Of a stretch of DNA of 64,000 nucleotides, positions 1 to 64,000 are shown piece after piece. Every line of letters starts with the position of its first letter. Positions within the stretch are counted from its first letter, which is position 1. Source of the DNA: Malania oleifera (taxonomy: Eukaryota > Streptophyta > Magnoliopsida > Santalales > Ximeniaceae); contig NC_080426.1 in the NCBI RefSeq assembly GCF_029873635.1, forward strand, positions 50,978,093 to 51,042,092, written 5' to 3'. Both the position numbers and the translations under genes were made by a program. Below the pieces are notes generated by a model. That model made no database searches and was not told the origin of the DNA. It saw nothing but the letters and a program-made list of their open reading frames with translations.

Positions 1-480
1 ACGGTGTGGCTCTTATACTTCGGGAGTTTATAAGCAAAGGGAAAAACATGTGGATGTGGTCTTAGTGCAGGGCAACAGCAAAGACTCGTCAACGAGTGGC
101 CTTCTCTAGCTCGTAGATGAGTGCCCTATTCTCGTCGACGAGTGGTCACTGGGTTGCGAGAAATAATTTAAATTTTGAATTTGAATGTTAGAGTGGTTGG
201 GTATTCGGAGGGAAACCTCTGAGGGGTTGTTATATATGTCATTCTGGGCATATTTCAAAATGTAAGAGAGTACGAGATGGGTGAGAGAAGGAGAGAAGAT
301 CATTGAGTGCATATATTTGATTTTTATAATGAAATCTCTTATCGATTGCTCCTGTGGATGTAGGCTTTATCGAATCACATAATTCCTAGTGTCGTTGCTC
401 TTATCTTTACTCTCTTTTCATTGCTATGGTTGTGAAATGTTTTCTATTTATCATCATTTTGTTTGTTGCAAGTATGTATG
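1..480 (+). mobile_element. Copia-type LTR fragment (partial, left edge outside window)
   Basis: The segment reads like the U3-R-U5 part of an LTR on the + strand. Three copies of a CTCGTCGACGAG-like palindrome lie at about 90-145, a TATA-like TTATATATG at about 229, and a CCTGTGGATGTAGG / TCGAATCACATAATTCC leader at about 350-385. The same kind of leader (GACGTAGG then CGAACCACGT) occurs in the copia-F LTR at about 36555-36590. No coding sequence follows, so this is an LTR piece, not an element. The right edge is uncertain; it fades into AT-rich DNA after about 480. Confidence 0.5.
85..150 (+). promoter_or_regulatory. GTCGAC-core palindrome array upstream of LTR TATA box
   Basis: Three near copies of CTCGTCGACGAG: ACTCGTCAACGAGT, GCTCGTAGATGAGT and TCTCGTCGACGAGT. 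They lie about 80 bp before a TATATATG sequence. This is the same arrangement seen in the other LTRs of the window. The regulatory role is inferred from position. Confidence 0.4.
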
Positions 481-555
481 TGTGATCATTTATACAATTG
501 TGAAAAATATTTTCCATTTACACTGTATTTTGGGAACAAATATTTTGAATCTTAA

Positions 556-637
556 ATTTGAATTTGTATAGATTTGAAAAATATTAAACACAATTTTGTG
601 TTACATTTGTTCAAATCTACACAAACCCAAATTCAAG
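556..637. repeat. Short foldback sequence (possible tiny MITE)
   Basis: The left arm TTGAATTTGTATAGATTTGA and a right arm containing TCAAATCTACACAAACCCAA can pair over about 35 bases around a CACAATTTTGTG centre. A related AT-rich sequence with the same AGATTTGGG / ATCCAAATCC arms sits at about 36005-36070. This could be a small foldback element or common AT-rich spacer; no clear target duplication was seen. Confidence 0.35.
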
Positions 638-639
638 GC

Positions 640-1239
640 ACTATATTTTTTTTTCCAAATAATACGACAATATAACCCCATTTTTAAAATTTTTAACACT
701 TGTATAAAAAAAAAAAAATGAAACATTAAGGTGATATTTTTATAATTATATTTTTTTTCTTCGTATCCACAAATCCCCAGTGATCATATGTAAACAAAGA
801 AAACAAAATTTAAAAAGCTTGCTACATAAGATAAACTTATCATTTTAGGTTGTGATAAGTTTAGATGGAATAGTCTCGTATTATGCAATGTTCCCTTATT
901 GGGCTCGAGGTCCCATAAACAATATTTGGAATAATATTTTATTAAAATATTAAACATAAATTCTTTATATCAAAAGTGTGTGCTTCTAAGTTTTAAAAGT
1001 TTTTGACTGATTGTAAGTTGTGTCAAAAGTGCGTGCCCCTATTAATGTATTATTGTTGTATAAATTATTATTAGTTAATTAATAATTAATTTTATTTATT
1101 AATAATCACTCTATCATTTTAAGAATTTATAACTTAAGTAGCGATTAAGAGTATTTATTTAATTAAGATATTTTTTATGATTCTAAATTTATAAACGATA
1201 GTTATGGAACTCTCAACAAAAACGTCACATTTAAAAACC
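640..1239. other. AT-rich intergenic DNA
   Basis: AT-rich spacer with poly(A)/poly(T) runs. I see no open reading frame, repeat boundary or RNA gene that can be supported. Confidence 0.6.
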
Positions 1240-1649
1240 ACATTAACTCGTCCGACGGAGGAATGTTACTGCCAACAACGGTGACGGCAAGAAGCCGTTC
1301 TCAATACGCACTGAAATCTACACCGTTAAATGAGTATAAAAAACTCTCACGGTACTTCCCCGATGCTTCCACGTCACCAAAGTCAGAAAGCTAATTCACT
1401 TATTCAGCGGTACAATCTGCCACAATAAGATCTCTCCACGACCTGATTTGAGGCGCTGGGAGCCCGATACGTCTTGGTCTCTCCACAGGGGCAAAATCGT
1501 CCATAAAATCCCCTCAAATACCTCGTAGCTTCAACGCCACTTTCTAAAGAGACGGAGCGAGAGTGAACAGTAGAGAGAGAGTTTTCATCGCAGCTTCACC
1601 AGGAGATCTAGGGTTTTTAGAGAGAGAGAGAGAGAAGGAAGAGTTCGCC
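1240..1649 (+). promoter_or_regulatory. Promoter and 5' leader of the eIF1A gene
   Basis: A TATA box (TATAAAAAA, about 1335-1343) lies about 310 bp upstream of the start codon. The leader becomes purine-rich, with a GA run at 1621-1640. TAGGGTTT (1609-1616) is the complement of the plant telo-box AAACCCTA, which is commonly found near promoters of translation-machinery genes. An upstream in-frame ATG (1563) would add 29 residues absent from the family, so it is not the likely start. The transcription start is not known from sequence. Confidence 0.55.
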
Positions 1650-2087
1650 ATGCCGAAGAACAAGGGCAAGGGAGGTAAGAATCGCAAGAGAGGGAAGAAC
1701 GAAGCCGACGACGAGAAGCGAGAGCTCGTCTTCAAGGAAGACGGTCAAGAGTACGCACAGGTGCTTCGGATGCTCGGCAACGGGCGGTGCGAGGCCATGT
1801 GCATCGACGGTACGAAGCGCCTCTGCCACATCCGCGGCAAGATGCACAAGAAGGTCTGGATCGCCGCCGGCGATATAATCCTCGTCGGCCTCCGTGACTA
1901 CCAGGACGACAAGGCCGACGTCATCCTCAAGTACATGCCCGACGAGGCTCGTCTCCTCAAGGCCTACGGCGAGTTGCCGGAGAACACCAGGCTCAACGAG
2001 GGCATCGCCGGCGGGCTCGACGAGGAGGACGACGGCGCAGGCGACGATTACATCGAGTTCGAGGATGAGGATATTGACAAAATCTAG
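1650..2087 (+). CDS. EIF1A: Translation initiation factor eIF1A
   Basis: A complete 145-residue protein in one exon. Residues 1-20 form the basic tail ([18 protein letters not shown]). About 25-105 is the OB-fold, with [22 protein letters not shown] and [20 protein letters not shown] in short stretches. About 106-125 is the helical extension ([10 protein letters not shown]), and the end is acidic, finishing in DIDKI. These are hallmarks of eukaryotic eIF1A, which binds the 40S A site, promotes scanning and start-codon selection with eIF1, and contacts eIF5B through its C-terminal tail. The start at 1650 gives the usual plant family length. The gene is strongly GC-rich at third codon positions, unlike the AT-rich surroundings. 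No stop, frameshift or intron is seen. It is the only clearly intact host gene here. Confidence 0.96.
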
Positions 2088-3359
2088 GGTTCGGAGATTC
2101 GTAATCCTTTATCTCTCTCTCTCGCCCGCTGCCTTACATATTGCTTTTCGTTAATCGTATGATAATCAATACAATCATCGGATTCTTGCTTGTATTATGA
2201 AATTTTAGAGAATATGTGTGGGATATTTGGATTTATGTATGAAAACTGCTATAACTTGGATGCAATAATAGTAACCTACGTTTTAATTAGATGATGATCT
2301 TCACTGGGAGCAATTTCGCCTTCTTTTATTTTATTGATTGTTGATAAATTTTAGTTTATGTTTACGCGTAAGGTTTACAAATTAGACTGTTTTCTGTATC
2401 GGCAATGATTTATATCTTGCTATTAATTCAGTAACCTTATCTGGCGCTAATAATGAGAATTTGCACTCACTGATTACTTAGTCGAGAGTTTTGATGATGC
2501 TTCTCTCTTATTTGATTCTTTAATGATGGGAGAAGAGAATAGAAACTTGAGGGTTTTCTCCTCTTCTCTCCGTTATTTTAACAGAAAGGCGTTAAGAATT
2601 GGGGGAAATGGAGAGAGAAGAAAAGGGGTGGGGGGAAGAAGAAGAAGAAGAAGAAGAAATTCATGTCTGGGGTTTAGGGAAAGTGAGATGCAGCTTTACT
2701 GCTTTATCGGTCCATTGAAAGCTCCACTTCAGATTTCAAAACATTGCATTCTGAGAAGGGAGCCTTTGCTTTCCTCTTTCCCCTTTACCCTTCAGGCTGG
2801 AGCTTGGAAGGGTTCACTTATTACATGTTCTTGGCTTTTATTAGGAAAGGGGGAAAGAACGAGAATATTTTGTAAAACAATGAAAAAATGGAGTTTTTTC
2901 CCTTTATTTTTTTCCAAATAAAATCTTGATTATTGTTGCTAGCTCTGCCTCTCTACTGAATCCCATGCCTCCTGCTAAGCTGATTTATGCTCAATTTTTA
3001 TTTCAATTTGTTTTTATTTCGCACGCTGTTTATGAACTATTGAGCTTTTTTTTCTGGTCTGGTGCTCCTGAGGGCTGCAGTTGCACTTGATTTTTGGATC
3101 TTAATTGTTTTCTACCTCTGTAAATGAAACATGAATGCATGAAAAGATAAATTAAGCTAATAGTTCATACTTTGCATAAGATTAAAAACTGTGAATATAT
3201 TAAGCTGTCCATGTGAGAATCATTTTATTACTTTTTTTGTTTTAGCCCTTTCAGCTCGCAAAAATTGTTTTTTGGGTTTATAAAAATTGTTCAACAAATA
3301 GAAGTTCATTGTTTTGAGCTTGAAATTCAAAAGCTATTAAAAAAACTAAAATTATTTTG
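2088..3359. other. eIF1A 3' UTR and intergenic DNA
   Basis: The sequence after the stop codon is AT-rich and presumably holds the 3' UTR; no single poly(A) signal stands out. A (GAA)n-like purine tract lies at about 2630-2660 and makes an arginine-rich open frame that I do not accept as a gene. Nothing else is supported. Confidence 0.5.
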
Positions 3360-3367
3360 TTGCAACT

Positions 3368-4609
3368 TAAGGGTGGCAAAATGGATTAACGTGTCGGATC
3401 ATAAAGGTTCAGACTCGTTTATTAATGGAGGATTATTATGCGTTTATTAATGGAGGATTATTATGCAAATTCAAATCTGTCCGTTTAATAGATGGGTCAT
3501 TCGTTTAAAAATTTTAATTTATTTATTTTAAAAAAATTTAAATGTTTTGTATAAAATGGTAACTTAAAAAAAAAAAAAAAAAAAAATTCCTTCATTTTAT
3601 TAATTAATAATTAAATGAAAAAACATAAAACACAGAACACAGTGAGCATTGCCATTCACTATGTCCTGACGGCCGACCAAATCTCCTCTCAGCAGTTAGC
3701 CCTAATCTCTACAAAACAAACACAGATCTGCGTGCGATCTGGCTGCGTCTGCGTGCGGCGTGCCTGCGTACTGGGGAATCCTCGCGGAGTGAGGGAGGCT
3801 GGAATTGGCTTCTTACTTGACAAGATCAGAACCTCCCTCACTACCTAAAAGTAAAAAGATCTCTTGCCCAACTTGTTGAATAAAATACAAATTCAACCAA
3901 AGCTTCCTTGTTATTTATTGATCACTAGAGATGCCAGCTCTGCCCGACCAAACACAGCCTTCCGCCACCTTCAAACAGGTCGAGGGCACCTTACGTCTTA
4001 TTCTCTAACGACTTCAAGAGTAAGGGGAAGCTTAGAATTCTGTTCATTACTATTCTGATGTGGAGGATCCACATGGAGTATGGCAACCACAGAGCATAAT
4101 GAGTTGAGGACAATCACCTCTATTGTGAGCAAAGAGATCTGGAGTGCCGCGACTCCATCACCATCTCCCTCACCTAGTGTCGTGACTCTTGAGAAATTGG
4201 ACTGGGACAAGGAGACGGCTGCAGCTGGATGAAATTTCTTCTGCAGAAGAGTCGTGATTCCTAAGTAGTGTCGTGTGCTGTAGTCGGGTAGAAGTGGGCA
4301 GTCAAGAAGGTCTTGTTGTAGTTAAGGGTGAGCATAATTCGGTTAAAATCGAATTAACAGAGTATATTTAGTTGGATCGCTTCAGTTCGGTTAAAAATTT
4401 ATTTGAATCGGTTTGATTTTTATTTTTATTTTTATTGAATTTTGATTTTTGGTTGTCAGTTCGATATTTGGGTTCAGTTAATTCGATTAACCGAATAGTA
4501 TAAATTAATAATAAATTATATATCTATTATATTAAAATATTTTATATATTATATATATACTAAAATTTTATTTTATTTTATATAGTATATATTAAAATTA
4601 TATATATTA

Positions 4610-4643
<34 letters not shown>

Positions 4644-5054
4644 TAATATATATATATATTAAAATATTAAATCGGTTAAAATCGGTTAACCAATTTAACC
4701 AAAATTCGATTCGGTTGGTTTTGAGTTCGGTTAAATATGAAATTTTTGTTGGTTCGGTTAATGATATTTTTTAACCAAAATTTTTTCAGTTAATTTATCG
4801 AATTCACTTAATCAGTCGAATGCTCACCCCTAGTTGCAGTCTTCCTTTGAAGACTGAAATTGAAAAGATAGAGAGTCAGAGGCAAGTTAGAAATTAGGGT
4901 TAAAATGTTCACTTATATAAGGCAGATAAATAGGTCACTGACCCGAATCTGACACCCGTTTAATAAATGGGTCGGCTTCTATTAAACCCAAATTCAGTTT
5001 AAACGGACGAATCACGGGTTAGTCATTGGGTTTCGATCCGTTTTGCTACCCTTA
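3368..5054. mobile_element. Non-autonomous hAT-type DNA transposon with cargo-like interior
   Basis: The 1687-bp element is flanked by an exact 8-bp duplication TTGCAACT (3360-3367 and 5055-5062). Its ends are inverted repeats: TAAGGGTGGCAAAATGGAT at the left and, reversed, TAAGGGTAGCAAAACGGAT at the right. An 8-bp target duplication is typical of hAT transposases. No transposase frame is present. The interior (about 3620-4300) is less AT-rich than the flanks and could be captured sequence. A second, smaller hAT-like element lies inside (4323-4832). Short open frames in the cargo show no recognisable domain. Confidence 0.85.
4323..4832. mobile_element. Nested hAT-type MITE, AT-rich
   Basis: 510 bp bounded by inverted ends TAAGGGTGAGCAT and, at the right reversed, TAGGGGTGAGCAT. 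The flanking 8-bp repeats GTTGTAGT (4315-4322) and GTTGCAGT (4833-4840) differ at one base. The interior is dominated by TA-rich sequence (4500-4665) and repeated TCGGTTAA / TTAACCGAAT words near both ends, as in hairpin-forming MITEs. It has no coding capacity and is inserted within the larger hAT element. Confidence 0.75.
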
Positions 5055-5062
5055 TTGCAACT

Positions 5063-5481
5063 AAACATTTTATTACAAGGTTTAGATTATGAACTCAAGT
5101 TGTAGATTTAATAGTATTTAAGCACAAATGGTTATGGTTTTTTTTTTTTTTTTTTCCTATTTTCTATTCTCTATTCAACTGCCCAGAAAAATGAATTGAA
5201 ATTTTCATTCTACTATGAGTCTAATGCAAATATTTTTTGTTATGGATTTTGTGGTTTCAAGCTTTATTTTTGTAATAGAAATGTACTTAAAAATATTTTA
5301 GGTTTTGCAAATATTTTGATTGATTTCAAACTCAATTAATTCAAATTTAGATCATAAACTCAACTTGTAAGTTTATTAGCATTTGAGTGCACATGAATTA
5401 CGATTTTTTGTTTTACTTTTCCGATTTTTGTTCTCTATTTAATTACCAAGAAAAACGAATTGAAAGTTGTATATTACAAAG
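5063..5481. other. AT-rich spacer
   Basis: AT-rich sequence with a pyrimidine run at about 5136-5156. It contains two similar stretches (about 5085-5190 and 5345-5470: GAACTCAAGTTGTAGATTTA versus AAACTCAACTTGTAAGTTTA), probably an old direct duplication. No gene is seen. Confidence 0.45.
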
Positions 5482-7099
5482 TAGACACCCCATTTTTTCT
5501 AGGGGTTATATAACATAATTTGGGTAAATATCCATTAATACAATAAAATAAGAAAATACAAGAAAAATAAAAAATAAAAAAATAAAACACACACACACAC
5601 ACACGGAAAATGAAAATTTTTACATTGAAAAAAAAAAAAAAAAAAGAAACGGAACAAAAATAAAAATTAGTGGGCTAGCATCTTTACCTTCAAACCTGCA
5701 AGCATAAAAGGAAAATGAAAATTAGACATGTGGAAGATTGCACAATTAACATGTGAATGAAATAAGAGTTTTAAACAAAGTGAATTTAGTAATTCAATTT
5801 AAATTTGATTGTTCAATTAAATTTTGATTAATCAAATTAGAATTGATTGAATTGATCCCTCGAAGCCTATAAATAGTGAGCTTCAAAAGGGGAGGGGACA
5901 GACACAAAAACACAAATAGACAAAAAAGAGGAATTGCTTACTGAAAATTTTGAGAGAGAATCGTAAGGAGAAGGTTGAGTGTTTGAAATTGAGAAGGTGA
6001 AGATAGATAGGAGACCAAGAGGAATGAATTGTAGAAGCGGTGGAAGACTAGTAGTAAAAAATTCAAGAAGTACAAGCTAAAGGAAGAAAAGATTGCAAAG
6101 TGGAGGATTCAAGAACGGATATAGGTACTCGTTAATTTTGTATTATTTTTTATTTTAATTTCTAGCAATGTTGAATTTTGAACTCAAGAATCTGTTATTA
6201 GAGCTTAAATTCAAAAAAAAAAAAAAACAAGAATTAATAATTTTCCTAGAATATTCCAAATAAGATTCGAGTATTTGACCCAAATTTGGAACACCCATAC
6301 TCGAATACCCAGATCCAAACACCCATACTCGATTACACCAAATCCAAATGTCCATATCCGAGTACTCCTAGATCCGACCCAAAAATCAAGGTCATCATGA
6401 CCTGGGTCCAAGTTCATTGACTCAAAACTGTTAAACCTTGAACCCAACCCAATTAGAAGCCTAAACTAGATTCATTTACCAAGCCTATTTCCTAAATTGA
6501 GCCCATTGGGTTGAGCCTCATTTAATTAGGTTCGAGCCCAATTCTTAATAAAGCCCAAAATTATGGCCCAGTTGGCCAAACCTAATTTAAGCCCAACCAG
6601 AGTTAGCCCAAAGCACATCCAAGTCACTCGACTCAAACTCTAAATCTAACTCAAAACCAGAGCCTAACACTAACTTGACTATTAACCCTATATTAGTCAA
6701 ACCTAAACCCCCGTCCTCTTTGGCTCACGAGAAAGTGTGAGCATACTCAGTAAAATACCAAGAAAATAAAAAGAAATTAGAGAAAGAAAGGAAAAGAAAG
6801 CAAAAAGAGAATATTGGGGGTGGGGTTTACCTTTGGTTAGATCCGATCAAGATTTGAGGAACAAAGGCAAAACACTCGTAGCTCTCTGCCATTGAGCTCC
6901 ATTCGAAGACTTGCGAAAAGAGATCAAAGAGAGTGAAGACCTGAGAAAGAAAGAGGTGAGTAAAGAGAGGATAAGAAAAAATAGAGAGAGAAAAAATAGA
7001 AGATTGAGAGAATTTGCCAGAGTGATGATTTACTAGGCTCCATTGTAGGTGGCGGAGGTCACCAAAGAAGGTGGCGATGGCTGGTGGTTGCGGCAAGCA
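5482..7099 (+). mobile_element. Left half of a Tat/Ogre-like LTR, split by gypsy-A
   Basis: The segment starts near TAGACACCCC, carries a (CA)n run at about 5588-5604, a TATA box CTATAAATA (5868-5876) and a long low-complexity zone of repeated ACCCATACTCGA and AAGCCCAA words (6290-6700). It is interrupted at 7099/7100 by gypsy-A and resumes at 34516. The right half ends with a block typical of Tat-lineage LTRs (GGGTGCTAGCACCTTCCCC). Assignment to Tat/Ogre is from remembered LTR features; no pol gene of this element is present. Confidence 0.4.
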
Positions 7100-8164
7100 T
7101 GTGATGCCCCAATTTTCCTATCATTTTTTTATATTTACAATAATAAACAATAATCAATCATCTATCAAATATATATGATATCATGATAGCAATGTCAACC
7201 CAATCCATAGTGGAATATTGGGGATATATTTGTTCATAAATACACACTATCCATGCAGCGGAATACATAAAGTGTCTGAATCCCATATACAATATTGGAG
7301 TGCTATAATCTCCACACATATACACATATATCCTTAAAAATCCATAGAATACTCAAGGGGTTATACAAAACATATCCCCACCTTGAAATCACTTACCCTA
7401 AATACTAGGGCATTAGATCTCCTCTACCTTGGAGCTCGCTCCGCTTGTTTGACTTGATTTCCTGAAATTTTTAAATTTTGGGTGAGACACCTCTCAGTAA
7501 GACGGAATAAATTATTGACAGTATGTGACAGCATGAGTTTTGATATATCATACACATTCATTTAAATAATTATATTAACTGAGAAAAACATACAGATATG
7601 TACTCATAATCGTATATATATATATGTGTATATATATATATATAAACATAGTTTCATAAGCTTACATTTCTCATATTCAGGTTCTAGCTCATAAGTATTC
7701 ACCATTATATAACACAACGCATCTGTAACTCATGGTTGTTCATTTTTCATTTCACTTTTCATAAACATGTTCTAGCTCATGAGCATCCACTAGTATATAA
7801 CACTACGCATCCATAGCTCATGGCTGTTTATCATATCTGTAACATAATTATCGCGTCTGTAATGAGGAACCATCCTAAGGACATTCATGTCACATCATCA
7901 TGTATTCACCCCACATGTCCGGATTGTGCGGCCCGAAGGCTAGACCTAACCGTGGTTGGCCTAGCAAGTTAGATAAAAAAATGTACGCGTTTGTAGTACA
8001 ATTGGCCTACCGCAGCCTAGTCCAGACTCTAGGGGTGGTCAAAATCTCTCCGTAGGCCCAATCGACTGTCGCTGCCACACTGTATCCACGACGTGTGGTT
8101 GCACTAACACATTTGCTAGCAATGGTATCGTGCTCTCTATATATCTCTAGTCCATCGGAGTTCT

Positions 8165-8660
8165 CATTTCCACATTTTTGTACTCATATTTCATCATGCC
8201 TATATAATTCTCATCATTTCTGTATAATTCTCATCATATTTGTATACATTTCATTTCATCACATCTGTATAACACATATTTGTGTATATTTCATATCATC
8301 TTATCTTTATCAAACATGTCTGTATATATATCACATATCGTCATTTCCATATAAAACATATTTGTATATCACATTTCATTATTTATGTGTAAAACATATC
8401 TGTATGTCTCATTTCATCATTTCTGTAAAACATATATGTATATCACATATATCATCATTTCTGTGTAAAACATATTTATATTTCTCACACTTCATATTTG
8501 TATAAAACATATCAGTATATCTCATATTATCAAATTTGTATAAAAACATATCTATATATCTCATAACTTCATTACTGCATAAAATCATATCTGTGTTTCT
8601 CATAACATCATTTCTCAGTACAAATCATATATTTCAGTATCAATCACATTCCCTGTATAA
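8165..8660. repeat. Minisatellite in gypsy-A 3' LTR intron-like zone
   Basis: Degenerate repeats of about 33-36 bp built from CATATCTGTATATCTCAT and TTTCATCATTTCTGT words. The same array is in the 5' LTR at 33180-33680, so it belongs to the LTR family. It produces spurious long low-complexity frames on both strands. Confidence 0.75.
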
Positions 8661-9263
8661 AACTGTTATTTCATACCCCTCATGCCACACAATTTTAGAC
8701 TGATAATCATAATATAATAATCATAGGGAAAATATCCATATCATAGTTTTCCAAAACCATATACAGTATTCTCAATTTCACATACTTTAAGTCAACTAGT
8801 TAATTTCCCAAAAATATCTGTTATAATTTATTCCCCTTACCTGCTTACTGAGAGGGTACCTGCTAAGATCTCTAAACCTATGCCCACGGTGTTCGGAGCT
8901 CAAAACTCTGTAATTATTTGTCCCTAGTTCAATCAACTCAACCCCAGAATAATAATCATTTAAACATCCCTAGGCCCATACACTCCATTTAATTAGTTAA
9001 ATTTTAAGTAGATAACACAGTTATCATCCTTACCTCAACTTTGGAGTAATGCTTAGAAACCTCAAAACGCAAAACTGCTCCGATCAAACGGTAGAGAATC
9101 ATCACCAGGATCCCAAAATGGTGTTTTCCAATTGATTCGGGCTTGATTCTGGAGAGAAATCGAAGAAAGAAGAGGTTGTGGTCGCAGCCCTAGGGAGAGG
9201 AGAGAGAGTTTATTTTCTCTCAAATAAAATGAATTAATTACCTCATATAGCCCACCGACCTGC

Positions 9264-9410
9264 AACAAACCCGTCGACGGTTTGCCTTGAAACCGTTGAC
9301 GGTTTGGTCTTTAACCAAGCTCATTTTAAACATTTTAACTTTACCTTGATGCAGTAACACGAAACCGTCGACGGTTTTCTACACCCCCACCAAACCGTCG
9401 ACGGTTGGTC
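9264..9410 (-). promoter_or_regulatory. AAACCGTCGACGGTTT palindrome array, gypsy-A 3' LTR
   Basis: Cores CCGTCGACGG at 9271-9280, 9365-9374 and 9395-9404, and a CCGTTGACGG variant at 9293-9302. They lie between the LTR start and the TATA box, in U3. Each intact core has three CpG sites; the variant is a CpG-to-TpG change. Confidence 0.6.
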
Positions 9411-9475
9411 TTCACCAAACCATCTTTCATCTTTTCTTTGTTTTTCTTATTATTTAAATTTTCCGGGTCTCTACA

Positions 9476-9489
9476 TCCTTCCCTCCTTA
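9476..9489 (-). promoter_or_regulatory. Polypurine tract of gypsy-A
   Basis: On the minus strand TAAGGAGGGAAGGA abuts the 3' LTR start TGTAGAGACC. This is the usual position and composition of the plus-strand primer for reverse transcription. Confidence 0.8.
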
Positions 9490-9759
9490 TAAAAATTTCA
9501 TCATCAAAATTTGCTATCTATCACTGATACCAACCTTAAAGAAAAACACCAAAATTTTATTAATTGCCCTCACTTATGACGGAAAAATACTGTGGTTACA
9601 AGGGAGGGAGGGTTCTGGGAGATTACAATCATTCAAAAAAAAAAAAAATTCTCCCAAAACCATTTATAATCTAAACCAAAAACACTCATTATCCTACATT
9701 GTACAAGTCAATAAACAAAACCACCTAACTTAACTCTAGACCACACTGAACAAATGTGG

Positions 9760-11131
9760 ATATTACTTACGCATCTTATCGTCCAATTCCTATGAAACTT
9801 CTTCAACTGCATAATTGTTTCATAACACCTTTACCAATGGAATCCTTTTTGTGCGTAATTCTTCTTCCTTCGAATCCAGAATCTGCACTAACACTTCTTC
9901 ATATGACAAAGTATCCTCAAGCTCCAGTTCCTCATAACTGATCACATGGGAGGGAACTGGGACGTACTTCCTCAACATAGATATGTGGAATACGTCATGG
10001 ATTCTAGACAGTATCAGTGGTAACGCTAACCTATAGGCAATTGGACCCACTCTTTCCAATATCTTAAATGGTCCAATAAACCTAGGGCTTAGCATACCCT
10101 TTTTTCCAAATCTCATAACTCCTCTCGTCAGTGCAACTTTCAAGAATACATGATCCCCCACACTAAACTCCAGCTCTTGTCGGCAGGTGTCAACATTACT
10201 ATTTTATCAACTCTGAGTTGTTTTGATTCTGTCCCTGATGAGTATGATCTTTTCTGAGGTATGATGAACAATCTTTGGCCCCAAAACTTGCCTTTCACTA
10301 ATTTCATCCCAATATAATGGAAATCGATACCTCTGACCATACAATGTTTCATATAGTTCAATCCTAATACTTGTTTGGTAGCTGTTATTATAAGCAAATT
10401 CAACTAATGGCAAAAATTGTATCCAACTACCTTTAAAGTCCAGCACACAAGCTCGCAACATATCCTCTAGTATTTGTATGGTTCTTTCTATCTGTCTATC
10501 AGTCCGAGGATGAAATGTTGTGTTAAACGTCACCTGAGAACCCATGGCTCTTCGTAAACTCCTCTAGAAACAAGATGTGAACCGTGGGTCTCGTCCAATA
10601 CAATGGACACTAGCTTACCATGCAGTCTAACTATCTCATGTATGTACAATTCTGCCAATCTACTCATGGAGTAGTTAACTCTGATTGAATGGAAATGGGC
10701 AGTTTTTGTCAAACGGTCAACGACTACCCAAATGGCGTCCTGTCCATGCAATGTCGGAGTAATCATAGGACGAAATCCAAAGAAATGTGCTCCCACTTCT
10801 ATTCGAGGATGAGAAGTGGTTGCAACGATCCTGCTGGTCTCTGATGCTCAGCTTTCACCTGTTAGGATGTCAAACACTGTTCCACATATTTAGCAATTTC
10901 TTTCCTCATATTACTCCACCAAAAAGACTCCCGAAGATCCACGTACATCTTAGTGCTTCCAGGGTGCACTATATAAAGGGATCGATGCGCTTCCTCCAGG
11001 ATAGTTCTTTTAATCTCAGCATCTACAAGTACACATAGTCTAGTACGGAACCTCAAAGCTCTATCATCTATGATATTAAACTTTGCTCCCCGACCATTTT
11101 GCACTTTATCCATAATTTTCATTAATTCCAC
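9760..11131 (-). pseudogene. Gypsy-A integrase and chromodomain remnant
   Basis: Read on the minus strand from 11131. The zinc-binding segment has HRSLYIVHPGSTKMY but ends CLTS and a stop where the last cysteine of the HHCC finger is expected (about 10862). The core shows DAIWVVVDRLTKTAHF (first catalytic Asp) and, in another frame, FHPRTDRQIERTIQ (catalytic Glu region). The C-terminal domain (10161-9822) contains RFIGPFKILERVGPIAYRLA and HDVFHISMLRKYVP, then RIPLVKVL and a stop where the chromodomain begins. The enzyme would insert retrotransposon DNA, and the chromodomain would target chromatin. Several frameshifts and stops make it non-functional. Confidence 0.88.
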
Positions 11132-12530
11132 ATATTTTATCTAAACAACTTTAATTATTTCTTGTAAAGTGGGCTGAAGTATTAGATTAGTAATGAGTGC
11201 CTGGTGATTTTCCTCTGCTAGCTCCACACCAAACCTTTCTAAATTCATCCTAATTGGATGCTGAGTCACCATTACTGATACTGATGAATCCATTGATTTA
11301 TGACTCAAAGCATTAGCTACCACATTAGTTTTTCCTAGGTGGTAACTGATGGTGCAGTCATAATATTTAATCAGCTCTAGCCACCTCCTCTGCCTCATAT
11401 TTAATTCTTTCTGTGTGAAAAAATACTTCAGACTCTTATGATTTGTGAAGATCTCACACCTACCCCCATACAAATGATGCCTCCATATTTTCAACGCAAA
11501 CCACCGCTGCTAACTCTAGATCATGGGTAGGGTAATTCTTTTCATATTCTTTAAGCAATCGGGAAGCATAAGCTACAACTTTCCCTTATTGCATTAGCAT
11601 ACATTCGAGCACTTTGTGTGACACATCACTGTAGATTACAAAACTCTCTTCTCCTGCCAATCCCAAGAAACTCCTAACTTCCTGCATATTTTTTGGTCTT
11701 TCCTAGTCCACTACCACCTCAATCTTGCTCGAACCCACAGAAATGCTACCCCTGGATATCACGTGTCCGAAGAAAGTGACTTGCTTCAACCATAACTCAC
11801 ACTTCTTGAATTTGGCATACAACCTTCTTTCTTTCAGTACCTGAAGAACTATTCTCAAATGTTTCTCGTGCTCCTCGAGGCTCTTTGAATACACCAGAAT
11901 ATCATCAATAAAAACCACAACAATCTGATCCAAGTACTAATAGAAAACTCTATTAATCAAATCCATGAATATCATAGGAGCATTTTTCAGTCCGAACGGC
12001 ATAACCAGGAACTCATAATGGTCATACCGAGTTCGGAACACTATTTTCAGAATATCCTCTTCCTTGACCTTTACTTGATGGTACCCAATCGTAGATCGAT
12101 CTTGGAGAAAGTCTGTGTCCCCTGAAACTGGTCAAATAAGTCATCAATGAGGGGAAGCGGGTATTTATTCTTAATGGTCACTTTATTTATCTCTCTGTAG
12201 TCGATGTAAATATTTATTCTTAATCGACCCACCTTTCTTTTTCACAAACACACCGATGCTCCCCAAGGTGACACGTTGGGCCTGATAAACCCTTTGTCTA
12301 ACAATTCCTATAGCTGTTCTTTCAACTCTTTTAGTTCCGCTGGTGCCATTCTATACGACACTTTAGAAATCAGCGCTATTCCTAGAGCTAGGTCAATAGC
12401 AAACTCCAATTCACGATTAGGAGGCAGTCCCGGAAAATCCTCCAAAAACACATCAGGAAAATCCCTCACTATCGGGATGTCTTCCAACTTTAATTCCCTT
12501 TCCGGCGCTTCCTTTACACAGGCCAAGTAA
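11132..12530 (-). pseudogene. Gypsy-A reverse transcriptase and RNase H remnant
   Basis: On the minus strand the RT N-terminus (12526-12308) reads [20 protein letters not shown] and [10 protein letters not shown]. The palm has the catalytic FIDDILVYS (about 11890-11915), followed by YAKFKKCELWL and FFGHVISRG. The RNase H region (11494-11141) shows [29 protein letters not shown] and [13 protein letters not shown]. The frame changes at least three times and holds internal stops. Together these parts match a Ty3/gypsy pol, inactive here. Confidence 0.92.
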
Positions 12531-13327
12531 CCCTAGCATCCCTCCATAAGCAACCTCCTCACCTGAATAACTGATAATATCTGTGACGGGGTGCACACAT
12601 ATCTCCCCACAAATCTGTACTCCTATTTTCCTAGAGGTCTAAATACTACCTATTTTTTATAACAATTAATGTTGGCATAGTTGACAGCTAGCCATTTCAT
12701 CCCCAAAATTACCTCAAAACCATGCATGTCTAGGACTACCAAATTAGCTAGAAAAGACCTCCCCTGAATACTGATTGGATAATCTTTGAGTTCCATCCTA
12801 CACAACACTACAGTCCCGGTCGGCATAGCCACTGATAAACTGACATCTAGTGGCTGAGTTTCTATTCCACAAAATTTGATAAAATCTCAGGCTATGAAGG
12901 AGTGAGTCGCCCCTGAATCAAATAAAACAATAGCCTTATATGACAAAATTGAAATAATATCTGTCACTACATCGTCTGCCGCCTTAGCGTCTCCTGGTGT
13001 TAGAGCATAGACCCATTCCGCGAAGGTATTCCTCTGCTGACTGCCTCGGGGTGCTTTGTTATCTCCTTAGTATGGTCTAGGAGCAAGCATATTTCCCAGT
13101 GGTGCACGATAGTCTCGTGCTATATGTCTGAGTCGACTGCGTCGATAACAAATCACCTCTTTGACCTGACATTCTCCTGGATGTCTTCTGTGGCACCTGG
13201 GACAAGGAGGGTGCAATGGTCTGTCCTGTATAGCTCGATCTCTCATCCCGTGTCCCTAACCTCCTCTACCACCATGCCTCCTCCAAGGCCCCTGACTGGT
13301 TTTTGCTTGAAATTCTGGAGGCGTAGG
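12531..13327 (-). pseudogene. Gypsy-A protease and nucleocapsid remnant
   Basis: On the minus strand the nucleocapsid part (13203-13105) has a CPRCHRRHPGEC finger, then a second finger damaged at its cysteines (ICYRRSRLRHIARDY). The aspartic protease active site FDSGATHSF is readable at about 12890-12920. The downstream protease block ILGMKWLAVNYANI follows at about 12660-12710. Gypsy-B cut this gag-pol frame at 13327/13328, and the rest of gag resumes at 30952. Confidence 0.85.
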
Positions 13328-13448
13328 TGTAGTAACTTGAATAAAAAAAAAAAATCTTAAAGGAGATATTTTTAGTTATTTATATATAAATATCTTGGAG
13401 GAGATATTTTTAGATTACTTAAGGGCTAAGTTATGTTTATTATATAAA

Positions 13449-13508
<60 letters not shown>

Positions 13509-14272
13509 AGATCCTGTGGGGTCAATAATGACATGCCGGTTTGTCGAATAACGTTGAGGGTTGTGGAATACTGGTTCAATACCATGGGTTAATAATGACA
13601 TGATGATTTACCGGATTATGGTTACTAAAACGCAGGTTCAATACCGTGGGGTCAATAATGATATGCTGGTTTGCCGAATAATATCGAGGGTGGTGGAATG
13701 TCGGTTCAATACTGTGGGTCAACAATGACATGTTGGTTTGTCAGATTATACCAATAATTGTGAAAAATACTGAAATTGTTTGTGAAAATACTGAAAAAGC
13801 AAAATGCTTTGTTTCTTATTGGAATAACACTCATGTGCCCACACACTGATATAATTTGATTCTCTCTTACTGAGAAGTGTCTCACCCTAATCATACAAAT
13901 CTGTTTCAGGTCCTTTAGGTAGCCGAACCTAATGTTCTAGAGGGTTCTAGAGCGTAGTATTCTATTAGTTTTTGTACATACTGTTGTGAGTACTGAACTG
14001 TAGTTGGGAAGTCATTTTGGTTTATGTTGGATACCTTGGATTGATGTTTTGTATTATGATAGACTTAGTAATCTGGTATGAATGAATGTAACAAGTTGAA
14101 ATATGTTCCGCTGCGTTACTCATGTGAATATTGGTTGTGAGTAGGGCATCCACAAGCCCTATCGGGTTAGACTCTCATATTTATTGGTATCATGGATGTT
14201 TGTATGATACAGATACAGGTTAGGTTCTCAAATCATACCTTGGGGCCTACTTTCGGGGTTCAAGGCATGACA
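13328..14272 (+). repeat. 5' LTR of gypsy-B (945 bp, internally deleted)
   Basis: Begins TGTAGTAACTTG and ends AAGGCATGACA. Compared with the 1776-bp 3' LTR it lacks roughly 700-800 bp after the CT microsatellite (13452-13508): it jumps from leader sequence straight into the GTGGGGTCAATAATGACATG minisatellite. It retains CTTACTGAGAAGTGTCTCAC (13866-13885) and the TTTCAGGTCC acceptor-like site at about 13903-13911. Unlike the other LTRs it has no GTCGAC array in its short U3. Confidence 0.9.
13452..13508. repeat. (CT)n microsatellite in gypsy-B 5' LTR
   Basis: About 28 CT dinucleotides just after TATA-like TTTATATATAAATATC. The 3' LTR has the same tract at the same place. Confidence 0.9.
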
Positions 14273-14275
14273 ACT

Positions 14276-14287
14276 TGGTATCAGAGC
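14276..14287 (+). promoter_or_regulatory. Primer-binding site of gypsy-B
   Basis: TGGTATCAGAGC, complementary to the 3' end of plant initiator tRNA-Met, starts 3 nt after the LTR end. This is the usual minus-strand primer site in Ty3/gypsy and Ty1/copia elements. Confidence 0.9.
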
Positions 14288-14294
14288 TAACCAG

Positions 14295-16551
14295 TGAAAA
14301 GTAAGGTGTAGTCCCAAGAGGGGGGGTGAATTGGATTTTAAAACTTTCTTTGAATTCCTTTAAATAATTCTTGACTTGTTTGTTTAACTCTTTAATCACA
14401 AAAGAACTTAGATTCTTTTATCCAATCAACAATACTATTAAACAACCAATCAATGAAGCACAATATTCAAACCAAACAACCAATTAATTTCTCAAGTATA
14501 AGTTAACTGCAGCAGTATTAGATTAATGGAAGTATGCAAACTTCAACACTCTTTGGAATATAAACACATTCAAACTTTAAACCATTTAGCCACAATATAT
14601 CAATATATTAAACTAAACTTTTAGCTTTTGCTTGGTTATAAATTTGAATTGAGCCCTGTAATGAATGATAATTTGTGTTTGCTGATGTGAAGCCTTGTAT
14701 TGATTGATTTGCTTAATATGATATGTAATATAAAATTCAATCAACATAACATCCACACTTTTCCCAATATTCAGAATTCAAATAAACTCTCAATTAATTT
14801 ATCTTTGGGTTGTTAACCAAGTAACGTACTCCCGTATGGTTTCCACAAGATATGGTTTAACCAACGTACTCCCTTTCGGTTTCCACAACCCAAATCAAAA
14901 TTAAACTTTAAGTTTACTTAATTCCCAACTATACGTAGTATATATGATTTTCAATGTAAACCATCCACGCAATTTAAATATGTACTGAAAATAAATAGTA
15001 GGGAAAGAAAGAGTGAGAGGAAGATTTTTACGAGGTTCGGCTTATACTCAGCCTACGTCCTCGCCTTTGGCAAACCACCAAAGGATTCACTAAATCTGTT
15101 CCTTTGACGGGTAGAACAATACCTTTACAACACTCCTTGGTTAAGATTAGAGCCTGCCTTCTCTAAATGATATCCCCTCGTCCGGTCACTCTTTAACTAG
15201 GCTAGAGCCTGCCTCTCTAAGCAATATCCCCTTGCTTAGCCAATGATCTAAAAAATACTTGGAATCATCAATCTACAAGAAATAAATCAAATATTTATGT
15301 ACAAAGAATTACTCACACAAAGAGCTGATTAGTACAACAATTCAGAACTATAGTATACTTCAAAATAAATAGCAATATGAAATTTAACTTGAAGCTCAAT
15401 GAAGTATATCACTGATTAATTCTTTCAATGATTGAAAGATTTAGAATTTGTAGCACAATTCCGGTGGAATAAAATCAGCTAAACTCAGTTGGATTCATGC
15501 AAGTTGAGAGCAAGAGAGAGCCTTGAGAATTTGAGAGCAATTGAGAGAGATTTTGAATTTTTGCTGAATTGAATTCTTGGTGCATTGATTCAACGATCTT
15601 TGAGACTTATTTATAGATTTTAAAAGTATATAACTTGATCCTCAAGTGACTTGGAGTATTCCCCAAGTTTTCACAAATTTTGAGCCCCAAGCACCCTCAT
15701 TTAAAAATTTGACCGTTATGAAAAAATTCAAAACAGCCACGTGACAGATGACTGCCCATTTTTGGCATTTGTCTATCCAGTTAAACCAAATGGACAGTAA
15801 TGTGATAGTCGGCTATCCAAACACGAACAGACGCCTCAAAGTGCACTGATAGTCGGCTGTCCAGTTCTTGACAGTTATCTATCAGGCTGTCAACTTTAAG
15901 CACCCTTCAATCATTTGATCATAACGTTTTCTACGTAACTCCAAATTTGACGTTCTTGGTGTCAAATGAAAGCTAAGAGAAAATCCTAATAATTTCATGT
16001 TTAACACATTTTAAAATAAATATTTTTTTTATGGAGAAAAATGTACATCAATGAGGATGTAGTAAAATTGACAGCATTTGAGAAATCATCTTTTGGGTGT
16101 TTTTCATTCCAAAAATAATTCTAACCTTTTTGAAGCAAATTCTGACCTTATAAAAATATTTTCCAAGTATGTCCAAAGGTATCTAGGTCCAATAAATTTA
16201 CCGAAGAGTTTCATGCATCCATATTGAAATTCTTTGAAATACCTACATGAAATTTCCCAAACTCTTTCGAATTTTCAATTCTTGAATTCTTTGAGGTCTT
16301 CATGCTTGTTTCATATTTCTTTAAGCTTTCATCAAGTTATCTTTAATCCTCATGCTCTCATGATCTTCAAGTTTTTATCTTTGAATCCATGCTTTTAGCT
16401 TCATATTGAATTCCTTCTTTGAAATACAAGCTTTCATGAATTCTTTAACGCTCTATCCTTGAGTCTTGAAAATCCATCACTTAACATAGCATGTTAAGTT
16501 TTACTTGTTTGTTAGCATCAAAATAGGATATTAAGCCTTGTAAGGCCAACA
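14295..16551 (-). repeat. 3' LTR of copia-C (2257 bp)
   Basis: Minus-strand start TGTTGGCCTTACAAGG (16551), end CTTTTCA (14295). Upstream of a TATA box CTATAAATAAG (about 15606-15617 on the complement) lies a cluster of GACAGTC / GTCTGTC words (15735-15900). A conserved leader GCAAGGGGATATTGCTTAG and GACGTAGGC block (about 15045-15240 on the complement) follows, as in other SIRE-like LTRs. Near the end is the CAATTCACCCCCCCTCTTGG block shared with solo LTR E. Confidence 0.9.
15735..15900 (-). promoter_or_regulatory. GACAGTCGTCTGTC-like motif cluster in copia-C 3' LTR
   Basis: Repeated near-palindromic words built on TGACAG / CTGTCA arms around a GTCG-like centre (for example GATAGTCGGCTGTC). 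They sit just upstream of the LTR TATA box. The motif differs from the gypsy ones but occupies the same place. Confidence 0.4.
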
Positions 16552-16568
16552 ATCTCCCCTTTTTTTAT
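16552..16568 (-). promoter_or_regulatory. Polypurine tract of copia-C
   Basis: On the minus strand AAAAAAAGGGGAGAT directly precedes the 3' LTR start TGTTGGCC. This is the usual plus-strand primer position. Confidence 0.85.
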
Positions 16569-17410
16569 GATGACAAACAAGAAGTAAAAATTGGAGTGAG
16601 CCTTAAAAAGACTCCCCCTTTCAATAAGCATCTTCTCAACAATATTTGTAAGATCAATATGAATTTCAAAACCTTTTTTACAATCATGCTCATCACTATC
16701 AAATACTTCTCCTTTTGATATATATTATGTTCATGCTCAGTTTTTGCAATTTGCAATACTATGCTCAATTTTTACTTTAAAACTTCTCTCCCTTTTGACA
16801 TCAATCAAAAAGAGAAAAAAAAAATGATTAAGTTCAAGAAAAATCACATGTTGAGCATATCATCAAACATGCGTATCAAACATATGAATACACTCAATTT
16901 ATTATTTTTCAATATAGCATGTGTAGTGTGTTATAACATTCAAGTATATGAGTTGTAACTTTATTGCTAACAGCTTTTTCTTTTAGACAATATTGAAGAT
17001 TTCAATTGTTGATTTTATGATAACGATTTAAAGTTGAATTCATGATATCTATTTAAGAATCATGATACCAATTGAGAATTTATACCAATTAAAATTTTTA
17101 AAATATGATACCAAAAGTATTCATGGATACTAAAGACTTTATAGATACCAAAGTCATTATCACATTATACACAACTCATGGATACCAATATAACCATTAT
17201 ATCTCTCATAGCTCATGGATATCAATATAAAAAGCAGTAAGTCTATGCATGTAATTCATCAAAATTAAAAAGTATTAAGTATATCTATGATCAAGAATTA
17301 ATCTCATATCAAAATTCATTCTTATACTCAATAATCTCATACTCAAATTTTCAACATAGTGAGTCATAAAATATCAATATAAGTCAAGTCAAGTCAAGTC
17401 ATACATATGA

Positions 17411-17490
17411 AGCATATAACATATCATATAGGCATGTAAGCATGTAGCATATAGCATATCATATAGGCATGTAAGCATGTAGCATATAGC
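17411..17490. repeat. 35-bp tandem repeat
   Basis: Two full units and a partial third of AGCATATAGCATATCATATA plus GGCATGTAAGCATGT. The units are nearly identical, so the expansion is recent. Confidence 0.8.
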
Positions 17491-17519
17491 ATTTCATTCT
17501 CAAATATCTTTAAAAAAAA

Positions 17520-17775
17520 TTATGCAGTCGCCTGTCAACAGGGGGCAGTCGTCTGGCACTAAATAACTAGGTTTTTAAAAATGAACAGAAGGGTTACAGA
17601 CGACTGACAAAACCTACGCAATCGTCTCAATTGTCACTGACAGTCGTCTGTCAACAACTTGACAATCGTCTGTCAACAACTTGACAATCATTTGTCATGC
17701 TTCTGTCTACTTAATTAAGGTCCTTTAATTTGTCAGTTGACTGTCCATGACAGGCAATCGTCTGTCAACCAATTG
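17520..17775. repeat. TGACAGTCGTCTGTCA motif cluster inside copia-C
   Basis: At least eight occurrences of GTCGTCTGTCAAC-like words, in both orientations and with single-base variants, including a short tandem of ACTTGACAATCGTCTGTCAA. This is the LTR motif type but in the internal 3' region, without a nearby TATA box. Confidence 0.65.
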
Positions 17776-18129
17776 TTCCTCATTTCAAGACATTTTTTAT
17801 TTCTCTCTTCTCTGTTTATTTAGACTTAAAATCTCAATTTGTTCTTCTTTGAAAAATAAGTTCCAAGACTTAATACTAAGGTCTCTAAGCCTCTTTGCCT
17901 AGTGAGCTAAAAAATCATACTTAAATCAACTTGAAGTACTTATGCAATAAGCTCAATTTGATATTTTCTTAAGTTAAGTTTTGTAAAAAATCATCCTATG
18001 ATTTTGCCAACAATGCCATTTTTGAATTTGTTATAATAAGTTCTTAAACTCATTTGTCGATCATGAATTAAGTTACTTTCTCAATTTTTAAAAAGGAATG
18101 ACTTAATCCTTGGAGTTTTTTATTTATGA

Positions 18130-20045
18130 ACTAGTCTTTCATCTTGGTACCCACACTTTCTTGGGTCTGATTGGTATGATAAAGGATGTTTCTTTAACTC
18201 TCCATATTTGTTTAATTTTCACATATTTTCTTTTAAATGGACATTCAAATTTTATATGTCCCTTTTTCTTATATTGATAGCATATGGTGTTAATGTAAGC
18301 ATTAAAGAATGTGCTTGCATTATCATTGGAGGCTTTTGAGAAATAACCCATGTAAAGATTATTTTTCTTTTTATTTTCAATTCCATTAAATCCAATGTCT
18401 TCTTTGTTTAGAGACATTCTTTGGAAACCTACCATTTTGTCAAAGTTTGTTTTTCCTTCTGTAAAGTTATAAATGATCATTTCTTTATCTTCAATTTGAT
18501 TCTTGAGATCATTTATCTCTTTATCTTTCTTGTTATCAACCTTCTTTTGAGATTTCTCTAACTTTAGAGATAATTCTCTTATTTTATCCTCTAATTCAGA
18601 AATATATGTATATCTTTCTCATATACTGTAGAGGATAGGGATCAAAGGTCTTCTATCATTTTTTCATTCTTGCATTCTAATTCTTTGATTTTCAAGTCTT
18701 TTTCCTTTTCAGCAAGATTTTTGGAATCTAACTCCTTTGTTATAGCTTCATTTTTACTTTCTATTTTCTTGATTCTTAAATCCTTTTCTCTTTCAGCATT
18801 TCTAAGAGATTTTAGTTCTTTCATCATTCCTTCATTCTTGTTTTTTAATGATGTGTTTTTTTTGGTTACTTTAATCAGCATCTTATGTACTTTGAATAGA
18901 TCATTTTGTAATTCATCATAAGATGACATACACTCATCACTAGATTCATCACTACAAGAATTATTTGAAAATTTAGATGAGGAGCTTTCCTCATCGTCCC
19001 AAGCCATAAAGCACGTATAAACAATCTCTTGGTCACTTGATTCATTTTCTGAACTATTTGTACTCATCATATTCCAAGTAGTGGCTTTCATGACTTTTTG
19101 CTTTTTCTTCTTAGACTCTTTCTTAAGTAGAGGACATTTTTGTTTTAAATGTCTAGCTTTGTTGCAATTATAGCATGTTGGAGTTTTTTCTTTAATTTCT
19201 TTTTGCTAATATCTTTTTCTTCTAATTCAAAATCTTGTTTTCTTCTTTTGAATTTATTTTTCCTTCTTAGTATCCTTGCTAGCTTTTTAAATATGAAGGT
19301 TACTTCATTTTCATCCATTTCACTACTTGAGTTTTCTTTTAAGGTTTTAAAGGCTATTGATTCTTAGGTTTTGATTTTTCCACTCTTTTCATTAATTGTC
19401 ATTTCATATGTGAGTAAGGAACCTATAAGCTCATCTAAGGAAGTGGTTTTCAGATTTCTTCCTTTTGTTATGGCAGTGGCTTTTGGTTCCCATATAGTTG
19501 GCAACCCTTTAAGAAATTTTCCTTATCATCTCATAAGTAGTATAGGTTTTTCCTAGTGCAATTAGGGAATTTATTATGTGAGTGGACCTAGTAAACATAT
19601 TAGTTATGGATTCATCCGAGTTCATCCTAAAGGCTTTATATTCAATTGTAATCATATCGATCCTATTATCCCTAACATCTATAGGGCCTTCGTAAGTGAC
19701 TTCTAGCTTGTCTCATATTTCCTTAACTGATTTACAAGTCATTACTCTATTAAATGCATTGACATCTAAAGCACAATATAGAGCATTCATAGCACTAGAG
19801 TTTATTTGCAACATTTTATAATCTCTTTCAATCATGTCTTTCTTTTCCTTAGGTATTTGTTTTCCATCTACTAATGTAGTAGGAATTAGATCACCATTTG
19901 TGACAACCTTCCAAGCTTTCCAATTCATATTTTGAAGGTATATTTGCATTCTCTTTTTCCAAAATGTATAATTGTGTCCACAAAAGATTGGTGGCCTAGT
20001 TGAAGATTGTCCCTCTCCAAAAGGAGCTACACCTAAGTGTGCCAT
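18130..20045 (-). pseudogene. Copia-C gag remnant (SIRE-like)
   Basis: Minus-strand gag starting at 20045. The N-terminus (MAHLGVAPFGEGQSSTRPP, then FCGHNYTFWKKRMQIYLQ) is the DUF4219/UBN2 type of copia capsid proteins. The middle (19091-18642) is acidic, then a lysine/glutamate coiled coil with NAEREKDLRIKKIESKN heptads. The C-terminus (about 18290-18210) has a zinc knuckle CYQYKKKGHIKFEC whose second cysteine has become tyrosine. Several frameshifts and stops interrupt it. It would form the virus-like particle shell. No pol follows. Confidence 0.85.
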
Positions 20046-20086
20046 TAGATCTTTTTATAACTACTTGTTAGAATTTGTTATAACCC

Positions 20087-20099
20087 CTCTATGATACCA
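20087..20099 (-). promoter_or_regulatory. Primer-binding site of copia-C
   Basis: On the minus strand TGGTATCATAGAG starts a few bases after the 5' LTR end. The first eight bases match the initiator tRNA-Met complement; later bases diverge from the usual TGGTATCAGAGC. Confidence 0.65.
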
Positions 20100-22159
20100 A
20101 TTGAAAAGTAAAGTATAGTCCCAAGAGGGGGGGGGTGAACTGGATTTTAAAACTTTCTTTTAATTCTTTTAAACAATTCTCGACTTGTTTGTTTAACTCT
20201 TTAATCACAAAAGAACTTAGATTTTTTTATCCAATCAGCAATACTATTAAACAACCAATCAATTAAGCACAATATTCAAACAAAACAACCAATTAATTTC
20301 CCAAGTATAAGTTAACTGCAGCACTATTAGATTAATGGAAGTACGCAAGCTTCAACACTCTTTGGAATATAAACACATTCAAACTTTAAACTATTTAGCC
20401 ACAATATATCAATATATTAAACTCAACTTTCAGCTTTTGTTGTCAGCCCTGGTCATAAATTTGAATTAAACCCTATAGTGAATGATAATTTGTGTTTGCT
20501 GATGTGAAGCCTTATATTAATTGATTTGCTTAATATGATATGTAATATAAAATCCAATCAACACAATATCTACACTTTTCCCAATATTCAGAATTCAAAT
20601 AAACTCTCAGTTAATTTATCTTTGAGATGTTAATCAAGTAATGTACTCCCGTATGGTTGAACACATTTTAAAATAAAGATTGTTTGATAGAGAAAAATGT
20701 ACATCAATGCGGATGTAGAAAAATTAACAGCATTTAAGAAATCCTCTTTTTGGTGTTTTTCATTCAAAAAATGATTCTAACCTTTTTGAAACAATTTTTG
20801 ACCTTATAAAAATATTTTCTAAGTATTTCCAAAGGTATCTAGGTTCAATAATTTTACCTAAGAGTTTCATGCATCCATATTGAAATTCTTTGAAGTACTT
20901 ACATGAAATTTCCTAGACTCTTTCGAATTTTCAATTCTTAAATTCATTGAGGTCTTCATGCTTGTTTCATCTTTCTTTGAGCTTTCATCAAGTTCCCTTT
21001 AATTCTCATGCTCTCATTGTCTTCAAGCTTTTATTTTTGAATCCATGCTTTTAACTTTATATTGAATTCCTTCTTTGAAGTACAAGCTTTCATGAATTCT
21101 TTAACGCTCTATCCTTGAGTCCTAAAATCCATCACTTAACACATGTTGAGTTCTACTTGTTTGTTAGTGTCACGACCCGCTCATTTTCTACACATTTTTT
21201 TTAAAAAAAATAATATCAACATCAAACATCACAACTCAGTAGGTCACAATTCACCTGGACCCGTGAGTACCAGGGATACATCTGAACATACAGCAGAAGC
21301 CTACGCAACAGAAAGTATAAAATCATATACATCTCGTCATAATGTACAATACATCATACTAGAGTACTCCAAACACTATCTCTCAATATGTGTACATCCC
21401 AAAAATAAACCTAGGGTCCCACAAAAATCCTAACTGTCCCTACCAAAAACTTACCTTTCCAAAGAGAGCAAACACTGCTCTAGATCAGCGGGGCTTTTCC
21501 CACTCTCCTATCAGGTGCTCCTGAAAAATGTATAAGATTTAGGGGTGAGACACCTCTCAATAAGGGAAATAAACTAATACTAATATGTGGCAACATGAGT
21601 ATTTCGTATTCTACATATATCGTACATAACATATTTAGTACTGTTTATCAAATCTGGGAAAACATAAGTATATCAAAACATGGCAGAACATACTGCATTC
21701 TCATAAACATTTCTCATCTCATATCATAATAATAATAACATAAAACAATCCTGATAGGTTAGTTGGCTGTTGTCATGTATTACCCCCCACATGACTGGAT
21801 TGTGTGGCCCGAAGGCGGGACCTGGCAATGGTTGGCCAATCACTGCCAAGTCAATAGTCTAGTCTGTAGGTCCGATGGGTCTACCCAGACTGGTCCGTAC
21901 ACCAGGGGCGATAACAGCACACTTCTTGAAAATAATCACATCGACCATCCAATCTCACACCACTCCGTACAGCGGCATTAACACAGATATCATGATCACG
22001 AGGACCATGGCACATAACAACGGTACCGTGCAAGTGCTAGCCTAAACCAAGCCAACCAGGTTCTGATATCATATACATATACTGAAACTGTGATACGTAA
22101 ATATCTCATATCATTTATTTTTACATCAATCATATCATTTCACATATATACATGTATCA

Positions 22160-22395
22160 TGAAAATCATCGGCCCATACGCCGGTATTACACATTTTATC
22201 ATAGTTTGGCCCGTACGCCAGCTACACATAGCACAACCCGTACGCTGGCAACAGTAATCACATAGCACGGTCCGTACACCGGCAATCATAGTCACATAGC
22301 ACGACCCGTACGCCGGCAAATCACAGTCACATAGCACGGCCTGTACGCCGGCAAATCACATAAAAATCTCAGCCTGTACGCCAGTTTTCCATCAT
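22160..22395. repeat. Minisatellite, about 34-36 bp unit, in solo LTR D
   Basis: Several copies of CACATAGCACGGCCCGTACG plus CCGGCAAATCACAGT with small changes. Spacers are not unique sequence and units vary, so this is a minisatellite, not a CRISPR array. It lies between the second donor-like and the acceptor-like sites of the LTR. Confidence 0.8.
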
Positions 22396-22516
22396 AAAAA
22401 TCCATATCATCCACATTCCCAGAAAAATAGTATTTCACAACATTTTTACTCATGCCACATAATAGATTTTCCACATATTCAACATACGATATTTTCACAG
22501 TATTTTGCAAATGTAA

Positions 22517-22520
<4 letters not shown>

Positions 22521-22551
<31 letters not shown>
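22521..22551. repeat. (TA)n microsatellite
   Basis: A run of about 15 TA dinucleotides within solo LTR D. Confidence 0.85.
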
Positions 22552-22555
<4 letters not shown>

Positions 22556-23067
22556 ATATACATTTTTCATAAATCAAATGATAAATATATATAAGCATTT
22601 TCTCAAAAACGGAAACTAACTTAGTTTATCCCCTTACCTAATTCCTGGAAAGCCCCTAATAAAACTGCCCCGCACCCGCAGGGTTCCTAACTCAACACCC
22701 TGAAAATGAAAAATCCTAGAATTAAAGTTCAGTATTTCGAAGCATACAATATTTTCTTCAACTGCCAAAAACTCAAATATTGAGTAGAAAGTTTTCACCT
22801 AAAAGCATTTAAGTTTAACACCTGAGGGGTTCCCTGACCAATACTCTGAAACTGAAAACCCCCAATATTAAACTTCAATATTTTCATGCGCACAACATTT
22901 CTTCTAACTAGCGCAAGACTAAATATGACTTAAAAAGCCTTACCTCAACTCTGAGATGACTTCCAACTAGCTTTCTCCCACGATCCGCTCTAGCAGATTT
23001 GGAGAGAACTCCACCATGAGCGTCGTGGTGACTTCAGATTGTCGATCTGACGTATATCTGGCCCACA

Positions 23068-23068
23068 A

Positions 23069-23103
<35 letters not shown>
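23068..23103. repeat. (GA)n microsatellite downstream of LTR D TATA box
   Basis: On the minus strand this is a CT run in the transcribed leader, matching the CT tracts of gypsy-B and of the 44463 LTR fragment. Confidence 0.85.
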
Positions 23104-23105
<2 letters not shown>

Positions 23106-23164
23106 TGAAGGGGAGAGAGAGAAGAGAGTGATGGCTTCTTTCATAAGATAAAATTTCAGATTTT

Positions 23165-23440
23165 TGTATATATAAAACAGAGGATTTCGTCGACGAGTCC
23201 GTTCTTCGTCGATGAGTCCTTCACAAATTTCATCGACGAAACCCTGTATTCGTCGACAAAATTCAGGCTGCCTCAGAACCCTTCTCGGTATTTTCTTGTC
23301 GATGAAGCCCTGTGTTCGTCGACAAAATCTTTAAAGTCTTCGTCGACGAATCCCCTGTATTCATCGACGAAGCCCTATTGGCCCCCTTTCCTTTAGTCCT
23401 TCCAAAATTCAATGTCATCGACGAACGCTTTGTCGATGGC
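23165..23440 (-). promoter_or_regulatory. TTCGTCGACGAA palindrome array in solo LTR D
   Basis: About ten copies of TTCGTCGACGAA or one-base variants (TTCGTCGATGAG, TTCATCGACGAA, TTCGTCGACAAA), spaced 15-40 bp, upstream of the TATA box on the minus strand. Most variants are CpG-to-TpG or CpA changes. Confidence 0.6.
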
Positions 23441-23880
23441 TTCCTTCTATTTCCGGTTTCAATTTCCCTTTTCTTTTATTATTTAACTACCATTTTATTC
23501 GGGTCGTTACAGTTAGCATCAAAATAGGATATTAAGCCTTGTAAGGCCAACAACTAGGTTGTTAGGTCTTATAGACTTGATTAGGCTTGATTAGGTAAAC
23601 ATACCAGAGTAGAGGAATGTAAGGAATGGGAAGATTGAGATATGGGTAAAGTAGGTCAAGGGTTGTCTTGTAGCTAGATAGGGATTCATTCATAGTGTTC
23701 TGGGTTTTTCCTAGAATGACGGTTTTAGTAAAATCATGGCAAACCATTGATGATTTCATGTCAGTGTTGTGAGGTAGACCTGGACCCGAGAATTTAGATG
23801 TTAACATGATTATTTTACAATGATTGTGTTAATTGTGCTATGACATAAGAATACTAATATATTCTTATCCTGTTTTCAGA

Positions 23881-24615
23881 ATGGATCCCAAGGATAATAA
23901 CTTGGACGGTAGCTCGGAGGGGACTTCGACCGATGGGTCTCCTACCATGCCTCGAGGCTTGACTAAGTAGGTCTTGCGAAAGATTGGGTGGAGTGTTAGG
24001 GGACGGGAACATCCACCTACTGCTGTAGGTTGCACTATCGAGAAATTTACCTGCATGCATCCTCCGACGTTCACTAGAGGATTTGACCCAATAGTAGCCG
24101 AGAACTGGGTGTAGAAGACGGAGAAGATACTGAAGTTCTGCACTGCATAGATAAATTGAGGGTTCTCTATGCTACATTTTAGCTAGCAAGTGAAGTTAAG
24201 AGATGGTGGACGGATGTGAGTCTGCTGGAGGAGTATTCGCTATACTGGTGGATAAAGCCACCATGGCTGAAGCTAGTCTTCAGGAGGAAGTGGTAGTCCA
24301 ATATCAGAAGAAGGGGCCAGCAACTACTGGTTCACAGACTGGTGCTCGTCAGGGGCAGTGGAAGAAGAATATCTACAGTGCTGGTAAACGAAGGGAGGTA
24401 GAACCACGGGGTCCATAGGGGGATTCATCTCGCCCACAGTGTCCCAAGTGCCATAGGTGGCATGAGGGTGAGTGTCAGCCGTTCATGGGTAACTATCACC
24501 GTTGCGGTGAACCGAGCTATATGGAACGAGTTTGTCGTGCGCCGATGAGTGCTACGCCTGCACTAAATCAATACGGAGGAGGTAGTGTTCAGACCTTCAA
24601 ATGGACAGGAGTATA
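23881..24615 (+). pseudogene. Gypsy-B gag remnant
   Basis: Begins at ATGGATCCCAAGG (23881). Retrotransposon gag words are readable across frames: IEKFTCMHPPTFTRGFDPIV, VAENWV and ASEVKRWWTDVSLLEE, homologous to the gypsy-A gag (IEKFAYMNSPSFSGGADPF, GEAKRWW). Near 24440-24540 two zinc fingers can be seen (CPKCHRWHEGEC and a second with YHRCGEPSYMERVC). Internal stops and frameshifts inactivate it. Confidence 0.85.
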
Positions 24616-25082
24616 AGTTCGTGGGATCATGTGTGCGCTCGGCGCCATAGATTCTATCGGCAATATAGGCAAAAAGGTTACTCTTGGACGGGTGTCAAGG
24701 GTACCTAGCATGTGTAAAGGAGCCATCGCGGGATGAGTTAAAGCTCGAGGATATCTGAGTGGTTAATGAATTTTCGGATGTATTCTCAGAAAACTTACCT
24801 AGTTTACCTCATGATCGTGAGGTGGAGTTCGTTATTAAATTGCTACTAGGAAAGGTACTGATTTCTAAAGCTCTATACCAGATGACTCCAATATAACTTA
24901 AAGAGTTGAAGGAGCAATTGTAGGAACTACTGGATAAAGGCTTTATCAGACCCAGTATTTTGCCTTTGAGAGCTCCAATGTTGTTCGTGAAAAAGAAACA
25001 CGGGTCAATGAGGATGTGCATTGACTACCGTGAGATTAACAAGGTAACAGTTAAGAACAAATACCCGTTGTCTCATATAAAT
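24616..25082 (+). pseudogene. Gypsy-B pol, N-terminal RT part
   Basis: After a large deletion that removed most of the protease, the RT N-terminus is readable: [35 protein letters not shown] and the palm entry [20 protein letters not shown] (catalytic Asp of CIDYR present). It stops at 25082 because solo LTR G is inserted; RT continues at 27255. Confidence 0.9.
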
Positions 25083-25164
25083 TGTAACAACCTGAAAATT
25101 TTTAAATAATTTGAAATAGTAAAGAAGACGGGAAGGGAAGAAAGAATAAATTCGAAAATGTGGT

Positions 25165-25340
25165 AGCCAGCATTCGTCGACAAACGAACTAGTCTCGTCG
25201 ACGAATGTTCTTCAAAGCTCGTCGACGAGGGTATGTGTCTCGTTGACGAGGAATTACTGAGAGGGGTTCTTCGCATGACTGAAATTCGTCGACGAGGTGG
25301 CTGTCTCATCGACGAATCGATGTGTCTCGTCGACGAATCC
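25165..25340 (+). promoter_or_regulatory. CTCGTCGACGAA palindrome array in solo LTR G
   Basis: Seven near copies (ATTCGTCGACAAAC, CTCGTCGACGAATG, CTCGTCGACGAGGG, CTCGTTGACGAGG, TTCGTCGACGAGG, CTCATCGACGAAT, CTCGTCGACGAAT), ending a few bases before the TATA box. Confidence 0.6.
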
Positions 25341-26214
25341 CTATGTATATAAAGTGAATTTCTTTCATTTCTACGGGAATTATCTGCATGTTTTCTCTCT
25401 CTTACTAAAATTCGGAACTACCACCCTCTCTTTTTGATTTCGGGCCGAATTTCAACTAGTTTGACAACCTAAAGCTACCACGACGCTCCTGGAAGAGTTC
25501 TCTACAAATCTTCTGGAGTGGATCGTTGGTGGGACTAGTTAGGAATATATCCTAAATTTAAGGTAAGGCTTTTTACGTAAAATTTGGCTTTACCCTAGTT
25601 GTAGGAAATATTATATGCGAAGAAATACTGAAATTTAGTTCTAGGAAATGTGGTTTCAGGGCGTTGAACGGGGAACCCCTGCGGGTGCAGGACTGGTTAT
25701 TTTAGGAGGTTTTTCATGAATTAGGTAAGGGAAAATATTTTATAATAGCTTTTTAGTAATTATTAAAATGACTAATTTTGGGTAAAAATCCTACATATAC
25801 AGGTATAATTTTTCTAAACCAAACTGATATTGAAAATGTTGTTTTAATTATATAAGTATTAGATTGGGAAAAATTGTGTGGTTGACACCATTTTGCAAAT
25901 TAAATGATTGTCATTTATGTGGAATGAGGAAATGGTTGAGATTGTGAATGTTATTTGACTGAAATTCTTGTCTGGTAGAATACACCGATTGGATTGTGAA
26001 CATTGTTTGGTTGAAAATACTGGATGGTTGAGTATACTGTGGTATTTGCATGGACATGGTTGATTAGTTAGGTTTGTGATTGATCTGTGGTGTGGTTTAT
26101 GTGAATGACGATATAACGTTGGCAGTGATATGAGGAGGTCATTATATGGACATTTATACTGGGAGGTAAAACATTGGCAGTGGTATAAGGAGGTTGTTTA
26201 CCTATTTATTATGA

Positions 26215-26420
26215 ACGGGGTGTTTATTTTGTAATCTGTGTGGGTTGAGTAGTCTTGTGTGGACATTGATGCTGTGTGATTTAATTAGTCTTGTGTGGAC
26301 CAGTCCTGTGTGGATGTTGATGTTGTAGCTGAGCAGTTCTGTGTGGACAATGATGTTGTGTGATTTGATTAGTCCTGTGTGGACTAGTCCTATATGGACA
26401 CTGATGCTGCGTGATTTGAT
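26215..26420. repeat. Minisatellite in solo LTR G
   Basis: Imperfect repeats of CCTGTGTGGACATTGATGCT and TGTGTGATTTGATTAGT words, placed between the second donor-like and the acceptor-like sites of the LTR. Confidence 0.65.
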
Positions 26421-27254
26421 CCTGTGTGGATTGATTATAATATGGGCGTATGCGTGAAATTCTGTGAAGCGATTATGTTGGTTGTGTACGAATGTTAATA
26501 AATTAAGTATTTTGGGTAAAGTAAATTATTCCACCCGAGAGCTTGCTGAGGAAGGCGAGTACTCTGGTAATTATTTATGGATACTAGGGTAGAGGGAAGC
26601 CACTTGTATTGGTGGGTGATCTTCCCCATTCTTGATGTCTTTACCTGAATACATATCCTTAAGGGCTTACTGAGAAAGGTGAGTGCCCTGGTGTTAACAC
26701 TAAAGCAGAGGGAACCCACTTGTATGGGCGGGTGGATTTCCCTATTCTCGGAAACTAACATTAAAATACTGATTGGTTATGGGTATGTGATTGGATGATA
26801 TGGACATTGATCCCGTGCGATTATGGGCATGTTATCTGGCTTCTTGTGAACTGTGTGTACACCTAAGATGGATATTTTAAATTGTATTATAAATACTTCA
26901 GCCACACACTGTTATAAACTATTTCTTCCTTACTGAGAGGTGTCTCACCCCGACATATGTTAAATCTTTTCAGGTTATCCAGGTGATCGAGTTTAGGTAA
27001 CTACAAGGCAGGGTAGTTTTGTGAGTTAAATATAGCAAATCGGATATGTATTTAGCTTATGTTTACTATGTATTAATTCTAGATTTATAATATGAAGGAT
27101 TAGGTTGTAATTATTATGGATCAATGTATGTAAATATAGCACTCTGGTATTTTCTGTTAAAGATATTTATTATTTCCGCTACGTAAATGGTATCAGAGGC
27201 GTGTGTCGGTCTCTTAACACATTGGGCCCTGCGTGGCGGGTCTGGGGCGTTACA

Positions 27255-28120
27255 TAAATGATCTTTTTGACCAGCTGCAGGGAACGCAGGTTTTCTCTAA
27301 AATCGATCTACGGTCAAGGTATCATCGAGTGAAGGTCAATTCCGAGGAGTGGTAAAAACTGCTTTTCGAACCAAATATGACCACTACGAGTTTCTATTCA
27401 TGCCATTCGAGTTGACTAACACTCCGACGGTATTTATGGACCTAATGAACAGGGTTGTCCATGAATACCTGGACCAATTCGTGGTGGTGTTTATCGACGA
27501 TATTCTGGTATACTCGAGGAGTCTAGAAGAGCATGAAAACCATATAAGGTTGGTACTTAAGGTACTGCGGGAAAGGAAGTTGTATGCTAAGCTGAAAAAA
27601 TGCGAAATCTGGTTGGAATAGGCTGCATTTTTGGGCCATGTCGTGTCGAGGGGTGGTATCTCAATTGATCCAGATAAGATTGAAGTAGTGGTTGACTGGA
27701 TGAAACTAAAGAACGTGCAGGAGGTTTGGGGTTTCCTAGGACTGGTATGGTATTATCGTCGGTTCGTGGAGGGATTCTCTAAGTTATCTGGCTCTCTAAC
27801 ATGGTTAACGAGGAAGGATGTGAAATTTGACTGGACCTATGAGTGCGAGCAGAGTTTCTAGGAGTTAAAACACCGACTGGTCATTGCTTCGATTTTGATC
27901 ATCCCATCTGGGGATGGTGGTTTTTGTATTGTTTAGCGACGCATCGTTGAATGGTTTGATATGTGTGCTGATGTAATAGGGGAAAATGATTGTTTATGCT
28001 TCTCGGCAACTCAAGGAGTACGAGAAGAATTACCTTACACATGATTTGGAGTTGGTGGCAGTGGTGTATGCATTGAAGATCTAGAGACACTACATGTACG
28101 ACGAAAAGTGTGAGATATTC
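27255..28120 (+). pseudogene. Gypsy-B RT remainder and RNase H start
   Basis: The frame resumes after the solo LTR with [18 protein letters not shown], then [20 protein letters not shown] (catalytic FIDD), [12 protein letters not shown], a stop at 27619, LGHVVSRGGISIDPDKIEVV and the connection-domain words YYRRFVEGFSKL. RNase H follows in shifted frames up to about 28080. It is clearly Ty3/gypsy RT, inactive through several stops. Confidence 0.92.
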
Positions 28121-28915
28121 ACAAACCAAAAGAGCCTCAAATACTTTTTCACGAAGAAGGAGTTGAATATGAGGCAGAGGAGGTGGCTTGAGCTAATCAA
28201 GGACTACGATTGCACCATCAGTTATCACCTAGGAAAGGCTAACGTGGTAGCTATTGCGTTGAGTCGAAAGTTAGAGTATGTGTCAGTATCGGTGGTAGAT
28301 CAACATCATATCAGAATGGATCTAGAAAGTCTCTTCGTAGAATTGGTGGGTGGTAGTTACCAAGCATTCATTGCTAGCTTGGTGATCCAGCCGACATTGT
28401 TTAAGAGAATTAAAGCTGTGCAGGCCAATGAAGAGGAGTTAGTGGAGGTTGTAGAGAAAGTGCAGAAGGGGTTGGCTGCATATTTTAACATCTCTAATGA
28501 TGGTGTATTGAGGTTTGACATTAGGTTATGTGTTCCAAATGATGAGGAGATAAAAAGGACGATTCTGGAGAGAGTCGATCCGGTGGCGTACAGGATAGCA
28601 TTACCCTCAGCACTGTCTAGTATTTACGATGTATTCCACGTGTCCATGCTTAGGAGGTATGTTTCTGATCCTTCGCATGTGATCAACTACGAGTCCTTGG
28701 AGCTCAGGGACACTTTAGTATATGATGAAATACCAGTTTAGATTCTAGACTCTAAGGAACGAGAGCTACGTGCTAAGAAGATTTCGCTTGTGAAGGTACT
28801 TTGGCATAATCATGTAGTTAAGGAAGCTTCATGGGAGTTAGAGTCAGAGATGCGTCAGAAGTATCCAGAGTCAGAGATGCGTCAGAAGTATCCTCAGTTA
28901 TTCAGAGATTCTTAG
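28094..28915 (+). pseudogene. Gypsy-B RNase H / integrase fusion created by deletion, with chromodomain
   Basis: An open frame (28094-28741) encodes the RNase H C-terminus ([38 protein letters not shown]), then the linker before integrase up to EIKRTILE. It then jumps without frame change to the integrase C-terminal domain ([35 protein letters not shown]). The zinc finger and DDE core are missing, roughly 1 kb compared with gypsy-A. After a stop, chromodomain words ISLVKVLWHNHVVKEASWE follow in the same region. A 27-bp in-frame duplication (28840-28893) repeats nine residues near the chromodomain end. Confidence 0.9.
28840..28893 (+). repeat. 27-bp tandem duplication in the chromodomain tail
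   Basis: Two identical units of AGAGTCAGAGATGCGTCAGA plus AGTATCC. Being a multiple of three, it keeps the frame. Confidence 0.9.
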
Positions 28916-28920
28916 AGTTA

Positions 28921-29170
28921 GATAGGTAAGCAGAGTGGTAAGTAAGTGGTTTGTTTGGTTTCCGAGAGAGCTTGTATTTGTAATCTCCCGAGACGTTATG
29001 TGTAACCACGGTATTCTGCCGCCATAAGTGAGGGCAGGTAATAAATTTGGGATGAGGCTGCTATGTGGGTGGCCGTTGGCTCTTCCTAAAGATAGAGCAG
29101 TTAGAGTTCAGCTGATGTGATAGAAACAGTTAACAAAATTTGAGGAAGAAATTTTATAAGGAGGAGAGAT
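28921..29170 (+). other. Gypsy-B 3' non-coding region and polypurine tract
   Basis: Sequence between pol and the 3' LTR. TTGTAATCTCC and GTAACCACGGTATTCTGCCG (about 28975-29020) match the equivalent spot in gypsy-A (9570-9635 on the complement). AAGGAGGAGAGA at 29158-29169 is the polypurine tract next to the LTR start. Confidence 0.8.
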
Positions 29171-29248
29171 TGTAGTAACTCAAACAATATATATATATAC
29201 CTTAGAGGAGATATTTTTAGATATTTATATATAAATATCTTAGAGGAG

Positions 29249-29250
<2 letters not shown>

Positions 29251-29321
<71 letters not shown>
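29251..29321. repeat. (CT)n microsatellite in gypsy-B 3' LTR
   Basis: About 35 CT units, longer than in the 5' LTR. Confidence 0.95.
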
Positions 29322-29323
<2 letters not shown>

Positions 29324-29999
29324 TGCGAATTCACTCTCTCTTTATAAGATCTCGGGTGGCTCGTTGCCCAAATTAATGATCCAACATTACTATGTGGATC
29401 AGTGGGTGAATCTCTACAAGTCCTACAGAGTAGAATCTCGATTTGAGGATTTCTAGGTTTTTACCCCGAAGTTGAGGTAAGGGTCGAAACAAGCCTAGTG
29501 ACTTGTAGATCTGTAATAAATAGGGTGATATTGACATATGATCTTTCGGTTTTAGGATTTGGGAATCCATGTGGATGTTTCGAGCCGTTTCGAGTCGTGT
29601 TTTAGTATTCGAGAACAGGTAAGGGGATTTGTTTATATCAGTTATTTTTAAAATCTGATTTGGTAAAACTGTAGGTTATGTTTATACGGATGTTTTGGTT
29701 ACTTGTTTGGAAAATTTCACCGAGTGAGATTGTCGATTTTTAGGGTGTGTGGTTTTCAAGAAAATTAGGGTTTCGAGTATCATCTCCATTTCTTTTGGAA
29801 AATCGTTTATTTGAATAAAACTAAAGTATAGAGATGACCATACCTTTATTTTATGTTAAACTGTATTTCCATATCAATTATCATATGATTTTTTTAATTA
29901 TCCAAATAGATGTGGCAGGAGAGGATATTTTGTGATGATTGAGTTTTGATGTGTTTGAAATGAAATATAGGAACTGGAGTTCCAAACTGTTTTCAAGAA

Positions 30000-30430
30000 T
30001 GGTGGTTACTGACATGCCAGTTTAATTACCGTGGGGTCAATAATGACATGTCAGTTTGATTCTATGGGGTTGAGACATTTCGAATTAATACTGTGGGGTC
30101 GTAAGACATGCCGAGTTAGTACCGATGGTCATAAATTGCCGGTTTACGCCAAAGAGTGTGAAAATACTAGATTTATGTTGGTTCAATATCGTGGGTCAAA
30201 AATGGCATGCCGGTTTGCCGGATTATGGTTACTAAAGCGCAGGTTCAATACCATGGGGTCAATAATGATATGTCAGTTTCCTGGATAACATCGAGGGTTG
30301 TGGAATGTCGGTTCAATATCGTGGGTCAATAATGACATGCCCATTTCCCGAATAATATCGAGGATTGTGGAATGTCGGTTCAATACCGTTGGTCAATAAT
30401 GACATGCTAGTTTTCCGGATTATACCGATG
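30000..30430. repeat. Minisatellite in gypsy-B 3' LTR
   Basis: Irregular units of about 60-80 bp with GTTCAATACCGTGGGTCAAT and AATGACATGCCGGTTTGCCG words. The same array is at 13512-13740 in the 5' LTR. Confidence 0.75.
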
Positions 30431-30951
30431 ATTGTGAAATATACTAGAACTGTTTGTAAAAATACTAGAAATGCGAAATGCTTTGTTTCTTATTGGAATA
30501 ACACTTATGTGCCCACACATTGATATAACCTGATTCTCCCTTACTGAGAAGTGTCTCACTCCAATCATACAAATCTATTTCAGGTCCTTTAGGTAGTCGG
30601 ACCTAGCATTCTAGAGGGTTCTGGAGCGTAGTATTCTGTTAGTTTTTGTAAGTACTATTGTGAGTACTAAACTGTAGCTGGGATGTCATTTTGGATTATG
30701 TTGGATACCTTGGGTTGACGTTTTGTATTATGAAAGACTTAGTACTCTGGTATGAATGAATGTAATAGGTTGAAATATGTTCCGCTATGTTATTCATGTG
30801 AATAGTGGTTGTGAGTAGGGTATCCGTGAGCCCTATCGGGTTGGACCCTCATATTTATTAGTATCATGGATGTTTGTATGATACAGATACAGGTTTGGTT
30901 CTCATATCACACCCTAGGGCCCACTTTTGGGGTTCGGGGTGTGACAGTAGG

Positions 30952-31659
30952 CCTTTTCCTCTAGCTCTGTGCCCTAGCACCCCTCTGTAGGTTGGTCTCA
31001 ATCACTGTGGCCTTATCTACTAGTTCAGGAAAAGTCTAGACCTGGAAAGTCACTACTTGCTCATATATACCATGCCTCAAGCCGTCCTCGAATTTTCTCG
31101 CCTTCTTTTCTTCGTCTAGCAACATGTATAGGGCAAAACGGGACAGCTCGATGAATCTAGTGGCGTACTACTGTACCGTCATGTGTTCCTAGGTCAAATT
31201 CAAAAATTCTACCGCTTTAGAACTTCGGATAGTAGTGGGGAAATACCGCTCGAAGAATATCTCCTTGAAGGGGCTCCAAGTCATGGTTATAGGCACAAGT
31301 CTCTGCTCCTCTAGCAATCTCGCTTGATCTCCACCAGCGTTTAGCCTCTCCTGTCAACTTAAACGTAATAAATAGAACCTTCTGCTCACCGGTACAAGGG
31401 AGAACTACCAACGTCTCCTCAATCTCCTAGACCCAGTCCTCAACCATGAATGGGTCGGCCCCTCCAGAGAATGATGGGGAATTCATATAGGCAAACTTTT
31501 CAATTGTGTAGCCCCGTTCCCCTGAATTCCTGGCCATTTCTGCCATCACTTGCTACGTGACACTACATAGCACTGCATCAGAATCTCCATCATCCAAATT
31601 AGAAGGGCCTACTTCATCACCACCATCAGCATTCGTATTGTTGTTCCTAGGGTCCATAC
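30952..31659 (-). pseudogene. Gypsy-A gag, N-terminal and central part
   Basis: Minus-strand gag starting at ATGGACCCTAGG (31659). Readable parts are MDPRNNNTNADGGDE, IEKFAYMNSPSFSGGADPF, MVEDWV and [14 protein letters not shown], matching retrotransposon gag and the gypsy-B copy at 23881. Stops and a frameshift interrupt it. Gypsy-B separates it from its nucleocapsid part (13105-13327). Confidence 0.85.
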
Positions 31660-32102
31660 TGAAAATGGCACAATACGGTCTTAGAACTCTATCATTATTA
31701 CACAACTAATACACTCATCAGACTAAGAACCATAAGATATTCTCCTATAACCATTCATCTGAACGTTCTCATTCCCAATTTAAGATTCAATATTACCATA
31801 TAAAAACAAAAACCAGAAATAATTTACCATGGCTTTCTTGAAATCGTCGCTCCAGGAAAATCACAGAAACCACCATGGAACTTCCCGTCTCTAGGCTACA
31901 AGATAGAATCCTATATTCAAATCTTATTTCCCGTCTCTGGGCTACAAGATAGAACCCTAAATTCAAATCTTATCCTCCAACAATGACTGACTCAAATCCT
32001 AGTCTACTCATCTCCTATTCTCACCAAAATTCATTCCTATACTCTGGTATTGTATTCCGCTGAAATATGCAAAACCTAACAACCTAGGCTTTGATACCAA
32101 AC
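31660..32102 (-). other. Gypsy-A leader with primer-binding site
   Basis: Non-coding leader between the 5' LTR and gag. On the minus strand TGGTATCAAAGCC (32099-32087) begins 3 nt after the LTR end and matches the initiator tRNA-Met complement apart from one base. A short direct repeat, CCCGTCTCTGGGCTACAAGA and its CCCGTCTCTAGGCTACAAGA variant, lies at about 31886-31950. Confidence 0.85.
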
Positions 32103-32617
32103 TGTGACGCCCTAATTTTCCTACCATTTTTTTTTATATTTACAATAATAAAAAATAATCAATCATCAATCAAATATCTCTTATACCATGATAACAATGT
32201 CAACCCGGTCCATAGTGGAATACCAGGGATATATATGTTCATAAATACACACTATCCATGCAGCGGAATACATAAAGTGTCTGAGTCTCATATACAATAC
32301 CAGAGTGCTATAACCTCCATACATATACACATACATCCTCAAAAATCCATAGAGTACTCTAGGGGTTATACAGAACATATCCCCAACTCGAAATCACTTA
32401 CCTTGAATACTAGGGTACTAGATCTCCTCTACCTCGGAGCTCACTCCGCTTGTTTGACTTGATTTGTTGAAATGTTTAAATTCTGGATGAGACACCTCTC
32501 AATAAAACGGAATAAATTATTGACAATGTGTGTGGCAACACGAGTTTTGATATATCATACACATTCGTTTAAATAAAATTATATCAACTGAGAAAAACAT
32601 ACAGATATGTACTCATA

Positions 32618-32656
<39 letters not shown>

Positions 32657-33179
32657 ATAATTTCATAAGCTTTCATTTCTCATATTTAGGTTCTAGCTCA
32701 TAAGTATCCACCAGTATATAACACAACACATTTGTAACTCATGTCTGTTCATTTTTCATTTCACTTTCATAAACATTTTCCACCTTATGAGCATCCACCA
32801 ATATATAACACTATGCGTCTATAGCTCATGATTGTTTATCATATCTGTAACATAATTATCGTGTCTATAATGAGGAACCATCCTGAGGACATTCATGTCA
32901 CATCGTCATGTATTCACCCCACATTATCGGGTTGTATAGCCCGAGGGCGGGACCTAACCGTGGTTGGCCTACCTGGTTAAATCAAAATTGTAAGCGTCTG
33001 TAGTACAATTGGCCTACCGCAGCTTGGTCTGTACTCCAGGAGCAGTCAACATCTCTCCGCAGGCCCAATCAACTGCCACTGCCACACTTTATTCAAGACA
33101 TGTGGTTGCACTAACACATTTGCTAGCAACGGTACCATGCTCTTTGTATATTTCTAGTCCATCAGAATTCTCATTTCCA

Positions 33180-33680
33180 CATTTCTGTACTCATATTTCA
33201 TCATGTCTCTATATCTCATCATGTTTGTATAATTCTCATCAAATCTGTATAATTCTCATCATATATGTATACATTTCATTTCATCACATATGTATAACAC
33301 ATATTTGTGTATATTTCATATTATCACATCTTTATCAAACATGTATATATGTATATATATATATATATATATCACATATCGTCATTTCCATATAAAACAT
33401 ATATGTATATCACATTTCATCATTTCTATGTAAATTATATCTATATGTCTCATTTCATCATTTCTATAAAACATATTTGTATGTCACATATATTATCATT
33501 TCTTTGTAAAACTTATATGTATTTCCCATATCTTCATATCTGTATAAAACATATCAGTATATCTCATATCATCATATCTGTATAAAAACATATATGTATA
33601 TCTTATAACTTCATTACTGTATAAAATCATATATGTGTTTCTTATAACATCATTTCTTAGCCAAATCATATATTTAAGTA
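33180..33680. repeat. Minisatellite in gypsy-A 5' LTR
   Basis: Counterpart of 8165-8660. CATATATGTATATCACAT and TTTCATCATTTCTGTAT words repeat with about 33-36 bp spacing, including a (TA)n run at 33349-33371. Long frames here are artefacts of the repeat. Confidence 0.75.
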
Positions 33681-34304
33681 TCAATCACATTTCCAGTATA
33701 AAACTGTTATTTCATATTCCTTATGCTACACAATTTTAGACTGATAATCATAATATAATAATCACAGGGAAAATATCCATATCATAGTTTTCTAAAACCA
33801 TATGCAGTATTCTCAATTTCACATACTTTAAGCCAACCAGTTAATTTTCGAAAAATATATTTTATAATTTATTCCCCTTACCTGTTTACTGAGAGGGTGC
33901 CTGCCAAGATCTCTAAACCCACACCGCAGTGTTTGGAACTCAAAACCTTGAAATCATTTTTCTCCAGTTCAATCAACTCAACCCTAGAATTATGATCATT
34001 TAAACATCCCTAGGCCCATACACTCCATTTAATCAGTTAAATTTTAAGTAGATAACACAGTTATCATCTTTACCTCAACTTTGGAGTGGTGTCAGAAACC
34101 CCAAAACACAAAATTACTCTGATCAAATGGCGAAGAATCGTCGTCGGGATCCTGAAATGGTATTTTTCAACTGATTCGGGCTTGATTATGGAGAGAAATC
34201 AAAGAGAGAAGACGTGGTGGCTACAACCCTAGAAAGGGAAGGATAGAGGATTTATTTTCTCTCAAATAAAATGACTTGAATACCTTATATAGCCCACTAA
34301 TCCA

Positions 34305-34450
34305 CAGCGGAACCGTCGACCGTTTGCCCTGAAACCATCGACACTTTGATCTTTAACCAAACTTATTTTAAATGTTTTACCTTTACCTAGCTATGGTAAC
34401 ACGAAACCGTCAATGGTTTTCTACGCCCCCAACAAATCGTCGACGGTTTG
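34305..34450 (-). promoter_or_regulatory. AAACCGTCGACGGTTT array, gypsy-A 5' LTR
   Basis: Four sites, all weaker than in the 3' LTR copy: CCGTCGACCG (34313-34322), CCATCGACAC, CCGTCAATGG and TCGTCGACGG (34437-34446). The changes are largely at CpG. Confidence 0.5.
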
Positions 34451-34515
34451 GTTTTCACCAAACCATCTTCCATCTTTTTTTTTTTCTTATTATTTAAATT
34501 TTCTAGGTCTCTACA

Positions 34516-35795
34516 AAGCAGAAAGACATGGAGGGAGCTAAGATGGGAGAGTGCAGAGAGGAGAGAAGTGAGAGAGGTGCGAAGATCAGAAAGAGAAGAG
34601 AGAGATAGAACGAGAGCACAGGGAGAAAAGAAAAGAAAAGAAAAAAATGTATTTAAATTTATTTTTTGAAAAAAAGTTTATAATTAATGGAACATGTGTC
34701 ACCATATGGATGATGACACATGACATAACTAAGACCGTACGTCTAAGAAGCGGTGTGGTGTGATCCTCACCGTCCAATGTGTGTTTTCTCTTGACGGGTG
34801 GATCGTTGTAACGTCAGCAATTCGCGTCAAACGCCCAACGCCTGTCGTAGCTTGCCACGTGGCGGGTGTCGTCATGATGATGTAACCTTGCTACAATAAA
34901 CTCAAAAAAATATATCAAATATCAAAACCATGTGTCGCCACTTTTGAATGACACGTGGCAACCTTCTTCCCTAACTGGGTCAGCCTGAGTTGACCTGATT
35001 CAGACTAGTTGAACCAATTCGACCCGTCTTGAACCGCCAGTTCATTTTTTTCTAAATCAAAAACTAATTTTAAAAATTTGTAGAAAATAGTAAAAAATCA
35101 GATAAAAATATTTTATAAATAAATAAATAAAATATATTTGAGTTATTTTGACCCAAATAAAAATTAGAAAAATAAAAATACTAGAAATAAATAAATTAGA
35201 GAAAAAGTCTTTAAAAATCTTAGAGAATTGTAGAAAAATGTCAGAAAATTTTTTAGAAAATTCTTTAACATTTTGGAAAAAAAACTTGGGAATGTATTGA
35301 AGACTTTTTTTTTTTTTTGGCTCAAATTTGATGAATTTGTTTGATTATTATCTATATATATTTTATTTTTGTGTGTGTGCATCCCAATGATTAAACAAAG
35401 GATAAGGGGGTGTTTTAAACCTTACATATATTAGTTCTGAGGAAGGTTTATCTAATAAGATCCCCTCATTTGGAAGTTTTATTAGACATTCCTAAATCAC
35501 ACTTTATTTCATATTTATTTTTAAAGTTTTAATATTTATTTGCTTTTTAAGGAGTTAATTAAAGACATTAGATTCAGTTTAGGGATAAATCATGGTTAAT
35601 TAGGTACCATTCATAGAACGGGTGTATAGGGGGTGCTAGCACCTTCCCCTTGCACAACTGAACTTCCGATCCCAACTCTGATAAATGAAGATTACCATTA
35701 CTGTTCTTTGGGCTATGATTAATCTAGAGACCAATCAATAAGTAGGTAATTAGGTGAACTAACTACACCTAGAAAAATAACATATTAGTGATGAC
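34516..35795 (+). mobile_element. Right half of the Tat/Ogre-like LTR
   Basis: Continues the segment broken at 7099. It contains AT-rich low-complexity sequence, then ATAGGGGGTGCTAGCACCTT and AACTTCCGATCCCAACTCTG (about 35627-35681), a block I associate with Tat-lineage LTR ends. GTGATGACTCCATTGAACC (35789-35807) may be a decayed primer site. Confidence is limited because no proteins of this element are present. Confidence 0.4.
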
Positions 35796-36070
35796 TCCAT
35801 TGAACCTTTAATATTATTATTTTTCATCATTTCAGATTCTTCTCCAGGACGTAGCGACGTATAGTGTCTAATACGGTAACAAACTTTGTGGTTTGGAGAC
35901 TTCTTGTTATTTTTCTCTGGAGGTTTAAAAAGCTGATGCACTGCAACAACTAATCATTAGGTTTGTGATTTTATTTTATTTTTTTAGCATGGATTTCGAA
36001 CATTCAATTTGAATTTAGATAGATTTGGGCAAATTTTAATATAATTTTACATTACATCTTATCCAAATCC
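35796..36070. other. Spacer, possibly remnant of the Tat-like element
   Basis: No gene. It contains the foldback-like sequence at about 36005-36070 resembling 556-637. It ends at the 5' edge of copia-F. Confidence 0.4.
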
Positions 36071-36777
36071 TATAGGGGATGTGGCTCATATTTTGAGTGG
36101 AACGCATGTATCGGGGGAAAGCACCGTGAAGCAAGGGACCAAGAGAGAAATGCAGGATGGCAGCCCTTAACGGCAAATCGTTGACGGTTTGGGTATAACC
36201 GTCAACGGTTTCAAGTAGTGCTACAGGGGCAATCCTCTCGACTTCAAACCGTCGACGATTTCACTTCAAACCGTTGACGATTTCGCTTCAAACCGTCAAC
36301 TGTTTCGCTTGAGAATGTCATGGATTTTCAAATTGGAGATTAGTAGATTGGGATTTTGTGAAGGAATTTCCTTTAGGGGATCACTACAGAAGTGTTTTAG
36401 ATATACTATAGGTCTTCTGTTTGCTTTAGATTGATATATAACCCTCATTATGTAACCCTAAAAAGATTAAGCTTGGTGCAAGCTTTATAAGCTTGGTGTA
36501 AGCTTCAAGGGCTTTGTAAGCTTCAATATTGATAGTGAAAACAATCGCTGCTCTCGTAGACGTAGGTAAATTTTCGAACCACGTAAATTCTTGTGTCTTT
36601 TGGTTATTGCTTTTATTGATTCTCTTGGATAAGTGATTGCTTGGTTAGTATAGTTCATCATCGAGTGCTTGCTTGCTTTTTCCATTGATTGTTTCGTGAG
36701 ATTTTGTGTGAGATCTTCCACTACGAATACTCGGCACTGACAATTGGTTTTTGAGTGCTGATTGTTTAGGAACAACA
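36071..36777 (+). repeat. 5' LTR of copia-F (about 707 bp)
   Basis: Its start TATAGGGGATGTGGCTCA corresponds to TGTTGGGGATGTGGCTTA of the 3' copy at 44409; the first bases are mutated. It ends in AACAACA. It carries the GTCGAC-like array 36170-36310, a TATA box GATATATAACC (about 36430-36440) and a GACGTAGGTAAAT leader (about 36559). Confidence 0.85.
36170..36310 (+). promoter_or_regulatory. AAACCGTCGACGATTT array in copia-F LTR
   Basis: Five near copies of the same motif as gypsy-A: AAATCGTTGACGGTTT, ATAACCGTCAACGGTTTC, then three tandem 22-bp units (36242-36308) TTCAAACCGTCGACGATTTC, TTCAAACCGTTGACGATTTC and TTCAAACCGTCAACTGTTTC. They lie about 120 bp before the TATA box. Confidence 0.65.
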
Positions 36778-36779
36778 AT

Positions 36780-36834
36780 TGGTATCAGACTCAAGTGATT
36801 ATTGGTGTGGTGAACAACAATTGGTATCAAAGCT
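36780..36834 (+). promoter_or_regulatory. Duplicated primer-binding site of copia-F
   Basis: TGGTATCAGA at 36780-36789 starts 3 nt after the LTR. A tandem duplication including AACAACAATTGGTATCA places a second copy, TGGTATCAAAGC, at about 36822-36833. Both resemble the initiator tRNA-Met complement. Confidence 0.75.
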
Positions 36835-36845
36835 ATTGATTCTCA

Positions 36846-38215
36846 ATGACTAGGATTTCTTCTGCGAGGTTCAAGGTTGGTAAGTTTGATGAAAGGGGGA
36901 ACTTCGGGTTGTGGCAGAGGAGGGTGAAGGATTTGCCAGTGCAGCAAGGGATGGTGAAGGGTCTATACAAAAAGAAGTCGGAAAGCATAGATGACGCAAG
37001 TTGGAAGGAGCTAGAAGCGAAAATTGTGTCCACTATTAGGCTATGTCTGGCCAATGACGTGTTGTATCACATCATGAATGACGAATTTTCGGCAGCAGTT
37101 TGGCTAAAACTGGAGCCCTGGTATATGTCCAAGTCATTGACGAACAAGTTTCATCTTAAGTAAACATTATATTAGCTTAAGATGGCAGAGGGTTCAGACT
37201 TGACTCGACACAACAACACCTTTAATCGAATCATTAGTGATCTGGGGCGAGTTGATGTGAAGTTTAAGGAAGAGGACAAAACATTGATGTTATTGAATTC
37301 CCTACCTACGTCGCCAACATACGAGAATCTGGTTACGACGCTGACTTGGGGGAAAGAAACCTTGGAGTTGGAGGACATCACGAGTACATTGTTAGGGTTC
37401 CATCAAAGGAAGAAGACCAGTGATGAGGGTTCACATGGTGAAGGGCTCGTGGCTAAGGGTAATCAGAATTGTGGGAAAGGCAAGTCTTGGAGCGGATTGA
37501 GTGGTAATAAAACTCAATTGCAGTCCAGGAGAAGGAAGGACGTTCGCTATTTTAAGTGCGGGAAATTAGGGCACATAAAATGGAAATGTCCAGAGTGGGA
37601 GAAAGGGAAGGCAAAATCTCAAAAGTGTTCGTCAAAATATGCTAATGTAGTGGAAGAAGAGGACTTAGGGAGCAGTGATTGTGAGATGCTTTCTGTTTCA
37701 TCAAGTTCAAAACCCTTCACAGGTTCTTGGATCATAGACTTAGGATGTTCTTTTCACACGATGCCCAACAAAGCCTAGTTCACCACTTTTAGATTGGTGA
37801 GTCCTGGTTTCATTCTGATAGGAAAAGATGCGGTCTGCAAAGTTGTCGGAATGGGGGATATCAGGATCAAGATATGCGATGGTGTAGTAAGGATGTTGTG
37901 TGGGGTAAGGCATGTACCTGATCTACGAAAGAACATAATATCATTGGGTGCTTTAGATTGTAACGGGTATAATTACAAGTCAAAAGGTGGGACGATGATG
38001 GTTTGTGATGGTGTATTGATGGTAATGAAGGGACAAAGGAAAGCAGGGAATTTCTAAGAACTGTTGGGTAACTTAGTTGTAGGTGGAGCTGTAGCTGTAG
38101 CTGAGAGTTCTGAGTCAGATAATACCATTTTGTGTAAATCAACCACACACAAAACAGAGGATATTCGTAACTACATTGTTATGGATATTTGGGGACCGAT
38201 AAGGACAACATCATG
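36846..38215 (+). pseudogene. Copia-F gag, protease and integrase start
   Basis: One continuous frame from ATG 36846 with four nonsense codons (37161, 37173, 37776, 38055) and no frameshift. Gag words are KVGKFDERGNFGLWQRRVKD and WKELEAKIVSTIRLCLANDV, then LTTLTWGKETLELEDI. The zinc knuckle YFKCGKLGHIKWKC has its first cysteine changed to tyrosine. The protease site WIIDLGCSFHTMPNK has Leu where Ser is expected after the catalytic Asp. GVRHVPDLRKNIISLG follows. The HHCC zinc domain of integrase is missing through an in-frame deletion near 38140, then VMDIWGPIRTTSW (38180-38216) starts the integrase core, cut by solo LTR E. Confidence 0.92.
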
Positions 38216-38549
38216 GGTTATGTTGACTCTATGAGTCCTTCCCGTTTTGATTATGAAAAATCCAATGGTTCTTACTTGTACACCGAGCTCTTGAAATAGG
38301 ATCATCCTTTGCATGCACTGAGGGTAGGAACATAAGGAAATCATAAGGAATGCAAAGATCACATCACATATGGCATTTTAAGAGCCAAGAGATTGAGGAA
38401 CAAAAAGAATGAAGACCATTTGCTTATTGTATTTGCATTTATTCTTTTGGATCTATAATATTTAATATGATCTGTAGTAATGCATCTACATGCATGATAG
38501 GGTTTAAATGCTCAAAAGGCCATAGAGTGATCGTAGGGAACCAAACCTG

Positions 38550-38990
38550 ACTTCGGTCGACTGACGCCGGATTTTTGGGTTTAATTTAAATACCTAAGCC
38601 ATAGACTGACCTTAGGTCCCTAAACATCACATGAAAAGTCCCATATAACTCAAAAGTTACACTTATGTGAACAGGGGTGACTTCTAATAAAAATCAGGAC
38701 CTAAAATGACCATTGAAAGGGCCTTGGTCGACCGAACCAGTCTAGTTATACTATGCTAGGTCGACTGAACCACTATTGGCTAAGGAGATTAAGCCTCAGT
38801 CAACCGAACCTGTGCAGTATGAATGCTACGGTCGACCGAACCATACGAAAGTCAATATTTTGACTTCGCACGATCGAGCGTCCAGTTTCTGAACATAGTG
38901 TCCTCGCTTGACTGAACCGCCACATGCTTGAAACCCCGTACACTCGGTCAACCAAGTTTTTTAGTTCTCTTTGGCCACGGATGACTGAAC
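38550..38990 (+). promoter_or_regulatory. GGTCGACCGAACC motif array in solo LTR E, left part
   Basis: At least nine copies or variants, for example TCGGTCGACTGACG (38556), TTGGTCGACCGAACC (38725), AGGTCGACTGAACC (38758), TCAGTCAACCGAACC (38796) and ACGGTCGACCGAACC (38830), spaced 25-45 bp. TCGGTCGACCGA is the implied palindromic core. The array continues beyond the inserted LTR H at 41195. Confidence 0.6.
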
Positions 38991-40149
38991 CATATAAGTT
39001 GTAACAACCTCAAAATTCTTGCCATTATATATATCTGTATATCTACATCCATACCTAAGCAGCGAGAACACATATTATATAACCATTCACATATATATAC
39101 TATACAATACCAGAATCTAGTATATACAGACCATAGCCATACAAAAATACCCCCCAGCATCATCTACTCAAAAATATACACAACTCTGTCAAAAACTTAC
39201 CCTATGACCAGGGTAATCAAACTACTCTCTATTCGCGAGCCTGATCTGCTCGCCTAACTGGCTCACCTAAAAAATGTTAAAGTAATGGGGTGAGTCGACG
39301 CTCAGTAAGTGGAAATATACTATTGCTAGTGTGTGGCAACAAAGTTAAGGATACTTTTAAATAATAACTGAACTGTAATATAACAAATAATCTGTAAAAC
39401 ATATTTTTCTTTCTAAATTTAAAACATACTGTATCGTCTGTATTTATCTACTTTTCATACTGATAATATCATACTATACTCATTATATACTATAAAAATT
39501 GTATACATATACATATCTATGTTTTATCCCTGAGACTCTGTACGTCATGATTTGACCCTTCATGACAGGGTTGTGCGGCCTGTAGGCAGGACTTCATCTG
39601 GTCGACCCTCCAGATAAGTCAATATACTCTACATTACCTCAGTCCAGCCAAACTGCATCCTCTCCTAAGCTCGAGACTGGCTACTACCTCACAAAGCGGC
39701 CCCCTCCACCCAGGGAACTGGAGAGTTGCATACTCTCCGAGCACGGCTGACAGTACCCACACACTATCTGAGATATGTGGTTGCACTCTATCTGTATCTA
39801 GCAATGGTACCGTGCTCTGTATTCTATATCTATAATGTATCTGTTTGTAATCTTTCCACAGGGATCTGATATAATATACATATATACATATATACTCTTT
39901 TACTGTTTTCTTCATGTTTCCAAAATTACCATAACGCTATCTTTCTGTACTGTAAATATTGTAATCTCTGTGTACTACATCTGTAGCATCTTGATGCTAC
40001 CTCTGTATTTCTGTCTGTATACTCTATCTATATACTCTGACTGTATACTCTGTATGTTATGGTAATAGGAAACATGGCATACTATAACTCTGTATATACT
40101 ATTCTGTATAAAACTGTGATATTATACTGATCTGAATAAAATTATATAC

Positions 40150-40191
<42 letters not shown>
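40150..40191. repeat. (TA)n microsatellite
   Basis: A TA run of about 40 bp inside solo LTR H. Confidence 0.9.
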
Positions 40192-40194
<3 letters not shown>

Positions 40195-40884
40195 TGTTTC
40201 ATGAAACTACTCATATAAAAACTATATATGCATGTAAATTTCTCTGTATACTCTCTATGTATATAAATCTATATTTGTATATTCTGTGTAATCTCATATA
40301 CTGGAAAACTATATAAATTGTATATACCATTTATATCCGTGTACTCAGTATAGTATGATACTTTATAAAAGCTGTATAAATTCTTCATTACATAAAAATC
40401 TACTCAAGCCACACAAGCATTTAACTCATATTTTATAAATACTGTATAATAAACTGGTATAAATATGTGTCTTTGAAATCTTTGATAACATTATGAAAAA
40501 TCATAGTATAGCGTATTTCCCTTACCTTAAGTTTGAAAAACCCCTATAAAATTCTGGCTCTATACCCGTAGGGTTCCTAACTCAACATCCTGAAAACACA
40601 ATCCCCCAGAACAAAATATCAGTATTTTCTTACCTACAACATTTCTTATAACTGGGGAAAAGGCAAATACTAAATTAAATGTCTTACCCTCAGAATGGGA
40701 CGAAATTCAACTCAATTTTTCCAGCGATCAGCTCCAGCAGACTTGCAGAGAATCTCGCCAAAAGCATCGTGGTAGCCTCAAATCGTCGATCCGGCAAGAA
40801 ACCGGCCCCAAAACGAAGAGAGAAGTGAGAGAGAGTCGTAGAGAGAGAGGGGAGAAAGAGAGAGGAGCGTTATGAATGGTTAAA

Positions 40885-41115
40885 AAATTCATCAACGAAT
40901 CTTTCAATAAATTCGTCGACAAGGCCCTGTATTCGTCAACGAAATTCAGGCTGCCCCCAGAACCCCTCTCGATATTTTCTTGTCGACGAGGCCCTGTATT
41001 CGTCGATGAATTTCCTTATACACTCATTAACGAAGCCCTATATTTGTCGATGAGTTCGCAATTCCTTGAAATTATTATTATTATCCCCAATTATTATCGC
41101 GTTCGTCGACGAAGT
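40885..41115 (-). promoter_or_regulatory. TTCGTCGACGAA array in solo LTR H
   Basis: About eight near copies (TTCGTCGACAAGG, TTCGTCAACGAAA, CTTGTCGACGAGG, TTCGTCGATGAAT, TTCGTCGACGAAG and others). The spacer GGCCCTGTATTCGTCGA recurs here and in solo LTR D. Confidence 0.6.
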
Positions 41116-41194
41116 ATACGGCCCTCTTCTATTCTTGTTTTCATTTTTCTCCCTCTTTAATATTTAAATATCAATATTTTCCTGGTCGTTACAT

Positions 41195-41360
41195 GAGTAG
41201 TCGACCGTCCTCTTTGTTGGTCGACCGAACCTACGAACGGTTCAAAATCGCCCAAATACGGTCAACCATATTCTTAGTTGAAAAACTCCACGGCCAATCG
41301 AAGCTCCTAAAGTGGTCAACCGAATCCTTAATATGGTCGACCAAACCTTTCAGGTTGCCA
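41195..41360 (+). promoter_or_regulatory. GGTCGACCGAACC motif array in solo LTR E, right part
   Basis: Further copies: AGTCGACCGTCC (41200), TGGTCGACCGAACC (41219), ACGGTCAACCATA, TGGTCAACCGAATCC and TGGTCGACCAAACC. They end about 100 bp before the TATA box. Confidence 0.6.
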
Positions 41361-42598
41361 CATTTTTACTGCGGGTAATTAAGGGTAATTGAGGTAAAAA
41401 ATTGATTAAATATTTTTAATAATTCCTTTTGCGTCCAAATGGTTATATTTTTTGTTAGAGGCTATATATATACCTTCATTTTCAAAAATTAGATAGAGAA
41501 TTAGATCCTTGATTAACAAAAATTTTCTCTAAAATTCCTTGAGCTATTTATTCTCATACAAGCTTACATACTTTGCCCTTTCTCATTCTTTTGCAAAAAT
41601 GCCTTTAGTGAGAGTATCTTAAGATATCATATACTGTTACTACTAGCTTATGCTCTCATACACTTGATTGTTTGTTGATTTTATTGAGAGTAAGCCAAAA
41701 AGTTTTTCCTGGAGATTTCATTCATATATTCATTTTTGGGGAAACTTTCTTAAGCTAGTGAGTCTTTGCATTCTTGTTGCAAGACTCAAGAGCTTGTCTT
41801 GTGTTTTGAAGAAAATATTTTTGATAAGCTGGTTTTCAAAATATCTCGTGTGCTTAACTTTTGAAAATCATTTACAATATTTTTGCTTATGTGTTTCGGA
41901 TCTTTGATATTGAACATTGTGATTGATATTGTTATTTTGAATAAAAGATCTCTACGCATACACTCTCACACTTTGATTGCAATATTTGCATTATCTTGAG
42001 AGCTGTAATATTATCTTCACTAAGCTTATAAATCCTATTATATTGAAATACATTGGTTATACTGGTACATATTTGCTTGTGTTAGAGGTATTGAAATTGT
42101 ACACAAATTTGTATTGATTATTTGTTATATTGCAGGTGTGGCCTGAGGGGGTGTTGATCTAGCCCATAAGGATCGGTTGAAAAGGTTGAGGTCAACCCTG
42201 GTAATTTGACCTAGTATTGTAAACGGTGTTGCTCCACCTGATAAGTGAGCATTAATGGATTCCTCTTGCTTGTGAGCTTGAGGCGGGGACGTAGGCAGCA
42301 TTGGCCAAACCCCGATAACATATCTAGTGTAGCATTTATTTTTCTACAATTTATTTTCTACACCTGCATGTTATTATTTATTTCTCTGACATGTTTACAT
42401 TACACAATTGAATGATTTATAATACTGAGACTAGTTTATTAGTTCAAATATTTGCTCAATAATTTATTTGTGATATTGGGAAATGCTTAGACAGATCCTA
42501 GGTTGCGAAATACTGTTGTTACCTGGTTTAACCTGGGAAGAAATTTTTTAAATCTCCAATTCACCCCCCCCCCTCTTGGGAATACACCAATTCCAACA

Positions 42599-44408
42599 GG
42601 TTGGACATGGGCATTTCATGAGGCTATTACGAAAGGTCTGGGGGTATCTCATGCAGCACAAGTTGAAGTTGTTTGCCAGGTATAACTTGTGGCTGAGGTG
42701 GAGTATCAAACCGGGAGAGAGTTCCCCAAGTCAGATATTGTTGTCGAGTACACTGGCGTTTATTGAGTTTTGTGAGTAGGGCATGGTGTATGTAGGGCTT
42801 ACAAGGGACTTCTTGGTAAAGTCAGTGAGTTTGACATGTTTGTTGGTTAATCGATCACCAAAGGTATCACTGGATGGGAGAGTTGTAGGAGAAGTTTGGA
42901 TAGATCATGTGGTAGACTTCTCTAGCTTGAGAGAGTTTGGAGGTCCAACCATGCACATTTCTAGTTAGGTGATATCTAGGCTTGGTGTGATGTCTAAACG
43001 GTGCATCTTTCAGGTATATAAGAAAGATGGGTTCAAGTTGGGTGATCCAATGGCAAACAAGGTTGCGATAGGTGGAGACATGACTTTTGGGGTTAAAGTC
43101 ATGCAACAACGTACTCAGGTATATGAAGAGAAACGAGTGCTAGAAATTTGTAGTAGCAGCAGCGATGAGCATGTTGTGCAGGTGACATTGGAGACCACAA
43201 GTGCAGGGAGTATCGGCTTAGGATACTTGCAATATCACAGGATAAATTGGAGTAGAAATGAGATTGTGATGTAGGTGGAGTTACGGACTCAGGGCATAAA
43301 TGCAGTGAGTTCAAGCTCGGGAGACCAGCAGGATCACAATGGGCTTAGAGGCACTATCAGGTCACCGCCCAGGTATGATTTGATGTCTTATGCAACCATT
43401 ACTACTAGGAAGGATCCTACTACATTTCATAAGGCAATGCACGACCAAGAGAAGGGTATGTGGATAGGTGCCATGGTGGAGGAGATGAAGTTACTATATA
43501 AGAATCAGACCGGTGGGGGTTGGTGGTGCTCCTAAAGGGGGAGAGGAAGATAGGCTGCAAATGGATAATTATTCTGTTGTTTTATATAAGTGACATGTCG
43601 ATTTCTGAAAATGTTTCAACTAAGGTAAATCAGTCGAGGACTCCGTTGAGAAAGGAAGTTGACATGAAGGTGTTGGGGGCTGCCAAGAGTATTCTTGTGT
43701 TGAAGATTCGCGAGGATAAAGTTACAGGGAGATTGGGATTATCTCGAGGTGACTATGGTCATAACTGTAGGGAGATTGGAGTTATCTCAGGGTGACTATG
43801 TGGATAAAACTACACGGAGATTGTGGTTATCTCAGGGTGATTTTGTGGATTAGGTGTTGGAGAGGTTTAGCATGGTTAATGTTAAACCGGTCTCTAGTAC
43901 ACCATTGGCGAATCTAAGTAAACAGTCTACCGCTCAGTACTCAAGGATAAACAATGAAGTTCAAGTCGTGTCAAAGGTTTCCTATGCTAGTGCAATGGGG
44001 TATTTCGGCCGGCAATAGAGGGTTCTGTCAGTTGTGAGGTTCACAAATACAAACTACACAGGGGACTTGAATGATAGGAGGCTTGCAACGGGGTATGTTG
44101 TGGGAAAGCCTAATTGTTGGAAGTCCATAGTACAGTCTCAGGGTACGCTAGTTACGACTGGATTGGAGTTTTTAGTAGTGGCTGAGGCTACCAAGGTGGC
44201 ATTGTGGTTAAGAGGTCCGTTCAAGGAGCTGAGTGTTCAGTTAGGTTAAGTTCCTATTATCACGGTCAAGTTCAAGCATTTCTTGGACTTGGTTTATGTC
44301 TCCAAGTATTAGACGAGAGGTGGGTCCCAATTTACTAGCCCGGGTGGAGCAGCGGGGATTATGCTTTCGGATTTGTCCTAAGTGGTGAATATTCGTCAAG
44401 GTGGATAT
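42599..44408 (+). pseudogene. Copia-F integrase, RT fragments and RNase H
   Basis: The integrase frame resumes (VGHGHFMRLLRKVWGYLMQH, then a nonsense codon at 42777). A deletion leads to LLVNRSPKVSLDGRVVGEVW and the connection words SKRCIFQVYKKDGFKL and DPMANKV. Stops at 42966 and 43272 are in the same frame. RT is only partly present: TFHKAMHDQEKGMWIGAMVE and RKIGCKWI, then a jump past the catalytic YVDD region to VDMKVLGAAKSILVLKI. A triplicated 44-45-bp segment (43714-43852) follows. RNase H ends with TGDLNDRRLATGYVVGKPN. Non-functional. Confidence 0.9.
43714..43852 (+). repeat. 44-45-bp segment present three times in copia-F RT
   Basis: Units start at about 43714, 43758 and 43803 (GATAAAGTTACAGGGAGATT, GTCATAACTGTAGGGAGATT, GATAAAACTACACGGAGATT). 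Each is followed by ATCTCAGGGTGACTATG-like sequence. Confidence 0.75.
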
Positions 44409-44462
44409 TGTTGGGGATGTGGCTTATATTCTGAGTGAAATGTATGTACTGGGGGAAAGCAC
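44409..44462 (+). repeat. Truncated 3' LTR of copia-F
   Basis: TGTTGGGGATGTGGCTTATA onward matches the 5' LTR start at 36071 for about 54 bp, to GGGGGAAAGCAC. A gypsy LTR begins at the next base. Confidence 0.85.
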
Positions 44463-44710
44463 TGTAAAGACTCAGAAAATTGAATTAATGAGAAAGTAAA
44501 AGAAAAGAAGGTTTTTGGTTTGGTGGGAGACTAGAAAAATCGTTGACAATTTTGTATTTACTATAGGCTAGTTACAGGTAAAACGGTAAATAGAGTGGGT
44601 TAAAGACCCAAACCGTCGACGATTTTGAGGGGTGTAGAAAATTGTCGACGGTTTTGTCTACAGTGCTGATTTTAAAGGGGGGCTGCGAGCTTCATTTGCT
44701 TTAAACAAAC

Positions 44711-44783
<73 letters not shown>

Positions 44784-45203
44784 CCCTACAACACCCTCTC
44801 CCTTCTCTCTACGATTGTGCTTCGATTATAGCTCAAATTGACGATCAGAAGCTACCATGAGATCCTAGAAGTGATCCCTAGCGGTTTAATCAAAGTAGAT
44901 TTTCAATTTTGGAATTCCAGGCACCACTCCATAGTTGAGGTAAGGATGTTAAATGTTGGTATTTAATTGATTTAATAGAGTGTTTGGGTCTGGATATGTT
45001 TTAATGATAATAATTCTAGGGTTGATGTTGTTTGAACTGAGGAAATATGAATTTTAGGACTTTGAGCTTTGAACGCTGTGGGCGTGGATTTAGGGTTGTT
45101 GCAGGCCTCTTAGTAAGTCAGGTAAAGGGAATAAATTATAACAGTTATTTTTTAAAAATTACTGATTGAATAAATATGTGAAAATGAAAATATTATATGT
45201 TCA
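44463..45203 (+). mobile_element. Gypsy LTR fragment I (5' part of a Tekay-like LTR)
   Basis: The start TGTAAAGACTCAGAAAATTG resembles the gypsy-A LTR start TGTAGAGACCCGG. It has three GTCGAC sites (44537-44660), a (CT)n tract (44717-44779), leader, donor-like TGAGGTAAGGATG (44937-44949) and a second donor-like CAGGTAAAGGG (45119-45129). It stops at about 45203, where SIRE-like LTR sequence begins; the minisatellite, acceptor and LTR end are missing. Confidence 0.8.
44717..44779. repeat. (CT)n microsatellite in LTR fragment I
   Basis: About 31 CT dinucleotides in the leader position shared with other LTRs. Confidence 0.95.
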
Positions 45204-45552
45204 CCTAGTGTTGTATACGGTGTCGCTCCACCCGTTAAGTGAGCTTTAGTGGAATCCTAGGACTTGCGAGCTGAGACGGGGACATAGGCAGTATTGGTTG
45301 AACCCCGATAACATATCGTGTGTCTACTTTTAATTTCTAGCACTTTATATTCCTTCACATATATATTATATTTGATATATTATGAATGTTGCGCATGATT
45401 TAATTTCTGCATATTATTTTTATCTACGCAATTGGTATATGCTTAAAAAGATCCTAGGCTGTGTATTACTGATATCTTATTTAACTTAGGAAGAAATTTT
45501 AAAATTCCAATTCACCCCCCTCCCCTCTTGGGAATACACCAATTCCAACACA
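45204..45552 (+). mobile_element. 3' end of a SIRE-like LTR
   Basis: CCTAGTGTTGTATACGGTGT through GGGGACATAGGCAGTATTGG to CCAATTCCAACA is a close relative of 42208-42598 in solo LTR E. Only the last 350 bp are present, joined to a broken gypsy LTR. Confidence 0.85.
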
Positions 45553-45999
45553 CCTAATAGTGCATAACATGGAATGCTAGTCTAGAACCTATTTGGTATC
45601 GTCATTGTTTTTTGTTTTTGTTTGTTTTGCCATAGTGAAGAAACAAATTATAAAAACAGATTCGTTTATGTTGTCAATTTTTACTTCTTTTGTCAATTTT
45701 CAGTTATTTGCCAAATAATTGAAAATCAAATTTTATGATTTTCAGTTGTTTTGGCAACTTGTTGCCTAAAATTTTAATATCTATAAATAATTTTTTGGTT
45801 TAAATTATTTATTTTATACACTTTTAAATTAAAATCAAAAGTAGATGATCATATGAATTTAAATATAGTTAAAATAAAAAAAAACCATAAATTTTTAAAA
45901 AAATTGTAATAAAGCCAAATACAAAATAATTTTACTATTTTTAATTATAATGTCCAATAAAATTTTTATTGTAAAGTAAAATTTGAAAGTAGAACAATT
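45553..45999. other. AT-rich spacer
   Basis: AT-rich DNA with poly(A)/(T) stretches and no supported gene or repeat end. Confidence 0.55.
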
Positions 46000-46242
46000 A
46001 AAGTAAAATAACAACAACAACAAAAACAAGCGTTAAGTCCCACAAGGTGGGGTCGGCTATATGAATCCTTTTCCGCCAATTTTTCGATTATGGGTCATTT
46101 CTTTTGACAAATTCATGACTATTAAATCTTTACTCACTATCTCCTTCCAAGTTATTTTAGGTCTATCCCTACCCCTACCCCTTCTACTTCCTCCCATGGT
46201 AACTAACTCACTCTTCCTCACTAACACACTATGTGGCCTATG

Positions 46243-46425
46243 TTACAAGTGTTTGTACCATCTAAGTCGTCCCTCCCTTATCTTATCTTTTATAGTAGCT
46301 ACACTTAACTTACCGTGGATATGCTCATTCCTTAATTTATCTTTCAGTGTTATACCACTCATCCATCTAAGCATTTTCATTTCAGAAACTTTTACTTTTT
46401 GGATATTTAGTTGTTCATAGCCCAA
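46243..46425 (-). pseudogene. RTE C-terminal region
   Basis: Contains VSEMKMLRWMSGITLKDKLR and VATIKDKIREGRLRWYKHL, the conserved segment after RT in plant RTE proteins. It ends before a stop. Confidence 0.85.
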
Positions 46426-46560
46426 TATTTTGATCTATATAGCATAACTGGTTTTATAGCCATCATATAAAACTTCGCTTTTAATTTTAAGAGTATTCTA
46501 CGATCACACGGCACACTGGAAGCACTTCTCTATTTTACTCAACCTACTTTACTCTATGAA

Positions 46561-47300
46561 TTACATCATTTTCAATTTTTCCTTCAACTTGCATAATAGA
46601 TCCAAGGTATCAAAATCTATAAGTGTTATTATTTCTTCATCATCAAGTTTAACTTTGTCTCCAATATTCCTCCTACCATTACTAAAATTACATTTCATAT
46701 ATTTAGTCTTATTTCTGTATATCCTAAAGCCTCTAAATTCTAAAGCTTCTCTCCGTAATTCTAACTCAGCATCTACTTCGTCCCTAATTTCATCAATTAA
46801 TACAATATCATCTGCAAACAACATACAACATGGAACCTCATTTTGAATATTCTTAGTCAATTGGCCGATCGCTAAAGTAAAAAGATAAGAGCTCAAAGCA
46901 GATCCTTGATGTATACCTATGGTGATTGGAAATTCTCTAGTTTCTCTATTTATAGTCCTTACACTAGTTATTACTCCATCGTACATATTCTTAATGACAT
47001 TAGTATAAAACCTTCTAAGACCTTAGTTTCTAACCTTAATCTTTGTTCAATTACCTTTTTCCCATAATTTCGTCATATGACTTATAAGTTTAATTTCATG
47101 ATAGTTATTACAATTTTGAATATCTTCTTTATTTTTGTACATAGGTATTAAAGTGTTTTTCCTCCATTCATCTGGCATTTTCTTAGTTTCTATAATTGTA
47201 TTTAATAAATTAATTAACCATATAATTCCATTATCACCTAAGCATTTCCAAACTTCAATTGGGATGTTATCCAGTCCTATAGCTTTCTCATTTTTCATCC
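46561..47300 (-). pseudogene. RTE reverse transcriptase
   Basis: Two main pieces. 47298-47047 has KAIGLDNIPIEVWKCLGDNG, MPDEWRKNTLIPMYKNK and a NNYHEIKLISHMTKLWE block. 46986-46561 has IGIHQGSALSSYLFTLA and the catalytic CMLFADDIVLIDE. The enzyme would copy its RNA at a nicked target. A frameshift lies between the pieces. Confidence 0.9.
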
Positions 47301-48145
47301 TTTTAGTGCAAACTTAACTTCGTTAATTCTAATTTTACGAATAAATCTCATATTTTTATTATTTTTTCTCATTTGTCAAATCTAAGTTTAAGTCTTCTAT
47401 TTGGTTTTTATTAAACAACTTACTAAAGTAACTTTACCATCTTTCTTTAATGTCTTCATCCTTAAACAAGACAATATCATCCTCACATTTTATATTTCCT
47501 AAATCCCTACTCTTCCTATCTCTAGCTTTGGAAAGTTTAAATTTATCTCTTTCCTTTTCTTTTGTATCTAATCTATCATGCAAACTATTAAATGATCTCT
47601 ATTTAGCCTCACTAATGACCTTTTTTGCATCTTTTCTCACCTCCTTATACTTTTCAAAGTTATTTATGTTTCTACATTTTTACCATGTTTTATACCATTT
47701 TTTTTTGTCTTTACAACTTTTTGGACATTTTATCCCACCACTAACTTTTTTTCCTATTCAAGAATCATACTCTTGATTCACCTAAAATCTCTTTTGTTAT
47801 CTTTTAAATAGAGTTAGCTAATCTACTCCAAAGAGTATTTGTATCTATCCCACCCTCTATAGTCCAATACCCATTTTGATCATTTTATTTTTAAATTTTA
47901 TTATATTTTCTCCCTTTAGGTTCCATCACCTAGTTCTCTTACACTAATTTATTTTATTATTTTTCTTCCATTTCTTAATACATATATCTAACACTAAGAC
48001 TCTATGTTATGTGGTTAGGCTTTCACCTGGAATAAATTTACAATCCTTACATGATAAACAATCTACCCTCCTAGTTAAAAAAAAAAAATCTATTTGACTT
48101 TTATTTTGTCTACTTTTAAAGGTTATTAAGTGTTCTTCTATTTTC

Positions 48146-48352
48146 TTTTTTTTTTTTGATACGCTAGGTTTCCTTGACTTACGCGCCAGAATAATCTCAC
48201 ACCTACGCCAGTCATGCCCTCAGCCAACACGTAGGAGGTAAATCGTGGATGTACGCTGCAAGCGGTAAGGTTTGAACCCCAGACTTCACATTTTTCCAAG
48301 GTCGTCTGGTGAACCTCCTTACTACTTGAGCTTATGCCTGAGTGGCTAAATC
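48146..48352 (-). mobile_element. tRNA-derived SINE inserted in the RTE element
   Basis: On the minus strand it starts near AGCCACTCAGGCATAAGCTC, which resembles a pol III A box. GGGGTTCAAACCTTACC about 60 bp on resembles a B box. It ends in a 13-base poly(A) (48146-48158 on the complement). About 200 bp long. Flanks AGAAGAGAGAAG and AGAAAATAGAAG could be a decayed target duplication. It interrupts the RTE protein between endonuclease and RT. Confidence 0.7.
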
Positions 48353-48398
48353 CTTCTCTCTTCTTAAAGCAAGTATTCATTATACTAAAATCATATGA

Positions 48399-49098
48399 CA
48401 TAGCAAAGTCTAAGATCATCTCCCCATACTCATTTTTGTCTCAATATCCATATCCTCTATGTATCCTCTCATAACTTTTATTATCCCTTCCAACGTGTTC
48501 ATTCAGATCTCCACCTATAAATATTTTATCAGTCCTTAGTATGCTTTGCATAATACTATCCATATATTGCCAAAATTGTCTCTTAAGATTCTATACTAAG
48601 CCGACTTGAGGAGCATAAGCAATAATTATATTTATTATCCCTTCGAAAGTGTCCATTCAGATCTCCTCCTATAAATATTTTATTAATCCTTAGTATGCTT
48701 TGCATAATACTATCCATATATTGCCAAAATTGTCTCTTAAGATTCTATACTAAGCAGACTTGAGGAGCATAAGCAATAATTATATTTATTATCTCTTGGC
48801 CTAATACCATCTTGATTTTTATAATTCTATCCTCTACTTTGTTTATATCAACAACACTATCTTTTAAGTTTTTGCCTACAATAATTCTTACTCTATTCTT
48901 AGGTTTTTCTTTTCCAGTGTACCAAAGTTTAAATCCTGATTTATCAATTTCTCTAGCTTTGTCCCCTACCCACTTAGTTTTTTGAAGGCAAATTATATTA
49001 ATTCTTCTTCTAATCATTGTGTCCACAATTTCCATGTTTTTCCCCGTAAGTGTCCTTATATTCCAAGTTACTAATCCAATCCTAATTTCTTGAACCAA
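48399..49098 (-). pseudogene. RTE AP endonuclease domain
   Basis: Starts IRIGLVTWNIRTLTGKNMEI with the WNIRTL motif of exonuclease-endonuclease-phosphatase folds, then IICLQKTKWVG. LGQEIINIIIAYAPQVCLV (about 48770) continues the fold. The rest is broken by a tandem duplication (48481-48788) and frameshifts. The domain would nick target DNA for priming. Confidence 0.85.
48481..48788. repeat. 154-bp tandem duplication in the RTE endonuclease
   Basis: Two copies (48481-48634 and 48635-48788) begin TTATCCCTTC and share CTTAGTATGCTTTGCATAAT and GACTTGAGGAGCATAAGCAA, with few differences. Confidence 0.88.
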
Positions 49099-49115
49099 CT
49101 TCTTTACCTGCCAAG

Positions 49116-49749
49116 GTATTAGTCTCTACCAAATTATGGTGAAATATTACTCGTTTTGACTCATTAAATTTCATAATTTTGTTTCATAAGAGGCATCCTA
49201 TAAAGTTGAAATATAATATGTGTGTTCTTATATGACCAATATTTCATGAATACATGTTTGAGCTGAAACCATAACATGTATAAGACAAAGAAAGGATAAC
49301 AATAGAGCCTCCTAAAAAATGCTACTGAGATGAAGTGAAACGGCATTATATATATATCTTAGCTCAATAGCTGTGTAGTCAATCTATTTTATTAATTTTT
49401 TTAAAAAATAAAATATAAGAAAAAAAAAAAAGCCCCTTCTTGCCTCCAAAACCTTAATTTTAATTTTTTATAATTTTTAATTTAAAAATAGTTTAATTAA
49501 TTAAAAATGGATCAATTAAATATGCATGCACAACTATGGCTTGTGGGTTGATGTTAGTCAGGAATATATTTTAATTTATAAGTACAGAGCATAAGTCAAA
49601 TACCCAAAAGGTCAAAAAAGTGACAAAATTTTACTACCTAATAATTTATCACATAGTTGAATTTTTAAATAAAAGAAATAATTCCACAATTGATAGACCA
49701 CTTTGTTGATTTTAATGGAAGATTCCTAAAAATTATTATATGAGCCAAT
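49116..49749. other. AT-rich spacer
   Basis: AT-rich, with a poly(A) stretch near 49418-49431. No supported gene. Confidence 0.5.
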
Positions 49750-50025
49750 TTGGGGGAGGAAATAGATTCAGATGATGAAAGTATTTACTCTATTTTCTCA
49801 GAATACTCTGAATCGGAAGATGGAGAAGATGATTCAGAAGAAGAATCTCCTTATTTTCTCAAGCTAAATCAATTAAGATTAGCAATGATGAGAGTTTCTA
49901 ACAAAGCACCAAATTTGGTTTTTTCTTTATCAGGAGAAGAAGAAAATGTAGTACAGACGGCAGATATGGAAATCCTGTTAGAAAGTAGGGATTGTCAAGA
50001 ATTAAGAATGTCTCAAGCAAGTTGA
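49750..50025 (+). pseudogene. Acidic segment of the pararetrovirus remnant
   Basis: A 91-codon open frame rich in Asp, Glu and Ser (DSDDESIYSIFSEYSESEDG). No catalytic motif. Similar acidic stretches occur in caulimovirid coat-protein regions, but homology cannot be shown from sequence alone. It ends at a stop; related sequence is lost or inverted downstream. Confidence 0.4.
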
Positions 50026-50112
50026 GCCGAAGCATATCAGACATCATGGATACCTTACAGAGAAACTGTAAAGGTAATAGAGAAAGAAGTAACGGTTAAA
50101 TCTCCATCTCTA

Positions 50113-50228
50113 CCTTCACTTCTCTACCTTGAGATTGATCTACTAATAAATGAGTTCTGCTGTATTTTCCCAATTAACTACTCTAAAGTTTTTTGAAATA
50201 GTAACTTCAAATTCTTCCATTATTTCAA
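50113..50228 (-). repeat. Inverted copy of the 51550-51670 segment
   Basis: CTTGAGATTGATCTACTAAT and TTCTGCTGTATTTTCCCAAT read as the reverse complement of the sequence at about 51550-51670, with about 10-15% differences. One piece of the virus remnant is therefore duplicated in the opposite direction. Confidence 0.85.
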
Positions 50229-50239
50229 TTACTTCTTTT

Positions 50240-50930
50240 GAACAGACTAGAAAGAACCATATGGATGCAACCTTAGATTGAATTTTTAGGATTAAAAATT
50301 TGGGGAAGTGAAGAGGAACTTCAGCCTCATATAATAGAAAGGTTATGTGATTTTCCTAATGAATTTGAAAACAAAAGGCAGTGTCAATGCCTTCTAGAAA
50401 TATTAAATTACATTAGAAAATTTATTAAGAATTTAGCAGAAAATGCAACACCAATTTAGAAAAAGGTTTCAGTAAAGAACCCTTAGAATTGGACTTCGGA
50501 AGATACCGAAGTAGTAAAAGCCTTGAAAAAAGAAGTTCAGAATCTACCAAAATTAGAATATTCAGATGGTACAGAGTTAGATATAATTCTGAAAACCGAT
50601 ACTTTAGATATTGCATGGAGTTGTGTTTTAAAAATTAGAAAAATTGACAACATAGAACACCTCAACAGCTATTGGAGTGGATGTTTTAATGGAATAGAAT
50701 TAAATTACTTAGTTTATAAAAAAGAATTATTGGCAATCCTTAAAAGAATTAGGGCTAATGAACTTTTATTGGGTAAACCATTCATCGTTAGGACAGATAG
50801 TTCATATGTAAAGCACTTCATTGGAATTAAGTTAAAACAATGCACTCAAGCAAGATTGGTTAGATGGAGAAATGAATTACAATATTACTCATTTAATGTA
50901 CAATAAATTAAAGGAAGAGATAATATTATT
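50240..50930 (+). pseudogene. Pararetrovirus RT end and RNase H
   Basis: A largely open region, with a full frame at 50523-50906. It shows the RT thumb/connection region, then RNase H. The spacing of an early Asp (ILKTDTLDIAW), a Glu in the middle (YKKELLAILKRI) and a later Asp (RTDSSYVKHF) fits RNase H. The segment before it holds two in-frame stops. RNase H would degrade RNA in the RNA-DNA hybrid during reverse transcription. The bulk of RT, including its catalytic loop, is not present. Confidence 0.75.
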
Positions 50931-51004
50931 GCTGATACTCATAACCAAATATTTGAATTCTTGCAGAACTAATGGAAAGCAGTAGCAGTAGAAGCTAGCT
51001 AAAT

Positions 51005-51543
51005 TGTGCAATTTGTCAAGAAAGGCATAAGGTGGCAGATTGCCCAGTTGCAAAATTTGTAGACAAACAGAGACAGTTAACTTCCAACCTCAGAAAGGGA
51101 GAAGGAAGTAATAAAGGAAGAGAAAGTGTTTCTCAGAAGAGAGAACGTCTAGTTCCAATTTTAGAACAAAGCCAGATGAAGAAAGGAAGCTAATCTAGAA
51201 AAGAAGAAAAAACTAGTGACAAAAGTCATATTCAATGTTTTATTTGTAGCCAGTATGGTCATTACAACACACAGTGTATCTAAAATCCTAGAACCAGGAG
51301 GGTAAAAGGAGAAAGCATGTTGGCAATCAAAGAAAAACAGAAAAATGATTCAGTTGTTATCAACAAGAAAGTTTCAAAATCCAGTAAGGATAGAGAAACA
51401 ATCGAAGTTGATTTTGTCATTAAAGATTTTCTGAGAAGGACTCTAAAAATCTCTAAAGAAAAGAGAAATTTTCTAGAAGAGATAATTAATAATCCAACAA
51501 TTCCAGCAAATATATCTTTTTTCAGTCTGTTTAAAAGAAGTAA
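51005..51543 (+). pseudogene. Pararetrovirus zinc-knuckle segment
   Basis: A CAICQERHKVADC motif (about 51009-51047) is followed by a basic stretch and a CFICSQYGHYNTQC motif (about 51236-51277, the CX2CX4HX4C pattern). An open, lysine-rich frame (51317-51543) follows. Such knuckles bind nucleic acid. Stops separate the parts. Confidence 0.6.
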
Positions 51544-51549
51544 TTAAAA

Positions 51550-52350
51550 TTATGGAAGAATTTGAAGCTACTATTTCAGAAAACTTCGGAGTAGTTAAGA
51601 GGGAAAATACAGCAAAACTCACTCATCAGTAGATCAAGCTCAAGGAAGAAATGGAGATTCAACTTAAAAAAATACAAATTTACTATCCGAGCAGTATTTG
51701 GAATTTCAGAGTACCCGAAATTAAAGCAATTTTGGATGAGAAGCGGATTGTGTATTCCAAAACTACACATTCCTAAGAATATAAACCCTGAGTATTTAAT
51801 CGCAACTCAGAAAGCTTTAAGAACAGGAGATATTCAGTTTTTTGGATTCAACAAAACAGGACAGACTTTTAATTTCCTACTATCATGGTAAAATATATAT
51901 TAAATTTCACTAATCCAGGAAGGTTATGGTGGATTGGGTACATTGAGCCAATTGAATTAAAAACAGGAAAAGTTTTGTTTTGGAATCTTTTTCTAGAAGA
52001 TTAGAAAGGAGTAGTCTGGAAAGATTTCCAGAAACACAAGAAATTCTATGAATTGGTTCAGAATTAATGGGGACTTTATCTTCTTGAAGTTAGAATGACT
52101 TTAGATTGTATTTTCTTTGCAGATCATAAAACTCTAATTGCTATTGAAGGAAAATACCTCAAGAAATTTGAAGAAGCTAGTTTAGCAGAACTTGCAATAG
52201 AGGCAAAGAAATTGATTAATCAAATTAAAAATTAGGAGTGTCATCTTCCTTCAACACAGGCTATGAAAAGTGATCTCCAAATTATTCTAGTAGAGTTAGC
52301 AAGAAAGGAACATGATGAAGAAATCATCGAAGCACTAAAAGATCTCTGAA
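51550..52350 (+). pseudogene. Further pararetrovirus coding block
   Basis: Shifted reading frames without recognised catalytic motifs. The last part (about 52140-52350) is predicted helical, with many Lys, Glu and Leu. It lies between the zinc-knuckle segment and the non-coding region. It could be the second open reading frame seen in some caulimovirids; I cannot name it further. Confidence 0.4.
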
Positions 52351-52429
52351 GATGGACGAGATCTTTGCCAAATATGAGATACAGATATTTGTCCAAAACT
52401 ATGTCATATCCTAGGCCTCGTCAAACGGA

Positions 52430-52740
52430 CAATTCGTAGGGTCATATCAGTATAATTACACTTTATTAAAGTTGCTTTTATTTAAAGTTACTTTTGATAA
52501 AGTTGTTGATGTTTTGTTTTTTTAGCAACTTAGTCAAAAGGTGGATAATCATTTTGATGTCATTTGCCTTTTCTTTTTCTTTATGTCTATCAATAAGAAA
52601 GCAAAGTGATTGTGCTTATCCCTTAAAAAGTCTATTTAAAGGAACCTACGATCCTTTCGGGGAAGAAAAATTATGATACATTAATAAAAGTTTTATTCAG
52701 TTCCAAACTTTTCTCTCTTTATGTCTTTTATTCCACTTAA
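52430..52740 (+). promoter_or_regulatory. Pararetrovirus intergenic region with promoter-like signals
   Basis: TCTATTTAAAGGAACC (about 52629-52644) is a TATA-like box. AATAAAAG at about 52684 is a poly(A)-signal-like sequence about 50 bp downstream. This close pairing of promoter and poly(A) signal is typical of pararetroviral intergenic regions, which make terminally redundant RNA. Confidence 0.5.
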
Positions 52741-52800
52741 ACGTTGTTGTGTGAAGGTTAAAATTCTAAGGAAGCCCAAAGAAGCTCATTAAGGAGTGTT

Positions 52801-53108
52801 CATAGAAGTTCCATCTAGACACCAAGCATAATAGTGGAATTCAAAAGATTACCTGATACAGCTTCGTACAGGGTTAAAAAAGAAGTACCAAGGTAAGATA
52901 ATAAACTTTCATCAATTAATTCTTCTTCCCCCTTAAAAAAGGAGCCCCTCATCTGCATGACAGAGTACTTACTAATAGCTTTTGGTAGTTCTGAATTTAC
53001 AAAATTATAAATTTTAAAGTTGACAAATTATAGATTTAGTGATCCTTTTAAAAAATATTTTTGTTTCCCCCAAACAAATTGTTTCATTTTTTAAAGAAGA
53101 ATTGGAAA

Positions 53109-53112
<4 letters not shown>
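52801..53112. other. Spacer
   Basis: No gene. It may include leader sequence of the pararetrovirus remnant up to about 52950. Confidence 0.4.

Positions 53113-53175
<63 letters not shown>
53113..53175. repeat. (GA)n microsatellite
   Basis: About 31 perfect GA dinucleotides. It is not next to an LTR TATA box, unlike the CT tracts elsewhere. Confidence 0.95.
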
Positions 53176-53176
<1 letters not shown>

Positions 53177-54758
53177 CTCATTTATTTCTATTAATTAATT
53201 GTTTTTGTTTATATTTGTGAATTGCTAATTTGTGGGAACAAATGAATAAATATGAATACATAAGTATATAACTTTATTATTATTATGGCTTGAGAAGTCT
53301 CCGCATCCAGTTCTTGTCCCTGTAAAATTAATACTATTTGTATTTACTGCTTAAAGCCTAACTCAATCCAAATAATTATAATCCCAAAGACAAAAGTCTC
53401 TTCATAGTATTTGGCTTTCTAAACTTATTGAAACAACATATATTATTTCAACTACATTTTCATGTGATTAATTATTTTATTCAGTTCTAAACATTTGTTA
53501 CTCATATAGCACCCAAAAAAAAAAAAACGGTTTAATTTGTATTATAACATTAAATGGTAAATAAGCTCAACTTACAATATACACATGCATTGTTAGAGAT
53601 TATGCAAATACTTTACACAAGCATTGGAAAAATCTAAAAATAAATACTACAATTTGGACGTACATGTTAGCCTTTAATATAAGGTTTTATTTTAATTTTT
53701 TTATTATCATTTTAGGTTCAATCACATAAAAAATGCCTAAAAAATTAAAGATATATTAAAATTTTAGTGACTCATAATTAATTGAGTTTAACACAAATAA
53801 CTTAAAAAATTGTCCCATAATTAATAAACCCCTATTACTCAACGTGTAACACATAATACTGGGTAACATTTTAGTTTCTACCATCCATCCGTCCAATGAC
53901 ACTACCATCCGTCTTTCTCATCAGTATCACTGTTCTCAACTTGAAGAAAGAGAAATAGAGCACATTTAATTGTGAAAACATTTTTCACTTTTCATGTGAA
54001 TAATAAAAAATTTATCTTAACAATTGTATGAGTTTCGTTCAGATCCACGCAAATCTATGCTCCCATCAACAAATGAACTATTTTTCAGTAACACACCCTT
54101 GCTTTCTCTAGTATTTTTGGTTAAGAGTCCTCTACAGTCCCAAAAGGCGATTGCTTAAAAACGTGGTGGATGTAAAATGCACAAATTTGGGATACTGGAA
54201 CCAAAAGAATATGAATACATGGAAGGAAACCAACTTCTCTGCCCTTTCCAGGCAAACAAGCTCGCTGTGGTCATGAGGTAATCCTAACCCAAGCTGCAGG
54301 ATAGCAAGGAATTAAAAAGGTTTCATGTAAAACGTCTCACCAGAGACCGATGTGACCAGAGTCGATATATGTAAGTTCTTTTACACTGAACAACATTTCC
54401 TTTATTTGGGAAACAATCGCTTCCTCTCAAACAACTGACATTGAGCCATCTACAAAATGCCAAATTTTGAAAGTCATTTACCTCTATTTTGAACAAGACG
54501 AAGGCATCCATTACTCAGGTTTTCGATGATTTTACTCATGCCACAAAACATGCCTTCTGACTTCAGCAACCACCATCCATCACCAAATTCTGATTAATAT
54601 TGATTTTTGCCCTTAGTTTTGCCTGCACCATAAGACATCAAAATGTGTTTATCAAATTAATCGAGGCGCACACCTTCAAATCGCACAAAAATCTGATTTT
54701 GTGTTCTTTGTGAAGACTCGCCTGATAACAATTCCATCAAAGAATCAGTGGGTCTTTT
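53176..54758. other. Intergenic DNA without supported gene
   Basis: AT-rich first half, more mixed composition after 54060. Short open frames on the minus strand (54323-54511 and others) show no domain and no codon pattern. I see no transposon ends. Confidence 0.5.
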
Positions 54759-54970
54759 TTTGGTTTTGAAAATACTTATGGGGTCCATTTGAGTGAGTGG
54801 TAAGACACATTCCAGGGTGCAACAGACAGCTGATCAATGAATAGGACAGGGTGAAACGTTTTTGGCTTTGAAAAAATACTCATGGGACCCATCTGAGTGA
54901 GTGGTAGACAGCTGTCCAGGATGTACTGTACCGTGCAATTGATCAGTAAATAGGAAACCATTGACAGTTA
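54759..54970. repeat. Direct repeat of about 103 bp
   Basis: Copy 1 begins TTGGTTTTGAAAATACTTAT (54759) and copy 2 TTGGCTTTGAAAAAATACTC (about 54861). Both contain GTGAGTGGTA and AGCTGATCAAT / AATTGATCAGTAAATAGG words. The copies are well diverged. Confidence 0.7.
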
Positions 54971-55891
54971 ATTGAAAGTTTTCAGGCGGATGAACAAGGA
55001 TAATTGTAGCAAAAGCTAAAAAAAGCCACAGAAGGCCAAAGACAAGGGGAATGCGACCAGGACACAAATGATCTAGCCTCAAAAAGGGTAATGAACAAGG
55101 AAGATCACTACATAACGGAGATACTTGAGATTCTCATTTGCAGGGTGTGTTTTTTGGAGTGGCAAGGAAAGCTCCACCCTCTTGCCATTCATTCTGGTGA
55201 TGGAAATTAAAACAGAACAAACAGTCAAGGGTCCATTCATCAAAGCTGAGAATTTAACTGTTAAAATACCACCAGATCTCCAAATAGTCCTTTCAATGAA
55301 AACCCCTCCTCCTCTAATCCTTCCAGTTTAGAACTAAAACTTAAACTCTAGTTCAAAATGCTTCTGTAAATACCCTTGATGCATTCCTTTATTTCTCCCT
55401 CTTGAAGAATCTGCCCACCTATCTCCGCTGCCTCCATGAAGTAACATCTTGTATGCATTGGCCACTTCATTAATGAATCTAGTGTTTTCCCACCTTTCTG
55501 GAGCCAAAGAGGCCTAGGTAATTATCTCTATGAAATTCCCGTCTTTTCCACATTCTTTGTATCTTTCTCTTTCTTCTTCCCAGAAGGCCAGAACCCTTTC
55601 TTCACATCTTTAAGAGTCAACACTGAGGATTTCCTCCAAAAGTTTCTTCTTGCCAATTTTTGTCACTCAAAGCATCCAGGGTCCACACTTTTTAACTTAT
55701 CCTCTAAAAGCTTCACTTTGCTGCCAAAATAAAACTAGACAATTCACCAATTGTTTTGGTAAGTAAGAGCTCCCTGTATTGCTTTAGTACTATGAACGGG
55801 GTGTGTTAGTAATGAGGGACACAAGGCGGGTTTATTCTTCATTATGGTGAAGATAGGGCTTCATGTGTAATGCCCTAAAGGAGGATGTCAC
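54971..55891. other. Intergenic DNA without supported gene
   Basis: No recognisable coding, RNA or transposon feature. Open frames at 55125-55331 and nearby are short and unsupported. Confidence 0.45.
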
Positions 55892-56148
55892 AATTTCACA
55901 TCTCTTAATTGCAGATGACACTTTCTATTTTTCTATTAACAAGTTACCTGAATGAGGTGCTTTATAGGTCACGGTACAAGTACGGGGGCAAGGTATGCCA
56001 CTTATTTTGGTACATTATAATTTCACATCTCTTATTTACAGATCACTCTTATCATTTTCTATTAACAAGTTACCTGAATGAGGTGCTTTGCGGGTCATGG
56101 TACAAGTACAGGGATGAGGTATGCCACTTAGTTTGGTACGTCGTATAA
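55892..56148. repeat. 127-bp tandem duplication
   Basis: AATTTCACATCTCTTA, TATTAACAAGTTACCTGAAT and GGTATGCCACTTA occur in both halves (55892-56018 and 56019-56148). The duplication makes a frame with an internal repeat (NKLPE-like), which I do not accept as a gene. Confidence 0.85.
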
Positions 56149-57289
56149 GCAAGTACTCTCAGTTGGTACCTATTTTGGATCATCTCATCCTTTAAGACAC
56201 TTATTGGGTCACTTAATAGAATGCTATTTCAGAACAAGTTGTGCAGCATAAAAATTGCATTAAACTAACAATAGACAAATAAGAAATTTTTCAGAATTTA
56301 TTTTTGTGATTTTTCTATTGTACAAACAACAAAGCCTAAACCATTACCATCGTTATTCAATTACATTATTAGAATTACTTTTTTCCCATCAAATTAATGT
56401 GTAATCCTTTGACTTGTAACATCATATGGCCCTGCGTGTTAAAAAAGGCAGCAAGGAATTCACTAAGGACTGTCCCTTTGGACTCCTATTATGTAAGGAT
56501 AATGTACTGAAAATTCATCCTATGGAATGAGATATTTATATTAATGAATATATTATGCTGATGCTTCAAAAAAAAAAAAAAAACAAATGACTACAAAGTC
56601 AATAAGTGGAGTTTTTTTTTTTTTATTCAAATAAATCAATCAATATATTACACATCTTTTAAAATTAACTCGAGCAAAGATAATAACTAAACCAAGAGGA
56701 TATCTGACTCACTTTCTGGGAAATTTATTTCAACTTCCCTCATTTTGTTCCCAGATAACAATACCATCAGTTATTTTTATAAAATAATAAATAAAATAAG
56801 AAAAATGGGGAATTCTTGTTTCTCGTCATCTGTTCCCCACCCCCCCCCCCCCCCTCTCTCTTTCTCTCTCCACTCCATGAAGATGACTCCAAGGACTTCA
56901 GGATAGTATGTTCTATGTTGAATCCCACTCCCAGAGAAGCTGATGTTTTTCAGGCTTAGGGCACAAATTGCTTCAGATCTTCTTCTTCTAGGACTCCTAA
57001 ATCTCACATCCCCCACCCAACCTCCTTTTGGTTAAATTTGGATTGCCTCTTTTTGGGACCAGAATCGTGATCAGGATCGGGATCAAGACCCCAAGCAATC
57101 CAGAGAAATTATAAAGTTAGGGCATCTAATTACGTCATATTTTATACAACCAATCAAATCTTTGGATTTTGGGTAATTTTCAACAGATAATTATCTATTT
57201 CAATCAAACTTTGTTCCAGGTGTTGCAGCAATTCTGGTAACTATGTTATCAACAAGGTTCAGTAGAGAATCCTTAGTTATGTGCTTCTT
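56149..57289. other. Intergenic DNA with homopolymer tracts
   Basis: Poly(A) at 56569-56583, poly(T) at about 56612-56625 and poly(C) at about 56838-56856. No gene is supported. Confidence 0.5.
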
Positions 57290-57860
57290 CACTGCGAAGC
57301 AGATTTAAGGTTAAGGTTAACTGTCACAATCAATGAGAAGGATCTGGAGGAGCTGCCCGTGTTTTTGGATTACAAAATTGGCTCTCTGCCAACTTATAAA
57401 TTTGGGCTCCCTCTGGACTCAACCTTAGAATCCAAGATGATCTTGAATGCAGTGTTAGAAATAGAAAGGCTTCAAAAGAATTTAGAGGAGGTGGAACAAA
57501 TAGTACTTGTCTGCAGGGGTAGATACACTTACAAAGAGCACCCTTCCAAGTCGTCCAACTCCTCTATGGCTTTATGTCAATTTTTCCTATTCTAGAATTA
57601 GTGGAGAAAAAGATGGGCAAAGTTTCAGGAAGACTCTTTGGGGTGCTTCAGAAGGGAAGAAAGCTTCTCATCCATTAACCATCCTTGCCTTCACTGTAGC
57701 TGGAGCAGTTTCTTGGAGAAGCCCATCTCAGTCATCTCTCTATCAAATTCCAGATTTGCGGGCAGAAACTCTCCAACACTTCAAACAGCATTTGGCAGTT
57801 GGCACCACAAATGACCTGGCTTACCCAATAAACTGGTCAGCACCATCTTGATTCTTGACA
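57290..57860 (+). pseudogene. L1-type LINE remnant (RT-linker region)
   Basis: Short words typical of the segment after RT in plant L1 proteins: LPTYKFGLPLDSTLESKMI, ERLQKN, then in a shifted frame YTLTKSTLPSRPTP and YVNFSYSR. GRYTYKEHPSK overlaps in another frame. The order and spacing match that region, but stops and shifts abound. The downstream part to 57860 is less certain. It is separate from the L1 at 59060 and older by appearance. Confidence 0.5.
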
Positions 57861-59059
57861 GCAGATTTTAAGACCCTGCTGTGGTGCCGTGAGGACCTAC
57901 CACATACCAATATATAAAGAAACTGGATGTCCTTCATATTTACAACAGTACTTCTCCACCTTCCTAACCAGCTAGCCACTTTCACAAAAGAGCATTCAAC
58001 CATGAATAAGGTACCTGTAGAGGATCTTGACAACCACTCAAGGATGGATTCCCAGCTCCGATCCACCCATTGCAAAATGTGCCTTAACTAGACACTGGAA
58101 AGTCAGTGTTGAAAACAACTTTAAGAACAGCAGTCTTTCCTTGCAAGAATCATATGACATGTCAAATTCACTGCATCTCCACCTTGGTTTCAAATTGCAA
58201 CTTGCAAGTAGCAGGTAGGTAGTGAAACAGTAACGGATGTGCTGAAAAGCATGAGTAGCAGATGTTAGAGAATGGGAAACAGGTGTAACAGATGTGATTT
58301 TTTTTAAGCACGCATAACCTTGTCTATATTTGTATATTTGCATGGTTTAAGCGCTGAGCCCTCCCTAACAAGATTTTAATGTATCTTTGATCCTTTAGCT
58401 CAACTTAATAACATTTTTAAGCAAGAACAATATGTTTTAAGTATTTTTTATTTACATTGTTTTTCAAAATCCTACAGATAAAAATTTATATTTTTTCACT
58501 TTCTATTATTCATATGAGTGATAAATAAATTAATAAATCAAAATAAATTATCTTGAAATATAGTACACAATATTAATCTATTAGGCACATCAAACATAAA
58601 ATAAATTAAACAAGTTCCATTAATTTATTAATTTAAGTAAAAAATAAGCAATAGATTTAGACCAACAAGTCATATTGTATAATATAAACTTTAAAAATTA
58701 CAAGATTATAATCATAAAATTTATCATAACAAATAAATTTGTATTAACAACTTGAACAAGACAAATACTTGCAAAGGAAAGAATATTGAAGTCGAACAAT
58801 ATAGAAAAGAAATACCAATACTAATATTAAAAAAATAAATAAAATTTTCTTAACAAACGATGTTCGTAACTTCATATCAACTTGTTATTAATGCATCTAT
58901 TGCGAAAATTTACAAAAAAAAAATAACAATATACTGTTATCATCCTCATTATGAAATTCTCCTCCCCCTCCTCTTCACACAAATGATTGGGATTGATTTA
59001 CAAAAGGAAAAAATAAAAAAAAAAACAAAAAGCAAGTATAACAATAACACTTATATAGT
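57861..59059. other. Intergenic DNA, strongly AT-rich after 58380
   Basis: No supported gene. 58390-59050 is very AT-rich, with poly(A) runs around 58915-58925 and 59005-59025, just before the L1 5' end. Confidence 0.5.
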
Positions 59060-59308
59060 TAAGAAAAAAAGCCATGTTAGAGAGAGAAGCTCTCTCCTCT
59101 CTCTAGAGAGGCGCATGGCTTTGGGGTGATTCTGTGATATCCTTGCTGAAATCGTGTTGGTACTGATCCCCGAGGTTGATTTCCTGCTGGGTTATCAACT
59201 AGAGAGGTGGCCATCTAGAAGAGCTATGAAGAAATCAAGTGCTGGAAGACGACTGGGGTTTTCCCGCCCAAGTCAAATTTGAATTTCTTTCCTGTCTGTA
59301 CGAACCAG

Positions 59309-61137
59309 ATGGGTCGGAAGGAAACCCTTAGGGCTCAACGAAGAGAGAGTAAAGATGATGGATCCAAGAAGGAAGTTGAGGAGGCCTTGAAATTCATTGT
59401 AATAAAATGTGGAAATAAGGATCTATGGATGAAAAAGAAAAAACATGAGATAATGGCTAAGTTCTCTCGGCTTGCTGGGGAGCAACTGAAGGAAGCCCAG
59501 GAACCTGAGGATAAGACTCAGGAATCATCTAATCCTCTACTGCAAATTCAGAGACCAAGTGAGGAATCCTGTTCCTCATCGAGTAATGCAAGTGAAGGAT
59601 GTCTGAAGGAGGTTGCTATCAATTATCAGTTTGGGGTCTCGGATCCTTAGGGGGCCTTAGCCCCAGCCCTTGAGAAGGAGAATGGCCTAATTCCTAAGAA
59701 GGGGATTAGGGCTCCTAGCCTACCACGCATTGCTAAGGATAACAGTGTCCATCCCCATGTAACTTGTGATGCGAACCCCCTAGTCTCTGAAAAGCAAGAC
59801 TCGAAAGAAAGAGAAAAAGTGTGCCACTATGCAGTGAGTTGGGTCATGATCTGGATGCTGATGAGGATGGCCCCTCAAAGAATACACAAGATCCGAAGGG
59901 TCCTGACGGTGAGAGAACAACCCTTAGACATAATAAAAAGATTGCTTAGGCTGAGCTTTTTGCCAACAACCGAAATCCCTCAAACTGTGATCCCCTCCCA
60001 GCTTTTGAGCATATTGGTGATTCTATTCATATCCCTCATTCTGCGATTAATTCAGAGGGGATAACAAACAAACATCTTGTAGGGTATTTTACAGGGAAAT
60101 TCCTTGGTAAGATGGCTCTCAATTCCTTACTAAGGTCCTGGAAGGTCAATGTAGTTTTTACTCAACATGATAAGGGCTGGATTGTTCTTAAGTTCCAAAG
60201 GGAGGAAGATCTTAATGAGGTCTTACAGAATGGTCCTTACTCTATATATGGAAGAACTCTAATCCTCAAGAAAATGCCAAAATTCTTTCAATTTGGCTTG
60301 GAGCATAGAACGGTTGTTCCTGTCTGGGTTCAACTAAAGGATCTCCCTTTTGAACTGTGGTCTCCTGAAGCTATTGGCAGGATCTGTTCTGCAATTGGTA
60401 GACCTCTATGTATGGATAAACTAACCACTACCAAGGGTAGAATTTCCTATGCTCGAGCCATGGTAGAGAAAGACATAGCAAAAGAAGTTAAGCACAGAGT
60501 TAAGATTCTTCTTCCTGATGAAGTTGAGATCTCCCAAGAAATAGTGTATGAAAGTCTTCCGTGGTTTTGTCAAAAGTGCAAGTCCATTGGCCACACTGAG
60601 GCTTTTTGTGGTCCCAGAGGTGGAGTCAAAAAACCTATGGTTGCTCAATACAGACCCAAGATGAATGCCAAGCTACCAAACACTATGGACGTGGCTGATG
60701 CCGCTGGAAGTGCAAGGTCAGACAATGAAAAGGTTGCTTCTCCTTGTCCTATGAGGATGGTGGAAGAAGGCAAAAATGCAGATGATGGAAAGACGATTCT
60801 AGTCCCTGAAGTCCCCTCTGAAGAGTTTGAAAATAATAGTAAGGCTTCCTCAAAGTTTGCTGTTGTAGATGTAGCAGAGGAGAATAATAATATCTGCCTT
60901 GGTCCTCCAGTTCCTGACAATGACAAATCCATAGAGGAGGTTAGAATGGAAGAGAAGAATGATAATGTGAATGTTTTAAATCCCCCTGGGCAACAGCAGA
61001 ACCAAAATGCCAATGGAAAAGGAAAAGGTAAGGTTGATGATTTCCAACCTGTCAAAAGAAAGAAGAAAGGGAAAGGTCCACATTATAATCCACTTGCTTT
61101 TGGTAAGGGGTTGAGTGCCCCTTCTAAAGCCCGATGA
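59309..61137 (+). pseudogene. L1 ORF1 (RNA-binding protein), with two stops and a frameshift
   Basis: Likely start ATGGGTCGGAAGG (59309). The frame is broken by a stop at 59648, a shift near 59815 and a stop at 59947 (TAG where Trp would fit). After that it is open to 61137. Residues from 60001 show the DUF4283 domain (HLVGYFTGKFLGKMALNSLL, WIVLKFQREEDLNEVLQNGP, VPVWVQLKDLPFELWSPEAI), then a zinc knuckle CQKCKSIGHTEAFC (about 60568-60609) and a basic tail (VKRKKKGKGP). ORF1 proteins bind LINE RNA. The 3' end overlaps ORF2 by ATGA. Confidence 0.88.
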
Positions 61138-64000
61138 ATATTGCAAGTTGGAATATCAGGGGTCTAAACAAACCCCTGAAGCAAAATGGGGTTTCTAGGC
61201 TCATGAGAAGGAATAAGCTAGATGTCATAGGCATTCTAGAAACTAAGATGTCTACTGAAAACTTAAATGAAATGATGAGAAAAAGATTCAGGAGCTGGAA
61301 GCAAATCAACAACTTCGATCTCCATAAGGCAGGGAGAATTCTTGTGATGTGGAACCCTCAGAAAGTTATTCTTCAGATGATTGACATGAACCTCCAAGTT
61401 ATCCACTGTTGCATTGAATGTTTAGTAACTTCTAACAAATTCAATGTTAGCTTTGTGTATAGCTTCAATACAATCATGGCCATACGAGCTCTGTGGCATA
61501 GCATATATCAGCTTAGTAAGCTCCCCTCCCCTTGGCTTCTTCTGGGGGATTTCAACTGTGTTCTTTCAGCTGCTAAGAAAGAGAATGGTCGTCCTGTCTC
61601 TGATTATGACACTAGAGATATGGGTGATAGCTTCTTCAACTCTGGTCTCTCTGATCTGAGATCATCAGGGTGTTTCCTTACTTGGACAAATGGTATGGTT
61701 TGGAGCAAATTGGACAGGGTGATTGCTAATCAAAGATGGATTCCGGAGGGTATGAGGGCTAAAGCTGAATTCCTTTTCCCTGGGATTCTCTCTGATCACT
61801 CGATGTGCTTCATTTCCCTGTTTGAAGAGGGGTGTCTGGGAAGGCGATCTTTTAAATTTTTCAACATGTGGACTCTAAACCATAATTTTCTGGACATTAT
61901 TAAACAAGGTTGGGATGCGCAGGTCCAGGGCTTTGAGCAATTCAAATTGGTGAGGAGACTTCAGGGCCTGAAAAAACCTCTAAAGGCTCTTAATGCATCC
62001 CATTTCTCCCACATTTCGGCTAGAGCAGAGAAGGCTGGCAATGATGTGATCGAGCTACAACAAAATCTGCACGACAATCCCTCGGATGGTTACCTGCAGC
62101 TACTTCTGAATGAAAAAAAATCTGAAGCTATTAGACTTGCAGAAGCCAACAGATTGTTCATCACTTGGATTGCCAAATGTAGATACCTAAAGGAAAGTGA
62201 CAAAGGCACTGCTTTCTTCCATAGCCTAATGAGAAGTCGAAGGAATAGGAATTACATCTCAGCGGTTACCAAATTAAATGGGGACCAGACCAGTTCCCAA
62301 GCTCAGGTAGCTGAGGAGTTCTTGAATTTTTACAGCCAGCTGCTGGGAAAGGAAAGGGACTGTGAAAGGATAGATGGGAACACAGATACAAGGGGTCCTC
62401 TGATTAAAGACTCTCAACATGCTAATATGATGGCTCCAATATCGAAGGAGGAGATTAAGATGTCCCTTTTCAATATCAGGGATAGCAAATCCCCTGGTCC
62501 TGATGGCTTCACAGCATGCTTCTTCAAAAAAGCCTGGAACATAGTGGGGATTGATTTCACAAGTGCAGTAAAGGAATTTTTTACCACTGGAAAGCTATTG
62601 AAACAGGTGAATCACACTGTGATTGCTTTGATCCCTAAATCCAACCATGCTAATTATGTGGGTGACTATAGACCAATTGCTTGTTGCAACGTCTTTTACA
62701 AGGTAATAGCTAAAATCATTGCTTCAAGAATCAAGCCTGCATTGGAAGGAATTATAAACCCAGCACAATTTGCATTTATTGAGAAAAGAAGCATGGTTGA
62801 AAACATATATATTGTTCAGGAACTTGCAAGGAAATATGCAAGGAAAAGGATCTCTCCAAGGTGTATGCTGAAGATTGATCTTAAAAAGGCATACGACTCT
62901 ATCTCATGGAGATTCCTTAAAGAAATGCTGGTCCATCTAAACTTCCCTCCTACCATGGTAAATTGGATTATGGAATGTGTCTCCACCACCTCATACTCTA
63001 TTTCCATTAATGGGAGTATATTCGGTTTCTTCAAGGGGGGTAAGAGCCTTCGCCAAGGTGATCCTCTGTCCCCATTGCTATTTGTGATTTGTTTTGAATA
63101 TTTCTCAAGGATGTTGAAATCCCTAGGGGTTAACCTTGATTTTAAATTCCATCCTAGATGTAAGAGTCTCAAGATCACTCACTTGGCCTTCGCTGATGAC
63201 CTGATTCTCTTCTCTAAAGGGGATGTTGCTTCGGTTAATGCCCTTATGGACTGTCTGGAGGGTTTCTCAAAGTGCTCTGGATTGATAGCTAACTGTATGA
63301 AATCTCACCTATTTGATGCAGGTATAAAAGAATATGACCTTGAGGGCTTCAAACAGGCTACAGGTTTCAACGTTGGATCTTTCTTTTTCGATACCTTGGG
63401 ATCCCTTTGGCTACATCCAGACTGAACTCTAGTCATTACTCTCCTCTGATAAATAGGATTGCTGATTTGTTCAAGGGCTGGCCTGGCTTCACTTTATCCT
63501 ATGCAGGGAAACTTGAGTTAATTAAATCTGTCATTCAGGGTGTTGAATGCTTTTGGTTATCTATTTTCCCAATCCCTAATAAAGTTTTGGAGCATGTTGT
63601 CAATTATGCAGGGCCTTTCTTTGGGGTGGGAGGAAGAAGCCTTTGGTTGGTTGGAAGGATGTGTGTCTACCAAAATCAGAAGGTGGTCTGGGGGTGATGG
63701 ATCTAAAAGCCTGGAATCTTTCCTTGCTCACAAAAACCCTTTGGAATATCCACTCTAAAAAAGACTCTCTCTGGTCCAAATGGGTTAATCAAATCTACTT
63801 GAAAGGTTCAAGTCTTTGGGAGGCCAGGATAAAACATGATGACTCCCCACCATACAAAAAGCTCATTGGAATTAAGAACCAGATTATGTCAAGATGTGCC
63901 AACCACTTGGATGCAGTGCTTCAGCTTTTTGAGGAATGGGACCTCGACCATACTAGCTCTTCCATTTGCTATAACTTCTGGAGAACTAACGGAACTATGA
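61134..64000 (+). pseudogene. L1 ORF2: endonuclease and reverse transcriptase, frameshifted, partial
   Basis: A 763-codon open frame from ATG 61134, overlapping the ORF1 stop as ATGA. The endonuclease occupies about residues 1-230: SWNIRGLN, ILETKM (catalytic Glu), LLGDFN, GILSDHSM. RT follows: SPGPDGFTACFFKKAW, LIPKSNHANYVGDYRPIACC, AFIEKRSMVENI, LKIDLKKAYDSISW, SLRQGDPLSPLLFVICFEYF and the catalytic THLAFADDLILFSKGD (about residue 680). A one-base shift near 63390-63405 ends the frame at 63425. The sequence then continues in another frame (LATSRLNSSHYSPL, GGLGVMDLKAWNLSLLTKTL) toward RNase H and is cut by the window end. Confidence 0.92.

Follow-up and report, generated by a model that had tools for sequence, protein, structure and literature searches.

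The window, i.e., the whole stretch of DNA analysed, covers 64 kb (50978093-51042092) of a 1.49-Gb genome. It contains gypsy and copia LTRs bearing rows of short palindromic words, the coordinates of which are collected in Table 1. The initial annotation had described such arrays in LTRs of both superfamilies, and the words stand where it placed them when the window sequence is checked. Some details had to be corrected. The two stretches attributed to copia E form a single array, split by solo LTR H. The copia C array is present in the LTR, but its word is of another type than the GTCGAC words with which it had been grouped, and a second array holding GACAGTCGTCTGTC lies outside the LTR. Fragment I is a gypsy LTR as proposed, but it is truncated and sits within a copia-F-type LTR. 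A gypsy/copia chimera was rejected for this fragment, the gypsy-A-type LTR being inserted in the copia-F-type LTR. The copia LTR around the array at 1-150 starts at or past the window edge.

Other features were noted along the window. LTR insertions in or beside arrays were met in a few cases: H inside the copia E array, I about 50 bp into the copia-F-type LTR, D (21168-23511) near the start of the copia C LTR and, at the sampled locus L114 (near 7100), the copia element L114c inside an array of cop1 type. The stretch 45200-45571, 3' of fragment I, resembles the end of the copia E LTR (42206-42598) and directly abuts the truncated gypsy LTR. In many gypsy LTRs, a CT/GA microsatellite lies after the array or the TATA box (13449-13507, 29252-29321, 44716-44779, and sampled LTRs); this also applies to gypsy B, which carries no array. 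By reading, an eIF1A-like ORF was recognized at 1548-2087 and a LINE-like ORF pair at 59950-63999, and a domain match (RT_RNaseH) located an RNase H fragment at 50487-50906. Scanning the window for Rfam families and tRNAs gave no match.

Table 1. LTRs and palindrome arrays of the window (positions counted from its first nucleotide).
Feature	Position	Strand	Remarks
cop1 array, copia LTR	85..145	+	3 YTCGTCGACGAR-type words; TATA at 231; copia by reading of R-U5
Gypsy A1 LTR	7100..9475	-	2.4 kb
A1 array	9268..9406	-	word AAACCGTCGACGGTTT; only TATA-like TATATGA at 9249
Copia C 3' LTR	14294..16551	-	
Copia C array	15735..15900	-	word TGACAG-N4-CTGTCA, not GTCGAC-centred; TATA at 15616
Second copia C array	17500..17764	-	internal region, outside LTR; holds GACAGTCGTCTGTC
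Copia C 5' LTR copy	20103-23552		interrupted by solo LTR D
Solo LTR D	21168..23511	-	target-site repeat GTTAG/GTTAG
D array	23186..23440	-	word YTCGTCGACGAR; spacers ATACCGAGA and ACAGGG; TATA at 23174
Solo LTR G	25083..27254	+	target-site repeat TAAAT/TAAAT
G array	25173..25339	+	word YTCGTCGACGAR; TATA at 25346, 11 bp past last core
Gypsy A2 LTR	32103..34515	-	
A2 array	34310..34449	-	decayed AAACCGTCGACGGTTT words; TATA at 34291
Copia F 5' LTR	36075..36774	+	followed by primer site and copia gag
F array	36175..36306	+	word AAACCGTCGACGGTTT; TATA at 36435
Copia E array, first part	38550..38992	+	word CGGTCGACCGAAC
Solo LTR H	39000..41193	-	within E array; target-site repeat TAAGT/TGAGT, 4/5 match
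H array	40888..41113	-	word YTCGTCGACGAR; no TATA match
Copia E array, second part	41199..41350	+	TATA at 41462
Fragment I	44463..45198	+	truncated gypsy A-type LTR in copia-F-type LTR
I array	44537..44655	+	word AAACCGTCGACGGTTT

The hexamer GTCGAC occurs 31 times in the window against 3.4 expected, the highest observed/expected ratio among the 64 palindromic hexamers, and 100 dinucleotide shuffles of the window gave a mean of 3.48 and a maximum of 8. The sites are also clustered, with 5 within 250 bp compared with at most 2 in the 100 shuffles. A general excess of palindromes was rejected as palindromes as a class were at shuffle level (38 vs 32.4 ± 5.3); 13 of these 38 were centred on GTCGAC. 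The same hexamer ranked first again (71 vs 11.6 expected) in a sample of 20 stretches of 10 kb (200 kb), taken at fixed steps from four chromosomes of the same genome. Exact genome counts reached 37,861 for TTCGTCGACGAA (67 for the reversed control) and 2,219 for AAACCGTCGACGGTTT (1 for the reversed control). Arrays, defined as at least three near-cores of which one is exact, hold 80 of the 102 exact GTCGAC sites of the window and sample. The palindrome arrays are borne out at the genome scale, in part and with corrections: GTCGAC leads the palindromic hexamers, but the copia C word is not of this kind.

The position of the 24 arrays of the window and sample was compared with that of 5,000 random intervals. 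The arrays lie just inside LTR starts, and all 24 were placed in LTR-like sequence by a reading that was not blind. A TGTA-type LTR start was found within 160 bp upstream of 15 arrays, compared with 9.5% of random intervals; one or two of these matches are due to chance, since copia F is matched on the wrong strand and L116 only loosely, and copia arrays mostly count as misses because the pattern was designed on gypsy LTRs. A TATA box (strict pattern) lies within 120 bp downstream of 14 arrays (24.3% of random intervals), and both marks are present for 9 arrays (1.6%). The distance from the end of the last core to the TATA box is exactly 11 bp in six gypsy LTRs. These marks support the slot between LTR start and TATA box that was initially proposed. 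However, 10 of the 24 arrays have no TATA match within 120 bp downstream, solo LTR H has none, none was seen by reading in fragment I, and A1 has only a TATA-like sequence. The case of H and these 10 arrays count against the explanation that we favor below. The gypsy-B LTRs had been presented as lacking the array, and GTCGAC is indeed absent from their repeats (13328-14272 and 29171-30946). A helical phasing of the words was set aside, as one of the spacing peaks (20-21, 24-25, and 32-33 bp), that at 24-25 bp, corresponds to a non-integral number of turns; shared spacing in related arrays results from descent, which weakens the phasing reading.

Domain matches and reading of the surrounding DNA attributed the arrays to both superfamilies. 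At the sampled locus L113, the array-bearing LTR comes after ORF pieces with RVT_1 (E = 1.5e-35) and SH3_Tf2-1 (8.4e-25), which makes this carrier a gypsy element. On the copia side, the array of copia F stands in an LTR that leads into the primer site and gag, and the L114c element presented RVT_2 (E = 1.2e-71) between two LTR copies that were 96% alike over the compared stretch. With regard to the multiple polypurine tracts (ahead of the 3' LTR) and the env-like ORF of Sireviruses, this element showed GGGGGAG repeats by reading and an ORF matching Transposase_32 with 28.6 bits, under the cut-off of 45. In the L114c family, the array was present in all 12 copies fetched (among 41 places listed), one of these being the other LTR of L114c itself, and the number of words varied from 4 to 12 per copy. 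The 24 loci with AAACCGTCGACGGTTT that were classified by reading (4 + 20 loci from two genome listings) comprised 14 gypsy, 5 copia (3 of F type and 2 tentatively C-like), and 5 that reading left unassigned. The copia gag piece gave 120 listed matches, among which the few named hosts were Carya, Vaccinium, Vitis, and Populus. The array-bearing gypsy LTRs start with TGTAACAACC, TGTAACGACC, TGTAGAGACC and similar sequences, which are near but not identical to the Del start TGTAACACCC; this LTR start suggests a Del/Tekay-like lineage, a name that we propose as a lead. Genome counts, positions, and domain matches therefore support the initial idea of a promoter-proximal module in gypsy and copia LTRs. 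Among viral contigs, pattern searches (two scans) returned 90 and 8 stretches; three of these 98 loci had less than 46% GC (L037, L067, and L069), and the DNA read around their matches contained no LTR. Scans with protein pieces gave 1 and 1 stretches in viral contigs (two scans) and 10 in genome contigs (one scan), none of which was confirmed.

The dyad symmetry of the words extends beyond the core: among 80 array cores, the arms are complementary in 69, 79, and 56% of cases at the three positions that follow, and complementarity further out is at background level. The word types share the core and vary in their arms (AAACC, YTC, GG). This combination of a constant core with varied arms is unlike the expectation for a single factor with a long site, and counts against our preferred explanation. 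It also bears on a role at the RNA level, in which the palindromes of the 3' U3 would form hairpins for packaging, dimerisation, or 3'-end processing, or would template silencing small RNAs. All eight stretches folded from the arrays of the window fold better than the average of shuffles (z from -2.45 to -5.86), and the accessible portions of PMC5311732 and PMC10760457 describe the palindromes of maize Sireviruses as hotspots of small RNAs. However, strong folding is expected of palindromes whatever their role, and hairpins would tolerate any arms and centre, whereas all these lineages keep one core; the arrays also stop close to the TATA box. We consider this RNA-level role unlikely.

In 12 aligned gypsy U3s, word columns were 0.80 identical compared with 0.56 in the other columns. 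When the same sequences were coded as purine/pyrimidine, these values became 0.99 and 0.77, and this coding is flattered because the core variants used to define the word columns all differ by transitions. The 14 gypsy arrays contained 113 words with at most 3 mismatches from TCGTCGACGA, against 8.3 in shuffled arrays. Such retention of the words while the intervening spacers diverge is hardly expected of neutral repeats, i.e., functionless words that slippage or unequal exchange would have multiplied and that nested insertion and conversion would have spread. The variable number of words between copies of the L114c family and the frequency of nested insertions in the window would agree with that scenario. 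Nevertheless, the same slot is occupied in different superfamilies and a CpG-rich neutral word would be expected to vanish first, so that we regard neutrality as very unlikely.

The departures from the words indicate how the arrays aged. Among the 113 gypsy words, 113 of 128 departures from TCGTCGACGA were C>T or G>A changes at CpG, the others being 7 other changes at CpG and 8 changes at four non-CpG positions. Similarly, 103 of 113 departures were CpG transitions in the 119 words of the 12 copies of the L114c family. As these departures are nearly all CpG transitions, the YTCG arrays were near-uniform at insertion and lost their CpGs later; the substitution pattern suggests that the arrays were probably methylated after insertion. 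The bias was weaker in the other arrays, where the numbers of CpG transitions, other changes at CpG, and changes elsewhere were 64/1/25 for the AAACCG words of 13 sampled gypsy loci, 8/1/7 for gypsy A1, A2, and I of the window, 9/5/10 for the copia F type (9 of 24, a weak bias), 66/1/46 for copia E, and 5/1/54 for copia C. The weak CpG bias of the F type and the non-CpG departures in the AAACCG gypsy words (25) and in copia E (46) count against the explanation that we favor.

A decay almost wholly at CpG, together with the three CpGs of the YTCG word, could also point to a CpG platform, where clusters of CpG in CpG-poor DNA would draw methyl-CpG readers, anti-silencing factors or silencing, the exact word being of minor importance. 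CpG islands upstream of the TATA box in Sireviruses and in the LTRs of monocot Del elements, reported in the accessible parts of PMC2829016 and PMC4029996, are in line with this possibility. Yet such a platform requires no particular palindrome, the non-CpG letters hardly vary (the 8 changes mentioned above for the gypsy words), and the copia C word has one CpG per copy. On this basis, we find a CpG platform quite unlikely.

The sequences between the words give information on how the arrays spread. After masking of the words, five 8-mers were present in at least 5 of 40 arrays, four of them being parts of GATACCGAGAG and the fifth being GTTAAAGA. The motif ACCGAGA occurred 28 times in the sequence searched, 11 times near cores, and 2 of these 11 were within copia E words. 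The masked array of copia L114c scored 18.07 against the 14 gypsy arrays, compared with a mean of 13.60 and a maximum of 15.29 in 300 shuffles, and with 13.64 on the opposite strand. Without masking, L114c and gypsy D aligned over some 190 bp. The result extended to the family: nine copies gave a mean spacer score of 18.38 against the gypsy arrays (14.56 on the opposite strand), four copies tested gave 18.21 vs 13.68 ± 0.26 in shuffles, and a repeat of the comparison was similar. One of the 14 gypsy arrays, L105, was closer to the L114c family on the opposite strand. The single copia copy L114b also had spacers above 300 of 300 shuffles in comparison with gypsy arrays. The sharing of same-strand spacers by the Sire-like copia L114c family and the gypsy D/H type calls for a common source, and this cassette is best read as having passed by exchange or from a common source.

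Other pairs gave lower values. Gypsy A and copia F share the word AAACCGTCGACGGTTT, as initially noticed, and their spacers are not shared: the score of copia F-type against gypsy A was at shuffle level (15.71 vs 15.85), so that the word is all they have in common. This case, with a 16-bp word alone, is best read as a separate gain of the same site. Spacers were also at shuffle level between copia E and copia L114c and between copia L114c and gypsy A; the array at 1-150 did no better, 225 of 300 shuffles equalling or exceeding its score. Gypsy A and gypsy Y scored 15.50 vs 14.96 in shuffles, with a shuffle maximum of 15.68. In the first spacer test against gypsy arrays, both copia E copies were above 300 of 300 shuffles and F above 298 of 300; copia E was weakly above shuffles against both gypsy groups, and among C-like copia the spacers of L125 were above 200 of 200 shuffles against gypsy A and those of L101 above 193 of 200. 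Given copia E, F, and L125, the spacer signal may to a small extent be non-specific. Gypsy LTR bodies may have switched words: a R-U5 tree of 28 LTRs requires 3 changes of word type, but only 1 is forced by its well-supported branches. The initial suggestion that the module was gained repeatedly or exchanged thus finds its exchange half in the spacers of the L114c family and gypsy, and its separate gain in the word of the F and A types; taken as a whole, the first interpretation is partly supported.

Host-response sites in U3 are a feature of the ONSEN heat elements. For the genome studied here, where sampled stretches were covered and loci were partly classified by eye, we hypothesize that, in the U3 of LTR retrotransposons, the arrays act as upstream activating regions, read by a dimeric host factor and spread in two ways, an explanation that we hold to be probable as a whole. 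The dyad-symmetric site, present in about 3 to 12 copies per row between the LTR start and the TATA box, would probably be bound by one dimeric host transcription factor or by a few related ones, with which dyad symmetry and conservation fit; the bound factor would activate the LTR promoter, and the conservation of the words would reflect selection. After insertion, the CpGs of the arrays would decay, probably through methylation, as judged from the substitution pattern. A first route of spread would be a composite cassette of YTCGTCGACGAR words with ATACCGAGAGG and ACACAGGG spacers, found in Del-like gypsy and Sire-like copia, and a second one the separate gain of the 16-bp word common to the copia F and gypsy A types. 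In a bolder form, to which we give slightly less than an even chance, a promoter cassette of about 200 bp passed between gypsy and copia while other LTR lineages converged on the same words, with one host factor or a small group of factors as common currency and tens of thousands of sites strewn over the genome. If a host factor reads the words, retrotransposons of unrelated superfamilies could be activated jointly by a single regulator, the exact copies of TTCGTCGACGAA giving the scale. With this case, two questions also become open to direct testing: whether a promoter module can move between gypsy and copia, and whether LTR lineages arrive separately at identical host sites.

Palindromic boxes before the TATA box are already known, a precedent of which the initial annotation was unaware. 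Sirevirus LTRs contain multi-copy palindromic repeated motifs (RM boxes) upstream of TATA (Bousios et al., 2010; PMC2829016). In the accessible part of that article, the RM boxes are presented as specific to Sireviruses and as missing from classic Ty1/copia elements; all but one share a CGG-CCG core, and each element has at least 8 copies. Further boxes lie internally before ENV, and the Vitis box is CGGTCGACCG. The latter is the copia E word, which makes copia E an ordinary case; copia E is also the only one with the CGG-CCG core, which YTCGTCGACGAR and AAACCGTCGACGGTTT do not have. The arrays described here cluster upstream of TATA as well, and repeated dyad boxes of the Sirevirus type were found in D, H, and the L114c family, while A, F, and the array at 1-150 hold fewer words. 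The internal array of copia C (17500-17764) resembles the boxes before ENV, although no ENV gene was identified in copia C. In contrast to the Sirevirus boxes as presented in that part of the article, the main carriers here are gypsy LTRs (the carrier L113 being gypsy by its domains), CGTCGACG is the core of the commonest words, and one word or cassette occurs in both gypsy and copia.

In maize, a study of 2016, seen through the accessible portions of PMC5311732 and PMC10760457, is reported to have shown that clusters of Sirevirus palindromes define the LTR regulatory region, in addition to being the small-RNA hotspots discussed above, and that the same palindrome is the commonest motif of structured regions of maize Helitrons. 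That system concerns copia (and Helitron), and sharing between gypsy and copia is not mentioned in those portions. Del LTRs start (U3 att) with TGTAACACCC, and those of monocots have 5' CpG islands and a CpG-rich variable stretch, unlike eudicot Del, which is without island (Cruz et al., 2014; PMC4029996, accessible part). The gypsy LTRs studied here have a start of the same type and a CpG-rich 5' part, but, in contrast to the present arrays, the string "palindrom" is absent from the accessible text on Del. In the Tnt1 superfamily (PMC1838419) and Rider (PMC6762207), the U3 holds host-response sites and forms a module evolving apart from the coding part; these are single copia families, and a word shared with gypsy, as observed here, is not mentioned in the accessible parts of these articles. 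Among the titles and abstract openings of a partial library, no report of one palindromic word in both gypsy and copia LTRs was found. Thus, compared with these known systems, the new features are the gypsy carriers and the words and cassette common to both superfamilies.
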